From Schistocephalus solidus (Eukaryota > Platyhelminthes > Cestoda > Diphyllobothriidea > Diphyllobothriidae), in NCBI GenBank assembly GCA_017591395.1, contig WEDG01003999.1:248001-312000 (forward strand): 64,000 nucleotides of DNA. The letters are read 5' to 3'. The translations under genes were made by a program, and so were the position numbers. Position 1 is the stretch's first letter, and every line of letters begins with the position of its first letter. Below the pieces are notes generated by a model. It saw nothing but the letters and a program-made list of their open reading frames with translations. It did not search any database and was not told the DNA's origin. Of the stretch, positions 1 through 64,000 are shown one piece after another.

Positions 1-221
1 GTTTCTGCAAGAAATGAAGCACTGAGCAACCTTATTTCTTAACATTATCAATCGCATTTCACAGGATAAATTCAATACGTCTATCTTGGAATTTTGATTT
101 CCTATTCCAACTTCTCATGCAATATCGAGCATACATTTTAACTGGCCTACATAATGGAAAGATTTCAATCTCTCTAGAACACCACAGCGTATTTATAACC
201 GATGGATTTTTCCGATATATG
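1..221. other. No feature seen
   Basis: Mixed-composition DNA at the window edge. I see no coding signal, tRNA-like box or repeat shared with the rest of the window. Confidence 0.5.
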
Positions 222-605
222 CAGGCGGTCGCATAGCGATGTCAAGCATGTGTTGGTAAGGTAAAAACGATAAAGTCAAGGGATACAGGCATGACCAGAC
301 CGGAATGCTACACGTCGTTAGGAGACCTCCTGTGAGGGCTCTAACTTGAACTCCAGGGCACAACGGAACTTATGTGTTCATTAAGCAGATCGGTGAGCCG
401 CACATTATCGTCATATTCCCGATCGTAACCGACAAATCAACGGCACCGTGGCTCAATGGTAGAGCGTTCGACTCAATTACCAAATGTCGCGGGTTCGAAT
501 CCCAGGTGGTTCACACTTAAGATTGGGTATGACTGGCTGATGACAGCTAAAATCCAGAAATGTCCATTCCGGTCTCCCTTGTCTTTGTCGGTTCCACATT
601 GATAT
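222..605 (+). repeat. SINE-1 copy 1 (tRNA-derived, hammerhead-bearing)
   Basis: A block here called X (about 305-400; it contains a short hairpin around GTCG and the phrase CGGTGAGCCGCAC) precedes a tRNA-like head. The head runs about 443-515, with pol III A box TGGCTCAATGG and B box GGTTCGAATCC and a perfect D stem GCTC/GAGC. A hammerhead-like segment follows at 531-574, and the copy ends near (TA)n at 601-611, where LINE A begins. At 222-250 there is an inverted copy of the X start. Six other copies in the window share the same block order. The head is tRNA-like but followed by non-tRNA sequence, so this is a SINE rather than a tRNA gene. Confidence 0.8.
531..574 (+). ncRNA. Hammerhead-like ribozyme motif of SINE-1 copy 1
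   Basis: Stem I strands GACTGG (531-536) and CCGGTC (569-574) pair with one G-U. CTGATGA occupies 537-543 and GAAA 557-560. Stem III is ATGTCCAT followed by T as the UH site. Stem II (544-556) is decayed in this copy. Topology is type I, with both ends in stem I. Confidence 0.6.
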
Positions 606-1510
606 ATATAAATGTGCGGGAGCAGTGAGGGCGGTGGAGGCGGGTGTGTTGACTGCATGTCGGAGCCCCAGGCACTGGTTCACCAGACTCCGTGCGATGG
701 ATTAGCAGGTGACCGACCAGACCAATGCGCCGAGTTGAAATTGCGGGCGCAGTGTGGGCAGGAGAAATCGGTAGAGGCTGGGGGGATGTCATTCATGGTA
801 GTGGGGGTGGCAGTGGCGCTAAGAATGGCAGGAGCGGAGGGTGAGCATGGTGTATCGTTGTTTTCGGAATTGCGGGGACTTCCACTGTCATGGATGTGCA
901 TGTGAAAGAATAGGCCCATGCGATGAGCGAATGCATGGGGACAGTAAGGGCAGTGGAGACGGTGATCTCTGCTGTGTGTTGGTGCCTCAGGCACTGGTTC
1001 ACCAGTCTCTGTACGATAGATGCGTAAGTGAACGACCATGCCGATGCGTGAGGTGAATGTACAGTCGCATTGAGGACAGCTTAGAAGAGAGTTCCCATCG
1101 CTGGTTGCGGTGGTAGGGTGGTGATGGCAGTGGCGTTTGCGGCGAAGGCGGTGTTGGTTGCGGTGGTGGGGGTAACAGGCGATGAGTAGCTGGACTTGGT
1201 CTCTATGATGGTGGGAGTAATGGAATTGACGCCAGGAGTGAGGGTGGGGGAGTCAGAAGGAGGGTTGGCAGAATTTGACGTAGAAGTTGGTATTATCGGA
1301 CTGTTGGCGCATTGCGTCCGACGATGTCCGACAGACCGATTCATGCGCGGAAGATACGTTGACAGCGCAGGCATGTTGGAAGGGCCTGGGCATCAGCGGT
1401 GTTGGTCCGGGTGCTGGTGACATTCGTGCCGCTCTTTTGGCCTTGGCGGCGGCGATCCGGTTGGCCTCATGGATTGCTGAACCAGTCTTCACTGATCTTC
1501 TCCATGCCGG
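606..1510 (-). pseudogene. LINE A C-terminal zinc-finger tail, broken
   Basis: Downstream of the post-RT domain, the minus strand encodes a Ser/Thr/Pro-rich linker (STSNSANPPSDSPTLTPG, then TTATNTAF) and Cys2His2-like units, including HCPYCPHAFAHRMGLFFHMHIHDSG. The units are split over frames. In copies C and D the same tail carries a C2HC unit first and then two or three C2H2 units. It is probably a nucleic-acid-binding tail of the element protein. Truncation at about 606 removes its end. Confidence 0.75.
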
Positions 1511-1693
1511 TCTATCCTGGGCGATGTCCTCCCAGGTCGCCGGGTTGATTTGCTGTTGCTTCAAAGATTTCTTCAAAGTGTCATTTTAGCGTCGTTTTTG
1601 ACCTCCCTATCGGCGAGCACCCGTAGCGACATCTCTGTAGAAGAGTCGTTTGGGTAGTCACTCGTCGTCCGTTCTTACCAGGGGGCCGCTCCA

Positions 1694-3590
1694 TCACAAT
1701 TGCACTTGCCTAAGCATGGCGTGGATGCTGAGGATTCCGGTCCGCTCCAGGACTTCCGTGTTTGGGATCCTATCTTGCCATCTCAGCTTCAGTATTCTGT
1801 GGAGGCAGCTGAGATGGACGTGGTTTAGCTTCCTGTCTTGGTTCGAGTAGACGGTCCAGATCTCTGCTCCGTAAAGGAGTGTTTTCAAGACGAAGGCGTT
1901 GTACACCTTCAGTTTGGTGTTCAGGTGAATACCATGGTGATTCCACATGGAGGCCTGCAGGCGGCCGAAGGCCTGACTAGCTTTGGAGATCCGTTGGGCA
2001 ACCTCGTCATAGATTCTCGTGTTGCGTGAGAGCGTGTTTCTTAGATAAGCGAAGGTTTCCACATTTTTAGTTGAGCCCCATTGACATTGATTCGTGGAGC
2101 ATTGTATTCCGCGCTGGGTGACGGCTGGAGCATGACCACCATTTTGGCTGTACTGATTGTTAATCCAAAATTGGCGCAGACTGCGGCGAAAAGGTTCAGG
2201 CTCCTTCGCATGTACTCCTCCGTCACGGTGTTAAGGGCGCATTTGTCCGTAAAGAGCAAGTCATGGACTGTAGTCGTAGACCCGCGCGTTGTGGCCGGTA
2301 TACGCTGACTGTTGAGAAGGTGCACGTCAGTTCTGTAGGCGATGCGGATCCGAGGCTGCTCATCACGTTAGGCGTCCATCAGCATAGCAGAGAACATGAG
2401 ACTGAACAGGGTGGGGGCCAATTCGCAGCCCTGCTTCACTCCGTGGGTCACTGCCAATGCTTCGGATACCGTCCCGTTGTCAGTGACGCGTGCCGTCATC
2501 CCGTCATGAAGCTGACGCACCATGTGCATGACCCGATCAGGAAAACGTAATTTCCGCATGAATTTCCACATTTCGCCGCGATGCACCGTGTCAAAAGCTT
2601 TCGTTAGATCTACGAAGGTAGTGTATAGGTGAGTTCGCGTCTTGTGGCACATCTCTTGGAGCAAGAGGGCGGCGAAGATCATGTCGGTTGTTACGCGGTG
2701 TCGGCGAAAGCCACATTGGCTTTCCGGGAGCAGACTTTGCTCTAGGTGACCGTTCAGACAATTGAGAAGGATACGGGCGAAGATCTTCCCGGCGATGTTG
2801 AGCAACTAGATGCCTTCGTGATTGTCACAGAGTTGCCGGTTCCCCTTCCGTTCGTAGAGATGGACGATGGTCACGTCTTTGAAATCCTGAGGATTTTGTG
2901 CTTGGCACCATATCTTCTGGAAGAGTGTAGTGAGTTCTGCCATGAGCCGGTGCCCACCATGCTTGTAGACTTCCGGTGGGATTGCCTGGGATCCCGGTGC
3001 TTTACCGCTGGAAGTTTGCTGCACGGCCCGGATGGTTTCTGGTAGGGAAGGTGGCAGATCCAGGTCATTGTTCGTGTCCACTTGAAGGAGCCGGTCAATG
3101 GAAGCATCGGAGATGGCTGATGAGCAATTAAGGACACTGTTTAAGTGATCGGCGCAGCTCTTCAGCATTTTGGATTTATTTGTCAGCATTTTTGTGCCGT
3201 CAGAGCTGAGCAGCGGTGCAGTCTCCTTGATGCAGGGGCCGTAGCTAGTCTTGATGACTTTGAAGAAGTTTTTCATTTCATTGTGGTCCGCATACCCCTG
3301 GATTTCCTCAGCCTTTCGGATCCTCCAGGCGTCCTGCATCTCCCGCAGCCGTTGCTGTACAAGGCGCCGGTATCTGGAGAAGGTTGCTTTGGTAGCATCA
3401 GTCCAAAGGTCCATGTAGGCTTTGTATAGTCCATTCTTCTCCGCGAGTAAGTTGCTAATATCGGTTTCATTGTCGTCAAACCAGTCCTGGTGTCAACGGC
3501 GTGCGCGTCCGAGGACTTCGAGGGCGGTGGACTGGATGACATTTCGCAGTTGACACCATCGTGTCTCCACGGTAGCGGTATCAGCTTGAG
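1694..3590 (-). pseudogene. LINE A reverse transcriptase remnant
   Basis: The RT palm and thumb are read in pieces. Residues such as [40 protein letters not shown] (motif A), THGVKQGCELAPTLF (motif B) and LLFTDKCAL (motif C) appear in order. Motif C should be FADD; FTDK has lost the second catalytic Asp. There is an in-frame TGA at 3493-3495, shared with copy B, and a TAG near 2806. A frameshift lies between about 2040 and 2060, ahead of the segment METFAYL to MLRQVQL. The [18 protein letters not shown] post-RT block is intact. The protein cannot be functional. Confidence 0.88.
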
Positions 3591-3606
3591 CATGCAGGTC
3601 CTGCAG

Positions 3607-4548
3607 TTACTCGGTTATTTGGTTGCTGAAATCAAAACAGGGAGCAGGCGAATTTAATAAAAGAGTATTTAAATTACCTGGCGGCCTCTTACCTTGGTGC
3701 TTTCGTCGGGGTTGCAGTCGAAGCCTCATCTGGGAGATGTCGAGGCGGTGATCTGTCCAACCATTGGCATCGCTGATCGCCTTGGTTACCAGCTTGTCCT
3801 GTCGATCTCGCCTCCGGACGAGAACATTGTCCAGCAGATGCCAGCGCCGCAATCGAGGGTGCATCCACGTGACCTTCTCCCGCGTCGGAAGGTGGAGGAA
3901 GGTGTTGATCAGCAGGAGACAGTGTTGCGCACACGATCTTAGAAGTAGGAGGCCGTTATCATTACGGCTACCGAGACCATGGGGACTCAGCACTCCCTGC
4001 CAGGCTGCGTGGTCCGTCCCGACGCGGCCGTTGAAGTCACCAAGGACAATTAACTTGTCCTCTTTCGACACAGTTGCCAGCATGGTGTGCAGGTCCTCGT
4101 AGAATTTGTCCTTCGCCACATCAGAGCTCGTCATTGGGGGAGCGTAGGCACTGATGATGGTGGCGAACTGGTCTCCCCGAAGAGGCAGGCGGAAGCCCAT
4201 CAGGCGATTATTGATACCCTGTGGCAGACAGGGCAGACGTCCAACGATGTCGTTCCGGATGGCAAAGGCAACAACAGCGTCGCGTCGCTCTGCCTTTGGC
4301 CAGCCGCACCAGAAGAAGGTGCAGCTGGCACCCTCCTTCTCCAGCTGATCCGGCTCAGAGAATCGGGTCTCGTTGAGAGCAACAATGTCCACCTTGTAGC
4401 GAGCCAGTTCCCGTGTGACTAGCGCCTTCCTCCGTTCCAGCCGGTTGCTCCTAGGATTGTCTAAAAGGGAACGAACATTCCAGGCTGCTAGTTTCAGTGG
4501 ACTCACATGAGCACCCTGGAGGGTATCGCGAGGGGTATGGGGAAGCAT
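3607..4548 (-). pseudogene. LINE A endonuclease domain (APE-like), 313-residue open segment
   Basis: This is the N-terminal nicking endonuclease of a target-primed non-LTR retrotransposon, which cuts genomic DNA to prime reverse transcription. In order it shows WNVRSL (about residue 23), the acidic NETRF motif (E of the active site), [29 protein letters not shown] and the terminal TDHRL containing the catalytic His. All key residues are readable. The segment opens at a Met just after the 5' UTR, and the same Met-proximal sequence occurs in copy B. It is closed by a stop 3' of the domain, so it is separated from the RT. I call it a pseudogene because the downstream polyprotein is broken. Confidence 0.88.
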
Positions 4549-5124
4549 GGTATTGTTGTTTGTTTGAGGTTAACGCCCACGTATTTTGCGATCTGCGAGC
4601 CGCGGCTGGCTGCAGAAGACATGAGACCCAGCATTTTTTAGGGCACCTTTTTTAGCCCCTTCCTCCGCGAGGAGGCAAGCAGTGCTATCCCTAAATAGGG
4701 CTGCTTGGACATCCCAGACGGCTGCCGAACTCCACTATGGGTCACGGATTTTGTTTTTAGTGGGAGAACGACCCGAGTTAGTCTGGGCCGCCTACGGGGT
4801 TGCTGTCGCCCCCACCGTAGGACCTTTTTGAGAGGGGGAGGTGGGAAGTTCGGGAGTCAGACATACCGGGTGTGGAGGCACACACAACACCGGAGACCCT
4901 CACCTGGTTTAGCCCGCCGGTCGTGACGGTTGCCCCGGGTGTGGCCGCTGGGAAGAACCCAACTTCGAGGAGCCACAGGTGAGAGTTGGGTACCAGTTAG
5001 AGGCGGCCACAGGAGCATTCACAACCTGTACGAGACAAATCGAGCTATCTGTGTGTGCTCTCCCTAACTAGTACCCCTACACCCCTACACGCCACATACA
5101 TACATACCTTCATACATGACACAC

Positions 5125-5260
5125 GACAGTTCGACCGTCGATTACGACGAGGTCCACCGTACGCTCCACCGAAAGGTGGTGCAGGGACGGTGACTTGGGC
5201 GTGATAGTAAACTTGCGCTGCATCTACCGCACCCTCTCCTCCACCTGAACCCGTTGCCAT
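5125..5260 (-). mobile_element. Orphan 3'-terminal fragment of the zinc-finger LINE
   Basis: It begins with GACAGTTCGACCGTCG, which is exactly the 3' terminus of copies C (17975) and D (60457-60464 on the other strand). It carries only about 135 bases of 3' UTR. This fits a strongly 5'-truncated insertion lying just beyond the 5' end of copy A. Confidence 0.75.
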
Positions 5261-5275
5261 GTCCCTGTTCTAATA

Positions 5276-6600
5276 CATGTAGATGAAGGAGGAGTGAGTG
5301 CAGTAAAGGTTATTTAAGTCCATCATCAAATTCTAATCTACTTAACACGGAAATCAGCATCTGTGCGCCGACCCTGCCAGGTGTAAACGGTGGACACCGT
5401 CGTCGTCAATAATCGAATTGATGTTTGTTACATCTCCCACAGACAGCGGAAATTAGTAAGTTCACAGGAGTGAAGACTCAGATTAAGGTTCCAATAGAAG
5501 CAGACAGTGCCTGATAATTATTTTTCTCGTTGAATACAAGTCCGGATGGTATTTGAAACGTTTTGCGAAGACCCCCTACTTCAGCTGTGGACGATCTTTC
5601 ATCTGTGCATGGACTTTGGCCGACATGGCAACCGAAGCCTGGTCATCGCATTTTGAAGCAGTTACAAATAAAACCTGCCTAAGTCTTGGTCCCAAAAACA
5701 GTGAACCTCATGTGCGGTGAGGAGAGAGAGGCATTGGACAGATATTTAGTTCACGACTTGCTACTCTTCTTACCGCGTGCTCTCACGGAACGAGTATAAG
5801 TGAATAAAAAGTGACTAATTATGTACGTTCTGGTGTAGCGATTACTTCTTTAACTCTTCCGGTAAGATTGAGGGTCGTCACACTCTGCGTCAAGTAACAC
5901 GGGGACTTTTCATATGACTGTTTATCAACCTGCATGAGTGGTGAATGTGGCTAATGCGTCCTTCTAATATTTAAATTTAAAAGCGTATCGTGGGAGAATG
6001 ACACCTTATGAGTCATCGGCACTCTCTACTGTGTTGCGGGTCATCAAGGGTTCGATAACCTGTTGGAATTTGAACAAACCGTCGATAGGGACACATTGAT
6101 CGCATTTAACGTCTCTTCGGCGATTATCGGTTCTTGACAAGGTCACGTTGACCAGTATTTAGGGCTTAAAGTCACAGCTATTGCCTTGTTGGTCATTATT
6201 GTAAGCCGGCTATAGGGATGCCCTCGGAGCCACCTTAAAATCCCGTTCACAGAAGGAGAAGCGTACACACGTTCTGAGTCCACTGAATTGAACGCACTTA
6301 CGACACCGTAACTCATTACCTTTCACCTGAAATTACCATGCATTTTAAGCAAAATGTAGGCTTTTAGTCAGCGCTATCCACTCCAAAACTCCGATACCTT
6401 GTGAAGGCTCCGAACAGAGACCGACGGTGCAACGGGATGAACCTCGACCGATGAACGCTTGTCACATAATACGAAAGAGATAAATAAATTGAATACAAAA
6501 ACTCGCGTGGAGAATCCCTTCCATTCCTTCAATTCTAAGGACATCATACAATATCCCATTACACTATGCTCTGGTACTATACTGTTATTTCCTACCTACC
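5276..6600. other. No gene or repeat recognised
   Basis: About 1.3 kb of mixed composition. The open frames are short and of no recognisable family. No tRNA-like boxes, ribozyme cores or copies of other repeats in the window were noticed. Confidence 0.4.
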
Positions 6601-6625
6601 AGAATATCGGTCATGAGTGTACACT

Positions 6626-6626
6626 G

Positions 6627-6694
<68 letters not shown>
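6626..6694. repeat. (TA)n microsatellite
   Basis: An almost pure TA tract of about 69 bases that directly abuts the truncated PLE endonuclease. Apparent Ile-Tyr reading frames here are artefacts. Confidence 0.97.
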
Positions 6695-6696
<2 letters not shown>

Positions 6697-7172
6697 GCGG
6701 TGTACTGTGGTCAGACAGGAAAATCAGCCTCCACGCGCATACACGAACATCAATTGGCAGTAAGGAGGCGAGACCACTTGTCTCAAGTTGCCATGCACAC
6801 GCTAGAAACAGGACACAAATTTGCCTGGGACAAAACCCGCATTGTTGCCTCCTGTCCATCTAAGAAAGGCCGAGAATTTTTAGAGGCCGTTTTCTCAGAT
6901 GACTCATGCATCAACCGACGCATCGAATTGGACCATGTGTACGACTACCTGAAAGAAAGCGGGAAGAAACGACAGCCAATCCAAATGTAAATGCCCCCAC
7001 AATGACAACAATTGGCAGGAATGACAAAGCAATATCGATTTTTTCCGGCACGTGTTAAATTTGAACTGTTTTTGCACACTTACCACAAGTCTGACGACGA
7101 TCTGGGGTGCCAGCGTCGAAAATTTACATAATAAAAGTTACCTTTTTGTTTCCCAAAGAACGTCTTTGCTTC

Positions 7173-7175
<3 letters not shown>
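6695..7175 (+). pseudogene. Penelope-like element fragment PLE-1: GIY-YIG endonuclease end and 3' region
   Basis: GIY-YIG endonucleases of Penelope-like elements cleave DNA for their own integration. The fragment reads AVYCGQTGKSASTRIHEHQLAVRRRDHLS, broken here as YCGQTG (the YIG strand) and IHEHQLAVRRRD (the helix carrying the catalytic Arg/Glu environment). ALETGHKF-like and EFLEAVFSDDSCINRRIELD conserved blocks follow. It stops at about 6988 after QPIQM. Everything N-terminal, including the whole RT, is absent and replaced by (TA)n. The 3' region carries a hammerhead motif at about 7085-7135. PLE-2 and PLE-3 encode close relatives. Confidence 0.88.
7085..7135 (+). ncRNA. PLE-type hammerhead ribozyme motif (PLE-1)
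   Basis: CTGACGA occupies 7091-7097. Stem II GATCTGG with CCAGCGTC pairs with one bulged C. GAAA is at 7118-7121. Stem III is the minimal AA/TT with T as UH base, followed by the stem I strand beginning ACA. PLE 3' regions are known to carry such motifs, which supports the call; stem I is short. Confidence 0.65.

Positions 7176-7247
<72 letters not shown>
7176..7247. repeat. (TA)n microsatellite
   Basis: A pure TA tract of about 72 bases. The tandem ribozyme element starts immediately after it. Confidence 0.97.
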
Positions 7248-7250
<3 letters not shown>

Positions 7251-7479
7251 GGGAAATAATTTCTCAAATTATTAAAGGCAGGACATGGAGTCAGGTGCTT
7301 CGGACATGACTTTTTAGGGTCAGACCCGAAATTTCAATGAACATTTGGGTCGAAGACAATCAACCACTGTGGAATTACCACGTAATGCCCATTCTACAAA
7401 CAAGTAGAACTACAAGTAGTATGAATCTTATATGGCAAAGACGTTATACCGTTCTTCCGACATAGGTACTAGAATAAAG

Positions 7480-7551
7480 CCCAGACACGTGTTTCGCCGA
7501 TGTTTCTGCTGCTGCGTGACACAGCAACGAGGGCTTCGGCTCCTCAGTGGG
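7480..7551 (-). ncRNA. Hammerhead ribozyme, type I (unit 1)
   Basis: On the minus strand: stem I CCCA/TGGG (plus positions 7548-7551 and 7480-7483). The core CTGAGGA is the complement of 7541-7547. Stem II is GCCGA/TCGGC with canonical G-C closure, topped by an inner TGCTG/CAGCA hairpin. GAAA is the complement of 7492-7495. Stem III is the palindrome ACACGTGT (7485-7492) and the cleavage triplet is GTC. Every conserved core base is present. Confidence 0.88.
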
Positions 7552-7833
7552 TCCCCCAGCGTTCTCTATGCGGTTTCTGGTATATGGACTCCAGATAATA
7601 ATCGGGGAAATAATTTCTGAAATTATTAAGTGCAGGACATGGAGTCAGGTGCTTCGGACATGACGTTTTAGGGTCAGACCCGAAATTTCAGTGAACATTT
7701 GGGTCGAAGACAATCAACCACTGTGGAATAATCACGTAATGCCCATTCTACAAACAAGTAGTACTACAAGTAGTATGAATCTTATATGGCAAAGACGTTA
7801 TACCGTACTTCCGACATAGGTTCTAGCTAAAAG

Positions 7834-7905
7834 CCCAGACACGTGTTTCGCCGATGTTTCTGCTGCTGCGTTACACAGCAATGAGGGCTTCGGCTCCTCA
7901 GTGGG
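7834..7905 (-). ncRNA. Hammerhead ribozyme, type I (unit 2)
   Basis: Same structure as unit 1. The complement of CTGAGGA is at 7895-7901, the complement of GAAA at 7846-7849, palindromic stem III at 7839-7846, and stem I at 7834-7837 with 7902-7905. The few differences from unit 1 fall in the terminal loop or other unpaired positions of stem II, so the fold is kept. Confidence 0.88.
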
Positions 7906-7959
7906 TCCCCCAGCGTTCTCTGTGCGGTTTCTGGTATATATATATATTTATATATATAG

Positions 7960-8980
7960 TGTAGTGTATACGTGAGTTCGCATCTCCTGACACTTCTCTT
8001 GTAGCTGGCGGGCGGCAAAGATCATATCGGTTGTTACGCGGTGTCGGCGGAAGCCACATTGGCTTTCCGGGAGCAGACTTTTGCTCTAGGTGACCGTTCA
8101 GACAATTGAGAAGGATACGGGCGAAGATTTTCCCGGCGATGTTGAGCAACGAGATGCCTCTGTGATTATCACAGAGTGGCCGGTTCCCCTTCCGTTTGTA
8201 GAGATGGACGATGGTCGCGTCTTTGAAATCCTGAGGAACTTTTCCTTGGCGCCACATCTCCTGGAAGAGTGTTGTGAGATCTGCCATCAGCTGGGGCCCA
8301 CCGTGCTTGTAGACTTCCGGTGGGATTGCGTCGGTTCCCGGTGCTTTACCGCTGGAATCTGCTGCACGGCTCGGATGGTTTCTGGTAGGGAAGGCGGCAG
8401 ATCCAGGTCATTGTTCGTGTCAACTTGAGGGAGCCGGTCAATGGCAGCATCGGAGATGGCTGATGAGCAATTAAGGACATTTCTGAAGTGCTCGGCCCAA
8501 CGCTTCAGAATTTGCGATTTCTCTGTCAGCAGTGTTGTGCCATCAGAGCTGAGCAGCGTTGCGGACCCATTGATACACGGGCCGTAGATGGCCTTGATGG
8601 CTTTGAAAAAGTTTTTCATTTCATTGCGGTCCGCATACCCCTGGATTTCCTCAGCCTTTCGGATCATCCAGGCATCCTGCATCTCCCGCAGCCGTTGTTG
8701 TACAAGGCGCCGGCATCTGAAGAAGGCTGCATTGGTGGCGTAAGTCCGAAGGTCCATGTAGGCTTTGTGTAGTCCATTCTTCTCCGCGAGTAAGTTGCTG
8801 ATGTAAGCATCATTGTCATCAAACCAGTCCTGGTGTCAACGGCGTGCGCGTCCGAGAACATCGAGGGCGGTGGACTGGATGACATTTCGCAGTTGACACC
8901 ATCGTGTCTCCACGGTAGCGTTATCATCTGGAGCATGCAGGTCCTCCAGTTTCCCGGTAATTTGGTTGCTGAAATCAAAA
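7960..8980 (-). pseudogene. LINE B linker and N-terminal RT remnant
   Basis: Contains [76 protein letters not shown] and GKIFARILLNCLNGHLEQ, with a frameshift just after the last block. The TGA at 8835-8837, between RARR and HQDWFDD, is the same stop as in copy A (3493-3495), whereas copy D keeps a sense codon. It is cut off at the TA tract before RT motif A is complete. Confidence 0.85.
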
Positions 8981-9048
8981 CAGTGAGCAGGCAAATTTAT
9001 TAAAAGAGTATTTAACTTACATCGCGGCCTCTTACTTTGGGGCCTTTG

Positions 9049-9994
9049 TCAGGGTTGCAGTCGGGGCCTCATCTGGGAGATGACGAGGCGGTGATCTGTC
9101 CAACCATCGGCATCGCGGATCGCCTTGGTTACCAGCACGTCCTGTCGATCTCGCCTCCGGACGAGAACATAGTCCAGCAGATGCCAGCACCGCGACCGAG
9201 GGTGCATCCACGTGGCCTTCTCCCGCGTCGGAAGGCGGAAGAAGGTGTTGGTCAGCAGGAGACGGTGTTGCGCACACGTGCGCAGAAGAAGGAGGCCGTT
9301 ATCGTTACGGCTACCGAGACCATGGGGACACAGCACTCCCTGCAAGGCAGCGTGGTCCGTCCCGACGCGGGCATTGAAGTCACCAAGGACAATTAACTTG
9401 TCCATCTTTCGACACAGTCGCCAGCAGGGCGTGCAGGTCCTCGTAGAATTTGTCTTTCGCGGCATCAGTGCTCGTCATTGGGGGAGCGTAGGCACTGATG
9501 ATGGTGGTGAACTGTGATCCCCGAAGAGGCAGGCGGAGGCTCATCAGGTGATCATTGATACCCTGCGGCAGACAGGGCAGACGTCCCACGATGTCGTTAC
9601 GGATGGCAAAGGCAACAACAGCGTCGCGTCGCTCTGCCTTTGGCCTGCCGCTCCAGAAGAAGGTGTAGCCGGCCCCCACCTCCTCCAACTGACCCTGCTC
9701 AGAGAATCGGGTCTCGCTGAGAGCAGCAATGTCCACCTTGTAGCGCGCCAGTTCCCGAGCGACTAGCGCCTTCCTCCGTTCCAGCCGGTTGCTCCTAGGA
9801 TTGTCTAAAAGGGAACGAACATTCCAGGCTGCTAGTTTCAGTGGACTCCCGCGAGCACCCTGGAGGGTATGGCGAGGGGGTATGGGGACGCATGGTATTG
9901 TTGTTTGTTTGAGGTTTAACGCCCACGTATTTTGCGATCTGCGAGCCGCGGCTGGCTGCAGAAGACATGAGACCCAGCATTTTTTAGGGTACAT
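9049..9994 (-). pseudogene. LINE B endonuclease domain, one frameshift
   Basis: An APE-like endonuclease of the LINE. It reads from a Met at 9994 through an N-terminal leader (about 55 residues, including [20 protein letters not shown]), [16 protein letters not shown] and [18 protein letters not shown] frameshift between about 9400 and 9465 changes frame just before [12 protein letters not shown]. The second frame then carries [17 protein letters not shown] and the terminal TDHRLVIS. All catalytic motifs are readable once both frames are considered, but the protein as written is broken. The leader suggests the true element start codon may lie upstream of the first Met used for copy A. Confidence 0.88.
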
Positions 9995-10436
9995 TTTCTA
10001 GCCCCTTCCTCCGCGAGGAGGCAAGCAGTGCTATCCCTAAATAGGGCTGCTCGGACATCCCAGACGGCTGCCGAACTCCACTATGGGTCACGGATTTGTT
10101 TTAGTGGGAGAACGACCCGAGTTAGTCTGGGCCGCCTACGGGGTTGCTGTCGCCCCCACCGTAGGACTTTTTGAGAGGGGGGTGGGAAGTTCGGGAGTCA
10201 GACATACCGGGTGTGGAGGCACACACAACACCGGAGACCCTCACCTGGTTTAGCCCGCCGGTCGTGACGGTTGCCCCGGGTGTGGCCGCTGGGAAGAACC
10301 CAACTTCGAGGAGCCACAGGTGAGAGTTGGGTACCAGTTAGAGGCGGCCACAGGAGCATTCACCACCTGTACGAGACAAATGGAGCGACCAAATGCAAGC
10401 TGTGCGGTGCTGCCCCTAACTAGTACCCCTACACCC

Positions 10437-11040
10437 CCAAAACACCAAATACAAGTAGCCCACCACCCTACATCTAATTTACGCTCACAGCTTGTACACC
10501 CTAAGGACAGGGTTAGCTACCTTGATAAAAGAGGTGTTGTCTTCAAAATTCGAAGTTACAGTTGTAATGCCGTTTATTGTGGCCAAACTGGGAAATCTGT
10601 CTCAACCCGCCTACACGAACATCAGTTGGCGGTTAGAAGACGAGACCATTTATCCTAAGTGGCTATGCATACACTGGAAACCGGAAATAAATTTGCATGG
10701 GAGAAAGCATGGATTGTTGGCATCTGCCCAATCAGAAAAGACCGTGAATTTCTGGAAGCAATGCACTCAGATGAGGCATGTCTCAACCGGCATATCGATT
10801 TGGATGCCACATACAAAATCGTTAATGAAAAATTCAAACACCTACAACCAATCTTGAGGGGATTACGAAATACACTCAACGCCTATTGGTTCGGATTTCG
10901 CCCAATCTCAGAATACTTTGTTAAACACGGTTAATTGATTAATTGTTCCTGTACACTACCCGTTGTCTGACGACGAGCTGGGAGACCAGTCTCGAAAATT
11001 TACGCATTAAAGTTTCTATTTTTCCCCAAAGAATTTAAGT
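10437..11040 (+). pseudogene. Penelope-like element fragment PLE-2: GIY-YIG endonuclease and 3' region
   Basis: Starts within QIQVAHHPTSNLRSQLVHP, then VSYLDKRGVVFKI, NAVYCGQTGKSVSTRLHEHQL, AVRRRDHLS, a single in-frame stop (10656-10658), AMHTLETGNKFAWEK, REFLEAMHSDEACLNRHIDLD. This is the C-terminal GIY-YIG part of the same PLE family as PLE-1 and PLE-3. Apart from the one stop the frame is open to 10934. The RT is missing, because LINE B's 5' end abuts it. A hammerhead motif follows at about 10960-11015. Confidence 0.9.
10960..11012 (+). ncRNA. PLE-type hammerhead ribozyme motif (PLE-2)
   Basis: CTGACGA occupies 10967-10973. Stem II GAGCTGG/CCAGTCTC pairs with one bulged T. GAAA is at 10994-10997 and minimal stem III AA/TT is followed by T. 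Its location, just 3' of the GIY-YIG coding end, equals that in PLE-1 and in the inverted-repeat arms. Confidence 0.68.
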
Positions 11041-11488
11041 CTTTTCTATTGAATATCTTGGGATGCCTGTATTTCAATATATATATGGGTTATATATATC
11101 TGCTGTTTTAAAAAGAAAAACACGTTTTTCAACAACGGCCCTGCTTTTTCAGTGCTACTGGCCGTTACGTCCTCCGAAATTGCGTGCCACACCTCCTAGA
11201 ACTTGCAATAATCGATGTCCCCTGCATTCTACCCAATTATACTCAGGTCACTCTTTTCATACATCGCTCATGAACTTTGCCCCAGCGTACTTTGACACGC
11301 AAATTTGTGTTTTCACAGTCTGTGTAACAAATGTCTTGTTTTCTATCTATCACACTCTGCAGGCCATGCCGCAAACAGTGTTCAACAAACAACTGCTCTC
11401 TTTTCGGATATATATAAATGAACAGTCACACTGAGTACGCTCCGTTTTCATTCCAGAATGTGTGGTTAGGCACGAGCGCAGCCTTTAA
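11041..11488 (+). promoter_or_regulatory. Upstream region of the P2X gene with candidate TATA box and AG acceptors
   Basis: TATATATAAA at 11409-11418 is a plausible TATA box about 70-80 bases before the first ATG. Pyrimidine-rich stretches ending in AG lie at 11455-11456 and, just inside the open frame, at 11506-11507. Either could be a splice or spliced-leader acceptor, since trans-splicing is common in flatworms. This is inference only. No upstream exon was recognised. Confidence 0.35.
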
Positions 11489-12964
11489 ATGACGCTTTTT
11501 CTGTCAGCTCTTTGGGAAACAGCGACCTCTACCATGTTCAACTACTCCACTCAGAAGGTGGTACGGTTGAATTCCAAGTGGGTCGGTGTTTTCTTCCGTC
11601 TGATGCAGCTGGGAATCATACTCTACGTCATTGTCTGGGTGATGATTTTCGAGAAAGGCTATCAGAAGTTTGATGAAGCTATGAGCGGTGTCACGGCCAA
11701 AGTGCGGGGTGTGGACTACACGAACACCACAGCCTTCCACTCCAGCGGTCTCGTTGTGTGGGATGCCGCAGACTATGTGATTCCGCCGCAGCAGAAAGCA
11801 GCCTTCTTTATCATGACAAGTGTCGCTTTAGCCCTGAAACAGACTCTGGGCTTCTGTGAGGAGTCGCCCTACGTGGCAAGCAGTCGTTGCGTCAGTGCCG
11901 AGGACTGTCGAGCCGGCGAGTTGATAGTATTTGGGCATGGAATAAAGACGGGCAGATGCGTTCCCTCGAGTGTCCTGGCGAATGTCAGTGTCTGTGAAAT
12001 TTACAGCTGGTGCCCGGGCGAGCATCAACATTTGCTTCCAGCGACTCCGCTGAAAAATGCACCCAATTTCACTGTCCTCCTCAAAAACAGTATCGAGTTT
12101 CCTGCGTTCCATGTGAAGCGACGAAATATTTTCGATTGGATGGATGTCGATTACTTGGAAACCTGTCTATACGACCGGGATCACGAGACCATGCGGTACT
12201 GTCCTCGCTTTCGTATCGGTGATATAATCAAATACAGTGGAGGTGAAACTGAAGCGATTTGGGCACAGGGTGGCATTGTGGCCATCAGAATCGACTGGAC
12301 CTGTAATCTGGACTACGATGTGGAGGACTGCCTGCCAAGCTACTCATTTCACCGCCTGGACGATGCAGACAGCCTTTACGTGGCCGGCTGGAACCTTCGG
12401 TATGCTGACCACTTCGTGGAGAATGGAATTCGCAATCGCTATCTGGTCAAAGCCAACGGAATACAATTCGTCATCACGGTACATGGCACTGGGGGAAAAT
12501 TCGACCTCCTGACCTTTTCGATGAATCTGGGTTCAGGCCTGGCCCTGTTGGGCATAGCTACTCTCCTTTGTGACATGATCGTGCTCAACTTTGTCCGTAA
12601 GCGCTCTATGTATCGGAAGGCGAAGGTGGATCTTTTGGAGAAGCAGCGGAGGAAGATGCGGGTACACCAGGTTCGCAGCGCCCTAGAGATGTTTTCAAAG
12701 TCCGGTTCTGCCATGGACAACGAAACTGTACGGGACAGCCGCTCAAACCGCCAGACAACAGAAGGACATCGCCAGAGATCGCGCAGCTTCGACCAACCGA
12801 TACGTCAACTTCCGACCTTCAGTCACGTGATGAATGAGCGGCCCGTCAGCCAGTGCGTAGCGATCCGTCGAAGTACGGGATTGCCCAAGACAAACGTCTT
12901 ATCATCCACAAGAATAATCGAGGCTGCTGAGGAAAAGGCGGTGAGGCCTCCAATTTCTGACTGA
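11489..12964 (+). CDS. P2X purinoceptor, ATP-gated cation channel (intronless)
   Basis: A trimeric plasma-membrane channel opened by extracellular ATP that passes Na+, K+ and Ca2+. The 491 residues show the cytoplasmic YxTxK phosphorylation motif (Y19-K23), TM1 about 34-54, and a large ectodomain with all ten conserved Cys (123, 134, 140, 157, 169, 175, 226, 238, 272, 281). TM2 is about 340-368, with NLGSG and LCDMIVLN, followed by a long basic, Ser-rich tail (370-491). ATP-site positions read K71, R73 (usually Lys), T195, N302-L303-R304 (usually Asn-Phe-Arg) and K321. A single uninterrupted frame is unusual for animal P2X genes, which normally have many exons. Met16 (11534, context ACCATG) is an alternative start that still keeps YxTxK. 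No disabling change is visible. Both flanks are transposon-rich. Confidence 0.96.
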   Translation: MTLFLSALWETATSTMFNYSTQKVVRLNSKWVGVFFRLMQLGIILYVIVWVMIFEKGYQKFDEAMSGVTAKVRGVDYTNTTAFHSSGLVVWDAADYVIPPQQKAAFFIMTSVALALKQTLGFCEESPYVASSRCVSAEDCRAGELIVFGHGIKTGRCVPSSVLANVSVCEIYSWCPGEHQHLLPATPLKNAPNFTVLLKNSIEFPAFHVKRRNIFDWMDVDYLETCLYDRDHETMRYCPRFRIGDIIKYSGGETEAIWAQGGIVAIRIDWTCNLDYDVEDCLPSYSFHRLDDADSLYVAGWNLRYADHFVENGIRNRYLVKANGIQFVITVHGTGGKFDLLTFSMNLGSGLALLGIATLLCDMIVLNFVRKRSMYRKAKVDLLEKQRRKMRVHQVRSALEMFSKSGSAMDNETVRDSRSNRQTTEGHRQRSRSFDQPIRQLPTFSHVMNERPVSQCVAIRRSTGLPKTNVLSSTRIIEAAEEKAVRPPISD

Positions 12965-13779
12965 TTTCGGTTTTAAAAAACAGGTCTGTCTCTGTCTCTC
13001 ATGCTCGCTTTCCGCCTGCCTCAGCAAAGACCAACGTGGTATTGCATCTCAGTGTGTTTAATTAATATTTCCTCGTGGATCTCCCCTTAACCAGTATGTA
13101 CTCTCAGAGAAAAAACTTAAATTAATGTGGGGAAAGTTCAATCGACGGAAACCATCCCTCCGATTTTTGTAAACATCGCTTTAATGGTTCTCCTATTTCT
13201 CCATCTGGGCAGATCTTTCTGATGTCTACTATGCAAACACCAAAAGGGAACATCCAATAGTTTATAGTTTTTTCGCATTTAAACGACCATTACATCGCAT
13301 TTCTGTAACAGAATGTAAAAAGTCTATCAACTGTTTTTTTCTGGATCTTTGTCGATTTTAAGGTTAATTTGTTGTCAAGGTAACCGTGTGCGCACTGTAT
13401 CAGCTAGCGTGGAATTCAATGTATTAACTATACGCAGTTTTCGTGGGGGAATAAAAGCTCCTGATGTCATTCCCACTTGCCCATGCATTAAGAACATGAC
13501 GTACAGATTTTGCATATTCCCCATTTTTTTCGTTCATATTTAGTAGAAAACTCGAGGTTTTGCTTACTGGAACAGATTCTGATGAGCATCTTCTTCATGG
13601 CCTTTTGCGGCGGACTTTAGTGACCTGCACGTTAACCCTTGCTCCCCTGAAACAGGAGCATAGGCACATCAGTTGTGGACAGCAGGCAGTGTTGTGCGGA
13701 TGATAGGAAAAATTAGTTTATAATTTTTATTTTTTATCTAAGGAACTAAAGGTGCAGTTATGGTGCTCCAGTCTAAGGT
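12965..13779 (+). other. 3' flank of the P2X gene
   Basis: The stop is TGA at 12962-12964. The first clear AATAAA polyadenylation signal is at 13450-13455, giving a possible 3' UTR of about 500 bases. No poly(A) tract or flanking target-site duplication is obvious that would prove a retrocopy. Confidence 0.4.
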
Positions 13780-13890
13780 TCAAACTCACGGCTCCCGGTG
13801 GGGCCTCGTAGCTCAGTTGGCTAGAGTGTTGGCTGTGGCATGGGTTCAAATCCCACCAAGGCCGCCGAGTTTTTCACAAGTGCGTCAAAG
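13780..13890 (+). repeat. SINE-2 copy a (tRNA-derived)
   Basis: A tRNA-like head with A box TAGCTCAGTTGG, B box GGTTCAAATCC and a perfect T arm TGGG/CCCA. GGCCT/AGGCC pairs as an acceptor-like stem. It is followed by CCGAGTTTTTCACAAGT. Two minus-strand copies at 61.4 and 61.7 kb share both the upstream CTCACGGCTCCCGGT (first of them) and the downstream tail. They also have a longer variable region, deleted here, so this is a SINE rather than a tRNA gene. Confidence 0.75.
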
Positions 13891-14439
13891 AAATGGTTCA
13901 AATTTTACTTTCGACGTTCATTGTCCGAATCGTATTTCAGGAATAAAGTGTGGACTAGATGGTTTTTGACGAGGCTGATTGCACAAGGCGATGTTATCAG
14001 GCGCATGTAGGTGTTTGGCTGGAGTGGACCAGTGTTGCACACATGGTATGCTGCACACGGTGATATAAGGCAGCGTTAAAGGTAGTGATTGTGAGCCAGG
14101 GGATTGCAGGCTAATTTGCAACGGCAGCGCGACTCAGCAATATATAAAGGAGCTGTCAATGTTTAGCCCAGATTCCATTGTCTGTCGCTGCACTGCGCTG
14201 CGATATTAACTATCTCGAATTGAGAAGAAAGCCGATATCTAGATGCTTACTCGTCCCTGTTGATCGTTTTATCCCAGTCTTAAGTAATATACCGCGATTT
14301 ACTGACCTGAAGTGTTCAAAAAGGAAACAATATCTGGCAGGGATGAATTTTACGGCTGCTTCACAGGACGCGGGCATAGGAACGCACACCGCACTTAACA
14401 GAGATAGCCTTGTGATAAATTTCAGGAAAGGTAAATATT

Positions 14440-14640
14440 AACTTATCCTAACCTTCACAGAAGCCCTAACGTAAAACTAAACTGCAAGTGTAATCTTAAA
14501 CTTAGCCTTACCCTCAACCCAAACCCTAGGTTAAACACGAACCCAAACCTTAACCCTTAACAGAGTCCTTCCCCTAATTCTGACCTTAAACCTACCCCTA
14601 ACCTCTCCCCTTATCGTCACCTTAATCCTAGACCTTACTT
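14440..14640 (+). repeat. Degenerate telomere-like CCCTAA tract
   Basis: Many imperfect CCTAACC, CCCTAA and CCTTAACCC words cluster in about 200 bases. Flatworm telomeres are TTAGGG repeats, so this may be a decayed interstitial telomeric tract. No run is perfect. Confidence 0.45.
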
Positions 14641-16954
14641 TCTCATAATTTGATTAAAAGGCATATGCATTGCGGGCTCATCCCTACCCAATATTAACTT
14701 TGGAAGTCACATCAACTCCCGCAGACAGTTTAAGGAACAGCTTTGAACAGAACTAAACAGGTGTGCTCAAGATAGGTTGAGAGTAACTGGCGTTGCGAAC
14801 ACTTTGTGTGGATGCCCAATGAGGGACTTATTTTCGGATAAATTAATTTTGCCGTTACTTTTTACTGTCAAACTTTTTTACTGTCGAGTTTTGTACTCTG
14901 CGGAAAGTTTTTGCAACTAGGGTTGATTACTGACATCGAGCAGAGGTAAATACTAACCGTACGGATTTTTAGTCCAACTACGAGCTCAATTATGAATGTT
15001 TTTGTATATTTAGTCCAACTACGGCCTCAATTATGAATGTTTTTGTATATTTCTTCTCAAAATATTAATATAATCTTCTATTAAGTTGTCCATTTAATTT
15101 ACAAATTAGTATTAACCACGCAGGTACACTTAATTCTGGTTTTTTTCATAACCTTCAGCAAACGATATGTTCTATATTTTTAATTGGTTCCCAATGGTCG
15201 GTTGCGGTGGGATATTTAATTATTTAGAAAATGGTGATTCAATAAATCTGACATGGAATATGCCATGGCCAAATAATAATATTTTTTGTAAATGTCCCGC
15301 CCCAATTTTATTTATCGATCTTTTTAAGTGACTGTGACCTAAGGCTGTAATTGAGACTTAAAGGAGTCCGTTTTTTCCTGTATCTACGTAGTCTTGCCGG
15401 TTTTCAGTTGCTCAACGGAGCTTTGTGCATTTGTTTGGAGGTGTTCATGAGGTCAATCGCCTTTCATAAATGATACGGATGGTGCCTATTCCTATCCGTG
15501 ATACAGGATATTCCCTGACCTACAGCAAACTTTAAAATGCCGAAGTAAATTGAAGGCGCTCTTTACAACGGTTGTGCTGTCAGGGGAACTTATTTTTTTT
15601 GTGTAAAGGCATGTTCTGCAATTATCACTGTTAATATGTTATGTCAAAATTTCCCTTTCGTTTTCTTCTGGTATCCTTTGCAACAAACTTGTTATCCGTT
15701 TAAGAAATTTTACCGACAAAAACGTGGAATGGTGGGGTGGGCGTTGCAGGCTTTTTTTGTTCTTCATCTAGCCCATCTTATCCTCCGAGAATTTTCCATT
15801 TCCTGCCGACCTCTGACCCTCCAAAGTGTTGTGCTCATATCAACTTAATGGTTGAAGTTGTTCAAAAAAGATATCACTGATCTGCTGTGGATTCCATCTG
15901 CATGAATTGAAAGCTTACTCAAAGTTGAAAAGCATTCAGTCGTATTTAAAAACTGCTCAAGATTAGTTAAATAACTATGGTTAAGAAACAAACATGTTTG
16001 CGTATTTGGGACCAATTTGGTTTTCTGGCAAGTATAACATAGACGTTCAAAACGTGACAGATGATAAGCAGCCAAAGAGGCTCTTGACGAAGGCAGTTGC
16101 CGGAGTCCGGAATAAGCTGTTGTCTCTATGACGCCATTTACATGGGGCAAACAGCCCAGCCTATTTTAAATGGACTGCATCTGCATAGTCCTGTTTTCTA
16201 TGATTAGGTGCGGCCATATATCACCTAACTAGTGTACTCGGTGGGCCCTTTTGCTCATGCGAACCTCAAATTAGCGTTAAAGTGTGGTTGAGAGCGCTGA
16301 GCAACCCATCAACGTTGACACGTCAAAGCATATTCGAAACGGAGGAAAAACTTGCAGTTCGGTCAAACAACTACATTGCTTACCCGATAGAGTTTTGTGT
16401 AAGATCTGTGGCTTGGAATGTGAAAATAGCGAGAGGGGAAGAGAAGGTCAGAGAGGCAAAGATATACAAATATGTTTTGAAAATCTTGAGACAGGACACC
16501 TTCCGATCACAATGGTCAGGATTGAAATCCAAGAGAAAAATAACAGAATGCAAGCGTAAAGCGCTGGTATTATCATGCTGACAAATGATATCCCACAAGG
16601 GTATCAAGAACTGTGCCATGGATGATCGGACGGCTCTTTGCTTTGACGCTGTATGGCAGGCAATATTATGAAAGATGCGCAGTTTGGGTGGAAAAGCTTT
16701 GCAGAAATTGAGCTAGGACGAGGTGGCTGGACAGTGTGCTCGAGAATTAGATCAAGGGACAGAAGAAGAGTACGTGAAAAAGATACAGCTTAAAATGAGA
16801 ATATAATTTTTTTAAGTAAAGCAGGATAAATGACGGGATACTGAAGGCATCTATAACTTGCCAGGACAAGGGTTGAAGGGTGTGATATGAAAGTGGCCTT
16901 TGAGTGCAGGGAAAAGGGTTATGTAGTTCTTTAATATTCCGTCTTTAAACCGAC
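14641..16954. other. Mostly featureless, one 41-bp tandem duplication
   Basis: A 41-base unit containing TTAGTCCAACTACG and AATTATGAATG occurs twice in tandem (about 14970-15051). Elsewhere there are short open frames without recognisable family, for example 16282-16581, where two overlapping frames are open; neither shows a known motif. Confidence 0.45.
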
Positions 16955-17115
16955 AAGAGAGACAGCAGTTGCTTAACGGTCAGAGCTTTGAACTTATATT
17001 ACCTGTTCGAGATTCAGCAGTTGCAAAACCCGGGGTTTTGTGTAGCTGGCTGACGAAGACTAACAAGCCAGAAATGGCTATTCAAATCTACCTTGTCCTT
17101 TTCGACAATTTCATT
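16955..17115 (+). repeat. SINE-1 copy 2 (decayed)
   Basis: A decayed tRNA-like head (B-box-like CTGTTCGAGATTC about 17006-17018) is followed by the ribozyme region with CTGACGA (17050-17056), GAAA (17071-17074) and stem III ATGGCTAT. Stem I is largely lost. Block order matches the other copies. Confidence 0.65.
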
Positions 17116-17974
17116 CCAAAAAATGTTTTCATGAAAGGAGAATGGGGTAGTGGAGGGCATAATTGCGCCAGGATGGAAAGTATGCCAAGGTATTTAGAAC
17201 GGGAGGATGTTAGGAGCTGAAAGTCACGTTAAACTGACTTCCTTCTCTTAAATAGAAGACAGCAGTCAGACAAGAATGATACTATGCAGATAAGCCTGTT
17301 TCTTTATGGCCTAATCAGCAACCATAGCGTCAACATACATAACACACGTACAGTCATCGGGCGCTCTCAGACCGTCAATTTAAAATTAAAAGGTGGAATG
17401 AAATGGAAGTTTTACCTACTCTATCTTTATTCGGAAAAGTATATGTTTCTGAATACCAGTGTATCTACAAGCAAAGAGATACTTCTACCCGGGTGTGGTG
17501 TTAGGCCTTATTGAAGCTAACGATCTAATCAACGTATCTACGATTGATGTATTATTTACATAATTTTTAACCGAAAATGCGTTTTCGATCACAAAAATCG
17601 TGTAGGTATGCTTGTAATAATGAGTAAGATGCAGCAAAATCCTCAAACATTCAAGTCACGTCAGGGTGCCGCCTAAAAAAACTAGACTGTAAAAAATGAT
17701 AACTTAAATGGTATGATTTTTTCTCATTGATTCTAACTGCACATATAAATTCACATTGATTTTAAAGAAAGCATGCACCAAAATATTCTTTTTAGTACGT
17801 GTTTAGCAGAAAGGTAATTGATATGTGAAACAAGGCGACGCTTGCGTTCTAAAAATAGTTTCTTATTATGATATTTTAACAACGTAAAAATATATTCTCT
17901 GTCAACTGATTAGTGCTATTTGTAAAGTTTATGGCATGGGTCCTATCCACTTACAAATATTATGTGGCCTATAT
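17116..17974. other. No gene or repeat recognised
   Basis: AT-rich sequence, with short unrecognised frames only. Confidence 0.4.
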
Positions 17975-18839
17975 GACAGTTCGACCGTCGATTTCGACGA
18001 GGTCCACCGTATGCTCCACACCAGGTGATACAGAGACGGCAACTTGCGCGTGAATTAGTTTAAGTGATAGTAGCCTTGCGCTACAGCTATCGCACTCTCT
18101 CCTTCTCCTCACCTGAGCCCGGTGTCAAGACAGAGTCAAGAAGACTGGAGGCGGGAGAGGGCGCAGGTGGCTGGCGCGGCCGGAGCCGCCCCTGGGCGTG
18201 CCACCACACCTGGCTCGGATCCCACGGAGTGGGAGTGCCATAAAGGCCACATTAAAAAGGAGCCATTGCAACCTGACTCTCAGTCCGCCAGTCAACCACT
18301 ACACACAAAACACAAATCGGGCTGACCACGAGGTCCGAGTTATCCCGCCAGTTGGCAACCTTCCAAGCCACGACTTTTAGCACACCGTTATAGTTTCAAG
18401 CGCGTCAGATTGTTTATAGTGAGGAAAATGCGTTGAGCTGTCGACCTCACTCTCCCCCCCCCACCCCCACAATCAGACAACCATTCGAACAGGTCAGTTG
18501 TCTGATGTGGGAGTGGGCGCATTGGCTGACGGGTCGGCGTACCTGTCGTCGCGCGCCACAGCACGACCTGGCCCCCATAACGCACACACCAGGATTTACT
18601 TACTCAGGGGATATGGAGGAGCCATCACCGTCTGCCTCCCAGTCCACTGGTCAGCCACTCGACACACACAACACATACACAGGGCCGACGGTGTGATCTG
18701 GTGTAAGCGTCACATTGGCAGCCTTGCATGCAACGGTTCCTATGAAACCGTGATATTCTCAGGTACGTGATGATTGTGAGGGACTTTTCTTTGTATTGAT
18801 GTGGGTAGTGTGCGTGGATGTGGCTTAGCCTCCGGTAGT

Positions 18840-19508
18840 TTACCGCAGGTGTTCGTGGAGGCGCATATGTCCTAATAGGCCCATGTGGAGTGTAAATGTG
18901 CGGGAGCAATTGGTAGAGGCTGGGAGGATGTCGTTCATGGTGGTGGGGATGGCAGTGTTGGTAAGAATGGCAGGAGCGGAGGGTGTGCATGGTCTATCGG
19001 TGTTGTAGGCATTGCGGTGCATTCCACTGTCATGGATGCGCATGTGACCGAATTGGCCCATGCGATGAGTGAATGCGCGAGGACAGTGAAAGCAGTGGAG
19101 GCGGCGATCTCTGCTGTGTGTTGGCGCTCCAGGCACTGGTTCACCAGTCTCTGCACGATGGATTCGCAAGTGACCGACCAGGCCGATGCGTTATTTGAAT
19201 GTGCAGTCGCATTGAGGACAGTTTAGGAGAGAGTCCCCATCACTGGTGGTGGTGGCGGTAGTGAAAGCGAAGGCGGTGGTGGTTGCGGTGGTGGAGGTAA
19301 AAGGCGATGAGTATTGGGATGTGGTCTCTATGATGGTGGGAGTAATGGAATTGATGCCAGGAGTGCGGATGGGGGAGTCTGAAGGAGGGTTGGCAGAATT
19401 TGATGTAGAAGTTGGAATTGTCAGATTGTTGGTGCATTGCATCCGAAGATGTCCAACCAGGCCGATTCGTGCGCGGAAGATGCGTTGAAAGCGCGGGCAT
19501 GTTGGCAA
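18840..19508 (-). pseudogene. LINE C zinc-finger tail (four units)
   Basis: From the minus strand: a C2HC-type unit CPRFQRIFRARIGLVGHLRM-QC (second Cys lost to Phe), a Thr/Ser-rich linker, a C2H2 unit starting LNCPQCDCTF interrupted by a stop, a good unit HCFHCPRAFTHRMGQFGHMRIH, and a final partial unit NCSRTFTLHMGLLGHMRLH. This is the clearest view of the tail architecture besides copy D. The role is likely RNA or DNA binding by the element protein. Confidence 0.8.
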
Positions 19509-19638
19509 AACCTGGGCATCGGCGGTGTTGGTCCGGGGCGCTGGTGACTTTCGTGCCGCTCTTTTGGCCTTGGTGGCGACGATTCGGTTGGCCTCATAGA
19601 TTGCTGAACCAGTCTTCCCTGGTGTTCTTCATTTTGGT

Positions 19639-20757
19639 CTATCCTGGGCGAGGTCCTCCCAGGCCACCGGATTGATTTGCAGTTGCTTCAGCGATTTCTT
19701 CAAAGTGTCCTTGCAGCTTCGTTTTTGACCACCCTGCCGACGAGAACCCGTAGCGAAATCTCCGTAGTCGCTCGTCATCCGTTCTTACCAGGTGGCTGCT
19801 CCATCGCAGTTGCACATGCCTCAGCATGGCGTGGATGCTGAGGATTCCAGTCCGCTCCAGGACTTCCGTGTCCGGGATCCTGTCTTGCCATCTCAGCTTC
19901 AGTATTCTGCGAAGGCAGCTGAGATGGAAGTGATTCAGCTTCCTGGCTTGGTTCGAGTAGACGGTCCAGGTCTCCGGTCCGTAAAGGAGTGTTGTCAAGA
20001 TGACGGCCTTGTACATCTTCAGTTTGGTGTTCAGGTGTATACCGTGGTGATTCCACATGGAGGCCTGCAGCCGGCCGAAGGCCTGACTAGCTTTGGAGAT
20101 CCGTTGTACAACCTCGTCATCGATTCTCGTGTTGCGCGACATCGTGCTTCCTAGATAAGCGAAAGTTTCCACGTTTATGAGTTGAGCACCGTTGACATTG
20201 ATTCGAGAAGCATTGTATTCCGCGCTGGGTGGCGGCTGGTGCATGACAACCGTTTTGGCTGTACTGATTGTTAATCAAAAATCGGCGCAGCCTTCGGCGA
20301 ATAGGTCCATGCTCCTTTGCATATCCTCCTCCGTCACGGTGTTAAGGGCGCAGTCGTCCGCGAAAGGCAAGTCATGGACTGTAGTCTTAGACACGCGTGT
20401 TGAAGCCTGCATACGCCGACTGTTGAGAACGTGCACGTCAGTTCTGTAGGCGATGCGGATCCCAGACTGCTCATCACGGTAGGCGTCCATTAGCATAGCA
20501 GAGAACATGAGACCGGACAGGGTGGGAGCCAATACGCAGCCCTGCTTCACTTCGTTGGTCCCTGCGAATGTTTCGGATACCGTCCCATTGCCAGTGACGC
20601 GCGCCGTCATCCCGTCATGAAGCTGACGCAGCATGTGCGTGAAACGCTCAGGCAGCCGAATTTCTGGATGACTTTCCACATTCCGTCACGATGCACCATG
20701 TAAAAAGTTTTCGTGAGATCTACGAAGGTAGTGTATAGGTGAGTTCGCGTCTTGTGG
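19639..20757 (-). pseudogene. LINE C reverse transcriptase remnant
   Basis: Reads [40 protein letters not shown] (motif B), [20 protein letters not shown] (motif C with FADD intact) and, after a stop, [21 protein letters not shown] to [20 protein letters not shown]. The Asp pair survives, but motif A is lost with the internal deletion and the frame is broken near the C-terminal KRRYKD region. It cannot be functional. Confidence 0.88.
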
Positions 20758-21779
20758 AAAGCAGGGCAGGCATGTCCTCGTAGAATTTTTCCTTCGCCAC
20801 ATCAGAGCTGGTCATTAGGGAAGCGTAGGCGCTGATGATGGTGGTGAAATGGTCTCCCCGAAAAGGCAGGCGGAGGCTCATCAGGCGATCATTGATACCC
20901 TGCGGCAGACAGGGCAGACGTCCCACGATGTCGTTCCGGACGGCAAAGGCAACACCAGCGTCGCGTCACTCTGACATTGGCCAGCCGCACCAGAAGAAGA
21001 TGTAGCCGGCAACCACCTTTGCCAGCTGACCCTGATCAGAGAATCGGGTTTCGCTGAGAGCAGCAATGTCCACCTTGTAGCGCGCCAGTTCCCGGGCAAC
21101 TAGCGCCGTGCTCTGTTCCAGCCGGTTGCTCCAAGGATTGTCTTAAAGGGAACGAACATTCCAGGCTGCTAGTGTGAGTGGACTCACCCGAGCAGCCTGG
21201 AGGGTATGGCGATAGGGGGGGGAGAGGGGGGTATTGTTGTTTGTTTGAGGTTTACGACCACGTATTTTGCGATCTTGGAGCCGCGGCCGGCTGCAGAAGA
21301 CGTGATAACCAGCATTTGTTTAGGGCACCTTTTCTGGCCCCTTCCTCCGCGAGGAGACAAGCAATGCTGTCCCTAAATAGGGTTGCTCGGACATCCCAGG
21401 CGGCTACCGAACTCCACTATGGATCACGGTTCGTTTTAGTGGGAGAACGACTCGAGTTAACCTGGGCCGCCTACGGGGTTGCTGTCGCCCCCACCGTAGG
21501 ACTTTTCAAGAGGGGGAGTAGGGAAGTTCGGGAGTCAGACATACCAGGTGTGGAGGCACACACAATACCGGAGACCCTCACCTTGTTTAGCCCACTGGTC
21601 GTGACGGTTGCCCGGGGTGTGGCCGCTGGGAAGAACCCAACTTCGAGGAGCCACAGGTGAGAGTTGGGTACCAGTTAGAGGCGGCCACAGGAGCATTCAC
21701 CACCTGTACGAGACAAATGGAGCGACCAAATGCTATCTGTACCCCCAACAACCCCATTTGGCCTATATAATCTCATCTT

Positions 21780-22085
21780 AATAGCTTTTACCAATGGATG
21801 ATCGGTGAGACGTCCGTCCGCCGAACCGGCAAGTCCACGAGGCTATAGCTCAATGTTTAGAGCGTAAGACATCTAATAAACAGGTCGCAGATTCAAACCT
21901 CAGGTGATGCACGACATAGCGTTGGTTATAGCTGGCTGATTACGGCTACTAAGCCAGAAATGGTCATTCCAGTCTCCCTTGACTTAAACGGCAATTTCCA
22001 TCTGCCTATACTTCTAAATGCTGTGCGGCTGCCAATGGGGTTCGAGTGTGAGGGCCTAGGCTGAACGGGACAATTGAGTTCCGTC
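21780..22085 (+). repeat. SINE-1 copy 3
   Basis: The end of block X (GATCGGTGAG, 21801) is followed by a tRNA-like head (A box TATAGCTCAATG, B box GATTCAAACCTC) and the ribozyme region: CTGATTA at 21935-21941 with one core base changed, stem II GGCT/AGCC, GAAA at 21957-21960, CCAGTC at 21969-21974. A second, decayed block X then follows (about 22030-22085, GGGACAATTGAGTTCCGTC). X on both sides suggests a tandem arrangement. Confidence 0.75.
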
Positions 22086-22659
22086 CATCGCTCAGAGGAC
22101 GATGGTTCTTACATGGAAATACACGCCTCGTATTTTGGATACCCCGAATAAAAGTGTCACAAGAGGTCATTTGCGAAACAATTTGGTTGAAAAGGTTTTG
22201 GAGCGATAAAAATTGCACTTTTTTCAAGTAGAGAATTCCCAGGAGATATAAGTTTCCACTAAATGACCACACAAAAAATGTTTTGTGCATGTTTTTGTAT
22301 AAACAAAATATTTGAATTTATAAGTACATTGAGAATCAGTAAGAAAAATCATAACACTTTAGTTTTCCTTGTTCTACAGGTGGCCAATAATAAGCCCCTT
22401 CAAAAGGCTGTATCTTGAAGTGACTGAACTATTTTGGGATAATGCTGCAGGTCCCTTATTATTACAAGCCCACACGTCTACGGCACAGACGTGCACATGG
22501 AGTCTTTGTTTAGGCCTTGTAGAGTCAAATAGCACACAACTGTGACAGCAGCTTAGGTAATTGGATTTTCTGTATGTGCAAAATACTAAGGGTTTGAAAA
22601 TTGTTGTTATAACATCTAGGGAAACGCCCCCAAAAGGCATCAGAATTTTAGTCGACCAG

Positions 22660-23400
22660 AAAACGAAGTGGGAGGATTTCTATCAAAAGCATCACCTAGT
22701 TTAGAAAAAGAACTGATGTTGATGGCTTGCCAGGAAGGAAGTAGCTCACATGCAAGCAAATCTTTATGTAGTTGCAAAGTCAAGTTTTGCGAACGTAAAC
22801 TTTCGATTATTCAGCAGCAGGCCTTTACATTAATAGAAGTTAGTGTAGCGTACCAAATGTTCAAACAATCAATCGACAGTAATTATGTGGATTTCCCGAG
22901 AAGTTTATTACTCAATATATGAAGGAAAGTCCCAAAAAAACCGGACGTGTTGACGGCTGAAAAGAAGGTCTTATTTCTTACATTAACTTTTGGAGCAGAT
23001 CCTACTTGTGAACTTCTACACTGTCACTTGAAAGCTACTATTGCACGCTCGCAGCCAGCCGTTAAGGTAAGATTAGAGTTTTCAAGCACTCCACTTCTTT
23101 CGCCTTGAAGGCAAGGATAGACTGCCCTTTCAGACCTCTTCAATGTGCATCTATACCTTCCCTTGCTCCTGTGAGGCAGGTTATATTTGTCGAACAAACA
23201 GGCATCTATCAAAGTGAATGCGCGAGCATCATCCTGCCTGGCTAAATCAAGGCGTGATAAAGTCCACCTCTTAGGTAATTGTGGTTCATTTGGTTGACAG
23301 CGGTCACGGGGTAGACGTCAACAAAGCATTCCGTGTTATCCATAAAGTGCCAAACAAACACTCAATTGTGCCTGCGTCTGCGGCTAATTGCGACGACACA
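22660..23400 (+). pseudogene. Divergent Penelope-like element fragment PLE-4 (RT end and GIY-YIG)
   Basis: Read through frameshifts and stops. An open part begins at 22668 and ends SNYVDFPRSLLLNI. Next come KPDVLTAEKKVLFLTLTFG and LKATIARSQPAVKVRLEFSS in one frame. Then YTFPCSCEAGYICRTNRHLSK, stop, MREHHPAWL and HLVDSGHGVDVNKAFRVIH. The CSC-xxx-YIxRTxRxLSxRxREH pattern is the GIY-YIG core of a PLE family distinct from PLE-1/2/3 (which read CGQTG). It is heavily decayed. Confidence 0.7.
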
Positions 23401-26400
23401 GGCTGTAGCCATACGGCTAGTCATCTCAAAATTGTGCTCGCATAAACCGTTCATGCAGGCCCTAAGACTCCCTTGGCCAAAGACCAACTCAGCATGCGTG
23501 CTCACACCTGTCACGTCGTGCCACAATGCCGAAGCAGAAACTCCCTCCCCATTCCTTGCCCTTATAGGAATGGACTATAACCCCTGTCCTCTGCACCACC
23601 TCAACCCTCTACCCCATACTTACTGTCTACTGGGTGTTTACACTGTTGTTGCTCTAACCCTACCTTATATCACTGTAAAGGCCTGATTATCAATAATCGA
23701 AAGCGTACGCTCGCCAAACTTGACTTCTTAAATGCTTTCATGGGTATCATCGCTGATAGTGAATCTCTCGGAAAGAGTCCAAGCGGATGTTAGCTGAAAA
23801 GGATAGAACCAAAGGGGAAGTAGTGAGGTGCCATCTGATCCAGCAACCCGTTAAAACACAAATAGTGTGAAGAAGTTGCTCTACTGTAGTCGCTGGTATA
23901 GAAGACCTGAGCGTCTAACCAAACGAAATGACAGATTCATCGCATGGTGTTCCCCGGCAGTTGACTAAACACAACCCGTCTCCCGGTCCTACTACGCGGG
24001 TAGAAATTCCTCTCCAACCCTTGTTCACAGTCCCGAGGCAGACGCCTTCCCCCCCCTCTCGCCATCGCATACCCCCACGCTCCTGGGAAAGTCCACATGC
24101 AACAAAAATTTTACATAAAAGGTTCAATTATTAATCATTAAGAAAGGCATTTGCGTGTGCTTTCTTATACCAACTAGGAGACATTTAGGTGCGTCTCCAG
24201 TGGGATCGCAAAATTTTTCTCTGCGGAGTTATCGAATAGTCAACTCGTTTATTTGGACCATGAACTCTATCTAGTTGTGGCTTCCTTTGAAAAATGTCCC
24301 GCCAATGTTTTTGCAAGTTTGGCATCCGTTAAAGGTTTACGTTACCGAAACTATGTTACACTGTATGCTTCAAATAAGGCGCTTTGATTTTCCGCGGCTT
24401 ATCTAGCCTACGCGCACTCTCAAGTCCTTTTTCATCTTACGGTTAACTTAGGTTTTGGAATACCGTGTCAGTAATAAGTTAGAGTTATGCGTTCTACGTT
24501 CATGTATACGTGAGGAGGAATGAGACTGTTTGTCTGAGCACTCGAACCAATATAGGAATTCATAGTTGGAAATGACAGCAACAAAAGGATTAGGGAAAGT
24601 TATAGGTAGGCCATTAGCCAATAACCGGCCAGTGACGCAGGTGTGAAGGTTACTACGCGGAACAGTGTGCGGACGTCAAATCAATACAGCGATTGACTGA
24701 GTTCTCATCAGACAGCCAGGCCTCAGGCAGCATCCGATCTACCTTACTTCAATGTTAGAAACATAAAAAAATGGTTCCAGTCAAACATGCACTAGCTTAA
24801 TGTACATGCATTTCATATTTATTTGTATTTTAACCAGCATGGTTTATGTTTCCGGGTAAAACCGTGTTCTTTCGCAATTAATATTGAACCCCCCAAATAA
24901 ATGAGCGCACGGTAGGAATTCTCTGCCCAGGGCTTTGAGCAGACAAACAGTAGCGGCCTCTCGCATGCCCTATTAAGCCAACAGCTATGCTTTCGGCTAG
25001 AAAGACTTGCGGTCAACAGTGTCCCACCTATCCCAGTCGGAGAATTCGGCGGGAGCTCAGTCGATGCAACAAACCAACGGTCCGACATACCAGCGCCCTA
25101 GCAAACGGCACTCGGTTGGACATCTTAAGACTGGTCTACATTGATCGAATGCCCATTTCTGACGCCTATATAGGCGACAGGTTGGGTTCGAATGGCTGCG
25201 AAAATGCCGGTTCACAGTCTGCACATGGCGCTCGAAAGCAACGTCATGCGATCGGTTGTGGCAAATCCCCCAGCTGGACTACATAAAGTGATCATTAAAA
25301 GTGAAATCCTGAAAATCAGGGGAAAGGAGTCACCTACCCATTGACTTTGGCGTCCTACTTAAACATCTTCGCTCCCAATATGGCATGTACAGTTGTGCGG
25401 TGTTAACAGAATAATTGCAGGATATTTCCTACAAAGAAATCAGTTGTCTGCACACTTTAACCCCATTCTACTAACAACTTCTGCTGGCTGCTCCATTAAG
25501 GAGAATCAGACGGACTTTATTGTTCTGCAATGGCGAGTCCTGTGAACCTCGTCATCAAATTTTCCAACCTTAATGGACAAACGTAAACAGCTTCGGTGCA
25601 GTGCTACCGATGTTTGAAACTATTTCCCATGTGGCGTCGGAATGGTGCGAAGCTGAGATCGGGGATTACTGTCTGATTGCCTTTTATTGCTAAATGCCAT
25701 TGTGTGGTGTTCAAACGTAAAAGTGCATATCCCCGTAGCTGTATTCCAAGTTCGCGCATTACTGTGTGACCACACTGAATTGCTGGATTACCCATCAATG
25801 AGATGAGGCTATCGCAGTTACATACTGAGCTATCATAAAATCAGCGGTAAAGTGAAAAGGTTTTTAAACGTTACTTATGCTGAAAGCAAAATGTAAACGC
25901 TCGATAGCATCCTCTCTAAGTGCATACCATACCCGTCGCGTTAGAACACAGTTCAGCACGGGGGCGCATTCTATTTCCATCGTGCAGGCTGCCTCTTGAT
26001 GCATTCTAGATTGACTGAGGCCGCATAACTGGGGAAATATGAACCGGGACGATTCAAAACTGCATGGATGACGTTGTGCGTTACACGACGTAGATACAAC
26101 AGCTCACATACACGCCTGTAATTTGGGAATAATTGAACACCTGAGGTGTATAGAATGATCAGTTAAACAAGTTGATTTTTAGCTTCAGCCAAGTCAATCC
26201 AAACTTGGTCTGCCTGGTCCTGCGTACTTTCGTGACGACAAAAAACGAGTACCTGGCTTACAGTAGAGGAACTAATTCATGCAATGTGTTATCGAAATTT
26301 AAGTCAGTAGTCTAGCGTACAGTTGGTCTTGTTATTTGATGTTTAGAATGCCCTTATCTAAAGAACACTGAATGCTCAATCTTATATATTGCAGGGCATT

Positions 26401-26469
26401 AGGCCGGATTTGGCGAAATCAGACGTTGAGGGATATAACAGGACAAAACCTATTGTTTGACTTCGTTGT
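23401..26469. other. No gene or repeat recognised
   Basis: About 3 kb of mixed composition with only short open frames lacking known motifs. Exons of a host gene with long introns cannot be excluded by eye. Confidence 0.35.
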
Positions 26470-28340
26470 GCTATATAAGAATATTAAAATAGACCAGAAA
26501 ACTTTTGACTAAATTCCTTCTGTAACTGGAAAATATGATCTTAATTAAATTAAATATCAGATGAAGGCAAATGTGAGAAATCTCATTGTTTTCCAGAAAC
26601 AATGAGTGAATTCAACTTTAAAAATTATTTTTGCAAATTTCTAACGTGTTTTTGCCTCAAAACGCAGTTATAAACTTTTTATGTAGTACTTTTTGTGCTA
26701 CTCCTAAAAACTAAGCCGTAAAGAAAACACGTGTATGAAACTTTGGTAATGGGCGCCTGGAACATTCTATGTTAAAATAAGGGACTGCGATACGATACTA
26801 TTTCTATAAGATAGTTTCCTTTAATCCATGATGAAGGAACGTTACGGATAGAAGATAAGAATATTTGCGAAACTTTCCATGCATTCAGCCACTCTTTTGT
26901 GTATCTGCAATCTTAAGACGGGGCATTTAGGTAAACAAATATATCAAAAAATGCTTAAATATTAAGTGAAATGTGATTTCTTTCAGCAGAAAAGGTATCA
27001 TCTATTTTCCGGAAACTCAAAAAAACTGTCCAACTTCCACAATTTGACCTTACCCGTGGAAAAAGGTGAGGCGCGCATATATTCGTCAGGTTAATATTTA
27101 ATTAAAGCGCTTATTAATCGGGTAAGTTAGCATAAAAAGATTTCAATTGATCTAAGGCGTGTTACCTGCTGACGTTTGTTGTGGACGTTCATTTTTTGCT
27201 GCAATGAGTTTTCATGTTTGGGCAAAAACGGCAATCTGCATTGGAAAGACTATCCAAAATCTCACTACTTCGGTAAATATCAAATATCTTAAATCAAATC
27301 AAATCAATTAATTAAATAATCTTAAATCTAAATATCTTAATTTGAAGGTTGAGATAAACATATAGAATAGAATCTAAATTTATGGCCCATTGATTGAAAA
27401 CGGTGAAAATCGCAAAATGTTTATCGGTATTTTAAGATAGCTATGAAACTTATCGTTATCCAATATCAAAAATCTCAATGAGTAAGTTTGGTGACAGAAC
27501 GTTTTTATTATTATACACGAAATTGCATGTTTACGATTTCAACTGCAAATTCTACTTAAGTTTATCATTCACTGTTAGAGCAGTTTAGCACGCTTTTGGA
27601 ATATTCCGCCATTTTTAAAAATTTGATATTTCTAAACGAAGGTTGTTCAGTAATATTTAGCATTATTATTAGCTCATTATTATTTCAAAGCTTTTGTACA
27701 TGCATGCATGCCGTTTTGCGACTGATTAGCAATCATTCGAAAATTAGGACCTTTTGCATGAGGTAGGTCTCACAGGCTGTATGTAATTGAATTTTAACTT
27801 AAATTCTGCAATGTATTTTCAAATAGAAAGGATTAACTAGATGGCTTTGCTCTATTGAGTATCATCCAGCATAATCACATGTAAATTAGTCGCGCAAGGA
27901 TGCAAACTTTTGAATGCGCCTCTGTTCGGCGGTTTAAAAAATTTAATTCAATAAAAAATGACAACATAGGTAAATAGGTTGCATTTTTCTCAATTGAGTT
28001 TCCATGACCCTATAAATTAAATCCATTATTTCTGAAGGCATACACAAAAACATTTGTCTTATACCTAACTGATGGAATCAAGTGCCTAGTTCAAGAGTTA
28101 TACAGGAAGAATACTAGACCTTTAAAAGACCTTTCAACGTATGATTTTGAATCCAACAAGCGGTTGCCCTTATGCCTTAAAGAAATTGCCTCTTTTTAAA
28201 AAACAATTTCAATTATCGTATAATTTTGAAAGGGACCTGTGGTTGAAAGCATGCTTCCGGTTTACGAACAACTTACTGCGTATTATTGGTGGGAGTAAAA
28301 TAATAAAGTTCTCTACCTCATTAAGAAGAGTCATGTAGGG
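26470..28340 (+). repeat. Dispersed AT-rich repeat DR1, copy a
   Basis: Shares a long, diverged, co-linear match with 41840-42570, 45530-46990 and the reverse strand of 54890-56460. Common landmarks in order are a conserved TTGCAAATTT segment, AATTAAAG-G-CTT, a GTTTTCAT block, TCTGCATT-GAA, CTCACTA-TT-GGTAAA, and GAAAC-CATCGTTATCCAATA. There is no coding capacity and no recognised terminal structure. The element type is unknown. Confidence 0.65.
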
Positions 28341-30489
28341 CTCATGAAACTTAATAATGGACTCTTCAGGTTATTATAAAAGCTCATAATTAACCTTTTC
28401 TTCAAAACTGAAAGGTGCCCTTTCTTCAAGTACGCTATTTAAGGAGTGCATATTTTTTAATGCTTTTTCTATAAAATATGTTTGAGTTTATTATGGTGTA
28501 GAAAAAAAGAGAATAACTTCATACAATCTAAGAAGACACTGTTGTCAGTTTGTTTTCGGTGTGGCTAAAAAGAAGCGCGACCGAAATGTGTTTACAGTAC
28601 GCTGTTCGATGCTCGACCTTAAAAGCTCATCATAGTGATCCTTTCTAAGAACAAACATTCTCAGGGTTGGACGCCGTTTGTAATCTTATTTTGACTGCGG
28701 TAACCAGAAGCAAAGTTTCATTTTACCATCATGTTGCTCATTTATAAAAGCGATTGGTTGGTTTTCTGAGGCTTATCCATATTCGATTTTTTGGAGTTTT
28801 GGCGTGCATTATATTATATTTAGCTGTAGCTCTTGTTCTGGCTTAATGTATTTTTGTCAGAGGGCCACTTTTCCGCAACGAGCGACGCATTCTCTAATCT
28901 ATCAACCGCTTTGCTTGGCCTCTGCCAGTAAATCAAAGAGTTTAGTTTATTGTTGCTCAGTTCGATCCGACTGGACCCTGGACGTTTAGTGAGAGCCCGC
29001 AAGCTTAAGCCCTCCGACTCCATAAAAACTTGCCCTGCAGTGTTTGCCAATGTTACCTGTTGGGGAAGACACCCATGTTTTCAGTAGTACCTCGACTCAA
29101 GGAAATATTTCTCCCGAGTACATGTCGCGTAGACCAACTGTTCAACTTCGACCCAAATATGCTTATCAATTTCGATCTGCTACTATGAAACTTAATCCAG
29201 ACTGATTTACTCCAATCTTCCAATTAACTTCTGAGGAAATTAAAAATCAATAATTGCCAAACGGAAGTGTTAACCGGAGAGCACGTAGAGAAAGCTGGGG
29301 GATCCACGGGTGAGCCGAACCCTCACATCTCTAGCATTCAGCGGTAGAATATCGGCGAAGCACGGCTCTCGGCTTTTAGCTAATACCTGTATGGTCAATT
29401 TGGTGCATCATATAAGGTCTTGACACTCTCTCATCATCAGAAAAAGGTGGGTGAGTGAGGATAGTGTGCAAGGCACGGGTGCTGGGGCACTTGGCGGCCG
29501 TCTTCGCTTGCGACTTTCGCTCTCTTATTAGGAGTTTCGATTTCTTGCTATGGCGAGAGAAATTCACCATTTGCTTTAGAGTGTGCACTTTCATATCTGC
29601 CCTGGAAGTTTACCAGAAGCACTTACGGATAATTGGCTCATATAAAATGACGAAACTAAAAGATGTAGCACCTTGCCGTCAGGGAGAACCTCCTTCGAGT
29701 TAGACCGGTGTTATCCGCAGTAACTGCACTGCGGTCAGGCACACCTATTATCTGTCAAAAGAATGACCTAAAATCCTGACGATGCACTACAATTAAAGGC
29801 TCTTGTGGCAGAAATTATGGGCTTCTGTCAAGGCCTCGAACTTACATATGCGTATCTATGCAACTTCTACAGAACCTTTAGGAAGACTTTAGCATACTAT
29901 CTGCACTTCCTCTCCTATCGCACAGGAGTGAAACTATTCGATCTGGTCTGTTTACATTGCATAAGGTGAAAATGCCCTACCTATGTTTGTACCACAGCGA
30001 AACAAACGCTGAAGTTGATTGCAGTCAGTTCGGGTCAGAGCAGAAGATTCCGTTCTCAACGACTTAACTCCCAGTTTGTATATATTTGCTTATTAAATAA
30101 CAAAGTACGCTTCGAAATCAGTGAATGTTTCAGTGAGCGTGTAAGCAATGCTGGTGCCGAACCCCTAGCAATCCTGTCATTTAGATGTAGAAACGGGATC
30201 AAAAAGACGTAGGACCGCTTGCCCATGTCCCTTTGTTCACTGAATGTCACGTAGACTTTGTTTTTTTTAATATAAAAAAATATTTATTTTGGAATAAAAT
30301 ACCTAAATGAGCAGTGGTTCTTCTGTCAATTTGGAAAAACTTAAAACCGCAGCGCAAACATGGTTCATAAGAAAACCTGTCCCCGAATGCATCTCTGCTG
30401 ATACGGAACGCTCCAGTGTTGTGTGTGTGTTCACCACTTGCACAGATCCTCGCGAACTGACTGTAGAGAATTATTCGTGAAGTCACAAA
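28341..30489. other. No gene or repeat recognised
   Basis: Short open frames without recognisable family, and no tRNA-like or ribozyme signal. Confidence 0.35.
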
Positions 30490-31440
30490 CACTCATTTAG
30501 GTGATAATTGAACTTTGTGCCTAAGCCAGGTAGCGATGCCGACGGACTGCCCATTTCATGACATAAATCAACCCGCTCATTTCAAAAACTGCACCACCCA
30601 AACAGTTATCGAGCAAACTCAAAGAAAAATAGAGCCTTGTTTCGAAGATGGAGACGGAAGAAAAAAGGAATTTGAGCTCTATAATTTCTGGGGTTGTGTC
30701 GAAATAAATTACGAAGGAGGAAAAACAAATGTGTTTCGCAAGTTCCGCATTCCCGCAACTGAATAATCTGACCAATCAGAATCTCATCGTAGGTGTTCAG
30801 GTTGTAAATGTCGCGAGGGTGGTATCCTAGTCTGTCCACTGTAAAAAACCTCTTAGAAAACAGAAGGCTAGACACTTATAATGTTTGACTAATAAAGTAT
30901 GTTGTAGAATGTATAATTTCAGACAAACTTCGAACTGTCCTGTAGCATCCAACGCATGACTGCGACGTATGCAGTCGTACAAAGGCCAGCATGTGAACCT
31001 CGGGACATTCGAACATAAACAATGAAAATAAAACGTCTTCTGCACTCGCTTTGCCAAAGCACTGATGGATGTGAAAGGAGGCGGCATTCGGGCTCCATAA
31101 TTTCTGGGGTGGTGTAGAAACATCTTACCCAGGACATAAAACAGGTGTTTTTTTCGCAATTTCCGCATTGATGCGACTGAATAATCCGACCAATCAGAAT
31201 CTTCATCCTTGTTTTTCAGGGCATAAATGTCGCAGGTGCGCTGTCACACGCCTGTTCATGTCGCACTCAATAAAAAAAGCCCTAAAACGACAAAATCCCA
31301 GACACTTGGAGTCGTTTGCTGCAAGCTTTGCTTGCAGACCAGACCAGTTCCCAGCTGTCCTGTGACGGCCTGTCGTACTGCATTTGTGCTCTCAGGACAT
31401 AAGATGCATCGATCTTGCATTTTTTCCCGCATTGAGTCTC
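30490..31440 (+). repeat. Direct repeat array, ~420-bp unit (two units and a partial third)
   Basis: Landmarks ATAATTTCTGGGGT (about 30680 and 31096), CTGAATAAT-CGACCAATCAGAATCT-type (about 30759 and 31178) and AGACACTT recur at a spacing of about 416-419. A further partial match (GCTGTCCTGTGA and CAGGACATAAGATG) lies at about 31355-31440. No coding sense and no ribozyme core found. Confidence 0.6.
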
Positions 31441-31684
31441 AATAGGATTGTTACCCCAGCCCCAATTTCTCCCCAATAAAAAGGAATCTTATAAAAACAA
31501 ATCGTAAATTAATGAACAATGAGATACAGTTGCTGGAACAAGAGCTCTTTTTTGCTAGATTCACACTAGAAATACATAATCAGATGCAGAAGCAGAGAAA
31601 GGTTGTTTGGCGCACAGGTTCTCATGTCAGCAGTTCATTAACCAGCGCAATGACATTCGGCTCCAATAGTCTACATTGAGAGGT

Positions 31685-32075
31685 TGTCTAGACAGGGGGA
31701 GCCACCCACGTGGAGAGGGCGTGAGCGGCCAACAACAGCCAATGACAGCGAGCCCCAAATCGCCGAGTAATGCTCACGCTTATATCCAAGACGGATGAGG
31801 AAGTCGTGGCTTTTAACGACCGGGATGCGGACTGACAAAATATCAGTGCATTAAGTTCGATCCCCCGCGATGTTCGCATGAACTGCTAATTACAGCACGC
31901 ATGTGGTGTCGTGGCAATTGTGTCCTATAAATATTGCACTCCTTGGGTCCCACTAACCGTCTTTGTAAATATCTCTAAGTATGGGTTCGATTGAGAGTCC
32001 GAAAACGTCATGTGAATAAACTTGCTGTTCCGGCGATCGCATTTTCTGCTGCTTCTCCTGCAGGTGTCACAGAAA
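31685..32075 (+). repeat. Dispersed repeat DR2, copy a
   Basis: Co-linear with 34570-34930. Shared landmarks are CAATGACAG-GAGCC, CGGATGCGGAC-like, ACGCATGTG, GTGGCAA and a segment GGGTTCGATTGAGAGTCC, GAAA, ACGTC (GAAA at 32001-32004). GGGTTC with GAGTCC can form a hairpin. Confidence 0.6.
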
Positions 32076-33024
32076 TTTATAGGGTGCAGTTGCTCTGCCA
32101 CTCCATGTCTATCAACATTTGCGGCTGCTACATTCTTCGCGCGTGCATGGTGTGGCAGTTGTTCAATGGCCCGTAGTCGAGTCATTAATTGCCCAAATGT
32201 CATCGCATATAGGCCATTTAGGCTCACCGATACTGGCGCCGGGATCGGTGACCATCCGCGCGTTCCGCGTGTGTCTACATGCTGTGCCCAGGCGACGTCC
32301 CATCACCGAATATGGAGGGAGGAGGTCATTGTGTTTGTTAATCGGCAGCTGACCGAAAAACCCTGACTACATCTCTCAAGTGGATTTCAGACTCATTAAA
32401 CTTAAAGGTGTGGTTGTGTCGGGTTGAATTGCCGCGACTTGGGAGCCGGCATCGGTCCTCCCCACTGCTGCTGCTGCTGCTGCGCACTAGATGATTCGCG
32501 CCGGGGGTGGCTTTTCACTCTGTCCGACATAATTTATTAGTACATGACTGCAGCAGATCCAGTAAACGGCTCCAGACCTTTCCGGTTTTAACCTACGCCG
32601 TGAAGTTGCCTCGGCCTGCATAAAATTCCTACTCCAGTGGATGGGAGAGGCGGCTAATGTCTTCCGAGACTATACATACGGAAGCGTTCACCAAAACTAG
32701 TGACCGGTTGGATTTGGTATCGTGTCTCGTTTGCCCATCAAAGGTATTGTATTGCCGAAACCTTGGCTTCCGGTTCACTGTAGAGCATCCCAACAAACCG
32801 GTATAGCGGTTGTTGTTGTAGCTAAATGCTTTCCTCTTATTTGTCGGCTTCCTGAATCTTTTGGTTTAGAGGCCGCCTCAAACTTTTCGGCGGACGCGAA
32901 CATTAACTAATGCGGGCTGGTTGTTTTTATCTTCCACCGTAAGTGGATACTAGCCGAAAGTCAGCATATGACTCTGATCAACAAAGAAAATGGCCAGGGG
33001 GCTGCTTTCCCAAAACACTGCAAC
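32076..33024. other. Non-coding stretch with a (CTG)5 tract
   Basis: About 15 bases of CTG repeat occur near 32466-32480. Nothing else was recognised. Confidence 0.45.
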
Positions 33025-33120
33025 ACCGGTGGTTCGAGTGAGAATCCGAAACGTAGGCAAATACAGCACATGTTGCGTGGCTCCTCCTTCCTGGTTGCTT
33101 CCTGGAAGACGCCTCTTCAT
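33025..33120 (+). repeat. DR2 partial copy b
   Basis: Contains GGTTCGAGTGAGAATCC followed by GAAACGTA (33048-33055) and a downstream match TTGCTTCCTGGAA shared with copy c. Upstream parts are missing. Confidence 0.5.
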
Positions 33121-34569
33121 TTTTATTGACAACAGACAAATGGAGCAGTTTCAAAAACCTTTTTGGTTTGGGTTAAATGTATCACATGTAGGTGGCAAAC
33201 TGCCATTGAAATAACTGGAACCGCACTTCTCTTCTTTACTTGGCTATGCTAAAGCCAGCTTTTCCTCCTGTTCATGTAATTCAACTGGGATGTTTTAAGT
33301 TAAATTGACCTTCAGAAGCGGGGGCAGATCGGTTGGACGTAAGTTAAGGTTGTTGCAAGTATCACGACTTAAAGTAACCGTGCCTTCACTTTAAAACCTT
33401 TATTATTCAGTGCACATTCCGCTGACCTTACAGTAGACCCTATGCGGTGAGGATACGGTCTACCGTGGGAGCAGTCCACATTTGCTGAGCAAAACTCAAC
33501 TTGTGCAAACAGTTCACGCACGTCGCAAAACTTTTTCGTCGTGCTCTTTAGGGCTGCCATTCCAGTGTCTAGCAGAGACCATTTAAATGCTTCCTGCTGT
33601 CAATTTTGATCTGTGCAAGGACTGATTCTGTTCGAAGAAGCTAAAATCAAATGCCAACCAACGGAGCCGGTAGCTCGACCGTCACTAATGACGGCGTCAA
33701 TTCTGCGCCCTACGGTGTGGGGATGCAGGTGGTAGTGGTGCAGAATTACTCAGCTTCTAGCGAACTATCTTGCCCTCACGCACCTGACTGTGGATGACGA
33801 AGGTGTGATGGCTAAGAAAATTAAACCATCAAGCTTAATGTGCCCAGCTCTTCCTCACATTATGTACCAGGCATTCACGAGGGCTACTTTGACCTCACAT
33901 GCGTGAGACTTCAATGAAGAGTGCTTTGCGGACGAGCCATTGCCGTCTGACCCTCAGGCTTACGAAGGAACGAGTTTGTAGTGGCCCGAATCAGTGCAAA
34001 TGTTGCAATGCTGAACCTCTCGGGAGTACTTGCACATGCGCATCAGTGACGGCCAATCACCTTCAAGACTGACTCACACATGACCTCGTCACGGTCTCAC
34101 GCTGGGAGGGGCGCCCTCGCGGCCCGGACGTACCCTCGTCCGGCTGTCAACGCACTATCCTCCCCTTTGCCCCTCTCGCACGCAGTAGGTGACTGCGAAC
34201 AAGTCAACCTGCTGGTGCTGGGCGCGTTGGTTAGCGCGGTGAGAAGGCCCTACGCCACGGCCGCAACATACAACTATTCCGTGGTTTTCGGTATTTATGC
34301 GTGGCTCGATTAATGCCTGATGTCTGCTTTCCGTTCTGGCACAGCGCATCACCACCGCAAACCGTTGAAAGGGGCCGAGGCTGAGAAACAGGCTTGTATT
34401 TTGGGCAGACAACCACAAACTCTGATAGCTGCAAGTCAGTACAGGAAGAGAAGATGTGATAACCTGAACACGAAGTGTATTGGCCTGACCCTTCAGATTC
34501 TCCCTCGAACCCATCTTCAGACCCGCAGTCTATCAACAAGCGCCATGATCTTCCGTTCCCATACTCTGT
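33121..34569. other. No gene or repeat recognised
   Basis: Somewhat GC-richer than neighbouring DNA around 34.1-34.2 kb. Open frames are short and unrecognised. Confidence 0.35.
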
Positions 34570-34930
34570 GATGAGGCGTTTCCAGAGCAGAGGAATCAGT
34601 CACGTTGGGAGGGCGCAGGCGACCAGCACCTCCAATGACAGTGAGCCAAATTACCGGGCCATTACCACGCCAATATCCATCATGGACGATTAAATCACGG
34701 ATATTAATCACCCGGACGCGGACGTCCAAGCCATAAGCGCATCAATTACGACCCCCAGCGGAAACGTAAGAACTTTTAAATTGTAGTACGCATGTGACAG
34801 CGTGGCAACTACGTACTGTAAATACTGTGCACCGGGTGCCTGCCGCTGATGATGGGTTCAAGTGAGAATCCAAAACGTCCAGCGATCGCGCATTCTCCTC
34901 CCGAACTGCTTCCTGGAACTCACCTATTCG
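34570..34930 (+). repeat. DR2 copy c, with hammerhead-like remnant
   Basis: The longest co-linear match to copy a. At 34846-34884 it reads CTGATGA, stem II GGGTTC/GAATCC (6 pairs, one G-U), AAAA where GAAA is expected, ACGT and C, then CAGCG, which can pair partly with the bases before CTGATGA. Copy b still has GAAA, so the changed base is probably decay. Confidence 0.5.
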
Positions 34931-37576
<2,646 letters not shown>

Positions 37577-37639
37577 GTATCGAAATATGGCCATAAAAAG
37601 ATAGTTTATAACAAGGGAAGACATTCTTTGGGAAAAAAT

Positions 37640-38790
37640 AATCTTTAATGCGTACATTTTTGAAACTGGTCCCTTAGCTCTTCGGCAGACTTTGGGATGT
37701 GTACAGAAACAAGTAATTAAGTAACCGTGTCCTACCGAGGATTCTACAGTCGAGCTCTGTTTCCACCAATACGTGATGCGCGTATATTGTCATCCCGCCG
37801 TTATTGGCTGTGTCCTTGAGAATTCTGTATGCGGCATCCAAATCGATATGTCGATTGATGCATGCCTCATTGGAGTGCATTGCTTCCAGGAATCCGCGGC
37901 CATTTCTAGATGCGCAGGTGACAACAATTATAGTGTTCTCCCAAACGAATTTATGACCGGTGTCCAGTGTGTGCATGGCTACCTGGGATATATGGCCTCG
38001 TCTTCTTACCGCTAACTTCCGTTCGTGTATGCGGGTGGAGACGGATTTACCAGTTTGCCCACAATAAACGGCATCGAAACTGGAGTATGGGATTTTGCAG
38101 ATAACACCTTTTCTATAAAGATAGCCAACTCTGTTCTTAGGGTGTACAGGCTGTGAACGTAGGTTAGATGTGGGGTGGTGTGCTACTTGTATCTGCTGTT
38201 TCCTCAGCTGTCTTTCGACAAACTCGGATACATTTTTCACGTATAGGAGAGTTAAGCAGGTCATTGTTTTGGGTGACTAAGTGGTCATGTCGTTTGAAAC
38301 ACCTTTCGTTTTGAATTCTTGTCACTTCAGCCATTGATGCACAAAGTCACGCGGGTATCCATTTTTGGAGAATAATTTAAAGATATATTTCATTTCTGCC
38401 TGATGACTTTCTTCATCAGAGCAGTGGGCTTTTGATCGATTTAAGAGACCTTAGACAGAACTCCTTTATTGAGAGACGGGATGGTTACTCCCTAAGTGTA
38501 GGACGACCTCACGATATGTTTCTTTGCTGTAAACTTATGTTTGGCGTGATCCATCAGTTTTTCGATGTACGAGGACATCCAGAAATGGGAGATGTCCTTC
38601 AACATCCGTTTCGAACGTAAACTCAATTCCTGGAACTGTAGAGTTCAGATTTTTGTGGAGCCGGTCCAAGTGTTTCTTCTTCATGATTATAAATGTGTCA
38701 TCTACGGGAACGAAAATAATCACAAGAGTTCTGGCCAAACCCTTAAAACAGGAAGAACCCACCTTTGCCAACGTATATGGTCTTCAAAAA
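37640..38790 (-). pseudogene. Penelope-like element fragment PLE-3: RT motif C to GIY-YIG
   Basis: Minus strand. FVPVDDTFIIMKKKHLDRLH and EFTFETDVEGHLPFLDVLVH form the PLE RT motif C with both Asp. A frame-broken stretch follows (SIKEFCLRSLKS and KNGYPRDFV-like). The last open part (38264-37674) reads QQIQVAHHPTSNLRSQPVHP, AVYCGQTGKSVSTRIHERKL and GFLEAMHSNEACINRHIDLD. PLE RT and GIY-YIG act together in integration and cDNA synthesis. The 3' region carries a decayed hammerhead (37650-37690). At 38780 it meets another PLE fragment head-to-head. Confidence 0.9.
37650..37692 (-). ncRNA. Decayed PLE hammerhead motif (PLE-3)
   Basis: On the minus strand CTGCCGA (complement of 37682-37688) replaces CTGACGA, and AAAA replaces GAAA. 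The flanking ACGCATTAAAG is identical to PLE-2. At least two core bases are changed, so it is probably inactive. Confidence 0.5.
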
Positions 38791-39310
38791 TTCCCAAAAC
38801 TGGTACTCCACTGTGACCGATAGTTTCCTTAATCGGTGCACCATCCCATAACATTTCCAAGTGGCTATTTCATCAACTCAACCAACTTTCAAAGAACTCT
38901 GAATCCTCTATAAAAACCCGCTACAGTTGCTGGAGAAGATAAAATACCTTCAAATGGCAAAGGATGAAATAATGGTGTCATTTAACCTTATTTCTTTATT
39001 TACGTCTGTCCCTCTGGACCTAGCGAGGACATGTATTGTGAAACTCCTGCGGGTCTACTGCGGACGTCCTCCCTTAAACTAGTCAATATTCGCCTCGAAA
39101 CAAGCATTTGCTTTGCCGAAAAATATTATCAACAACTAAGAGTCGCAAATATGTGGTCACCAATATCCGTTTTTTTGTTTGGAGACTAAAAGAGGCAGAA
39201 ACTAGAGGCTATAGTTTTTCCCCAGATTTAACCCAAGGTTGTGGCTACGCTACGTGGGCTAAACATTTGATATCGTCGAATGAGACCAGCTTGGAACTCT
39301 CCACCAAAAC
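38780..39310 (+). pseudogene. Penelope-like element RT fragment, head-to-head with PLE-3
   Basis: Plus strand, multiple frames: KIPKTGTPL, SKWLFHQLNQLSKNSESSIKT, MAKDEIMVSFNLISLFTSVPLDLAR (PLE RT motif A region, given here as MVSFNLISLFTSVP), FAEKYYQQLR and LKEAETRGYSFSPDL. This is the central RT palm of a PLE. Stops and frameshifts are frequent, and motif C is unrecognisable. Orientation is opposite to PLE-3, and the two RT pieces meet near 38780. Confidence 0.75.
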
Positions 39311-39379
39311 ATGAAACACAAAATTTTTCAGGAATTCAATTAACCTTCGTAAGAGAAGTTGATGAATGACTCCCGTTCT

Positions 39380-39700
39380 GAGACGTCCTCGTACAAAGAA
39401 AGAGAGAAAGGACACACAAATACCTCAGTCGCTATACGACTGCCTGCGAGGGCTCTAAAATGAGCTCCAAGGTACAGCGGGACATACATGTTCCCTGACC
39501 GGATCGGTGAGCCTCACACTATCATCATATACTCGATCGCAAACGACAAAAACGACGGGTTCGCGGCTTATTTGTAGAGCATTCAACTCAATGACCAAAG
39601 GTCGTGGATTCAAATCCAAGTGGTCCACACTTGGGATTGGTTATGACTGGCCGATGACTTCGAGTAAATCTGAAACGGTCATTCCGGTCTCACCGATGCT
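39380..39700 (+). repeat. SINE-1 copy 4
   Basis: Block X (about 39430-39520, GTCGCTATACGAC, CGGTGAGCCTCAC) is followed by a tRNA-like head (about 39560-39628, B-box-like GGATTCAAATCC). The ribozyme region has GACTGG 39645-39650, CCGATGA 39651-39657 (one core base changed), GAAA 39672-39675 and CCGGTC 39684-39689. Confidence 0.78.
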
Positions 39701-39962
39701 CACCGATCGGTTACAGGACTCACCCGTACCGTTCTGCCTTGGGCTCAATCTAGAGCCCCATCAGCTGCCACAGAGCAGTTAGTGCTATGGACAGAATCAT
39801 AGTACCGACAAAGACGAGGGAGACTGGCATTGCCATTTCGGGCTTATTAACCGTCATCAGCCAGTCATTACCAACACTAGGTGCCGCGGTGTCCAAAGCT
39901 CGAACTCACGACCTGTTGGGCAAAAATCCAATGCTCTACCCACGGCTCCCATCGCGCACTTG
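39701..39962 (-). repeat. SINE-1 copy 5
   Basis: On the minus strand from 39962: tRNA-like head (GGGTAGAGCATTGG, GAGTTCGAGC), then the ribozyme region (GACTGG, CTGATGA complement of 39854-39860, stem II GGTT/AGCC, GAAA complement of 39836-39839, CCAGTC), then block X running into copy 4. Stem II ends in C before GAAA here, as in canonical hammerheads. Confidence 0.78.
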
Positions 39963-41839
39963 AAAAAGTTTTCCAGTTTGCTTTCCCAAAGTTACCAAGC
40001 TTTCCGTCCTATGGCGGGCGGAGTTTAGTACACTCTTACGAGACAAGACTACCGATAATCCGATCCAACACTAATAACGAGTCAAAATTAGCCAAGCAAA
40101 AGTGCCACGTCAGAAAGAACCCATCTCTCTACGCCGCCCACCGAGAAAAAAGGCAGTTAATGAAACTGAAATTCACACTGATTTCAGATAGGACCACGTA
40201 TTATTTAAAAATCTACACTTAAACGAACGTTAATAAGGGCGAAATTATGAAATGCCTAATAAACAAAATAACTTTAAAATAGGTGTATAAATAAAATACC
40301 TGGACGGACTACCACACAACGTCTTTTGATCTAACCAACTGCCATCTTGAAATCAAAACCCGGATATTTGTAGCCAGAACGACTACGCAGCGATAAATTT
40401 CTTTTATGTTAATGCAAACATGGCGGCACGTTGATTCTGGAGCCAAAGCGTCCCAGTTGTCTCTCAGTAGCGAACCCCCTCCCATCTATTTAGCCCTTTG
40501 GTTGTTTGATGTCCCAATTAGTCAAATTACTCTTACTCAAAAAGACAGACAGAGAGTTCAATTGGCAATGTGGTTTCCCAGAAAATCCGATAGACGGAAA
40601 AGCAGGATATAAAAGTGTGGAGTATTAAGCAGTTAGAAATTCGGAGAGAATTTGTGCATTTATGCACTTCTCACTCCGTTTTCAGGGATTCGCATAAAAA
40701 CTTAATATATGTCCTTTGAGACCAGGTTTCCTCTTTATACTCTGCTGGACTATGCTTTTACGAGCAACTCCGTTCCACATGCAAGCTTAATTGACCTGCG
40801 TGCAGAGTACGCAGTCGGAATTGCTGATCTGCCCACGGTAGGAAATGGAGTCGAAATCTACCTCTCACACCCACCAAAGTACTGGTCATGCTGTGCTAAA
40901 TTCCAAAAAGGTTAAATATTCCCTTGTCCTCATTCTAATAATAACACTCATCCAGACGTTAATCGTAACCTTACTTTTAGTCCTAACCTGAATCCTTACC
41001 TCACCTTAACCCCAAACTTTACCCTAGCTCATATCGTAATTTGGGCTGAATTTATTGGAGAATCACGAGTCGTTCTTGTTTAACTGTCCTGCCTGAGGGG
41101 TTATAAGTAACCCCTTCTGAATAAACGTGTGCCAAGCAACCAATACCAGCCTCCTCTGTCAATCAGGAAATCGCAAAGAGAATTCAACCTCTGCAAAAAG
41201 GTTTAAGACATGCGCTATTTTTTTCCGCCTGGTGAATAAAATAGATTTTGAGGCATGTTGTTGCAGGTGTCCGAAAATAATTGCATTAAAAGCAGACGTA
41301 CTGGCATGTCTGAAAATGCCATGGGAGTACGCTGCAGTATGACAATAGGTACAGGCCCAACTTAAGTAATCCTACCCAATCGAAAACAATTTCCAGAATT
41401 TCGGTCACCAACTGCCCCACCCATTTCAAAATCGTTTTCGAAGATTATGTAGCTGAAAGTTATCATTGCGATATTTGCGCCGTTGTTAAATGCTCCCGCG
41501 GCTTCAAGGTCATTTACCGGGGGGCTAGCAGACACATTGAACTTACGGTCTGTCTGACTGCAACAGACACATGCGCCGCGTTTAGACGGTCCAAATCATC
41601 GAGTCCTCAACTGAACTTGTAACCCCTCAGCTAAGGCGAAACACACACACACACCATTTGGACAAACGTCGGCTGAAACTGATCCCATAAATCCACAAAA
41701 TCAACTGACACGAATGTCTCACTTTCGCGCTTTCTCTCTCCCCCTTTTCCTTACCACCGTCTGCAGACGCCCTGAACCTTGTCAGTTGTCCAAGACAGCG
41801 AATATGTGTCCTGTGCACAATAAATATTTTCATCTATGA
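39963..41839. other. No gene recognised; telomere-like tract at 40940-41035
   Basis: A cluster of CCTAACC, CCTTAACCCC and TTACCCTAG-like words around 40940-41035 resembles the tract at 14.4-14.6 kb. The rest has short unrecognised open frames. Confidence 0.4.
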
Positions 41840-42571
41840 CTGCTAAACGGACTTAACTCGAATTTTAATCAGCGAAGTATCTAATTAACGTGCATGAGTA
41901 ACGGTAAATTATTATAAAACTTTCTCCATTGATCTTAAAAATCTTAATTGCCGACTTTTGTTGTGGACTTCTATTTTTCTCGGCAATGAGTTTTCATGTT
42001 TTTCGTGAATATACAAATTTGCTGCAAATGGCCAGCTCCACTAGAAGGATATCCAAAAGCTCACTATATCGGTAAATACTTTTAATATCTACAATATTGT
42101 GAAGGTTTTGATAACACACAGAACACGATTGAAAAGAGGAAAAATTGGGAAGTATTAACCAACATTTCAAGAACGATCTGAAACTAATTGTAATCCAATA
42201 CCAGAAATATCAATAAATAAATTTAGATAAAGGATAGCTCTCTTAATGTATACAAAATGGAATGCCTTCGCTATCGCCTGACGATTCTATTTATATTTAT
42301 TCCCGGTATTTACATGGATTTATCATGTTATCAGAACTTGCCATATAAAAAATAATATTTCTCAAAAAAATACTATTACTTTTCATATTTTGTTGAAGTT
42401 TTAAATTCTTTTGAGGTTTCCCATTTATATTTCAAAGTTTCGGTATATGCATTGATGCCGGTTTACGAGTTATTTTAAATCATTAGTAGACTTCAGCTTT
42501 TTTATGAGTACCCGGCAACCAAGACATATTTGGAGTATTTATACAAGCAATAAGAAACTTTATCATAAGCT
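41840..42571 (+). repeat. DR1 copy b (partial)
   Basis: Matches the central and right part of DR1 copy a (TTTTGTTGTGGAC, GCAATGAGTTTTCATGTTT, TCCAAAA-CTCACTA, GATCTGAAACTAATTG). It ends exactly where the inverted-repeat arm starts (42572). Confidence 0.65.
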
Positions 42572-44063
42572 AACCAAGTCTTAAACGACAGGAAAGCTTA
42601 CTCACCACTCGCAGAGGATCTAACCACAAAGCAAGCTGCATATGTGAAGAAGAAGAAGATTACTGAGCCCGCTCAATTGAAACTCATAACCCCCGCTGAC
42701 TCCAGATTTATTAATCTCAGTGACCTCCCAAAAGTGCACAAAGCAGGTGCGCCCTTGAGGATCATAGCACCACTCATTGGACCGCCAACTTACAACTTTG
42801 TTAAATGGTTGTACCGGCACCTGAAGCACCTCACCAATGGACCACAATACAGCATAAAAACTCTCAGGCATTCCTCCAGAAGATCCAAGGGCTTAAAGTA
42901 AGTCCTGCTGAGTGTATTCTATCGTTTGACGTGGTTGCCCCGTTTTCTTCAATACCATATGATTTGGCCATTGAGGGCGTAGCTCGGCGCCGGCAAGATA
43001 ATAAAATAGACATCCCAATACAACACGTTTCAGAAATGCTTAGGCTCTGTCTCAAGAACTTATATCAAGTCGACGGAAAGTTCTGTCAACAGGTTAAGGG
43101 TACCCCAAAGGGCCCACCAATATCGGTTCTACTGGCAGAACTGGTATTGAAGAGGTGGTTATGCGAACTTTCAGACCAAAAATGTGGGTCCGATACGCAG
43201 ATTATACATTTTTTATCATAAAAACATCCGAAAAGGAGCAGCTGCATCGGAGCCTGAAAAGTGTTTTCCCAGCTTTTAAGTTTACTCGTACAGAAGCAAG
43301 GAGAGGTATCCTTCCATCCGTCAAAATGATTATCAAAAAAACTCGGTTATGTCGGCATGGCATCGAGCGTCCACCGCAAAGGCTCTAATACCGATATCAT
43401 ACTTAGCTATAAAAGCAACCATCCTGCGGTTCATAAAATAAATTTCGTTCGAACCCTTTTCGACTAGGCCATTCGGTACTGTAGTAGCGAGGATCTACGC
43501 AAAAAGAACTATCTAACCGACTCAACGGATACCCAGTCAGCTTTGTGAAAAGTTGCCTCAGACACGAGAGAAAACCACAAACCCTCGGCTCTAATGGAGA
43601 ATCTGAACCGCGTAAATTTTACTCCCTACCTTACATGCAGGGTATCTCCGAAGCGATCGCCCGACAATTAAACCGGTTTGGCATCTCCATTTCGCACAAA
43701 CCCGCATCGTCCTTGCGCGCAACACGATCCCGAGTAAAAGACCCCATACCCAAAGAGCAGCACACTAATGTCACCTACCACATTCAATGTGCTAACAGCT
43801 CTTCCACTTATATTGGTCATACCAGCCGACGACTTGGAACGCGTATTACCGAACATAAACTAGCCATCCGTCGACGCGACCCTTTATCAATCGTCTTTGC
43901 GCACACCCTTGAGTTCGACCATCGCTTCAATTGGGACGGAACCGAAGTGGTTGCAATGGTTAACACCAAACAGATGCGTGAATTTCTAGCACGATCAGCA
44001 TCAACCACCATGTCAATCTGGATTCTCATTACGAAGGCCTGTGTGCCCGGCTCACGGAATTGA
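42572..44063 (+). pseudogene. PLE-A, left copy: RT and GIY-YIG endonuclease remnant
   Basis: PLE RT readable in pieces: LITPADSRFINLSDLPKVHK, GAPLRIIAPLIGPPTYNFVK, ILSFDVVAPFSSIPYDLAI (motif A), QVKGTPKGPPIS (motif B, usually GTPMGSPIS), VRYADYTFFI (motif C, YVDDTF expected, second Asp lost to Tyr). The last open stretch (43545-44063) encodes FYSLPYMQGISEAIARQLNR, SRVKDPIPKEQ, a Cys-containing CANSSSTYIGHTSRRLGTR and ITEHKLAIRRRDP, the GIY-YIG domain. At least three frameshifts separate the parts. The right-arm copy shares the YADYTF change, so it predates the duplication. Confidence 0.9.
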
Positions 44064-44419
44064 ACCTACAACCTAACAACAACTGTTTATCTTTCTGAAC
44101 CATGTAGAATCTCACTGTCTTGCCACCCCCTCCCCATGACATGGCGAACCACAGCTGAAACTCTTAACACCTCCAACATTGGCGCAATTACCTCGGTCCC
44201 CATCCCGTATCGACGACCATGAAGTTCATCGTCTGCAGTCGAATTTAGTTGCCATCCCCCTTCCCCTCCGACACAGCGAGCCCTAACAGTCCCCTCCCCC
44301 CAACCGACCCAAATCCTACCTTAAGTGTGTGCCCACCCCTCTCAGCCCAGTTGGTTGTCTGTCCTTGTCAGTCCTGAAGCACAAACTTGTCGTTTGAAAA
44401 TTTCACTTTCTCCTCGGTT

Positions 44420-44475
44420 CATTTAGTCTGACGACGGGTTGATGTGAGCAACTTGAAAATTCACAAGTAAAACTC
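44420..44475 (+). ncRNA. PLE-type hammerhead ribozyme motif (PLE-A left)
   Basis: CTGACGA occupies 44428-44434, stem II GTTG/CAAC is extended by two G-U pairs, GAAA is at 44455-44458 and minimal stem III AA/TT is followed by C (UH site). Located 3' of the GIY-YIG end, as in PLE-1 and PLE-2. Confidence 0.65.
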
Positions 44476-44520
44476 CATTTTTCGACGAGCCTTACTTCTT
44501 CAATATATATTGGCGTATAA

Positions 44521-44827
44521 ATGACGTACTGAGGCTCGGTACCAACAGCGAAACAGCTGTCTGCGTCTTGCCTGTTGCACCCTTAGCAACATACCTGTGC
44601 ATTATATGTGGTATGTGTCCTATGACACAACGGTCGTTTATCGCCGGTAGCTAGCTGGCAGGCGGACAAAATGGGATCGATTGCGATCCTAACCACATCA
44701 GTGAGTGTTACGCGCTTGTTTGACTTGTGTATATAACTCACTGCACAAGGCATATGACGTACTGATAATTTGAAACAACCGTGAAACAGCTGTCTGCGTC
44801 TTGCCTTTGGCACCCTTAGCAACAGTG
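44521..44827 (+). repeat. Short direct repeat (two ~75-bp units, 233 bp apart)
   Basis: Both units start ATGACGTACTG and contain AAACAGCTGTCTGCGTCTTG and ACCCTTAGCAACA (44521-44596 and 44754-44827). The same pair occurs in the right arm, on the opposite strand. Confidence 0.7.
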
Positions 44828-44830
44828 TCT

Positions 44831-44925
44831 GTGCGGCTCACCGATCTGCTTAAGGAAAACGTATGTTCTGTTGTCCCTTGGAGATCACACTAGAGCCCTC
44901 GAAAGCGGTCGCATAGCGACGTGTA
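44831..44925 (-). repeat. SINE-1 block X alone (left arm)
   Basis: Runs on the minus strand from the hairpin GTCGCTATGCGAC (complement of 44908-44920) to CGGTGAGCCGCAC. No tRNA-like head or ribozyme follows, so it is a partial SINE-1 or an independent unit. Confidence 0.6.
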
Positions 44926-44939
44926 GCATATGAGGGTTT

Positions 44940-45236
44940 AGGAAGACCCCGGTATGTAGGGTTTCATCCTCCTGCCTCGACGACTGCACACCAAGGAAAG
45001 GAATTTTAACTTTTTTTCTCCATTTTAACTTGAATTTCGGAGAAAATGGAGTTCAATTTATAAAGGCCTCTTTCGCGTGTCAACGCAGGATAACAAAAGT
45101 ATCGTCCATGAAATACACGAGACAGGAAGACACGTGCTTCTAGTTCCTGCAGGACTGCCTACGCGAGAGAGCCGGAAATCGGGGAGCCCATCGAGGGTTC
45201 CCTGGATTTGCTCCTACACCTGGCCGTTAAATGTGA
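44940..45236 (-). pseudogene. PLE-B RT piece (left arm)
   Basis: Minus strand reads an IQGTLDGLPDFR-like motif B region and VYFMDDTFVI (motif C with both Asp), then LNSIFSEIQ and a broken C-terminal part. A small deletion removes KPKLWM, which is present in the right arm. Opposite orientation to PLE-A. Confidence 0.75.
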
Positions 45237-45529
45237 GGTACGTGGCTAAACAGCAGTCTGGTTAATCCATCACGTACAATAGACTGCCTAGTGTGGCACA
45301 AAGTTTATGGAATTAGTTTTGTTCGTTGGATTGCATTGATGCGCAGAAAGCTGTTCACTAATGAGGAGTTCACTTCAACACTGTTTATTGAAGGCGACCG
45401 GGGCCAAAATGGCCTAATCCAAAGTTCTTTTGCTTTCCAGGAATTTTCTTACGCTATTGAAAGCTTCGGACCAAAAGATTTTGTGTCTACGCGTTCTAAT
45501 GCAAAAGAAAATTAACATAAGACGGCAAA

Positions 45530-46990
45530 GGTTTAAATATCTCTTTTGAGAGAACGGAAAATTTGTTTTTGAGTTCAGGAAAATCAGATAACTGCAGGTA
45601 TGAGAAATTACATTATTTCCAGATAATCAAGGACAGATTCAGTTCAAAACATTATTTTTTTGCAAATTTGTGAATGTTTATACCACAAAAATAAGTAATA
45701 AACTTGTGTGCTGCACTTTGTTTTACCACACCGATAATGAGGAGCTTAAACACACATATATATGAGAAGCCGTGACATGCCGCCAATGTCGTCCGTCACG
45801 GTGTACGCGAATGATGTCATCACAATTTATATTTGCAGTTGACTATAAACTATTTTGAAAACTTATAACAGAAAGGGCAGAAGATTGATATTTCTTCTCA
45901 AAATTTTAGTATATATACGGAAATTCGGTTGTGCATTTGCAATCTTCGAATGGGGCTGAAAAGCAAGCAAATAGAGCAAGAAACGCACTAATAGAAAGGA
46001 ATATGTGCGTTCTTTCATTTTCAGTAGACATTGTATCCATTATTTTCAGTGAAGTCGAAAAACTGGTCGAACCTCCTCATTTTTTCCTTGACTTGAGCTT
46101 CACAAAGGGCTATGTACGCAGACATTCGACAACGAAATATCGAATTAAAGTGTTTGTTAAAGAGGTAACTTACTTTTAGAGTTTTTTTAAATTAACCTTT
46201 GGCATATTATGTTGTGGGCGTTTATTCGTCTCGAAAACGAGTTTTCGTAATTGGGTGAGTCTACAAAGTTAGCCCAAACGGACATCTGCATTAGAACGAA
46301 TGTCTCAAAACTCACTATTTTGGTAAACTCCTTTAAGAAATATCTTATTTTGTAGGTTTTTATAAGCATATACAACAAAATTTACAGTAATGGGCAATAG
46401 ACAGAAAACAAAATAAAACGTAAAGTATTCACCGCCATTTCAATGACGATCTGAAACTCATCGTTATCCAATACCCAAAATACTTATGGAGAAATTTAAT
46501 AAAAGGAAAATCCTCTTAATATGCATAAAATTGTACGTTTATGATTTCACCTGACAATTCTATTTAAATTTATTAGTCACTGACCGACCTTTTAGTATGT
46601 CGGATAATGAAATATTTTATTCCAGTGAAGTCTTTACCGGCGCAGTCAAGCGAAAATCCGTTTGCCTTACTCAAACGCATTTTCAAAAATGTAAAAATTG
46701 AAGAAGGAACCGCCAATTCTCGTGAAACCTTATTGGAATACATGCCCGAAATTAAGGCCGTTTGGTAATGGCCATACTTTCTTTTGACCTTAATCTGGAA
46801 GACAATTTCTGTGGAATCTACCTTAAAGGATTATTTTCCAAAGTAGTTCTACTTATGTTGTTTTATTTACTCGTTTGTTTACATGGACAGGCATTATGTA
46901 CACTAAAACTTCAGTTTAATTACCTAACCCGATTTTTCACGTATTTGGAATCTGACACCTTTACAGAAAATTACTATTTCTTAACATCGT
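45530..46990 (+). repeat. DR1 copy c
   Basis: Co-linear with copy a from TTTTGCAAATTTGTGAATG (about 45660) through GAATTAAAGTGTTT (about 46141) and GATCTGAAACTCATCGTTAT (about 46447). The right end is uncertain. Short open frames inside (45931-46179, 46762-46992) have no recognisable family. Confidence 0.65.
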
Positions 46991-47329
46991 AACTTTAATG
47001 TTTAAGCCACAATATGCCTTCATTTTAAGAAAGGTCGCTTCTTTACTGCTGGGAAACTTTGGGGGACGTCATGTGGGCTGATTTTGCACAACGGATCTTT
47101 TCTCATTAAAGCTCATGGATTTCATGAAATAGGGCACGTACTGTACTGTCTCTCTAGTAGCTCGCTGATGACTCTATGGGCTATTTATTTAAGGATGAAT
47201 GCGAAGAGAAAGGCGGCGTCAAAAGATACCATTATTTCGTCGGGGGATATTTTTGCGTCTGATCCCATGAACACACTCGTTGCAAAATCTCCAAGACCCT
47301 GAATCTAATGAGGAACCAGCGGGCAATAT

Positions 47330-47630
47330 ACGAAAGCGATTGGTGGCAGATGAAGCCACAGGATGCTGCCATAGCACGACAAATTGAAAGTTCCCCTGCG
47401 GCCCATTATGGCACTGAAAGGCACGCCTACATACTGGTTAGCTAAAATGGTTTGCTAGACATTTGAAGAAACTGACGGAGTGCTCAGAACACACAGCCGC
47501 ATCCTCAAAACACTTCCTGGAAAATTTCAGAGACACCAAAATAGTTCCCGACAGAATAATGGTATCTTTCAACGTCATCTTTCCCTTAATATCTACCTCT
47601 AGCAGTCGAGGGAGTCTCTAGCAATTAGCG
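47330..47630 (+). pseudogene. Penelope-like element RT fragment
   Basis: In alternating frames: LRPIMALKGTPTYWLAK, WFARHLKKLTECSEHTAAS, HFLENFRDTKIVPDRIMVSF then NVIFPLIST. These are the blocks that precede and include motif A of PLE RTs. No upstream or downstream PLE sequence is attached, and the CR1-like LINE begins directly after. Confidence 0.7.
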
Positions 47631-47639
47631 ATGCCAGTC

Positions 47640-49855
47640 CTTCCAGATCTGTGGTACAAGTCTTCCGTCTCCGTACATTGCGCCTTTACTTAATTTTAAT
47701 AATAAGTTCATTACAGAGGATTTGTGCAAAGCGGAATTGGTAGATTCCTTCTTGGCCAAACATTTTACCCTTGAAACCATTCCCATTCCATCAGTTCCTC
47801 TGACATCTCATGAGTTACTCACTACCATTAATATTGTTCCTGAAAATATTCAGAAACAGATAAGCCAACTTAGTCAATCACACTCAGCTGGAACCGACAC
47901 CATCCCAAATTCCTTTATTAAACAGCTATGAGATTTTTCTCCTTTAATGCTTAATGTTTTTTCAGGCTTCCTCGAGAATGGTTTCTTTCCTGATTATTAG
48001 AAAACCCCAATTGTTATTCCAGTTTTTAAATCTGGCTTACGCGGTGTTCATAAAGCACCTTCTCTTGCTAAACTGTTTGAAAAACTAATTGCCGTACAAA
48101 TTACAGATTTTTGCATACCCAATAAACTTCTTAGCTCTTCCGAACATGGCTTCCTACCCAATCGCTCTTGTGAAACATGTCACATGTCGTTTGTGAATTT
48201 ATTAACATCTCTCCGTAAGGATCATCTTTCTGTAATCGATATCTATTTTGATTTTAATAAGGCCTTTGCTAAAGTGCCTCATAAGAGACTTATGGTAAAG
48301 TAAGAAGCTTTAGGACTTTGTAGTCCCCTTACAGATTTCATTATGTCTTATCTTACTAATCGGACACAAAAGGTAAAAGTGGAGTCAATATTTTCAGCTG
48401 AGACCCCTATTGTAAGCGGTGTCTTTCAAGTCACCGTGCATGTTCCTCTTTTATTTTTGCTTTTCATTAATGATATTTCATCAGCAGTTAAACACTCTCA
48501 GTCTTTTATTTATGTAGATGATCTTAAATGCGTATATTCTTTCCCTAAATGTTCGGCCCAACGATTAGTTCAGTATTAGTTCAGTATATTTATAGTGTAG
48601 CAATTATCCACTTTGTATTTATTCAAACCGCGATACTAAGTTTGTAATGATGGGGTCCTCTGGGCCTTAAATATGCAATTTATTTATTTAGATCAAAGAG
48701 GAAGCAGCATATCATTGAATGGAACTATTTTACCTTTATTTGGAGTCAGATTCAGATTCAGTTTTTGAAGCACGTCGTTCTGACGACAATCATGTTGTTC
48801 CCTCTTTGGTCCGATGAACGCCTCTGACCGCAATTAGAATGAAAATGTTCAGAGAGTTTTTACTCGAAGACTATTTTCTCGTCCTGAATCCAGTATCTCT
48901 TATAAGGGCAGATGCCAGCTAGCGAAAGTCAAATTTATGTGGGTCATAATACTCGAAGCCGGTCTCTGCTTCCTGTTTCGCGTTAACTCTAGCCCAAATC
49001 TCCCACGAATAAACACTCACTCCGGTAGATTGACCCTATTCCACTCGTAGATCCTCCATGATCATTTCACCACCTCTTAGCTCCCCAAATAACCGTTCTC
49101 AGTTTTTTGCCTCCAAATATGCTTTCATCTGGAATACCCCTTTACTGGAAATTAGGTTATTATTTACATTAGCTATTTTGAAAACCAAATTACACAAACA
49201 TTTAATTTCGAAAGATATCAAGTCCTTATTGTCTGTTTCCTTCCCAAACTCGCGACTTTTGGATTTCGAAAAGAGTCCTTCTGGTGTTTGAGGCAGTTCC
49301 CTGGATATTACATTGGTTTCTAAATATGTTTACATTATCGTCTGAAGACTCAATCTTTGCAGTCGCTTTTGCGTCCCCCCCCCTCTTTTAAACCATTTTT
49401 GCAACCTGTTGATGCTCGTGGCAGGTTCTGCTTTTTTGCCACCTTGTCGGTGGACTATGCAGTCAGCAAGGTCGCATTTCGGTGATGATCTCATGATTTC
49501 TACCGTCCCCTCTTCGTTTCGACCCTGTTGTCTACGATGAGCTCCTAGCTAGCAATTCTTTAGGGAACAGTTTTTCTCCTAGTTTTTCTTTTATAATTGA
49601 CGGCTCGTCGATCTCCGCCCCCAATTTAACCGTAGGGGTTTTTTCACTGCTTCTTTCCCAATTCACCGTATATTCCAAAGAGTGTTAACTATTGTTTTAC
49701 AAATGACGAATCGTTGGGAATCGGATGTGCCTATTCGTATGGTTGTTCACATGGAGCAGCAATTATCAACTTTGTATTTATTTATGCCACAGTACTAAGT
49801 TTGGAATTATGGGGCCCTCAGAGCTATAAATATACAATTTATTTATTTACCTAGC
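47640..49855 (+). mobile_element. CR1/Jockey-like non-LTR retrotransposon, 5'-truncated and decayed
   Basis: RT blocks in order: SAGTDTIPNSFIKQL, VIPVFKSG, SLAKLFEKLIAVQI, EHGFLPNRSCETCHM, IYFDFNKAFAKVPHKRLMVK (motif A), VSGVFQVTVHVPLLFLLFIND (motif B region), FIYVDDLKCVYSF (motif C, YVDD intact). A C-terminal CR1-like block follows (NVQRVFTRRLF, then FIWNTPLLEIR and TKLHKHL near 49190). It ends in a 3' UTR finishing TTTATTTATTTAC at about 49855. Frameshifts and stops occur throughout, and the endonuclease is absent. This is a different LINE from copies A-D. Confidence 0.85.
48590..48690 (+). repeat. Insertion of the element's own 3' end inside its RT
   Basis: About 95 bases (CAATTATCCACTTTGTATTT through AATTTATTTATTTAG) repeat the 3' terminal region at 49757-49855 and interrupt the RT just after motif C. 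Directly upstream, TTAGTTCAGTA occurs twice in tandem. Confidence 0.7.
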
Positions 49856-49943
49856 CACAAGAGTCATTAGCGTCCTACTAGAGTGATGGTACGATGAAGA
49901 GGGAAAACCGTTTAAAAGGAAGCGCGCGATGGAATAACGGGAC

Positions 49944-50275
49944 TACATTAACGGTCAGGTGAAGGAGCAAATCCAGGGAACCCCGATGGGTTCCCCGATT
50001 TCCGGCTCTGTCGCGTAGGCAGTCCTGCAAGAACTAGAAGCACGTGTCTTCCTGTCTCACAAACCAAAATTATGGATGTATTTCGTGGACGATACTTTTG
50101 TTATCCTGCGTTGACACGCGAAAGAGGCCTTTATAAATTGAACTCCATTTTCTCCGAAATTCAATTTAAAAGGGAGGAAGAAAAGGACGGTAAAATTCCT
50201 TTCCTTTGTGTCCAGTCGTCGAGGCAGGAGGATGAAACCCTACATACCGGGGTCTTCCTAAACCTCATATGCTAC
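49944..50275 (+). pseudogene. PLE-B RT piece (right arm)
   Basis: Plus strand reads QVKEQIQGTPMGSPISGSVA (motif B intact), a stop, AVLQELEARVFLSHKPKLWM, YFVDDTFVIL (motif C intact), then in another frame KLNSIFSEIQFKREEEKDGK and IPFLCVQSS. It runs into block X. It is better preserved than the left-arm copy. Confidence 0.82.
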
Positions 50276-50277
50276 AC

Positions 50278-50372
50278 GTCGCTATGCGACCGCTTGCGAG
50301 GGCTATAGTGTGATCTCCAGGGGACAACAGAACATACGTTTTCCTTAAGCAGATCGGTGAGCCGCACAGACA
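50278..50372 (+). repeat. SINE-1 block X alone (right arm)
   Basis: GTCGCTATGCGAC (50278-50290) to CGGTGAGCCGCAC, as in the left arm and in SINE-1 copies 1, 4, 5 and 7. Confidence 0.6.
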
Positions 50373-50729
50373 CTGTTGCTAAGGGTGCAACAGGCAAGAC
50401 GCAGACAGCTGTTTCACGGTTGTTACAGATTATCAGTACGTCATATGCCTTGTGCAGTGAGTTATATACACAAGTCAAACAAGCGCGTAACACTCACTGA
50501 TGTGGTTAGGATCGCAATCGATCCCATTTTGTCCGCCTGCCAGCTAGCTACCGGCGATAAACGACCGTTGTGTCATAGGACACATACCACATCTAATGCA
50601 CAGGTATGTTGCTAAGGGTGCAACAGGCAAGACGCAGACAGCTGTTTCGCTGTTGGTACCGAGCCTCAGTACGTCATTTATACGCCAATATATATTGAAG
50701 AAGTAAGGCTCGTCGAAAAAAGGGAGTTT

Positions 50730-50780
50730 TACTTGTGAATTTTCAAGTTGCTCACACCAACCCGTCGTCAGACTAAATGA
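50730..50780 (-). ncRNA. PLE-type hammerhead ribozyme motif (PLE-A right)
   Basis: The complement of CTGACGA is at 50765-50771 and the complement of GAAA at 50741-50744. Stem II and the UH site are as in the left arm. Confidence 0.65.
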
Positions 50781-51137
50781 ACCGAGGAGAAAGTGAAATT
50801 TTTCAAACGACCAGTTTGTGCTACAGGACTGACAAGGACAGACAACCAACTGGGGTGAGAGGGGTGGGCACACACTTACGGTAGGATTTGGGTCAGTTGG
50901 GGGGGGGGGGACTGTTAGGGCTCGCTGTATCGGAGGGAAGGGGGATGGCAATTAAATTCGACTGCAGACGGTGAATTTCATGGTCGTCGATACGGGGTGG
51001 GGACCGAGGTAATTGCGCCAATGTTGGAGGTGTTAAGAGTTTCAGCTGTGGTTCGCCATGTCATGGGGAGGGGGTGGCGAGACAGTGAGATTCTACATGG
51101 TTCAGAAATGATTAGCGGCTGTTGTTAGGTTGTAGGT

Positions 51138-52975
51138 TCAATTCCGTGAGCCGGGCACACAGGCCTTCGTAATGAGAATCCAGATCGACATGGTGGTTGA
51201 TGCTGATCGTGCTAGAAATTCACGCGTCTGTTTGGTGTTAACCATTGCAACCACTTCGGATCCATTCCAATTGAAGCGATGGTCGAACTCAAGGGTGTAC
51301 GCAAAGACGATTGATAAAGGGTCGCGTCGACGGATGGCTAGTTTATGTTCGGTAATACGCGTCCCAAGTCGTCGGCTGGTATTACCAATATAAGTGCAAG
51401 AGCTGTTAGCACATTGAACGTGGTAGGTGACATTAGTTTGCTGCTCTTTGGGTATGGGGTCTTTTACTCGGGATCGTGTTGCGCGCAAGGACGATGCGGG
51501 TTTGTGCGCAATGGAGATTCCAAACCGGTTTAATTGTCGGGCGATCACTTCGGAGATACCCTGCATGTAAGGTAGGGAGTAAAATTTACGCGGTTCAGAT
51601 TCTCCATTAGAGACGAGGGTTTGAGGTTTTCTCTGGTGTCTATGGCAACTTTTCACAAAGCTAACTGGGTATCCGTTGAGTCGGTAAGTGAGTTCTTTTT
51701 GCGTAGATCCTCGCTACTACAGTACCGAATGGCCTAGTCGAAAAGGGTTCGGAAGAAATTTATTTTATGAACCGCAGGATGGTTGCTTTTATAGCTAAGT
51801 ATGATGTCGGCATTAGAGCCTTTGCGGTGGATGCTCGATGCCATGCCGACATAACTGATGTTTTGAATAATCACGTCGAGGAACGGAAGGATACCTCTCC
51901 TTGCTTCTGTACGAGTAAACTTAAAAGCTAGGAAAACACTTTTCAGGCTCCGATGCAGCTGCTCCTTTTCGGATGTTTTTATGATAAAAAATGTATAATC
52001 TGCGTATCGGACCCACATTTTTGGTCTGAAAGTTCGCATAACCACCTCTTCAATACCACTTCTGCCAGTAGAACCGATATTGGTGGGCCCTTTGGGGTAC
52101 CCTTAACCTGTTGACAGAACTTTCCGTCGACTTGTTATAAGTTCTTGAGACAGAGCCTAAGCATTTCTGAAACGTGTTGTATTGGGATGTCTATTTTATT
52201 ATCTTGCCGGCGCCGAGCTACGCCCTCAATGGCCAAATAATGTGGTATTGAAGAAAACGGGGTAACCACGTCAAACGATAGAATACACTCAGCAGGACTT
52301 ACTTTAAGCCCTTGGATCTTCTGTAGGAATGCCTGAGAGTGCTTATGCTGTATTGTGGTCCATTGGTGAGGCGCTTCAGGTGCCGGTACAACCATTTAAC
52401 GAAGTTGTAAGTTGGCGGTCGAATGAGTGGTGCTATGATCCTCAAGGGCGCACCTGCTTTGTGCACTTTTGGGAGGTCACTGAGCTTAATAAATCTGGAG
52501 TCAGCGGGGGTTATGAGTTTCAATCGAGCGGGCTCAGTAATCTGCTTCTTCTTCACATATGCAGCTTGCTTTGTAGTTGGATCCTCTGCGAGTGGTGAGT
52601 AAGCTTCCCTGTCGTTTGAAGACTTGGTTTGCTTGGCGCGAACACAATCACTATACTATCGTCTGTCTTTAGAGATATCAGTCCCTTTTATTCGTCGATG
52701 GGCAAGATTTGGTGATGTTTATTTTGCCGAAGGAGACAAGTGGCACAGCGGCGTATGTTTCTGCACGCATGTCTTCCGGCACAGCAGAGGTTAGTAGGAA
52801 AGATTCAGGGCTCGCTTGGAAGTTTGTAGGCGCAGCATTCATGTGGCTGAATTTTGTGCCTTTAGATAGTAGGTCAATTTCAGCCGATGTTATGATCCTT
52901 TTGGAAAGGTTAACAACTCTTGTTGATCCGTGGTTTTCGTTTAGGGGACGGAGAAGAAATTGCAGCCAAACTTGA
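51138..52975 (-). pseudogene. PLE-A, right copy: N-terminal part, RT and GIY-YIG
   Basis: Minus strand. A broken N-terminal stretch (52975-52620; NLSKRIITSAEIDLLSKGTK and FSHMNAAPTNF, typical of the region before PLE RTs) is followed by the same RT blocks as the left copy, including YADYTF. The GIY-YIG open part (51656-51138) reads CANSSCTYIGNTSRRLGTR, ITEHKLAIRRRDP, FNWNGSEVVAMVNTKQ. It extends further 5' than the left copy. At about 52920-52975 it meets another PLE head-to-head. Confidence 0.9.
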
Positions 52976-53495
52976 AGTTTCGGCTCGCTTTTTGTTCTTG
53001 GCGTCTATAGCAGTGGCATTTATTCGTTGTAGTACGTTCTCAAATACACTTACAGGTAATGCTGAAACGCAGCGCGCTCGACTGTTGAAAATTGCTGGTT
53101 CGAATTTGCAAAGAAGATGGTGGACATCGGATATTATGGCACTCAAAACTCGAAATCCGTATTTGCGTGCGGACATACGCAGCTGTGCCACTAGTCTCCT
53201 GCGGCAAAAGAAACACCACCAAGTCTTGCCCCTCGCCGAAGAAAAGGGACTAATATCTCTGAAGGCAGACGATAGCATAGTGATTGTGTCTGCTGACAAG
53301 GGTGACGCCACCGTTTGCATGGAAAAGATCGACTATATCAACAAATCTAACCAAGTTCTTAACGACAGGGAAGCCTCCACACCACTCGAAGACAATCCAA
53401 CTACAAAGCAGGCCGCTTATGCGAAGAAGCAGATTATTGAGCGCGGTAGATTGAAACTCATAACCCTCGATGACTCTAGATTTATTAAGCTCAGT
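52920..53495 (+). pseudogene. Penelope-like element N-terminal/RT-start fragment, head-to-head with PLE-A
   Basis: A single open frame (from 52920) encodes EIAAKLEVSARFLFLASIAV, RWWTSDIMALKTRNPYLRAD, LLRQKKHHQVLPLAEEKG, DDSIVIVSADKGDATVCMEK and LKLITLDDSRFIKLS. The SADKG block is the start of the PLE RT. It is interrupted at about 53496 by SINE-1 copy 6, within the LSDLPKVHK region, so the rest of this PLE is not seen. Confidence 0.82.
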
Positions 53496-53612
53496 GGCTC
53501 GAACTCGCCTCGAGCGCCGCAGCGCCTGGGGTTGGGTATGGCTGGCTGATGAGGGCTAATAAGCCAGAAATGGCCATTCCAGTCTCCTTTGTCTTTGTCG
53601 GCGTTCTAAATG
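53496..53612 (+). repeat. SINE-1 copy 6
   Basis: A short remnant of the tRNA-like head (GGCTCGAACTCGCCTC) is followed by the best-kept ribozyme region: GGCTGG 53540-53545, CTGATGA 53546-53552, stem II GGCT/AGCC with G before it, GAAA 53567-53570, stem III ATGGCCAT, T, and CCAGTC 53579-53584. It is inserted in a PLE RT. Confidence 0.8.
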
Positions 53613-54339
53613 CCGATTATTTTATTGTACTTGTGGTAGTACCGTTACCACTGAATACATGTATGAACGTGGGCTCCTATAAGATCGATCCTTTATGTCA
53701 AATATCTGCTTTAAATTATACCTAGTGCAAGCTCCTTAGCATACAGTAGATTGCCTAACTCATGAAATGTCTATATCAGAATTCTAGGTCGTAGCAGGGC
53801 AGGCATTTTCGGGTGTTAGTTCTGTTTGCTGCATTAAATTGATGAAAAGATTTGAGTTTATCAAGTTTACAGTTAATCACTGATCTCGAATTTCATTTTA
53901 AAAAATGTATTTACTCCTAAGCATCAAAAAATTTTAAACAGAATTTAAGCCGATTTATTTAAAATGGAAAATGTTTGTAATATAAATTCAGGGAGCGGAC
54001 TCCCCATAACCTTACCAGATGCATTCGCAATGTCAAAAAAATTAGTCAACTCTTCAACCTTGATCGGAGTTTGCGCCAATAGGCAACTGCCGTATAAAGG
54101 AACACTTACTAGCTGCGGGGGGAACGAGACCATCTGTTCCAGCGGGCCATGCACAGACTGGACACGGCGGAGGTGTGCGCATGCGTGCGCATTCGCTCTC
54201 CGCCCAATAACGAGGAGTCGCCTAATCCTGGAGAAAAGCACTCAGGTGAGGCTTATCGAGTTATCGATACTGCACTTAATTCTCAAGGACAAGTGAAAAC
54301 AATCACAGCCAATCCTGAGGGAGTGGCGGGATGCACGGA

Positions 54340-54760
54340 GCATTTATTGGTGCAAACCAAACTAGTCGCTAAGCGACTGTCCGTGGGGCTCTAGATGTAT
54401 GCCTAAAAGCACACAGGAACGAGCGAGTCCCGTACCCAGTCGGTGAGCGCTCCTGTACCACTATTAATTCCCGATCAAAACTGGCAGGGCAGCTAGCACG
54501 TGGCTGAACGGTTCGAGCGTTCAAGCCTCAGGGGTAGCAAAACCTGGTGTTGGGTATGACTGGCTGATGACCCCTAATAAGCCAGAAATGACCATTCCAG
54601 TGTCCTTTGTCTTTGTAGGTAATAGTATTCTGCATATAGTAACAGTCTCCATGCGACTGTCTGAGGAGCTCTAGATTGAACCCTAAATGCACAACGGGAC
54701 CAATGAATCCCGTAACCGATCAATGTGGACCGCTTCAGAATAACAACGCAAAATTGTTGT
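54340..54760 (+). repeat. SINE-1 copy 7 with block X on both sides
   Basis: X (hairpin GTCGCTAAGCGAC at 54365) is followed by a shortened tRNA-like head (about 54485-54535) and the ribozyme region: GACTGG 54558-54563, CTGATGA 54564-54570, GAAA 54585-54588, CCAGTG 54597-54602. A second X starts at 54645. The X-to-X distance is 280 bases, consistent with a tandemly repeated unit. Confidence 0.78.
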
Positions 54761-54889
54761 GGAACAGTTTTAGAAAGTTAACTATTTTGTCCTAACTAAG
54801 CACTTGACGATGTACTGGGGTAGTCAACTATAGATTTTACACAAAAGCGTTTAGTCGAAAAGCAGTAAAGAAAGGATCGTTTTGCAGGA

Positions 54890-56460
54890 TAAGGCATATT
54901 GCGATTTTTAAATGAATATCATGCTGTTGTTCCTAAACGTGAAAAATCGGTATAACCGTGTAAACGTAAGTTATAAATGTATGGAAAGGCTGTTCAGGCA
55001 AAAAAAAACGAATAAAAAAAATCAGCCCGAGTAGAAAAACGTTCGCAAATTGTCCTTTAGTGGAGCTTCTGGTTCAATAACAAGTGTACTTTATATGATG
55101 ATAACTGCCAAGCAGTCGATAGTTCAAGAATAGTTTCCAACACTGTTTCACGGGAAATGGCTGTACTTTTCCTATTTTCCCATTACTTGAGATACGCTTG
55201 ACCAAAACTTCGGCGATTGGATGGGATGAGCTCGCATGTTCGCAGGTTCAATCGTAACCATACCATTGTTTATATATTGAAAGAACTTGCCTTTCGTCAA
55301 CGTTCTTTATATTTATTTAAGATGATGGATTACAATGGGTTTCAGGGCGTCATTTCAAATTCGCGAACACTTCCCGATGCTCAGTGTTTCCAATTGATTA
55401 TAAATAAATGAAGATTCTAATCTATGTGGTTATCAAAACCTTCGAACTAAGATATTTCTTAAAACCTTAACGGAAGTAGTGAGTTTTTGGTTATTCCTTC
55501 TAATGCAGACAACCGTTTTGGTCATACTTGTAGACTCACTCAAAAATGGAATCTCCTTGCCATGAAAAATGAACGTCAAGAAGAAAGGTTGGTGACAAAT
55601 ATAACTTGAATCAATTTCAAAATTATCGAATAAGTTTCCGCTTTAAAAAAGTGCTTTAATTACACTAATACTAAGTCAAGGTGAATATCGGGCGTTTGAC
55701 TGTTTTTTTGAATTCCCGGAAAATTATTGATGATAGTTTGCTACATTTGAAAGAATTCACCTTTTCTCTTTATATTGAAGCCTTGTCGGCTATATCGGTT
55801 TACTTTGAGGTTCCATTTTTAGGTTGTAAATGCGCAACACAGTGGTCATTTAGATACTAAGCTATTGCGAAGGCTGCTAATATTCTACCCGTTTCATTGC
55901 TAAACTACACATGGGCGAAAGCTTGATCATAAAAACGTACCCTATCACATCCAGATCTAAGCTTTTTTGGGGGGACCATCTCTAGTAAATAGTAAATGGA
56001 AAAAGCAGAATTATTTCGGGAAATTTATACATTGGATTGGCAGTAGATGTCATTGCTGCGTTTCAAAGCATCGAAGTACACATATATGCAAATATGGATT
56101 TTAAAATTGATAAAAGATCCATGTTTTTACAAAATAACCTGCTTTCCTGCACCTTGCTTCGTCTGATATTCGTTGAAGAAAATTATTTTTCAAACGTGAA
56201 AAGTTCCATGTTGTAAACCTCGCGAGTTCAGATTACTCTTTTCTCAAGGAGAAACACGTGCGGATGTGCAAAGATAGTCTGCTATCAGCAAAGAAAACCC
56301 CCGAAATACAAGGTAACACAGATTTCGTTCAAATTTATAAACCTTTGAACTACTGAAATTCGAAACATATTCTACGTACCTAATTGCGTTTTTCGGAATA
56401 GGCTTGGGTAAAATATATGCAGCATTTAAGTCGTCGAAAATTGATCGTCTCAATTTCCGT
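54890..56460 (-). repeat. DR1 copy d
   Basis: The reverse complement of this stretch aligns by eye with copies a and c (GTAATTAAAGCACTTT, TTTTGAGTGAGTC, TCTGCATTAGAAGGAAT, CTCACTACTTCCGTTAAGG). It is the only minus-strand copy. Confidence 0.65.
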
Positions 56461-56489
56461 CATCACATGTCATGAGGTTGGTAACATAA

Positions 56490-56555
56490 TTGACGTGTGC
56501 GTTAGTGTGCGTGTGTATGAATGTGCGTGTTTGTGTGCGTGTGCGTGTTTAGCAG
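56490..56555 (+). repeat. (GTGTGC)n-like microsatellite
   Basis: An imperfect GTGTGCGTGT repeat that immediately precedes the truncated 5' end of LINE D. Confidence 0.8.
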
Positions 56556-56558
56556 AGA

Positions 56559-58847
56559 GTGCTGGGTCCCCATGGTCTCGGTAACTGCAAAGATAACGGC
56601 CTCCTTCTTCTGCGAACGTGTGTGGAACACCGTCTCCTGCTGACCAACACATTCTTCCGCCTCCCGATGCACCAAAAGGTGACCTGGATATACCCTCGGT
56701 CGAGACACTGGCACCTCTTGGACTATGTTCTCGTCCGGAGGTGAGATCGACAGGACGTGCTGGTGACAAAGGTGATCCCCGGTGCCGACGGATGGACGGA
56801 TTACCGCCTCATCATCTCTAAAATGAGGTTTCGTCAGCAACCACGCAGAGGACCCCAAGGTTAGCTACAACAAGGGAAGTTGAATACTCTTTTGTTGAAT
56901 ATGTCTGCTCAGCATCTCTATTTCAGCAATGAACTGGCAAACCGACTAGCCAACCTTCCAGTCGCCGACGCGGACATCACCGTTGAGAACTGCTGGTGTC
57001 AGCTGAGTGACGCCATCCAATCCACCGCTTTGGATGTCCTCGGCCGCGCACGTTGTCAGCACCACGACTGGTTCGATGACAACGACGCAGCTTTCAACGC
57101 TCTGCTCGTCAAGAAGAAGCAGTTGCACAAAGCCTACGTCAATCGCCCTACGGTTGCAAACAAGACAGCCTTCTACCGAAGTCGCCGTCTTGTACAGCAA
57201 AGGCTACTGCAGTTGCAGTATGCCTGGATGACGCGCAAAGCCAAGGAAATCCACGGGTAAGCGGATCGAAACGAATGGAAGAACTTCTTCGCCGCCACCA
57301 AGGCTGTCTACATTCCTCCCGTCAAAGGCGCTGCCCCTCTTCTCAGTGCCAACGGAAGGACGCTACTCACTGAGAAGACGCAATTCCTGAAGCAATGGGC
57401 AGATCATTTCCAAAGCGTTCTCAATTAGCCGTCCACCATCTCCGACGCCGCCATCGATCGCCTGCCTGAAGTGGAAATCAACGCTGACCTTGATCTCCCT
57501 CCCTCTCTCCAAGAAACCATCAGGGCCGGGCAGAAACTCTCCAGCGGGAAAGCACCTGGCTCGGACGCGATCCCTGCGGAGATTTACAAGCATGGTGGAC
57601 CCCAACTGATGAACCGACTCACAGTGCTCTTCCAGGAGATGTGGCACCAAGGGCAATTCCCTCAGGATTTCAAATACGCAACCATTGTCCTCCTCTACAA
57701 GAAGAAAGGGAACCGCCGACTCTGCGACAACCACCGAGGAATCTCGCTGTTGCACCTCATCAGAAAGATCTTCACCCACATTCTCCTCAAACGCCTGCAT
57801 GCTCACCTTGAGCAAGGACTGCTCCCGGAAAGCCAATGTGACTTCCGACGACACAGTGGAACAATCGAAATGATCTTCGCCCCTCGACAGCTGCAAGAGA
57901 AGTGCCAGGAGATGCGGACTAACCTCTACATTGCCTTAGTGGATCTTACGAAAGCCTTTGACACGGTGAATCGCGATGGGCTGTGGAAAATCATACAGAA
58001 ATTCGGTTGTCCTGAACGGTTCATGCAAATGGTACGTCAGCTTTACGACGGGATGATGGCGCGCGTTACTGACAACGGGACAGTATCCGAAGCATTCGCA
58101 GTTACCAACGGAGTGAAGCAGGGCTGCGTCCTTGCACCTACCCTCTTTACTCTTATGTTCTCTGCCATGCTACCGGACGCCTACCTTGAAGAACGCCCCG
58201 GGATCCGTATCGCCTACCGGATGGACGGCCGAATCCTCAACCAACGTCGGATGGACTTCCGCTCGCGTGTCTCCACAGCCACCATCCACGAACTACTCTT
58301 GGCTGACGACTTCGCGCTCAATGCAACGACAGAAGAGGAAATTCAAAGGAGCATGGACCTCTTCGCTGCCACATGTGACAACTTCGGACTTCACATCGAC
58401 ACTGAGAAAACGGGTGTGATGCATCAGCCGCCATTCAATACCTTCTACTCCGCAGCTCAAATCAATGTCAATGTTACCCAACTGAAATCTGTGGATACCT
58501 TCACGTACCTGGGCATCAATCTCTCCCGAAGCACCAAAGTCGACGATGATATAGCCCATCGGATCGCCCAAGCCAGCCAAGCCTTTGGACGCAGGCAGAA
58601 CGTGGTCTGGAATCGACACGGTATCCACCTCAGCACCAAACTCAAGATGTTCAAAGCTGTCATATTGCCGATGCTGCTGTATGGAGCGAAGACGTGGACG
58701 ATCTACCAAAAGCAGGTGCGGAAGCTCAGCCCCTTCCACCTCAGCTGCCTTCGCAGAATACTAAAGCTGACATGGCAAGACAGCATACCGGACACGGAAG
58801 TGTTGGAACGAACAGACCTTCTCAGCATTTATGCTCAGCTGAAATAA
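56559..58847 (+). pseudogene. LINE D endonuclease end and reverse transcriptase
   Basis: One reading frame runs for 763 codons with only four stops (near 56742, 56862, 57258, 57426). The last 458 codons (57471-58847) are fully open. The endonuclease end shows [27 protein letters not shown] and TDYRL, where the catalytic His of TDHRL has become Tyr. The RT shows [34 protein letters not shown] (motif A), [14 protein letters not shown] (motif B) and LLLADDFAL (motif C, Asp pair intact). It ends in [19 protein letters not shown]. It is the best-preserved RT in the window, but the element as a whole is dead. Confidence 0.92.
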
Positions 58848-58874
58848 CTGCAATTGGGATAGAGTGGCCACCAT

Positions 58875-59640
58875 GTGAGGATGGACGACGAACGATTGCC
58901 CAAACGACTCTTCTATGAAGATATCGCCATGGGGTTCTCGTCGACAAGGCGGTCGATTACGATGCTACAAGGACACCCTGAAGACTTTCCTGAAGCAACT
59001 GCAGATCAACCCAGTGACATGGGAGGACCTCGCCCGGAACCGACCTGCTTGGAGAAGGACAGTAAAGACAGGGGCAGCCATCTGTGAAGCCAACAGGATT
59101 GCCCCCGCAAAGACCAAAAGAGCGGCATGAAAATCACCAGCGCCCCGGACCAACACCGCCAATGCCCAGACCCTGCCAACATGCCCGCGCTGTCAATGCA
59201 CCTTCCGTGCGCAAACCGGCCTGGTCGGACATCTTCGGACGCAATGCACCAACATTCTGACTATTCCAAATTCTACGTCAAATTCTGCCAGCACTCCTTC
59301 TGACTCCCCCTCCCCCACCCCTAGCATCAGTTCTATTACTCCCACCATCATAGAGACCACATCCCAATACTCATCGCCTGCTACCTCAACCACCACCACC
59401 ATCAGCGATGGGGACTCTCTCCTAAACTGTCCTCATTGCGACCACACATTCACCTCACGCATCGGCCTGGTCGGTCAGTTGCGAATCCCATCGTACAGAG
59501 ACTAGTGAACCAGTGCCTGGAGCACCAACATACAGCAGAGATCGCCGTCCCCAGAGCCCTCACTGTCCTCGCGCATTAACTCATCGCATAGGCCTATTCG
59601 GTCACATGCGCATCCATGAAAACCTGCGGCAAACCACCGG
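58875..59640 (+). pseudogene. LINE D post-RT domain and zinc-finger tail
   Basis: MRMDDERLPKRLFYEDIAMG is followed by a +1 frameshift at about 58930. Then come [40 protein letters not shown] and EANRIAPAKTKRAA. After a stop, the finger tail reads CPRCQCTFRAQTGLVGHLRT-QC (C2HC), a Ser/Thr linker, CPHCDHTFTSRIGLVGQLRI (first His lost to Gln), and CPRALTHRIGLFGHMRIH in shifted frames. Confidence 0.85.
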
Positions 59641-60595
59641 AGGCTAAGCCACATTAGCGCACACTACCTACACCAATACATAGACAACAACCTCACCATT
59701 ATCATGTACCCGTGAATATCACAGTATCCTAGAAATCATGGCTTGGAAGGCTGCCAATCTGACGCTTACACCAGACCACGCCGTTGGCCCAGCGTATGTT
59801 CTGTGTGCGTCGAGTGGCTGACCACTGGACTGGGAGTTAGACGGCGATGGCTGCTCCGTACCCCCTGATCTAATGAATCCTGGTGTGTGTGTAATGGGGG
59901 CCAGGTCGTGCTGTGGCGCGCGAAGACGGGTACGTCGACCCGTCAGCCAATGCGCCCACTCACACATCACACAACTGACCGGCTCGGACGGTTGGCTGAT
60001 TGTGGGGGGCAAGGGAAGAGAGTGAGGTCGACAGGTCAGCGCATTTTCCTCATTATAAATAATCTGATGCGCTTGAAACTTTCACTGGGCGCTAAAAGCC
60101 GTGGCTTGGAAGGTTGCCAACTGATGGGAACACTCGGACCGCGTGGTCAGCCCAATGTGTGTTTTGTGTGGAGTGGCTGACTGGCGGACCGGGAGTCAGG
60201 TTGCAATGGCTCCTTCTTAATGTGGCCTTTATGGCACTCCCACTCCGTGGGATCCAAGCCAGGTGTTGTGGTATGCCCAAAGGTGGCTATGGCCGCGCCA
60301 GGCACCCGCGCCCTCTCTCACCTCCGGTCTTCTTGACTCAGTGTTGACACCGGGCTCAGGTGAGGTAGGAGGAGAGAGAGTGTGGTAGATTAAGCGCAAG
60401 TCCCTGCACCACCGTTCCGTGGGGCATACGGTGGACATCGTCGGACTTCGATGGTCGAACTGTCGTGTTTGACCAGGGTGTGTTAAAGTTTTAGTTCCTT
60501 TTTGCATTTATGGCACCTAACCGGTCGACAGAGTAAGTGAACACGGGGGAGGTTGAATTATCCCACCATAGTGCTAGAAGAAATAGGAATCGCAT

Positions 60596-60690
60596 AAATT
60601 TAAATTAAATTTTAATAAATTTTAAATTTAAATTAATTTAATTTTAATTTTAATTTAATTTAATAAATTTTAAATTTAACTAAATTTTTA
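60596..60690. repeat. AT-only low-complexity tract
   Basis: Alternating AAATTT, TTTAAATT and AATTTTAA words with almost no G or C for about 90 bases. Many are self-complementary. Confidence 0.85.
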
Positions 60691-60839
60691 AAATATTTCG
60701 CTAAGTGGGAGGGTATTGTTACGGCTTGTTATGGTTTGGACGAAGAGGAGAGGGGATATCGGATCGGCGACGTTGTGACCGACCGGATATGGATAAGCGG
60801 TCGTTAATTTGGCATTTTTTTGAAGGGAGATTAGTGAGC

Positions 60840-61110
60840 TGTGACCACCGACCCTCATAATCAACGTATAGGTCAGTAGGACGGTTGATGCTGTACCTGT
60901 TGGCATACCAGGCCTCACAAAATTCCTGCGTTTGTTTTGTGTTTGACGAAAGATTAACGTCAATATTGTCTCAATTGAAGTGTTGGTCTTTTTTGCCCGC
61001 GTGCGCGAAGACGGTAGAAAGGGGACCATGACAGGTGTTTAAACGTTCGCTAAACGAGTGTCAAGGCATCATTCTGCATGGCCAACGTACACCCAGCAGC
61101 ACTTGGTTTA
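60840..61110 (-). pseudogene. Penelope-like element GIY-YIG C-terminal fragment (PLE-5)
   Basis: In the minus strand, with stops: RLNTCHGPLSTVFAH, then QHFN, DNIDVNLSSNTKQTQEFCEA and WYANRYSINRPTDLYVDYEG. This matches the PLE pattern (hydrophobic-H, FNWD-like, NTKQxxEF-EAW, N-SINRxxDLD-xYE). It is closer to PLE-A (MVNTKQ-REFLA) than to PLE-1/2/3. Confidence 0.65.
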
Positions 61111-61384
61111 TCGTATACGATAAATTGCCGTACGGATCACTTATGCTAATCTTCCCCATCGGCACACAAATCGCCGTAATAGAGATGTTTCCTGTAGTGG
61201 CTGACGTGGCCTGAAGGCACACACCTGAAGCCTGCCACCTCAGGCATGCGGTAGTAGTTATGGACGTAGCGCAGCTCTATAAACACGCACCGTGAGCCAG
61301 TCTTACACTGGGTTTTACTGCCGGAAGCTTCCACTTTTCATTGGCAAAATTTTTTTTATTTTAAAAAGGGATTCAATTGACTTC

Positions 61385-61530
61385 TATTCGACCCACTTGT
61401 GAAAAACTCGGTAGCCTCGGTAGGGTTCGAACCCACACCAGCAAGGGGAAAGCATAAGTACAGCCAACGCTCTAGCCAAATAAGCTAGGTGGCCTACCGG
61501 GAGCCGTGAGTTTAATCAAACTTGGGTCAA
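61385..61530 (-). repeat. SINE-2 copy b
   Basis: Minus strand: CTCACGGCTCCCGGT, A-box-like TAGCTTATTTGGCTAGAGCG, a long variable region, B box GGTTCGAACCC, then CCGAGTTTTTCACAAGTGG. It keeps the about 20-base variable-arm-like segment missing from copy a. Confidence 0.72.
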
Positions 61531-61689
61531 GTAACCCGCCCAGCCTACTGCAACGTATGGAATCCATCAAATCTGATACAGCAAGCTGACTGCCCAAACA
61601 AAATTTCCTAAGCAATCAATCTAGAATCCACCAGATGCCAGTCACAATTAATCCGTATGGTGTTATGGCAGATATGATTAAATCGTTTG

Positions 61690-61800
61690 ACTAACTTGTG
61701 AAAAACTCGGCGGCCTCGGTGGGATTCGAAACCTACGCCATAAAGGGGAATTCCTGAGTACAGCGAACGCTCTAGCCAACAGAGTTACGATTTTTCCCAT
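61690..61800 (-). repeat. SINE-2 copy c
   Basis: Minus strand: GTAACTCTGTTGGCTAGAGCG, variable region, GGTTTCGAATCCCACCGAGG, CCGCCGAGTTTTTCACAAGT. The upstream end is replaced by unrelated AT-rich DNA. Confidence 0.7.
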
Positions 61801-63670
61801 TTAGTATTTTCCGTGTTATTCAATGTTTACGACTGTGAAAACAGCGGTGTGAAGAGGTTTTAGATAAAAAATCAACTTTTCCGTCCAAACAATTCCTCAG
61901 CATTATGTTCCAACGAGAAGTGGCAGTCTCATTCAGCGGAACGTTTAAATGGGGCCATTAGTACAAGCACCAATTGCGTTAAACGTCACAGAAAACGGAC
62001 TGTGTTCCCAAATAAAATTAAAATCTGCCTTTATTTTGGGAAAACTAATAAATTACTGTCCGAAAGTGCGCACACAGTTGTGGTCGAAAGCGGAAGGTTG
62101 AGAGAAATGGCGGTCCACTTTAAAAAGGCAGTTCATGTTAAGTTGGTTCGCAATCTTGAGCAAAAAGCGAAAAAAGATGACGGACTGCGAGGGAGAACGA
62201 AAGTGGAATGTGACATGAAGATGGGTTTAGGAACAAACGGACATAAAAACGCAGTTATGCTGCAAGGCGTTATATCTTTAAGCTCGTGCAGTCTTCGACA
62301 ATGTGTTCGACAGTTAAACTGTCTTAAGCATAGTTTTAAATCATCGGTCCAACCAGTGTGTAAGCCTGCTTCATCGCCTACTTTGAATTTCAATAGGCTA
62401 TTTCGCTTATTTGCTTGAATAGGCAGCTTTCAGTTAAGACGTTGAACATCTCTCCCTAACTAACAGTGTGCAATCCAGTTAGCTGAAAGCGCAGCGAACG
62501 TTATTTTCTTCCGTGTTTTTCACAGCTACCACTGCGTCTAATTTAGTGGAACAATTATGGACTTTGGATCTGAGAACGCACAGACTGTCTCTGGTGGAGC
62601 TTTTTGTGATTCTCATTCTGAATGAAGCGAAATCAAGTTAGCTTTTTACATCATCCCAACCACACGTTCAAATTTCAATTAGAGCAGGTTTCGGGGTTGA
62701 AAATTTTCCCCACTGGTTGGCTCCAGCTCATTTACTAATTAACAATCAAACAGGGGTGCTGAGATTTTAGGTGAACTTTGTCCTATCGCAGCCAATGACA
62801 CACACGTTGGAATAGTATGATTTTCATAATACATTTCCTTAAACTAGAAATTCCAGCCAAGAATGAGGACCTGTCCGGTTCACTCGTATCCCTGTTACAA
62901 ATGGGGGCCGATGCCCGAGTTCCAGATGTATTTGATTGTGAGAAGGCTTCTGAAGCAGTTGTTTTCTTTTCTCAGCTTTCGAACTCATGCAGGAGTAAAG
63001 CGTCAGAGATGACAGCAGCAAAAGGGCAGGAGACAGTTAGAAAAGGTATTAGCCAACCAGTGACCAGGTTTGTAGATGACTGTGAGGGACTCTGTGTGCG
63101 AGTGCTTTGTCAATGTATCGATTGACTAAATTACCATCAGTGTGCCAGGCTTCAAGCAACTCTCGGCATTTCGTGATTCAGCTCTAAAAAAATTATGTTG
63201 ACTGCTGTGAAGTTGAATTCGTGGGTCTTTTCAAAAGATGCTCCGGTTTAGGCAAGGGGAAACGGTGCACTACGCCCGATTTTTCCTGGGCGTTTAATTT
63301 GATCTTAATTTTCAGGATTCTATTGCAAATGGTAGATTTTAGCTTGGTGTGCCATCCCACAACTTAACGCGCTTGCCTCTGAATATAGCAAAGCACGGCA
63401 AGTTCTAGGTACGCTTTGAAAAAGAACCCGTAGACATCAGTTTATATGCGTTTTCGGATAGCTGTTCCACCGAAACTGGTCACCTTGATATCTGGCCTCA
63501 GATACCTTTCCTTCCCGGTTGACGCAGTGAGTCTGCTCTCGTTTGAGGAGTGTTCTCGTACGGCTACATTAGTGGGCCACCCGATGGTTGCTGTAAAAAC
63601 CTAGAAGCTCTGTGCTTTTCGTGGCCCTCCTGTAAATGGTCGTCTTAAGTTCGACGCTTGGACTTCATCT
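61801..63670. other. No gene confidently recognised; one 138-codon open frame
   Basis: The frame at 62002-62418 (+) encodes a basic, Lys-rich sequence (KKAVHVKLVRNLEQKAKKDD in the middle) with five Cys near its C-terminus. I do not recognise a family, and it may be chance. A second frame at 62817-63125 (102 codons) is also unrecognised. Confidence 0.3.
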
Positions 63671-63672
63671 AA

Positions 63673-63800
63673 CGCCAGTTCGATCGTTGTGGCTTCGACA
63701 CAGCAGGGACGGTGACGTGGACTGAATTGTATTGAGAGAGCAGACTTGCGTTGCATCTACATCGCTCTATGTTCTACTCCGCCACCTGGGCCCTCCTAAC
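63673..63800 (-). mobile_element. Second orphan 3'-terminal fragment of the zinc-finger LINE (diverged)
   Basis: Begins GCCAGTTCGATCGT and continues CAGGGACGGTGACGTGG, CTTGCGTTGCATCTAC and CTCCGCCACCTGGGCCC. This is co-linear with 5125-5260 and with the 3' UTR end of copy C, with an internal deletion. Confidence 0.65.
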
Positions 63801-64000
63801 GAGCTCATTTTCTTCCTTTCTTTTGAAGTGAATTGATGGGAAGCTTGAGCTGCGGGGGTTGTCAAACTTCTGCAGACTGTCCTTCTTTGGCTAATCTGCC
63901 GACTAGTATGGTAGATTTCATTGGTTCAACACGTCGTATTTTTAGGGTCTGTGAAAGCTCTGACCCCATGTTGAAGCAACAACCCGGAAGGGTCTCAATT
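63801..64000. other. No feature seen
   Basis: Nothing recognised to the window end. Confidence 0.4.

Follow-up and report, generated by a model that had tools for sequence, protein, structure and literature searches.

A 354-nt unit carrying a type I hammerhead ribozyme is tandemly repeated and dispersed in the genome of the tapeworm Schistocephalus solidus. Its copies sit in TA microsatellites, end there at two internal 3′ sites and also form two-ended inserts, which combine the two sites more often than expected, with exceptions. We interpret the unit, from genomic sequence, as a non-autonomous retrozyme whose RNA, probably in circular form, would serve Penelope-type machinery as a template, and we put the probability of this reading at about 80%. 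The enzyme would be the protein of a Penelope-like element (PLE), the hammerheads would cut in vivo and the template would be circular. The element was recognized in a 64,000-nt stretch of contig WEDG01003999.1 (assembly GCA_017591395.1, positions 248,001 to 312,000), hereafter the window.

The window contains 1.96 head-to-tail copies of the 354-bp unit at 7248-7939 on the minus strand. Tandem Repeats Finder (TRF) reported a period of 354, 2.0 copies, 95% matches and 0% indels at 7246-7939, in agreement with the two units described in a first-pass annotation made from the letters alone. The complete minus-strand hammerhead cores named there are present in both units (CTGAGGA, GAAA and GTC, with stem I CCCA/TGGG and stem II GCCG/CGGC), and the predicted cuts, after C at 7838 and after C at 7484, are 354 nt apart as claimed. 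According to the TRF period and the phases, the insert (7248..7939) consists of 102 nt before the first cut (7939-7838), the 354-nt unit between both cuts (7837-7484) and 236 nt after the second (7483-7248). As both hammerheads are complete, double cleavage would free one 354-nt RNA. The unit is non-coding, with a longest Met-started frame of 42 aa in two units of majority sequence, and its GC content is 44.6%. At its 5′ end the insert meets an interrupted TA tract (7935..7959), which is probably the other part of its target. The actual 3′ end, in the region of site B (7248..7262, minus strand), runs into an (AT)36 tract (7176..7247; TRF) that it shares with the 3′ end of a PLE on the left. 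The site A region, AACGTCTTTGCC, occurs at 7788..7799 and at 7434-7445 on the minus strand; at other loci, copies with a TA tail terminate immediately 3′ of it.

Covariance model searches recovered both ribozymes at scores below the family cut-off. In a 781-base search with cmscan in evalue mode, Hammerhead_1 (RF00163) matched copy 1 at 7832..7907 (minus strand, 22.8 bits, E = 0.0069, predicted cut 7838/7837) and copy 2 at 7478..7553 (minus strand, 22.7 bits, E = 0.0073, predicted cut 7484/7483). The Infernal check proposed in the first-pass annotation thus gave a match to each copy at E of about 0.007, but both remained under the gathering score of 34, and an Rfam search of the whole window at gathering thresholds reported only a tRNA and neither hammerhead. 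The low score results from an additional hairpin in loop II: the cmscan alignments contain 37 and 39 nt inserted in this loop, including a 9-bp hairpin, which predicted folds place at 7862..7882 in copy 1 and at 7508-7528 in copy 2 (minus strand). A genome-wide RF00163 search, in which 73 of 91,055 candidates were scored, returned no match here or in 14 control genomes and is uninformative.

The palindromic stem III proposed earlier stands as far as the palindrome ACACGTGT itself is concerned, but within one molecule it yields only 2 bp and a 4-nt palindromic loop. Axolotl hammerheads with a short stem III are reported to cleave better as dimers, and a mussel motif to be devoid of most of the loop 1-loop 2 tertiary contacts that characterize canonical type I hammerheads (PMC7229834). 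When folded singly, neither window ribozyme stood out in stability (z = −1.82 and −0.42). For the majority sequence folded as a circle, stability exceeded that of 60 shuffles only mildly (z = −1.9).

Conservation was assessed in 165 distinct motif copies (236 in all) from 34 fetched loci. Each pair of stems I, II and III and of the loop II hairpin was kept in 146-164 of the 165 copies, the range for the nine hairpin pairs being 158-163; the copies are so alike that little double change could be counted. An intact core pattern was found in 140 of the 165 distinct copies; under a more stringent pattern, the core was intact in 144 of the 200 full units. The 12 core positions were 98.2% conserved versus 96.0% elsewhere (96.4% without CpG sites). 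Conservation of the hammerhead across copies is greater than chance, and the slightly better conservation of the core than of the rest suggests that the hammerhead matters.

These properties agree with the earlier designation of the element as a retrozyme in a flatworm. Metazoan non-LTR retrozymes are described as non-coding, low-GC tandem repeats of 150-450 bp with a type I hammerhead, occurring as dimers to multimers; they self-cleave and give unit-length linear and circular RNA, and any target site duplications that they show exceed 4 bp (Cervera and de la Pena 2020, PMC7229834). Retrozymes of platyhelminths are named there in passing (PMC7229834). The tapeworm element, a dispersed, non-coding 354-nt tandem unit with type I hammerheads that forms dimers to long arrays in a genome also containing PLEs, corresponds to this published description (PMC7229834) and has the sequence features of metazoan retrozymes that were tested. 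It differs in the extra loop II hairpin and in its Rfam scores below the cut-off.

The first-pass annotation had also proposed a search of the genome for further copies. Such a search of the 604-Mb assembly gave at least 151 matches, with 40 of 1086 candidates scored, and the copy number is a lower bound from junctions. The 34 loci that were fetched, the window's own among them, yielded 200 full units in 33 loci; the commonest unit length was 354 (78 of 200), and the median identity to the window unit was 96.6%. Arrays across the 34 loci reached about 20 units, and many were flanked by (TA)n. Divergence between units was 1.71% within an array (701 pairs) versus 4.18% between arrays (703 pairs), and the array-averaged divergence of 2.18% was reached by none of 300 shuffles. 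Relative divergence changed little with distance inside an array, from 0.94 at lag 1 to 1.03 at lag 6, but was higher at lags 8-10 (1.17-1.32). This near-flat profile would fit repeated copying of one circle combined with some local exchange, although it does not prove it; the slight increase with distance indicates that local duplication contributes. Target-site duplications would be invisible in the many inserts that lie within (TA)n. More divergent copies of the unit (about 70-80%) lie beside young arrays at L012:37-1589, L028:26-1137 and L025:2159-2395, and they probably represent an older layer of the retrozyme family.

Beyond what the first-pass annotation contained, the genomic copies revealed a (TA)n target, two preferred 3′ ends, head-to-head inserts and a link to Penelope. 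All alternating TA tracts of at least 10 bp in the 34 loci were scanned for flanking unit sequence. Each of the 25 scored TA-tailed 3′ junctions, from 20 loci, fell at one of two sites: 15 at site A (unit positions 49-51, ..GTCTTTGCC before ATATAT) and 10 at site B (unit positions 231-241, ..ATTATTTMCCCG before ATATAT). TA-flanked 5′ ends were scattered (seven hits in six loci, two of which are the one interrupted boundary of the window). A scored TA-tailed 3′ end was absent from 14 of the 34 loci, where some arrays exceed the fetched stretch and some end in other sequence. One stray 3′ end lay at unit position 40, beside a TATA run and next to a PLE (L048).

Genome-wide, exact junctions numbered 465 at site A and 500 at site B, with 0 for the reversed-pattern controls of both sites. 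No exact match was found genome-wide for the ribozyme cut followed by TA, and the unit's second ATATA (254-258) followed by TA gave 2 matches, the same number as its reversed control. These counts indicate that the 3′ ends are neither made by the ribozyme nor a product of mere TA annealing. Sites A and B look like chosen internal start sites. A fold that brings A and B together is not supported: 18-24 of 59 pairs with equal spacing were equally close in predicted folds.

At several loci, a minus-strand and a plus-strand array meet 5′ to 5′, with (TA)n at both outer 3′ ends. A partial list of such pairs, covering junctions on contigs up to C853 (81 of 465 for A and 99 of 500 for B) with neighbours within 6 kb, contained 18 outward pairs: 16 A/B, one A/A and one B/B (p = 5.7 × 10−4). 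Other neighbouring pairs in this list were inward-facing (3) or faced the same direction (7). Four scored pairs in the 34 loci lie outside these 18 (L018, L025, L026 and L030), all A/B, and two more that the score missed were read by eye (L021, A/B; L023, A/A). In the pooled set, 21 of 24 head-to-head pairs were A/B, compared to 49.5% expected (p = 1.2 × 10−4). L016, L035 and L036 were left out of this count, each having an outer end without a TA tract; L035 resembles B/B, whereas L016 stops 5 nt before reaching A. If both are entered as same-site pairs, A/B pairs number 21 of 26 (p = 0.001). A strict rule that A is always paired with B was rejected, given the A/A inserts L098 and L023 and the B/B insert L099.

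Twelve of the 18 pairs were fetched (L088-L099), comprising 10 of the 16 A/B pairs and both exceptions. In these an antisense and a sense piece join 5′ to 5′, and the 12 joins are all different: seven have an overlap of 1-12 nt and five have gaps of 1-40 nt, the middle of L096 being scrambled. The smallest head-to-head insert combined 22 nt from A with 79 nt from B. Judged from their sequences, these inserts appear to have arisen independently, with reverse transcription primed from either side of a break.

The insertion pattern bears on the idea that the family is ordinary satellite DNA that retains a relic ribozyme and has spread through recombination alone. Tandem arrays, some of them long, would be expected of a satellite, but the 965 exact TA-tailed ends at two sites and the 12 head-to-head inserts with their 12 joins look like separate insertions of RNA copies, and the hammerhead core has been kept. 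We consider a satellite origin very improbable.

The PLE that adjoins the window insert on the left, designated PLE-A, lies on the opposite strand. This 5′-truncated copy (6695..7175, plus strand, 99% identical to L044) includes the end of the ORF, the 3′ UTR and an end at site 1, ..AACGTCTTTGCTTCTAA before the TA tract. It is placed between a (TA)33 tract at its truncated 5′ end (6627..6693; TRF) and the (AT)36 tract shared with the retrozyme. A tandem PLE-A unit at L044 has a period of 2571, a reverse transcriptase domain (Pfam RVT_1) and relatives in Sparganum that reach 77% identity over 86%. Pfam GIY-YIG passed its cut-off in a related PLE copy at 43488-44063 of the window, whereas the PLE-A fragment 6493-6990 stayed below it.

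Nineteen other PLE-A 3′ ends were fetched, of which 12 were at site 1 (..AACGTCTTTGCTTCTA(A)), six at site 2, about 34 nt further and at or within a few bases of ..CCAATTGAT, and one elsewhere; 17 of the 19 run into TA. Exact PLE-A junctions genome-wide numbered 42 at site 1 and 31 at site 2. Six outward PLE-A pairs were selected because one end was known to be at site 1, and were assessed from position and strand without being read through. In every one the opposite end is at site 2, which by chance would occur about one time in three (p = 0.0014). The complete exact lists contained three outward pairs, two mixed and one 2/2, bringing mixed PLE-A pairs to 8 of 9 overall. At the level of genomic junctions, PLE-A shows the same TA target, two 3′ sites and mixed pairs as the retrozyme.

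This parallel also weighs on a simpler account, in which (TA)n DNA ends anneal to TA-like spots in any abundant RNA, a LINE or other reverse transcriptase does the copying, and the link to Penelope is a coincidence of target. The ATATA that follows site A inside the unit would suit such annealing, as would the stray 3′ end at the unit's TATA run in L048 and the abundance of alternating TA tracts of at least 10 bp, of which the window alone has seven. However, the other ATATA accounts for 2 junctions versus 465 at A, site B has 500 junctions although no alternating TA run of 4 nt is present there, A is paired with B non-randomly, and PLE-A behaves likewise at two sites of its own. We consider the annealing account improbable, though less remote than a satellite origin.

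A short sequence connects the two elements directly. The 11-mer AACGTCTTTGC, located at 7159..7169 (plus strand) in the PLE-A end of the window, also occurs at retrozyme site A; it lies 1 nt before the start point there and 6 nt before that of PLE site 1. As a bare BLAST hit it is weak (E = 0.041); in our judgement a chance origin is unlikely, because the word sits at the start site. Comparison of PLE-A unit L044 with the 354-bp unit gave no clear homology beyond the 11-mer, only short words, and no likeness is claimed between site B and PLE site 2 beyond GAT. Predicted folds place site A in a hairpin loop of the unit and PLE site 1 in a stem-loop.

Besides the window, retrozyme sequence was found directly beyond 5 of 24 fetched PLE-A ends. 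Across a TA tract from PLE-A, retrozyme 3′ ends lie at position 52 (L043), 40 (L048) and 51 (L087) and a 5′ end at position 24 (L062); at L053 the retrozyme follows the PLE-A end without a clean TA tract. In the reverse comparison, the sequence across the TA tract from 20 site-A junctions was PLE-like in four cases and retrozyme in one, with only 55 bases to the contig end at L079. The figure of four is weak, since PLE fragments are common in the window.

One reading of this proximity is that the 354-bp unit belongs to a coding PLE as its terminal repeat and is not an element of its own, a case raised in the first-pass annotation for a coding element on the same strand. PLE repeats are reported to carry small hammerheads (PMC7761336), and unit and PLE do adjoin in the window. 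The neighbouring PLE is, however, on the other strand, the unit and PLE-A L044 have only short words in common, and the unit forms its own arrays at the 34 fetched loci; we regard this as the least credible of the explanations considered.

Under the preferred reading, the retrozyme cycle would begin with transcription of tandem copies, and the type I hammerheads would cut the RNA into 354-nt units, which would probably be closed to circles. A GIY-YIG PLE of the same worm, PLE-A or a relative, would copy the retrozyme RNA, as the genome copies support; other PLE families of the genome could act as helper instead of PLE-A. Both DNA strands would be cut inside (TA)n microsatellites, and reverse transcription would start at internal site A or B of the RNA, not at the ribozyme-made end, and continue round the template for anything from part of a unit to about 20 units. 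In one outcome, a single cDNA would join the other side of the break. In the other, both DNA ends would act as primers, usually at different sites, and their cDNAs would be joined 5′ to 5′, which would leave a head-to-head insert with TA at both outer ends.

Biochemical work on an anole PLE offers a precedent for parts of this scheme. The purified protein is reported to cut both strands of AT-rich DNA and to start at two internal RNA sites (PMC11167929). A point of difference is that the anole start site is not homologous to the target (PMC11167929), in contrast to retrozyme site A, which is followed by ATATA. More tentatively, and at somewhat less than even odds, we propose a two-ended, rolling-circle form of target-primed reverse transcription. 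A single Penelope RNP, possibly dimeric, would hold one retrozyme circle at two dedicated sites, A and B; once both strands of (TA)n had been cut, each DNA end would prime at a different site, both cDNAs would be extended round the circle, and they would be joined head to head. The retrozyme would then be an RNA parasite imitating the two start sites of its helper.

The same biochemistry bears on the template. In vitro, the anole PLE worked without hammerhead cleavage and drew mainly on unprocessed RNA (PMC11167929); the template could accordingly be a linear multimer in place of the circle. Taken further, Penelope machinery might move the retrozyme from linear, multimeric, uncut transcripts, the hammerhead not being needed for copying. 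The equally efficient in vitro insertion of hammerhead-dead RNA by the anole PLE (PMC11167929) speaks for this version, and the transcript of a homogeneous array would also yield homogeneous arrays. Against it, arrays reach about 20 units that are nearly equally related, and conservation is slightly higher in the core than elsewhere, suggesting that the hammerhead matters. We consider copying from uncut linear transcripts rather unlikely, although it is by a wide margin the most plausible of the alternatives.

Among known systems, the insertions of the tapeworm element resemble those of Poseidon of Anolis in the AT-rich target, the cutting of both strands and the two internal start sites (PMC11167929). 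In Penelope of Adineta vaga, a 31-bp tail is described as optional on one inverted repeat, in mostly head-to-head copies (PMC3846280), and the tapeworm inserts are similar in having inverted copies and a tail on one side. PLEs encode a reverse transcriptase and a GIY-YIG endonuclease, whereas the tapeworm unit has no frame over 42 aa. As judged from its insertions, the retrozyme works like a PLE (AT-rich target, two start sites, inverted copies), but it is not one. Metazoan retrozymes, in the available part of their description, come without a (TA)n target, a preferred pair of internal 3′ ends or head-to-head inserts (PMC7229834). Plant LTR retrozymes are likewise non-autonomous, carry hammerheads and have circular RNA as a proposed intermediate; they are described with type III hammerheads in LTRs, a PBS, a PPT and 4-bp duplications (PMC7229834), unlike the type I hammerheads and tandem units of the tapeworm element.

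The schistosome Sm-alpha element is SINE-like and has a pol III promoter. Matches to pol III boxes in the tapeworm unit are weak: B boxes were found only with one mismatch, on either strand, and the one perfect A box is on the antisense strand. Compared by description and not by sequence, the two are alike as short, non-autonomous flatworm elements with a type I hammerhead (PMC6155905).

LINEs or PLEs have been discussed as possible movers of animal retrozymes, with PLEs a strong candidate from shared features and co-existence; mobilisation by PLEs is proposed there, not shown (PMC7229834). A search of the open-access literature, at the level of titles and the opening lines of abstracts, found no cestode hammerhead paper on such an element, and the open-access retrozyme literature since 2021, at the same level, contained no report of insertion evidence for PLE mobilisation. 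While retrozymes as a kind are already known, an insertion fingerprint pointing to the helper was not found in the literature searched. The hundreds of junctions in one genome form such a fingerprint, which agrees with what a purified PLE protein does biochemically and with how tails behave in Penelope elements. The fingerprint yields an exact question, namely whether a PLE reaction would start at A and B, and the natural inserts allow start site, target and strand use to be read off.

Several further observations concern PLEs. A tandem PLE-A array with a period of 2571 and a site-2 end is present at C2010:54886-60546; the template of the coding element may itself be a circle or multimer. In the PLE-A 3′ region, CTGACGAC...GAAA at L044:391-430 looks like a small hammerhead with one extra C, although none is claimed, and similar words occur in other PLE copies of the window; an Rfam search of 321 bases of the PLE-A 3′ region gave no match at E ≤ 1. 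PLE fragments resembling other families lie in the window at 10254-10857 (plus strand), 37674-38276 (minus), 42805-44063 (plus) and 51138-51713 (minus). The fragment at 37674-38276 (minus) runs into a (TC)n-(TA)n tract, so microsatellite targeting may reach beyond PLE-A.

The surroundings of the element in the window contain a P2X receptor gene (11489-12964), whose top relatives, from Sparganum proliferum (80%) and from Dibothriocephalus latus (85%, with 62% of the query covered), point to a diphyllobothriidean tapeworm. LINE-like copies are located at about 680-4569, 7961-10046 and 18897-21382 (minus strand) and at 56552-59619 (plus strand), the last with a Pfam RVT_1 match at 57429-58847. 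A tRNA-like sequence at 13802-13864 (plus strand), above the Rfam cut-off at 36.3 bits and without an ARAGORN call, is perhaps a tRNA-derived repeat. Finally, a short repeat, GACAAAGACAAGG..GGAATGG.CATTTCTGG, was observed at L074, at L084 and at window positions 1-760 (minus strand), beside TA tracts and PLE or retrozyme ends, and may be another non-autonomous element on the same TA target.
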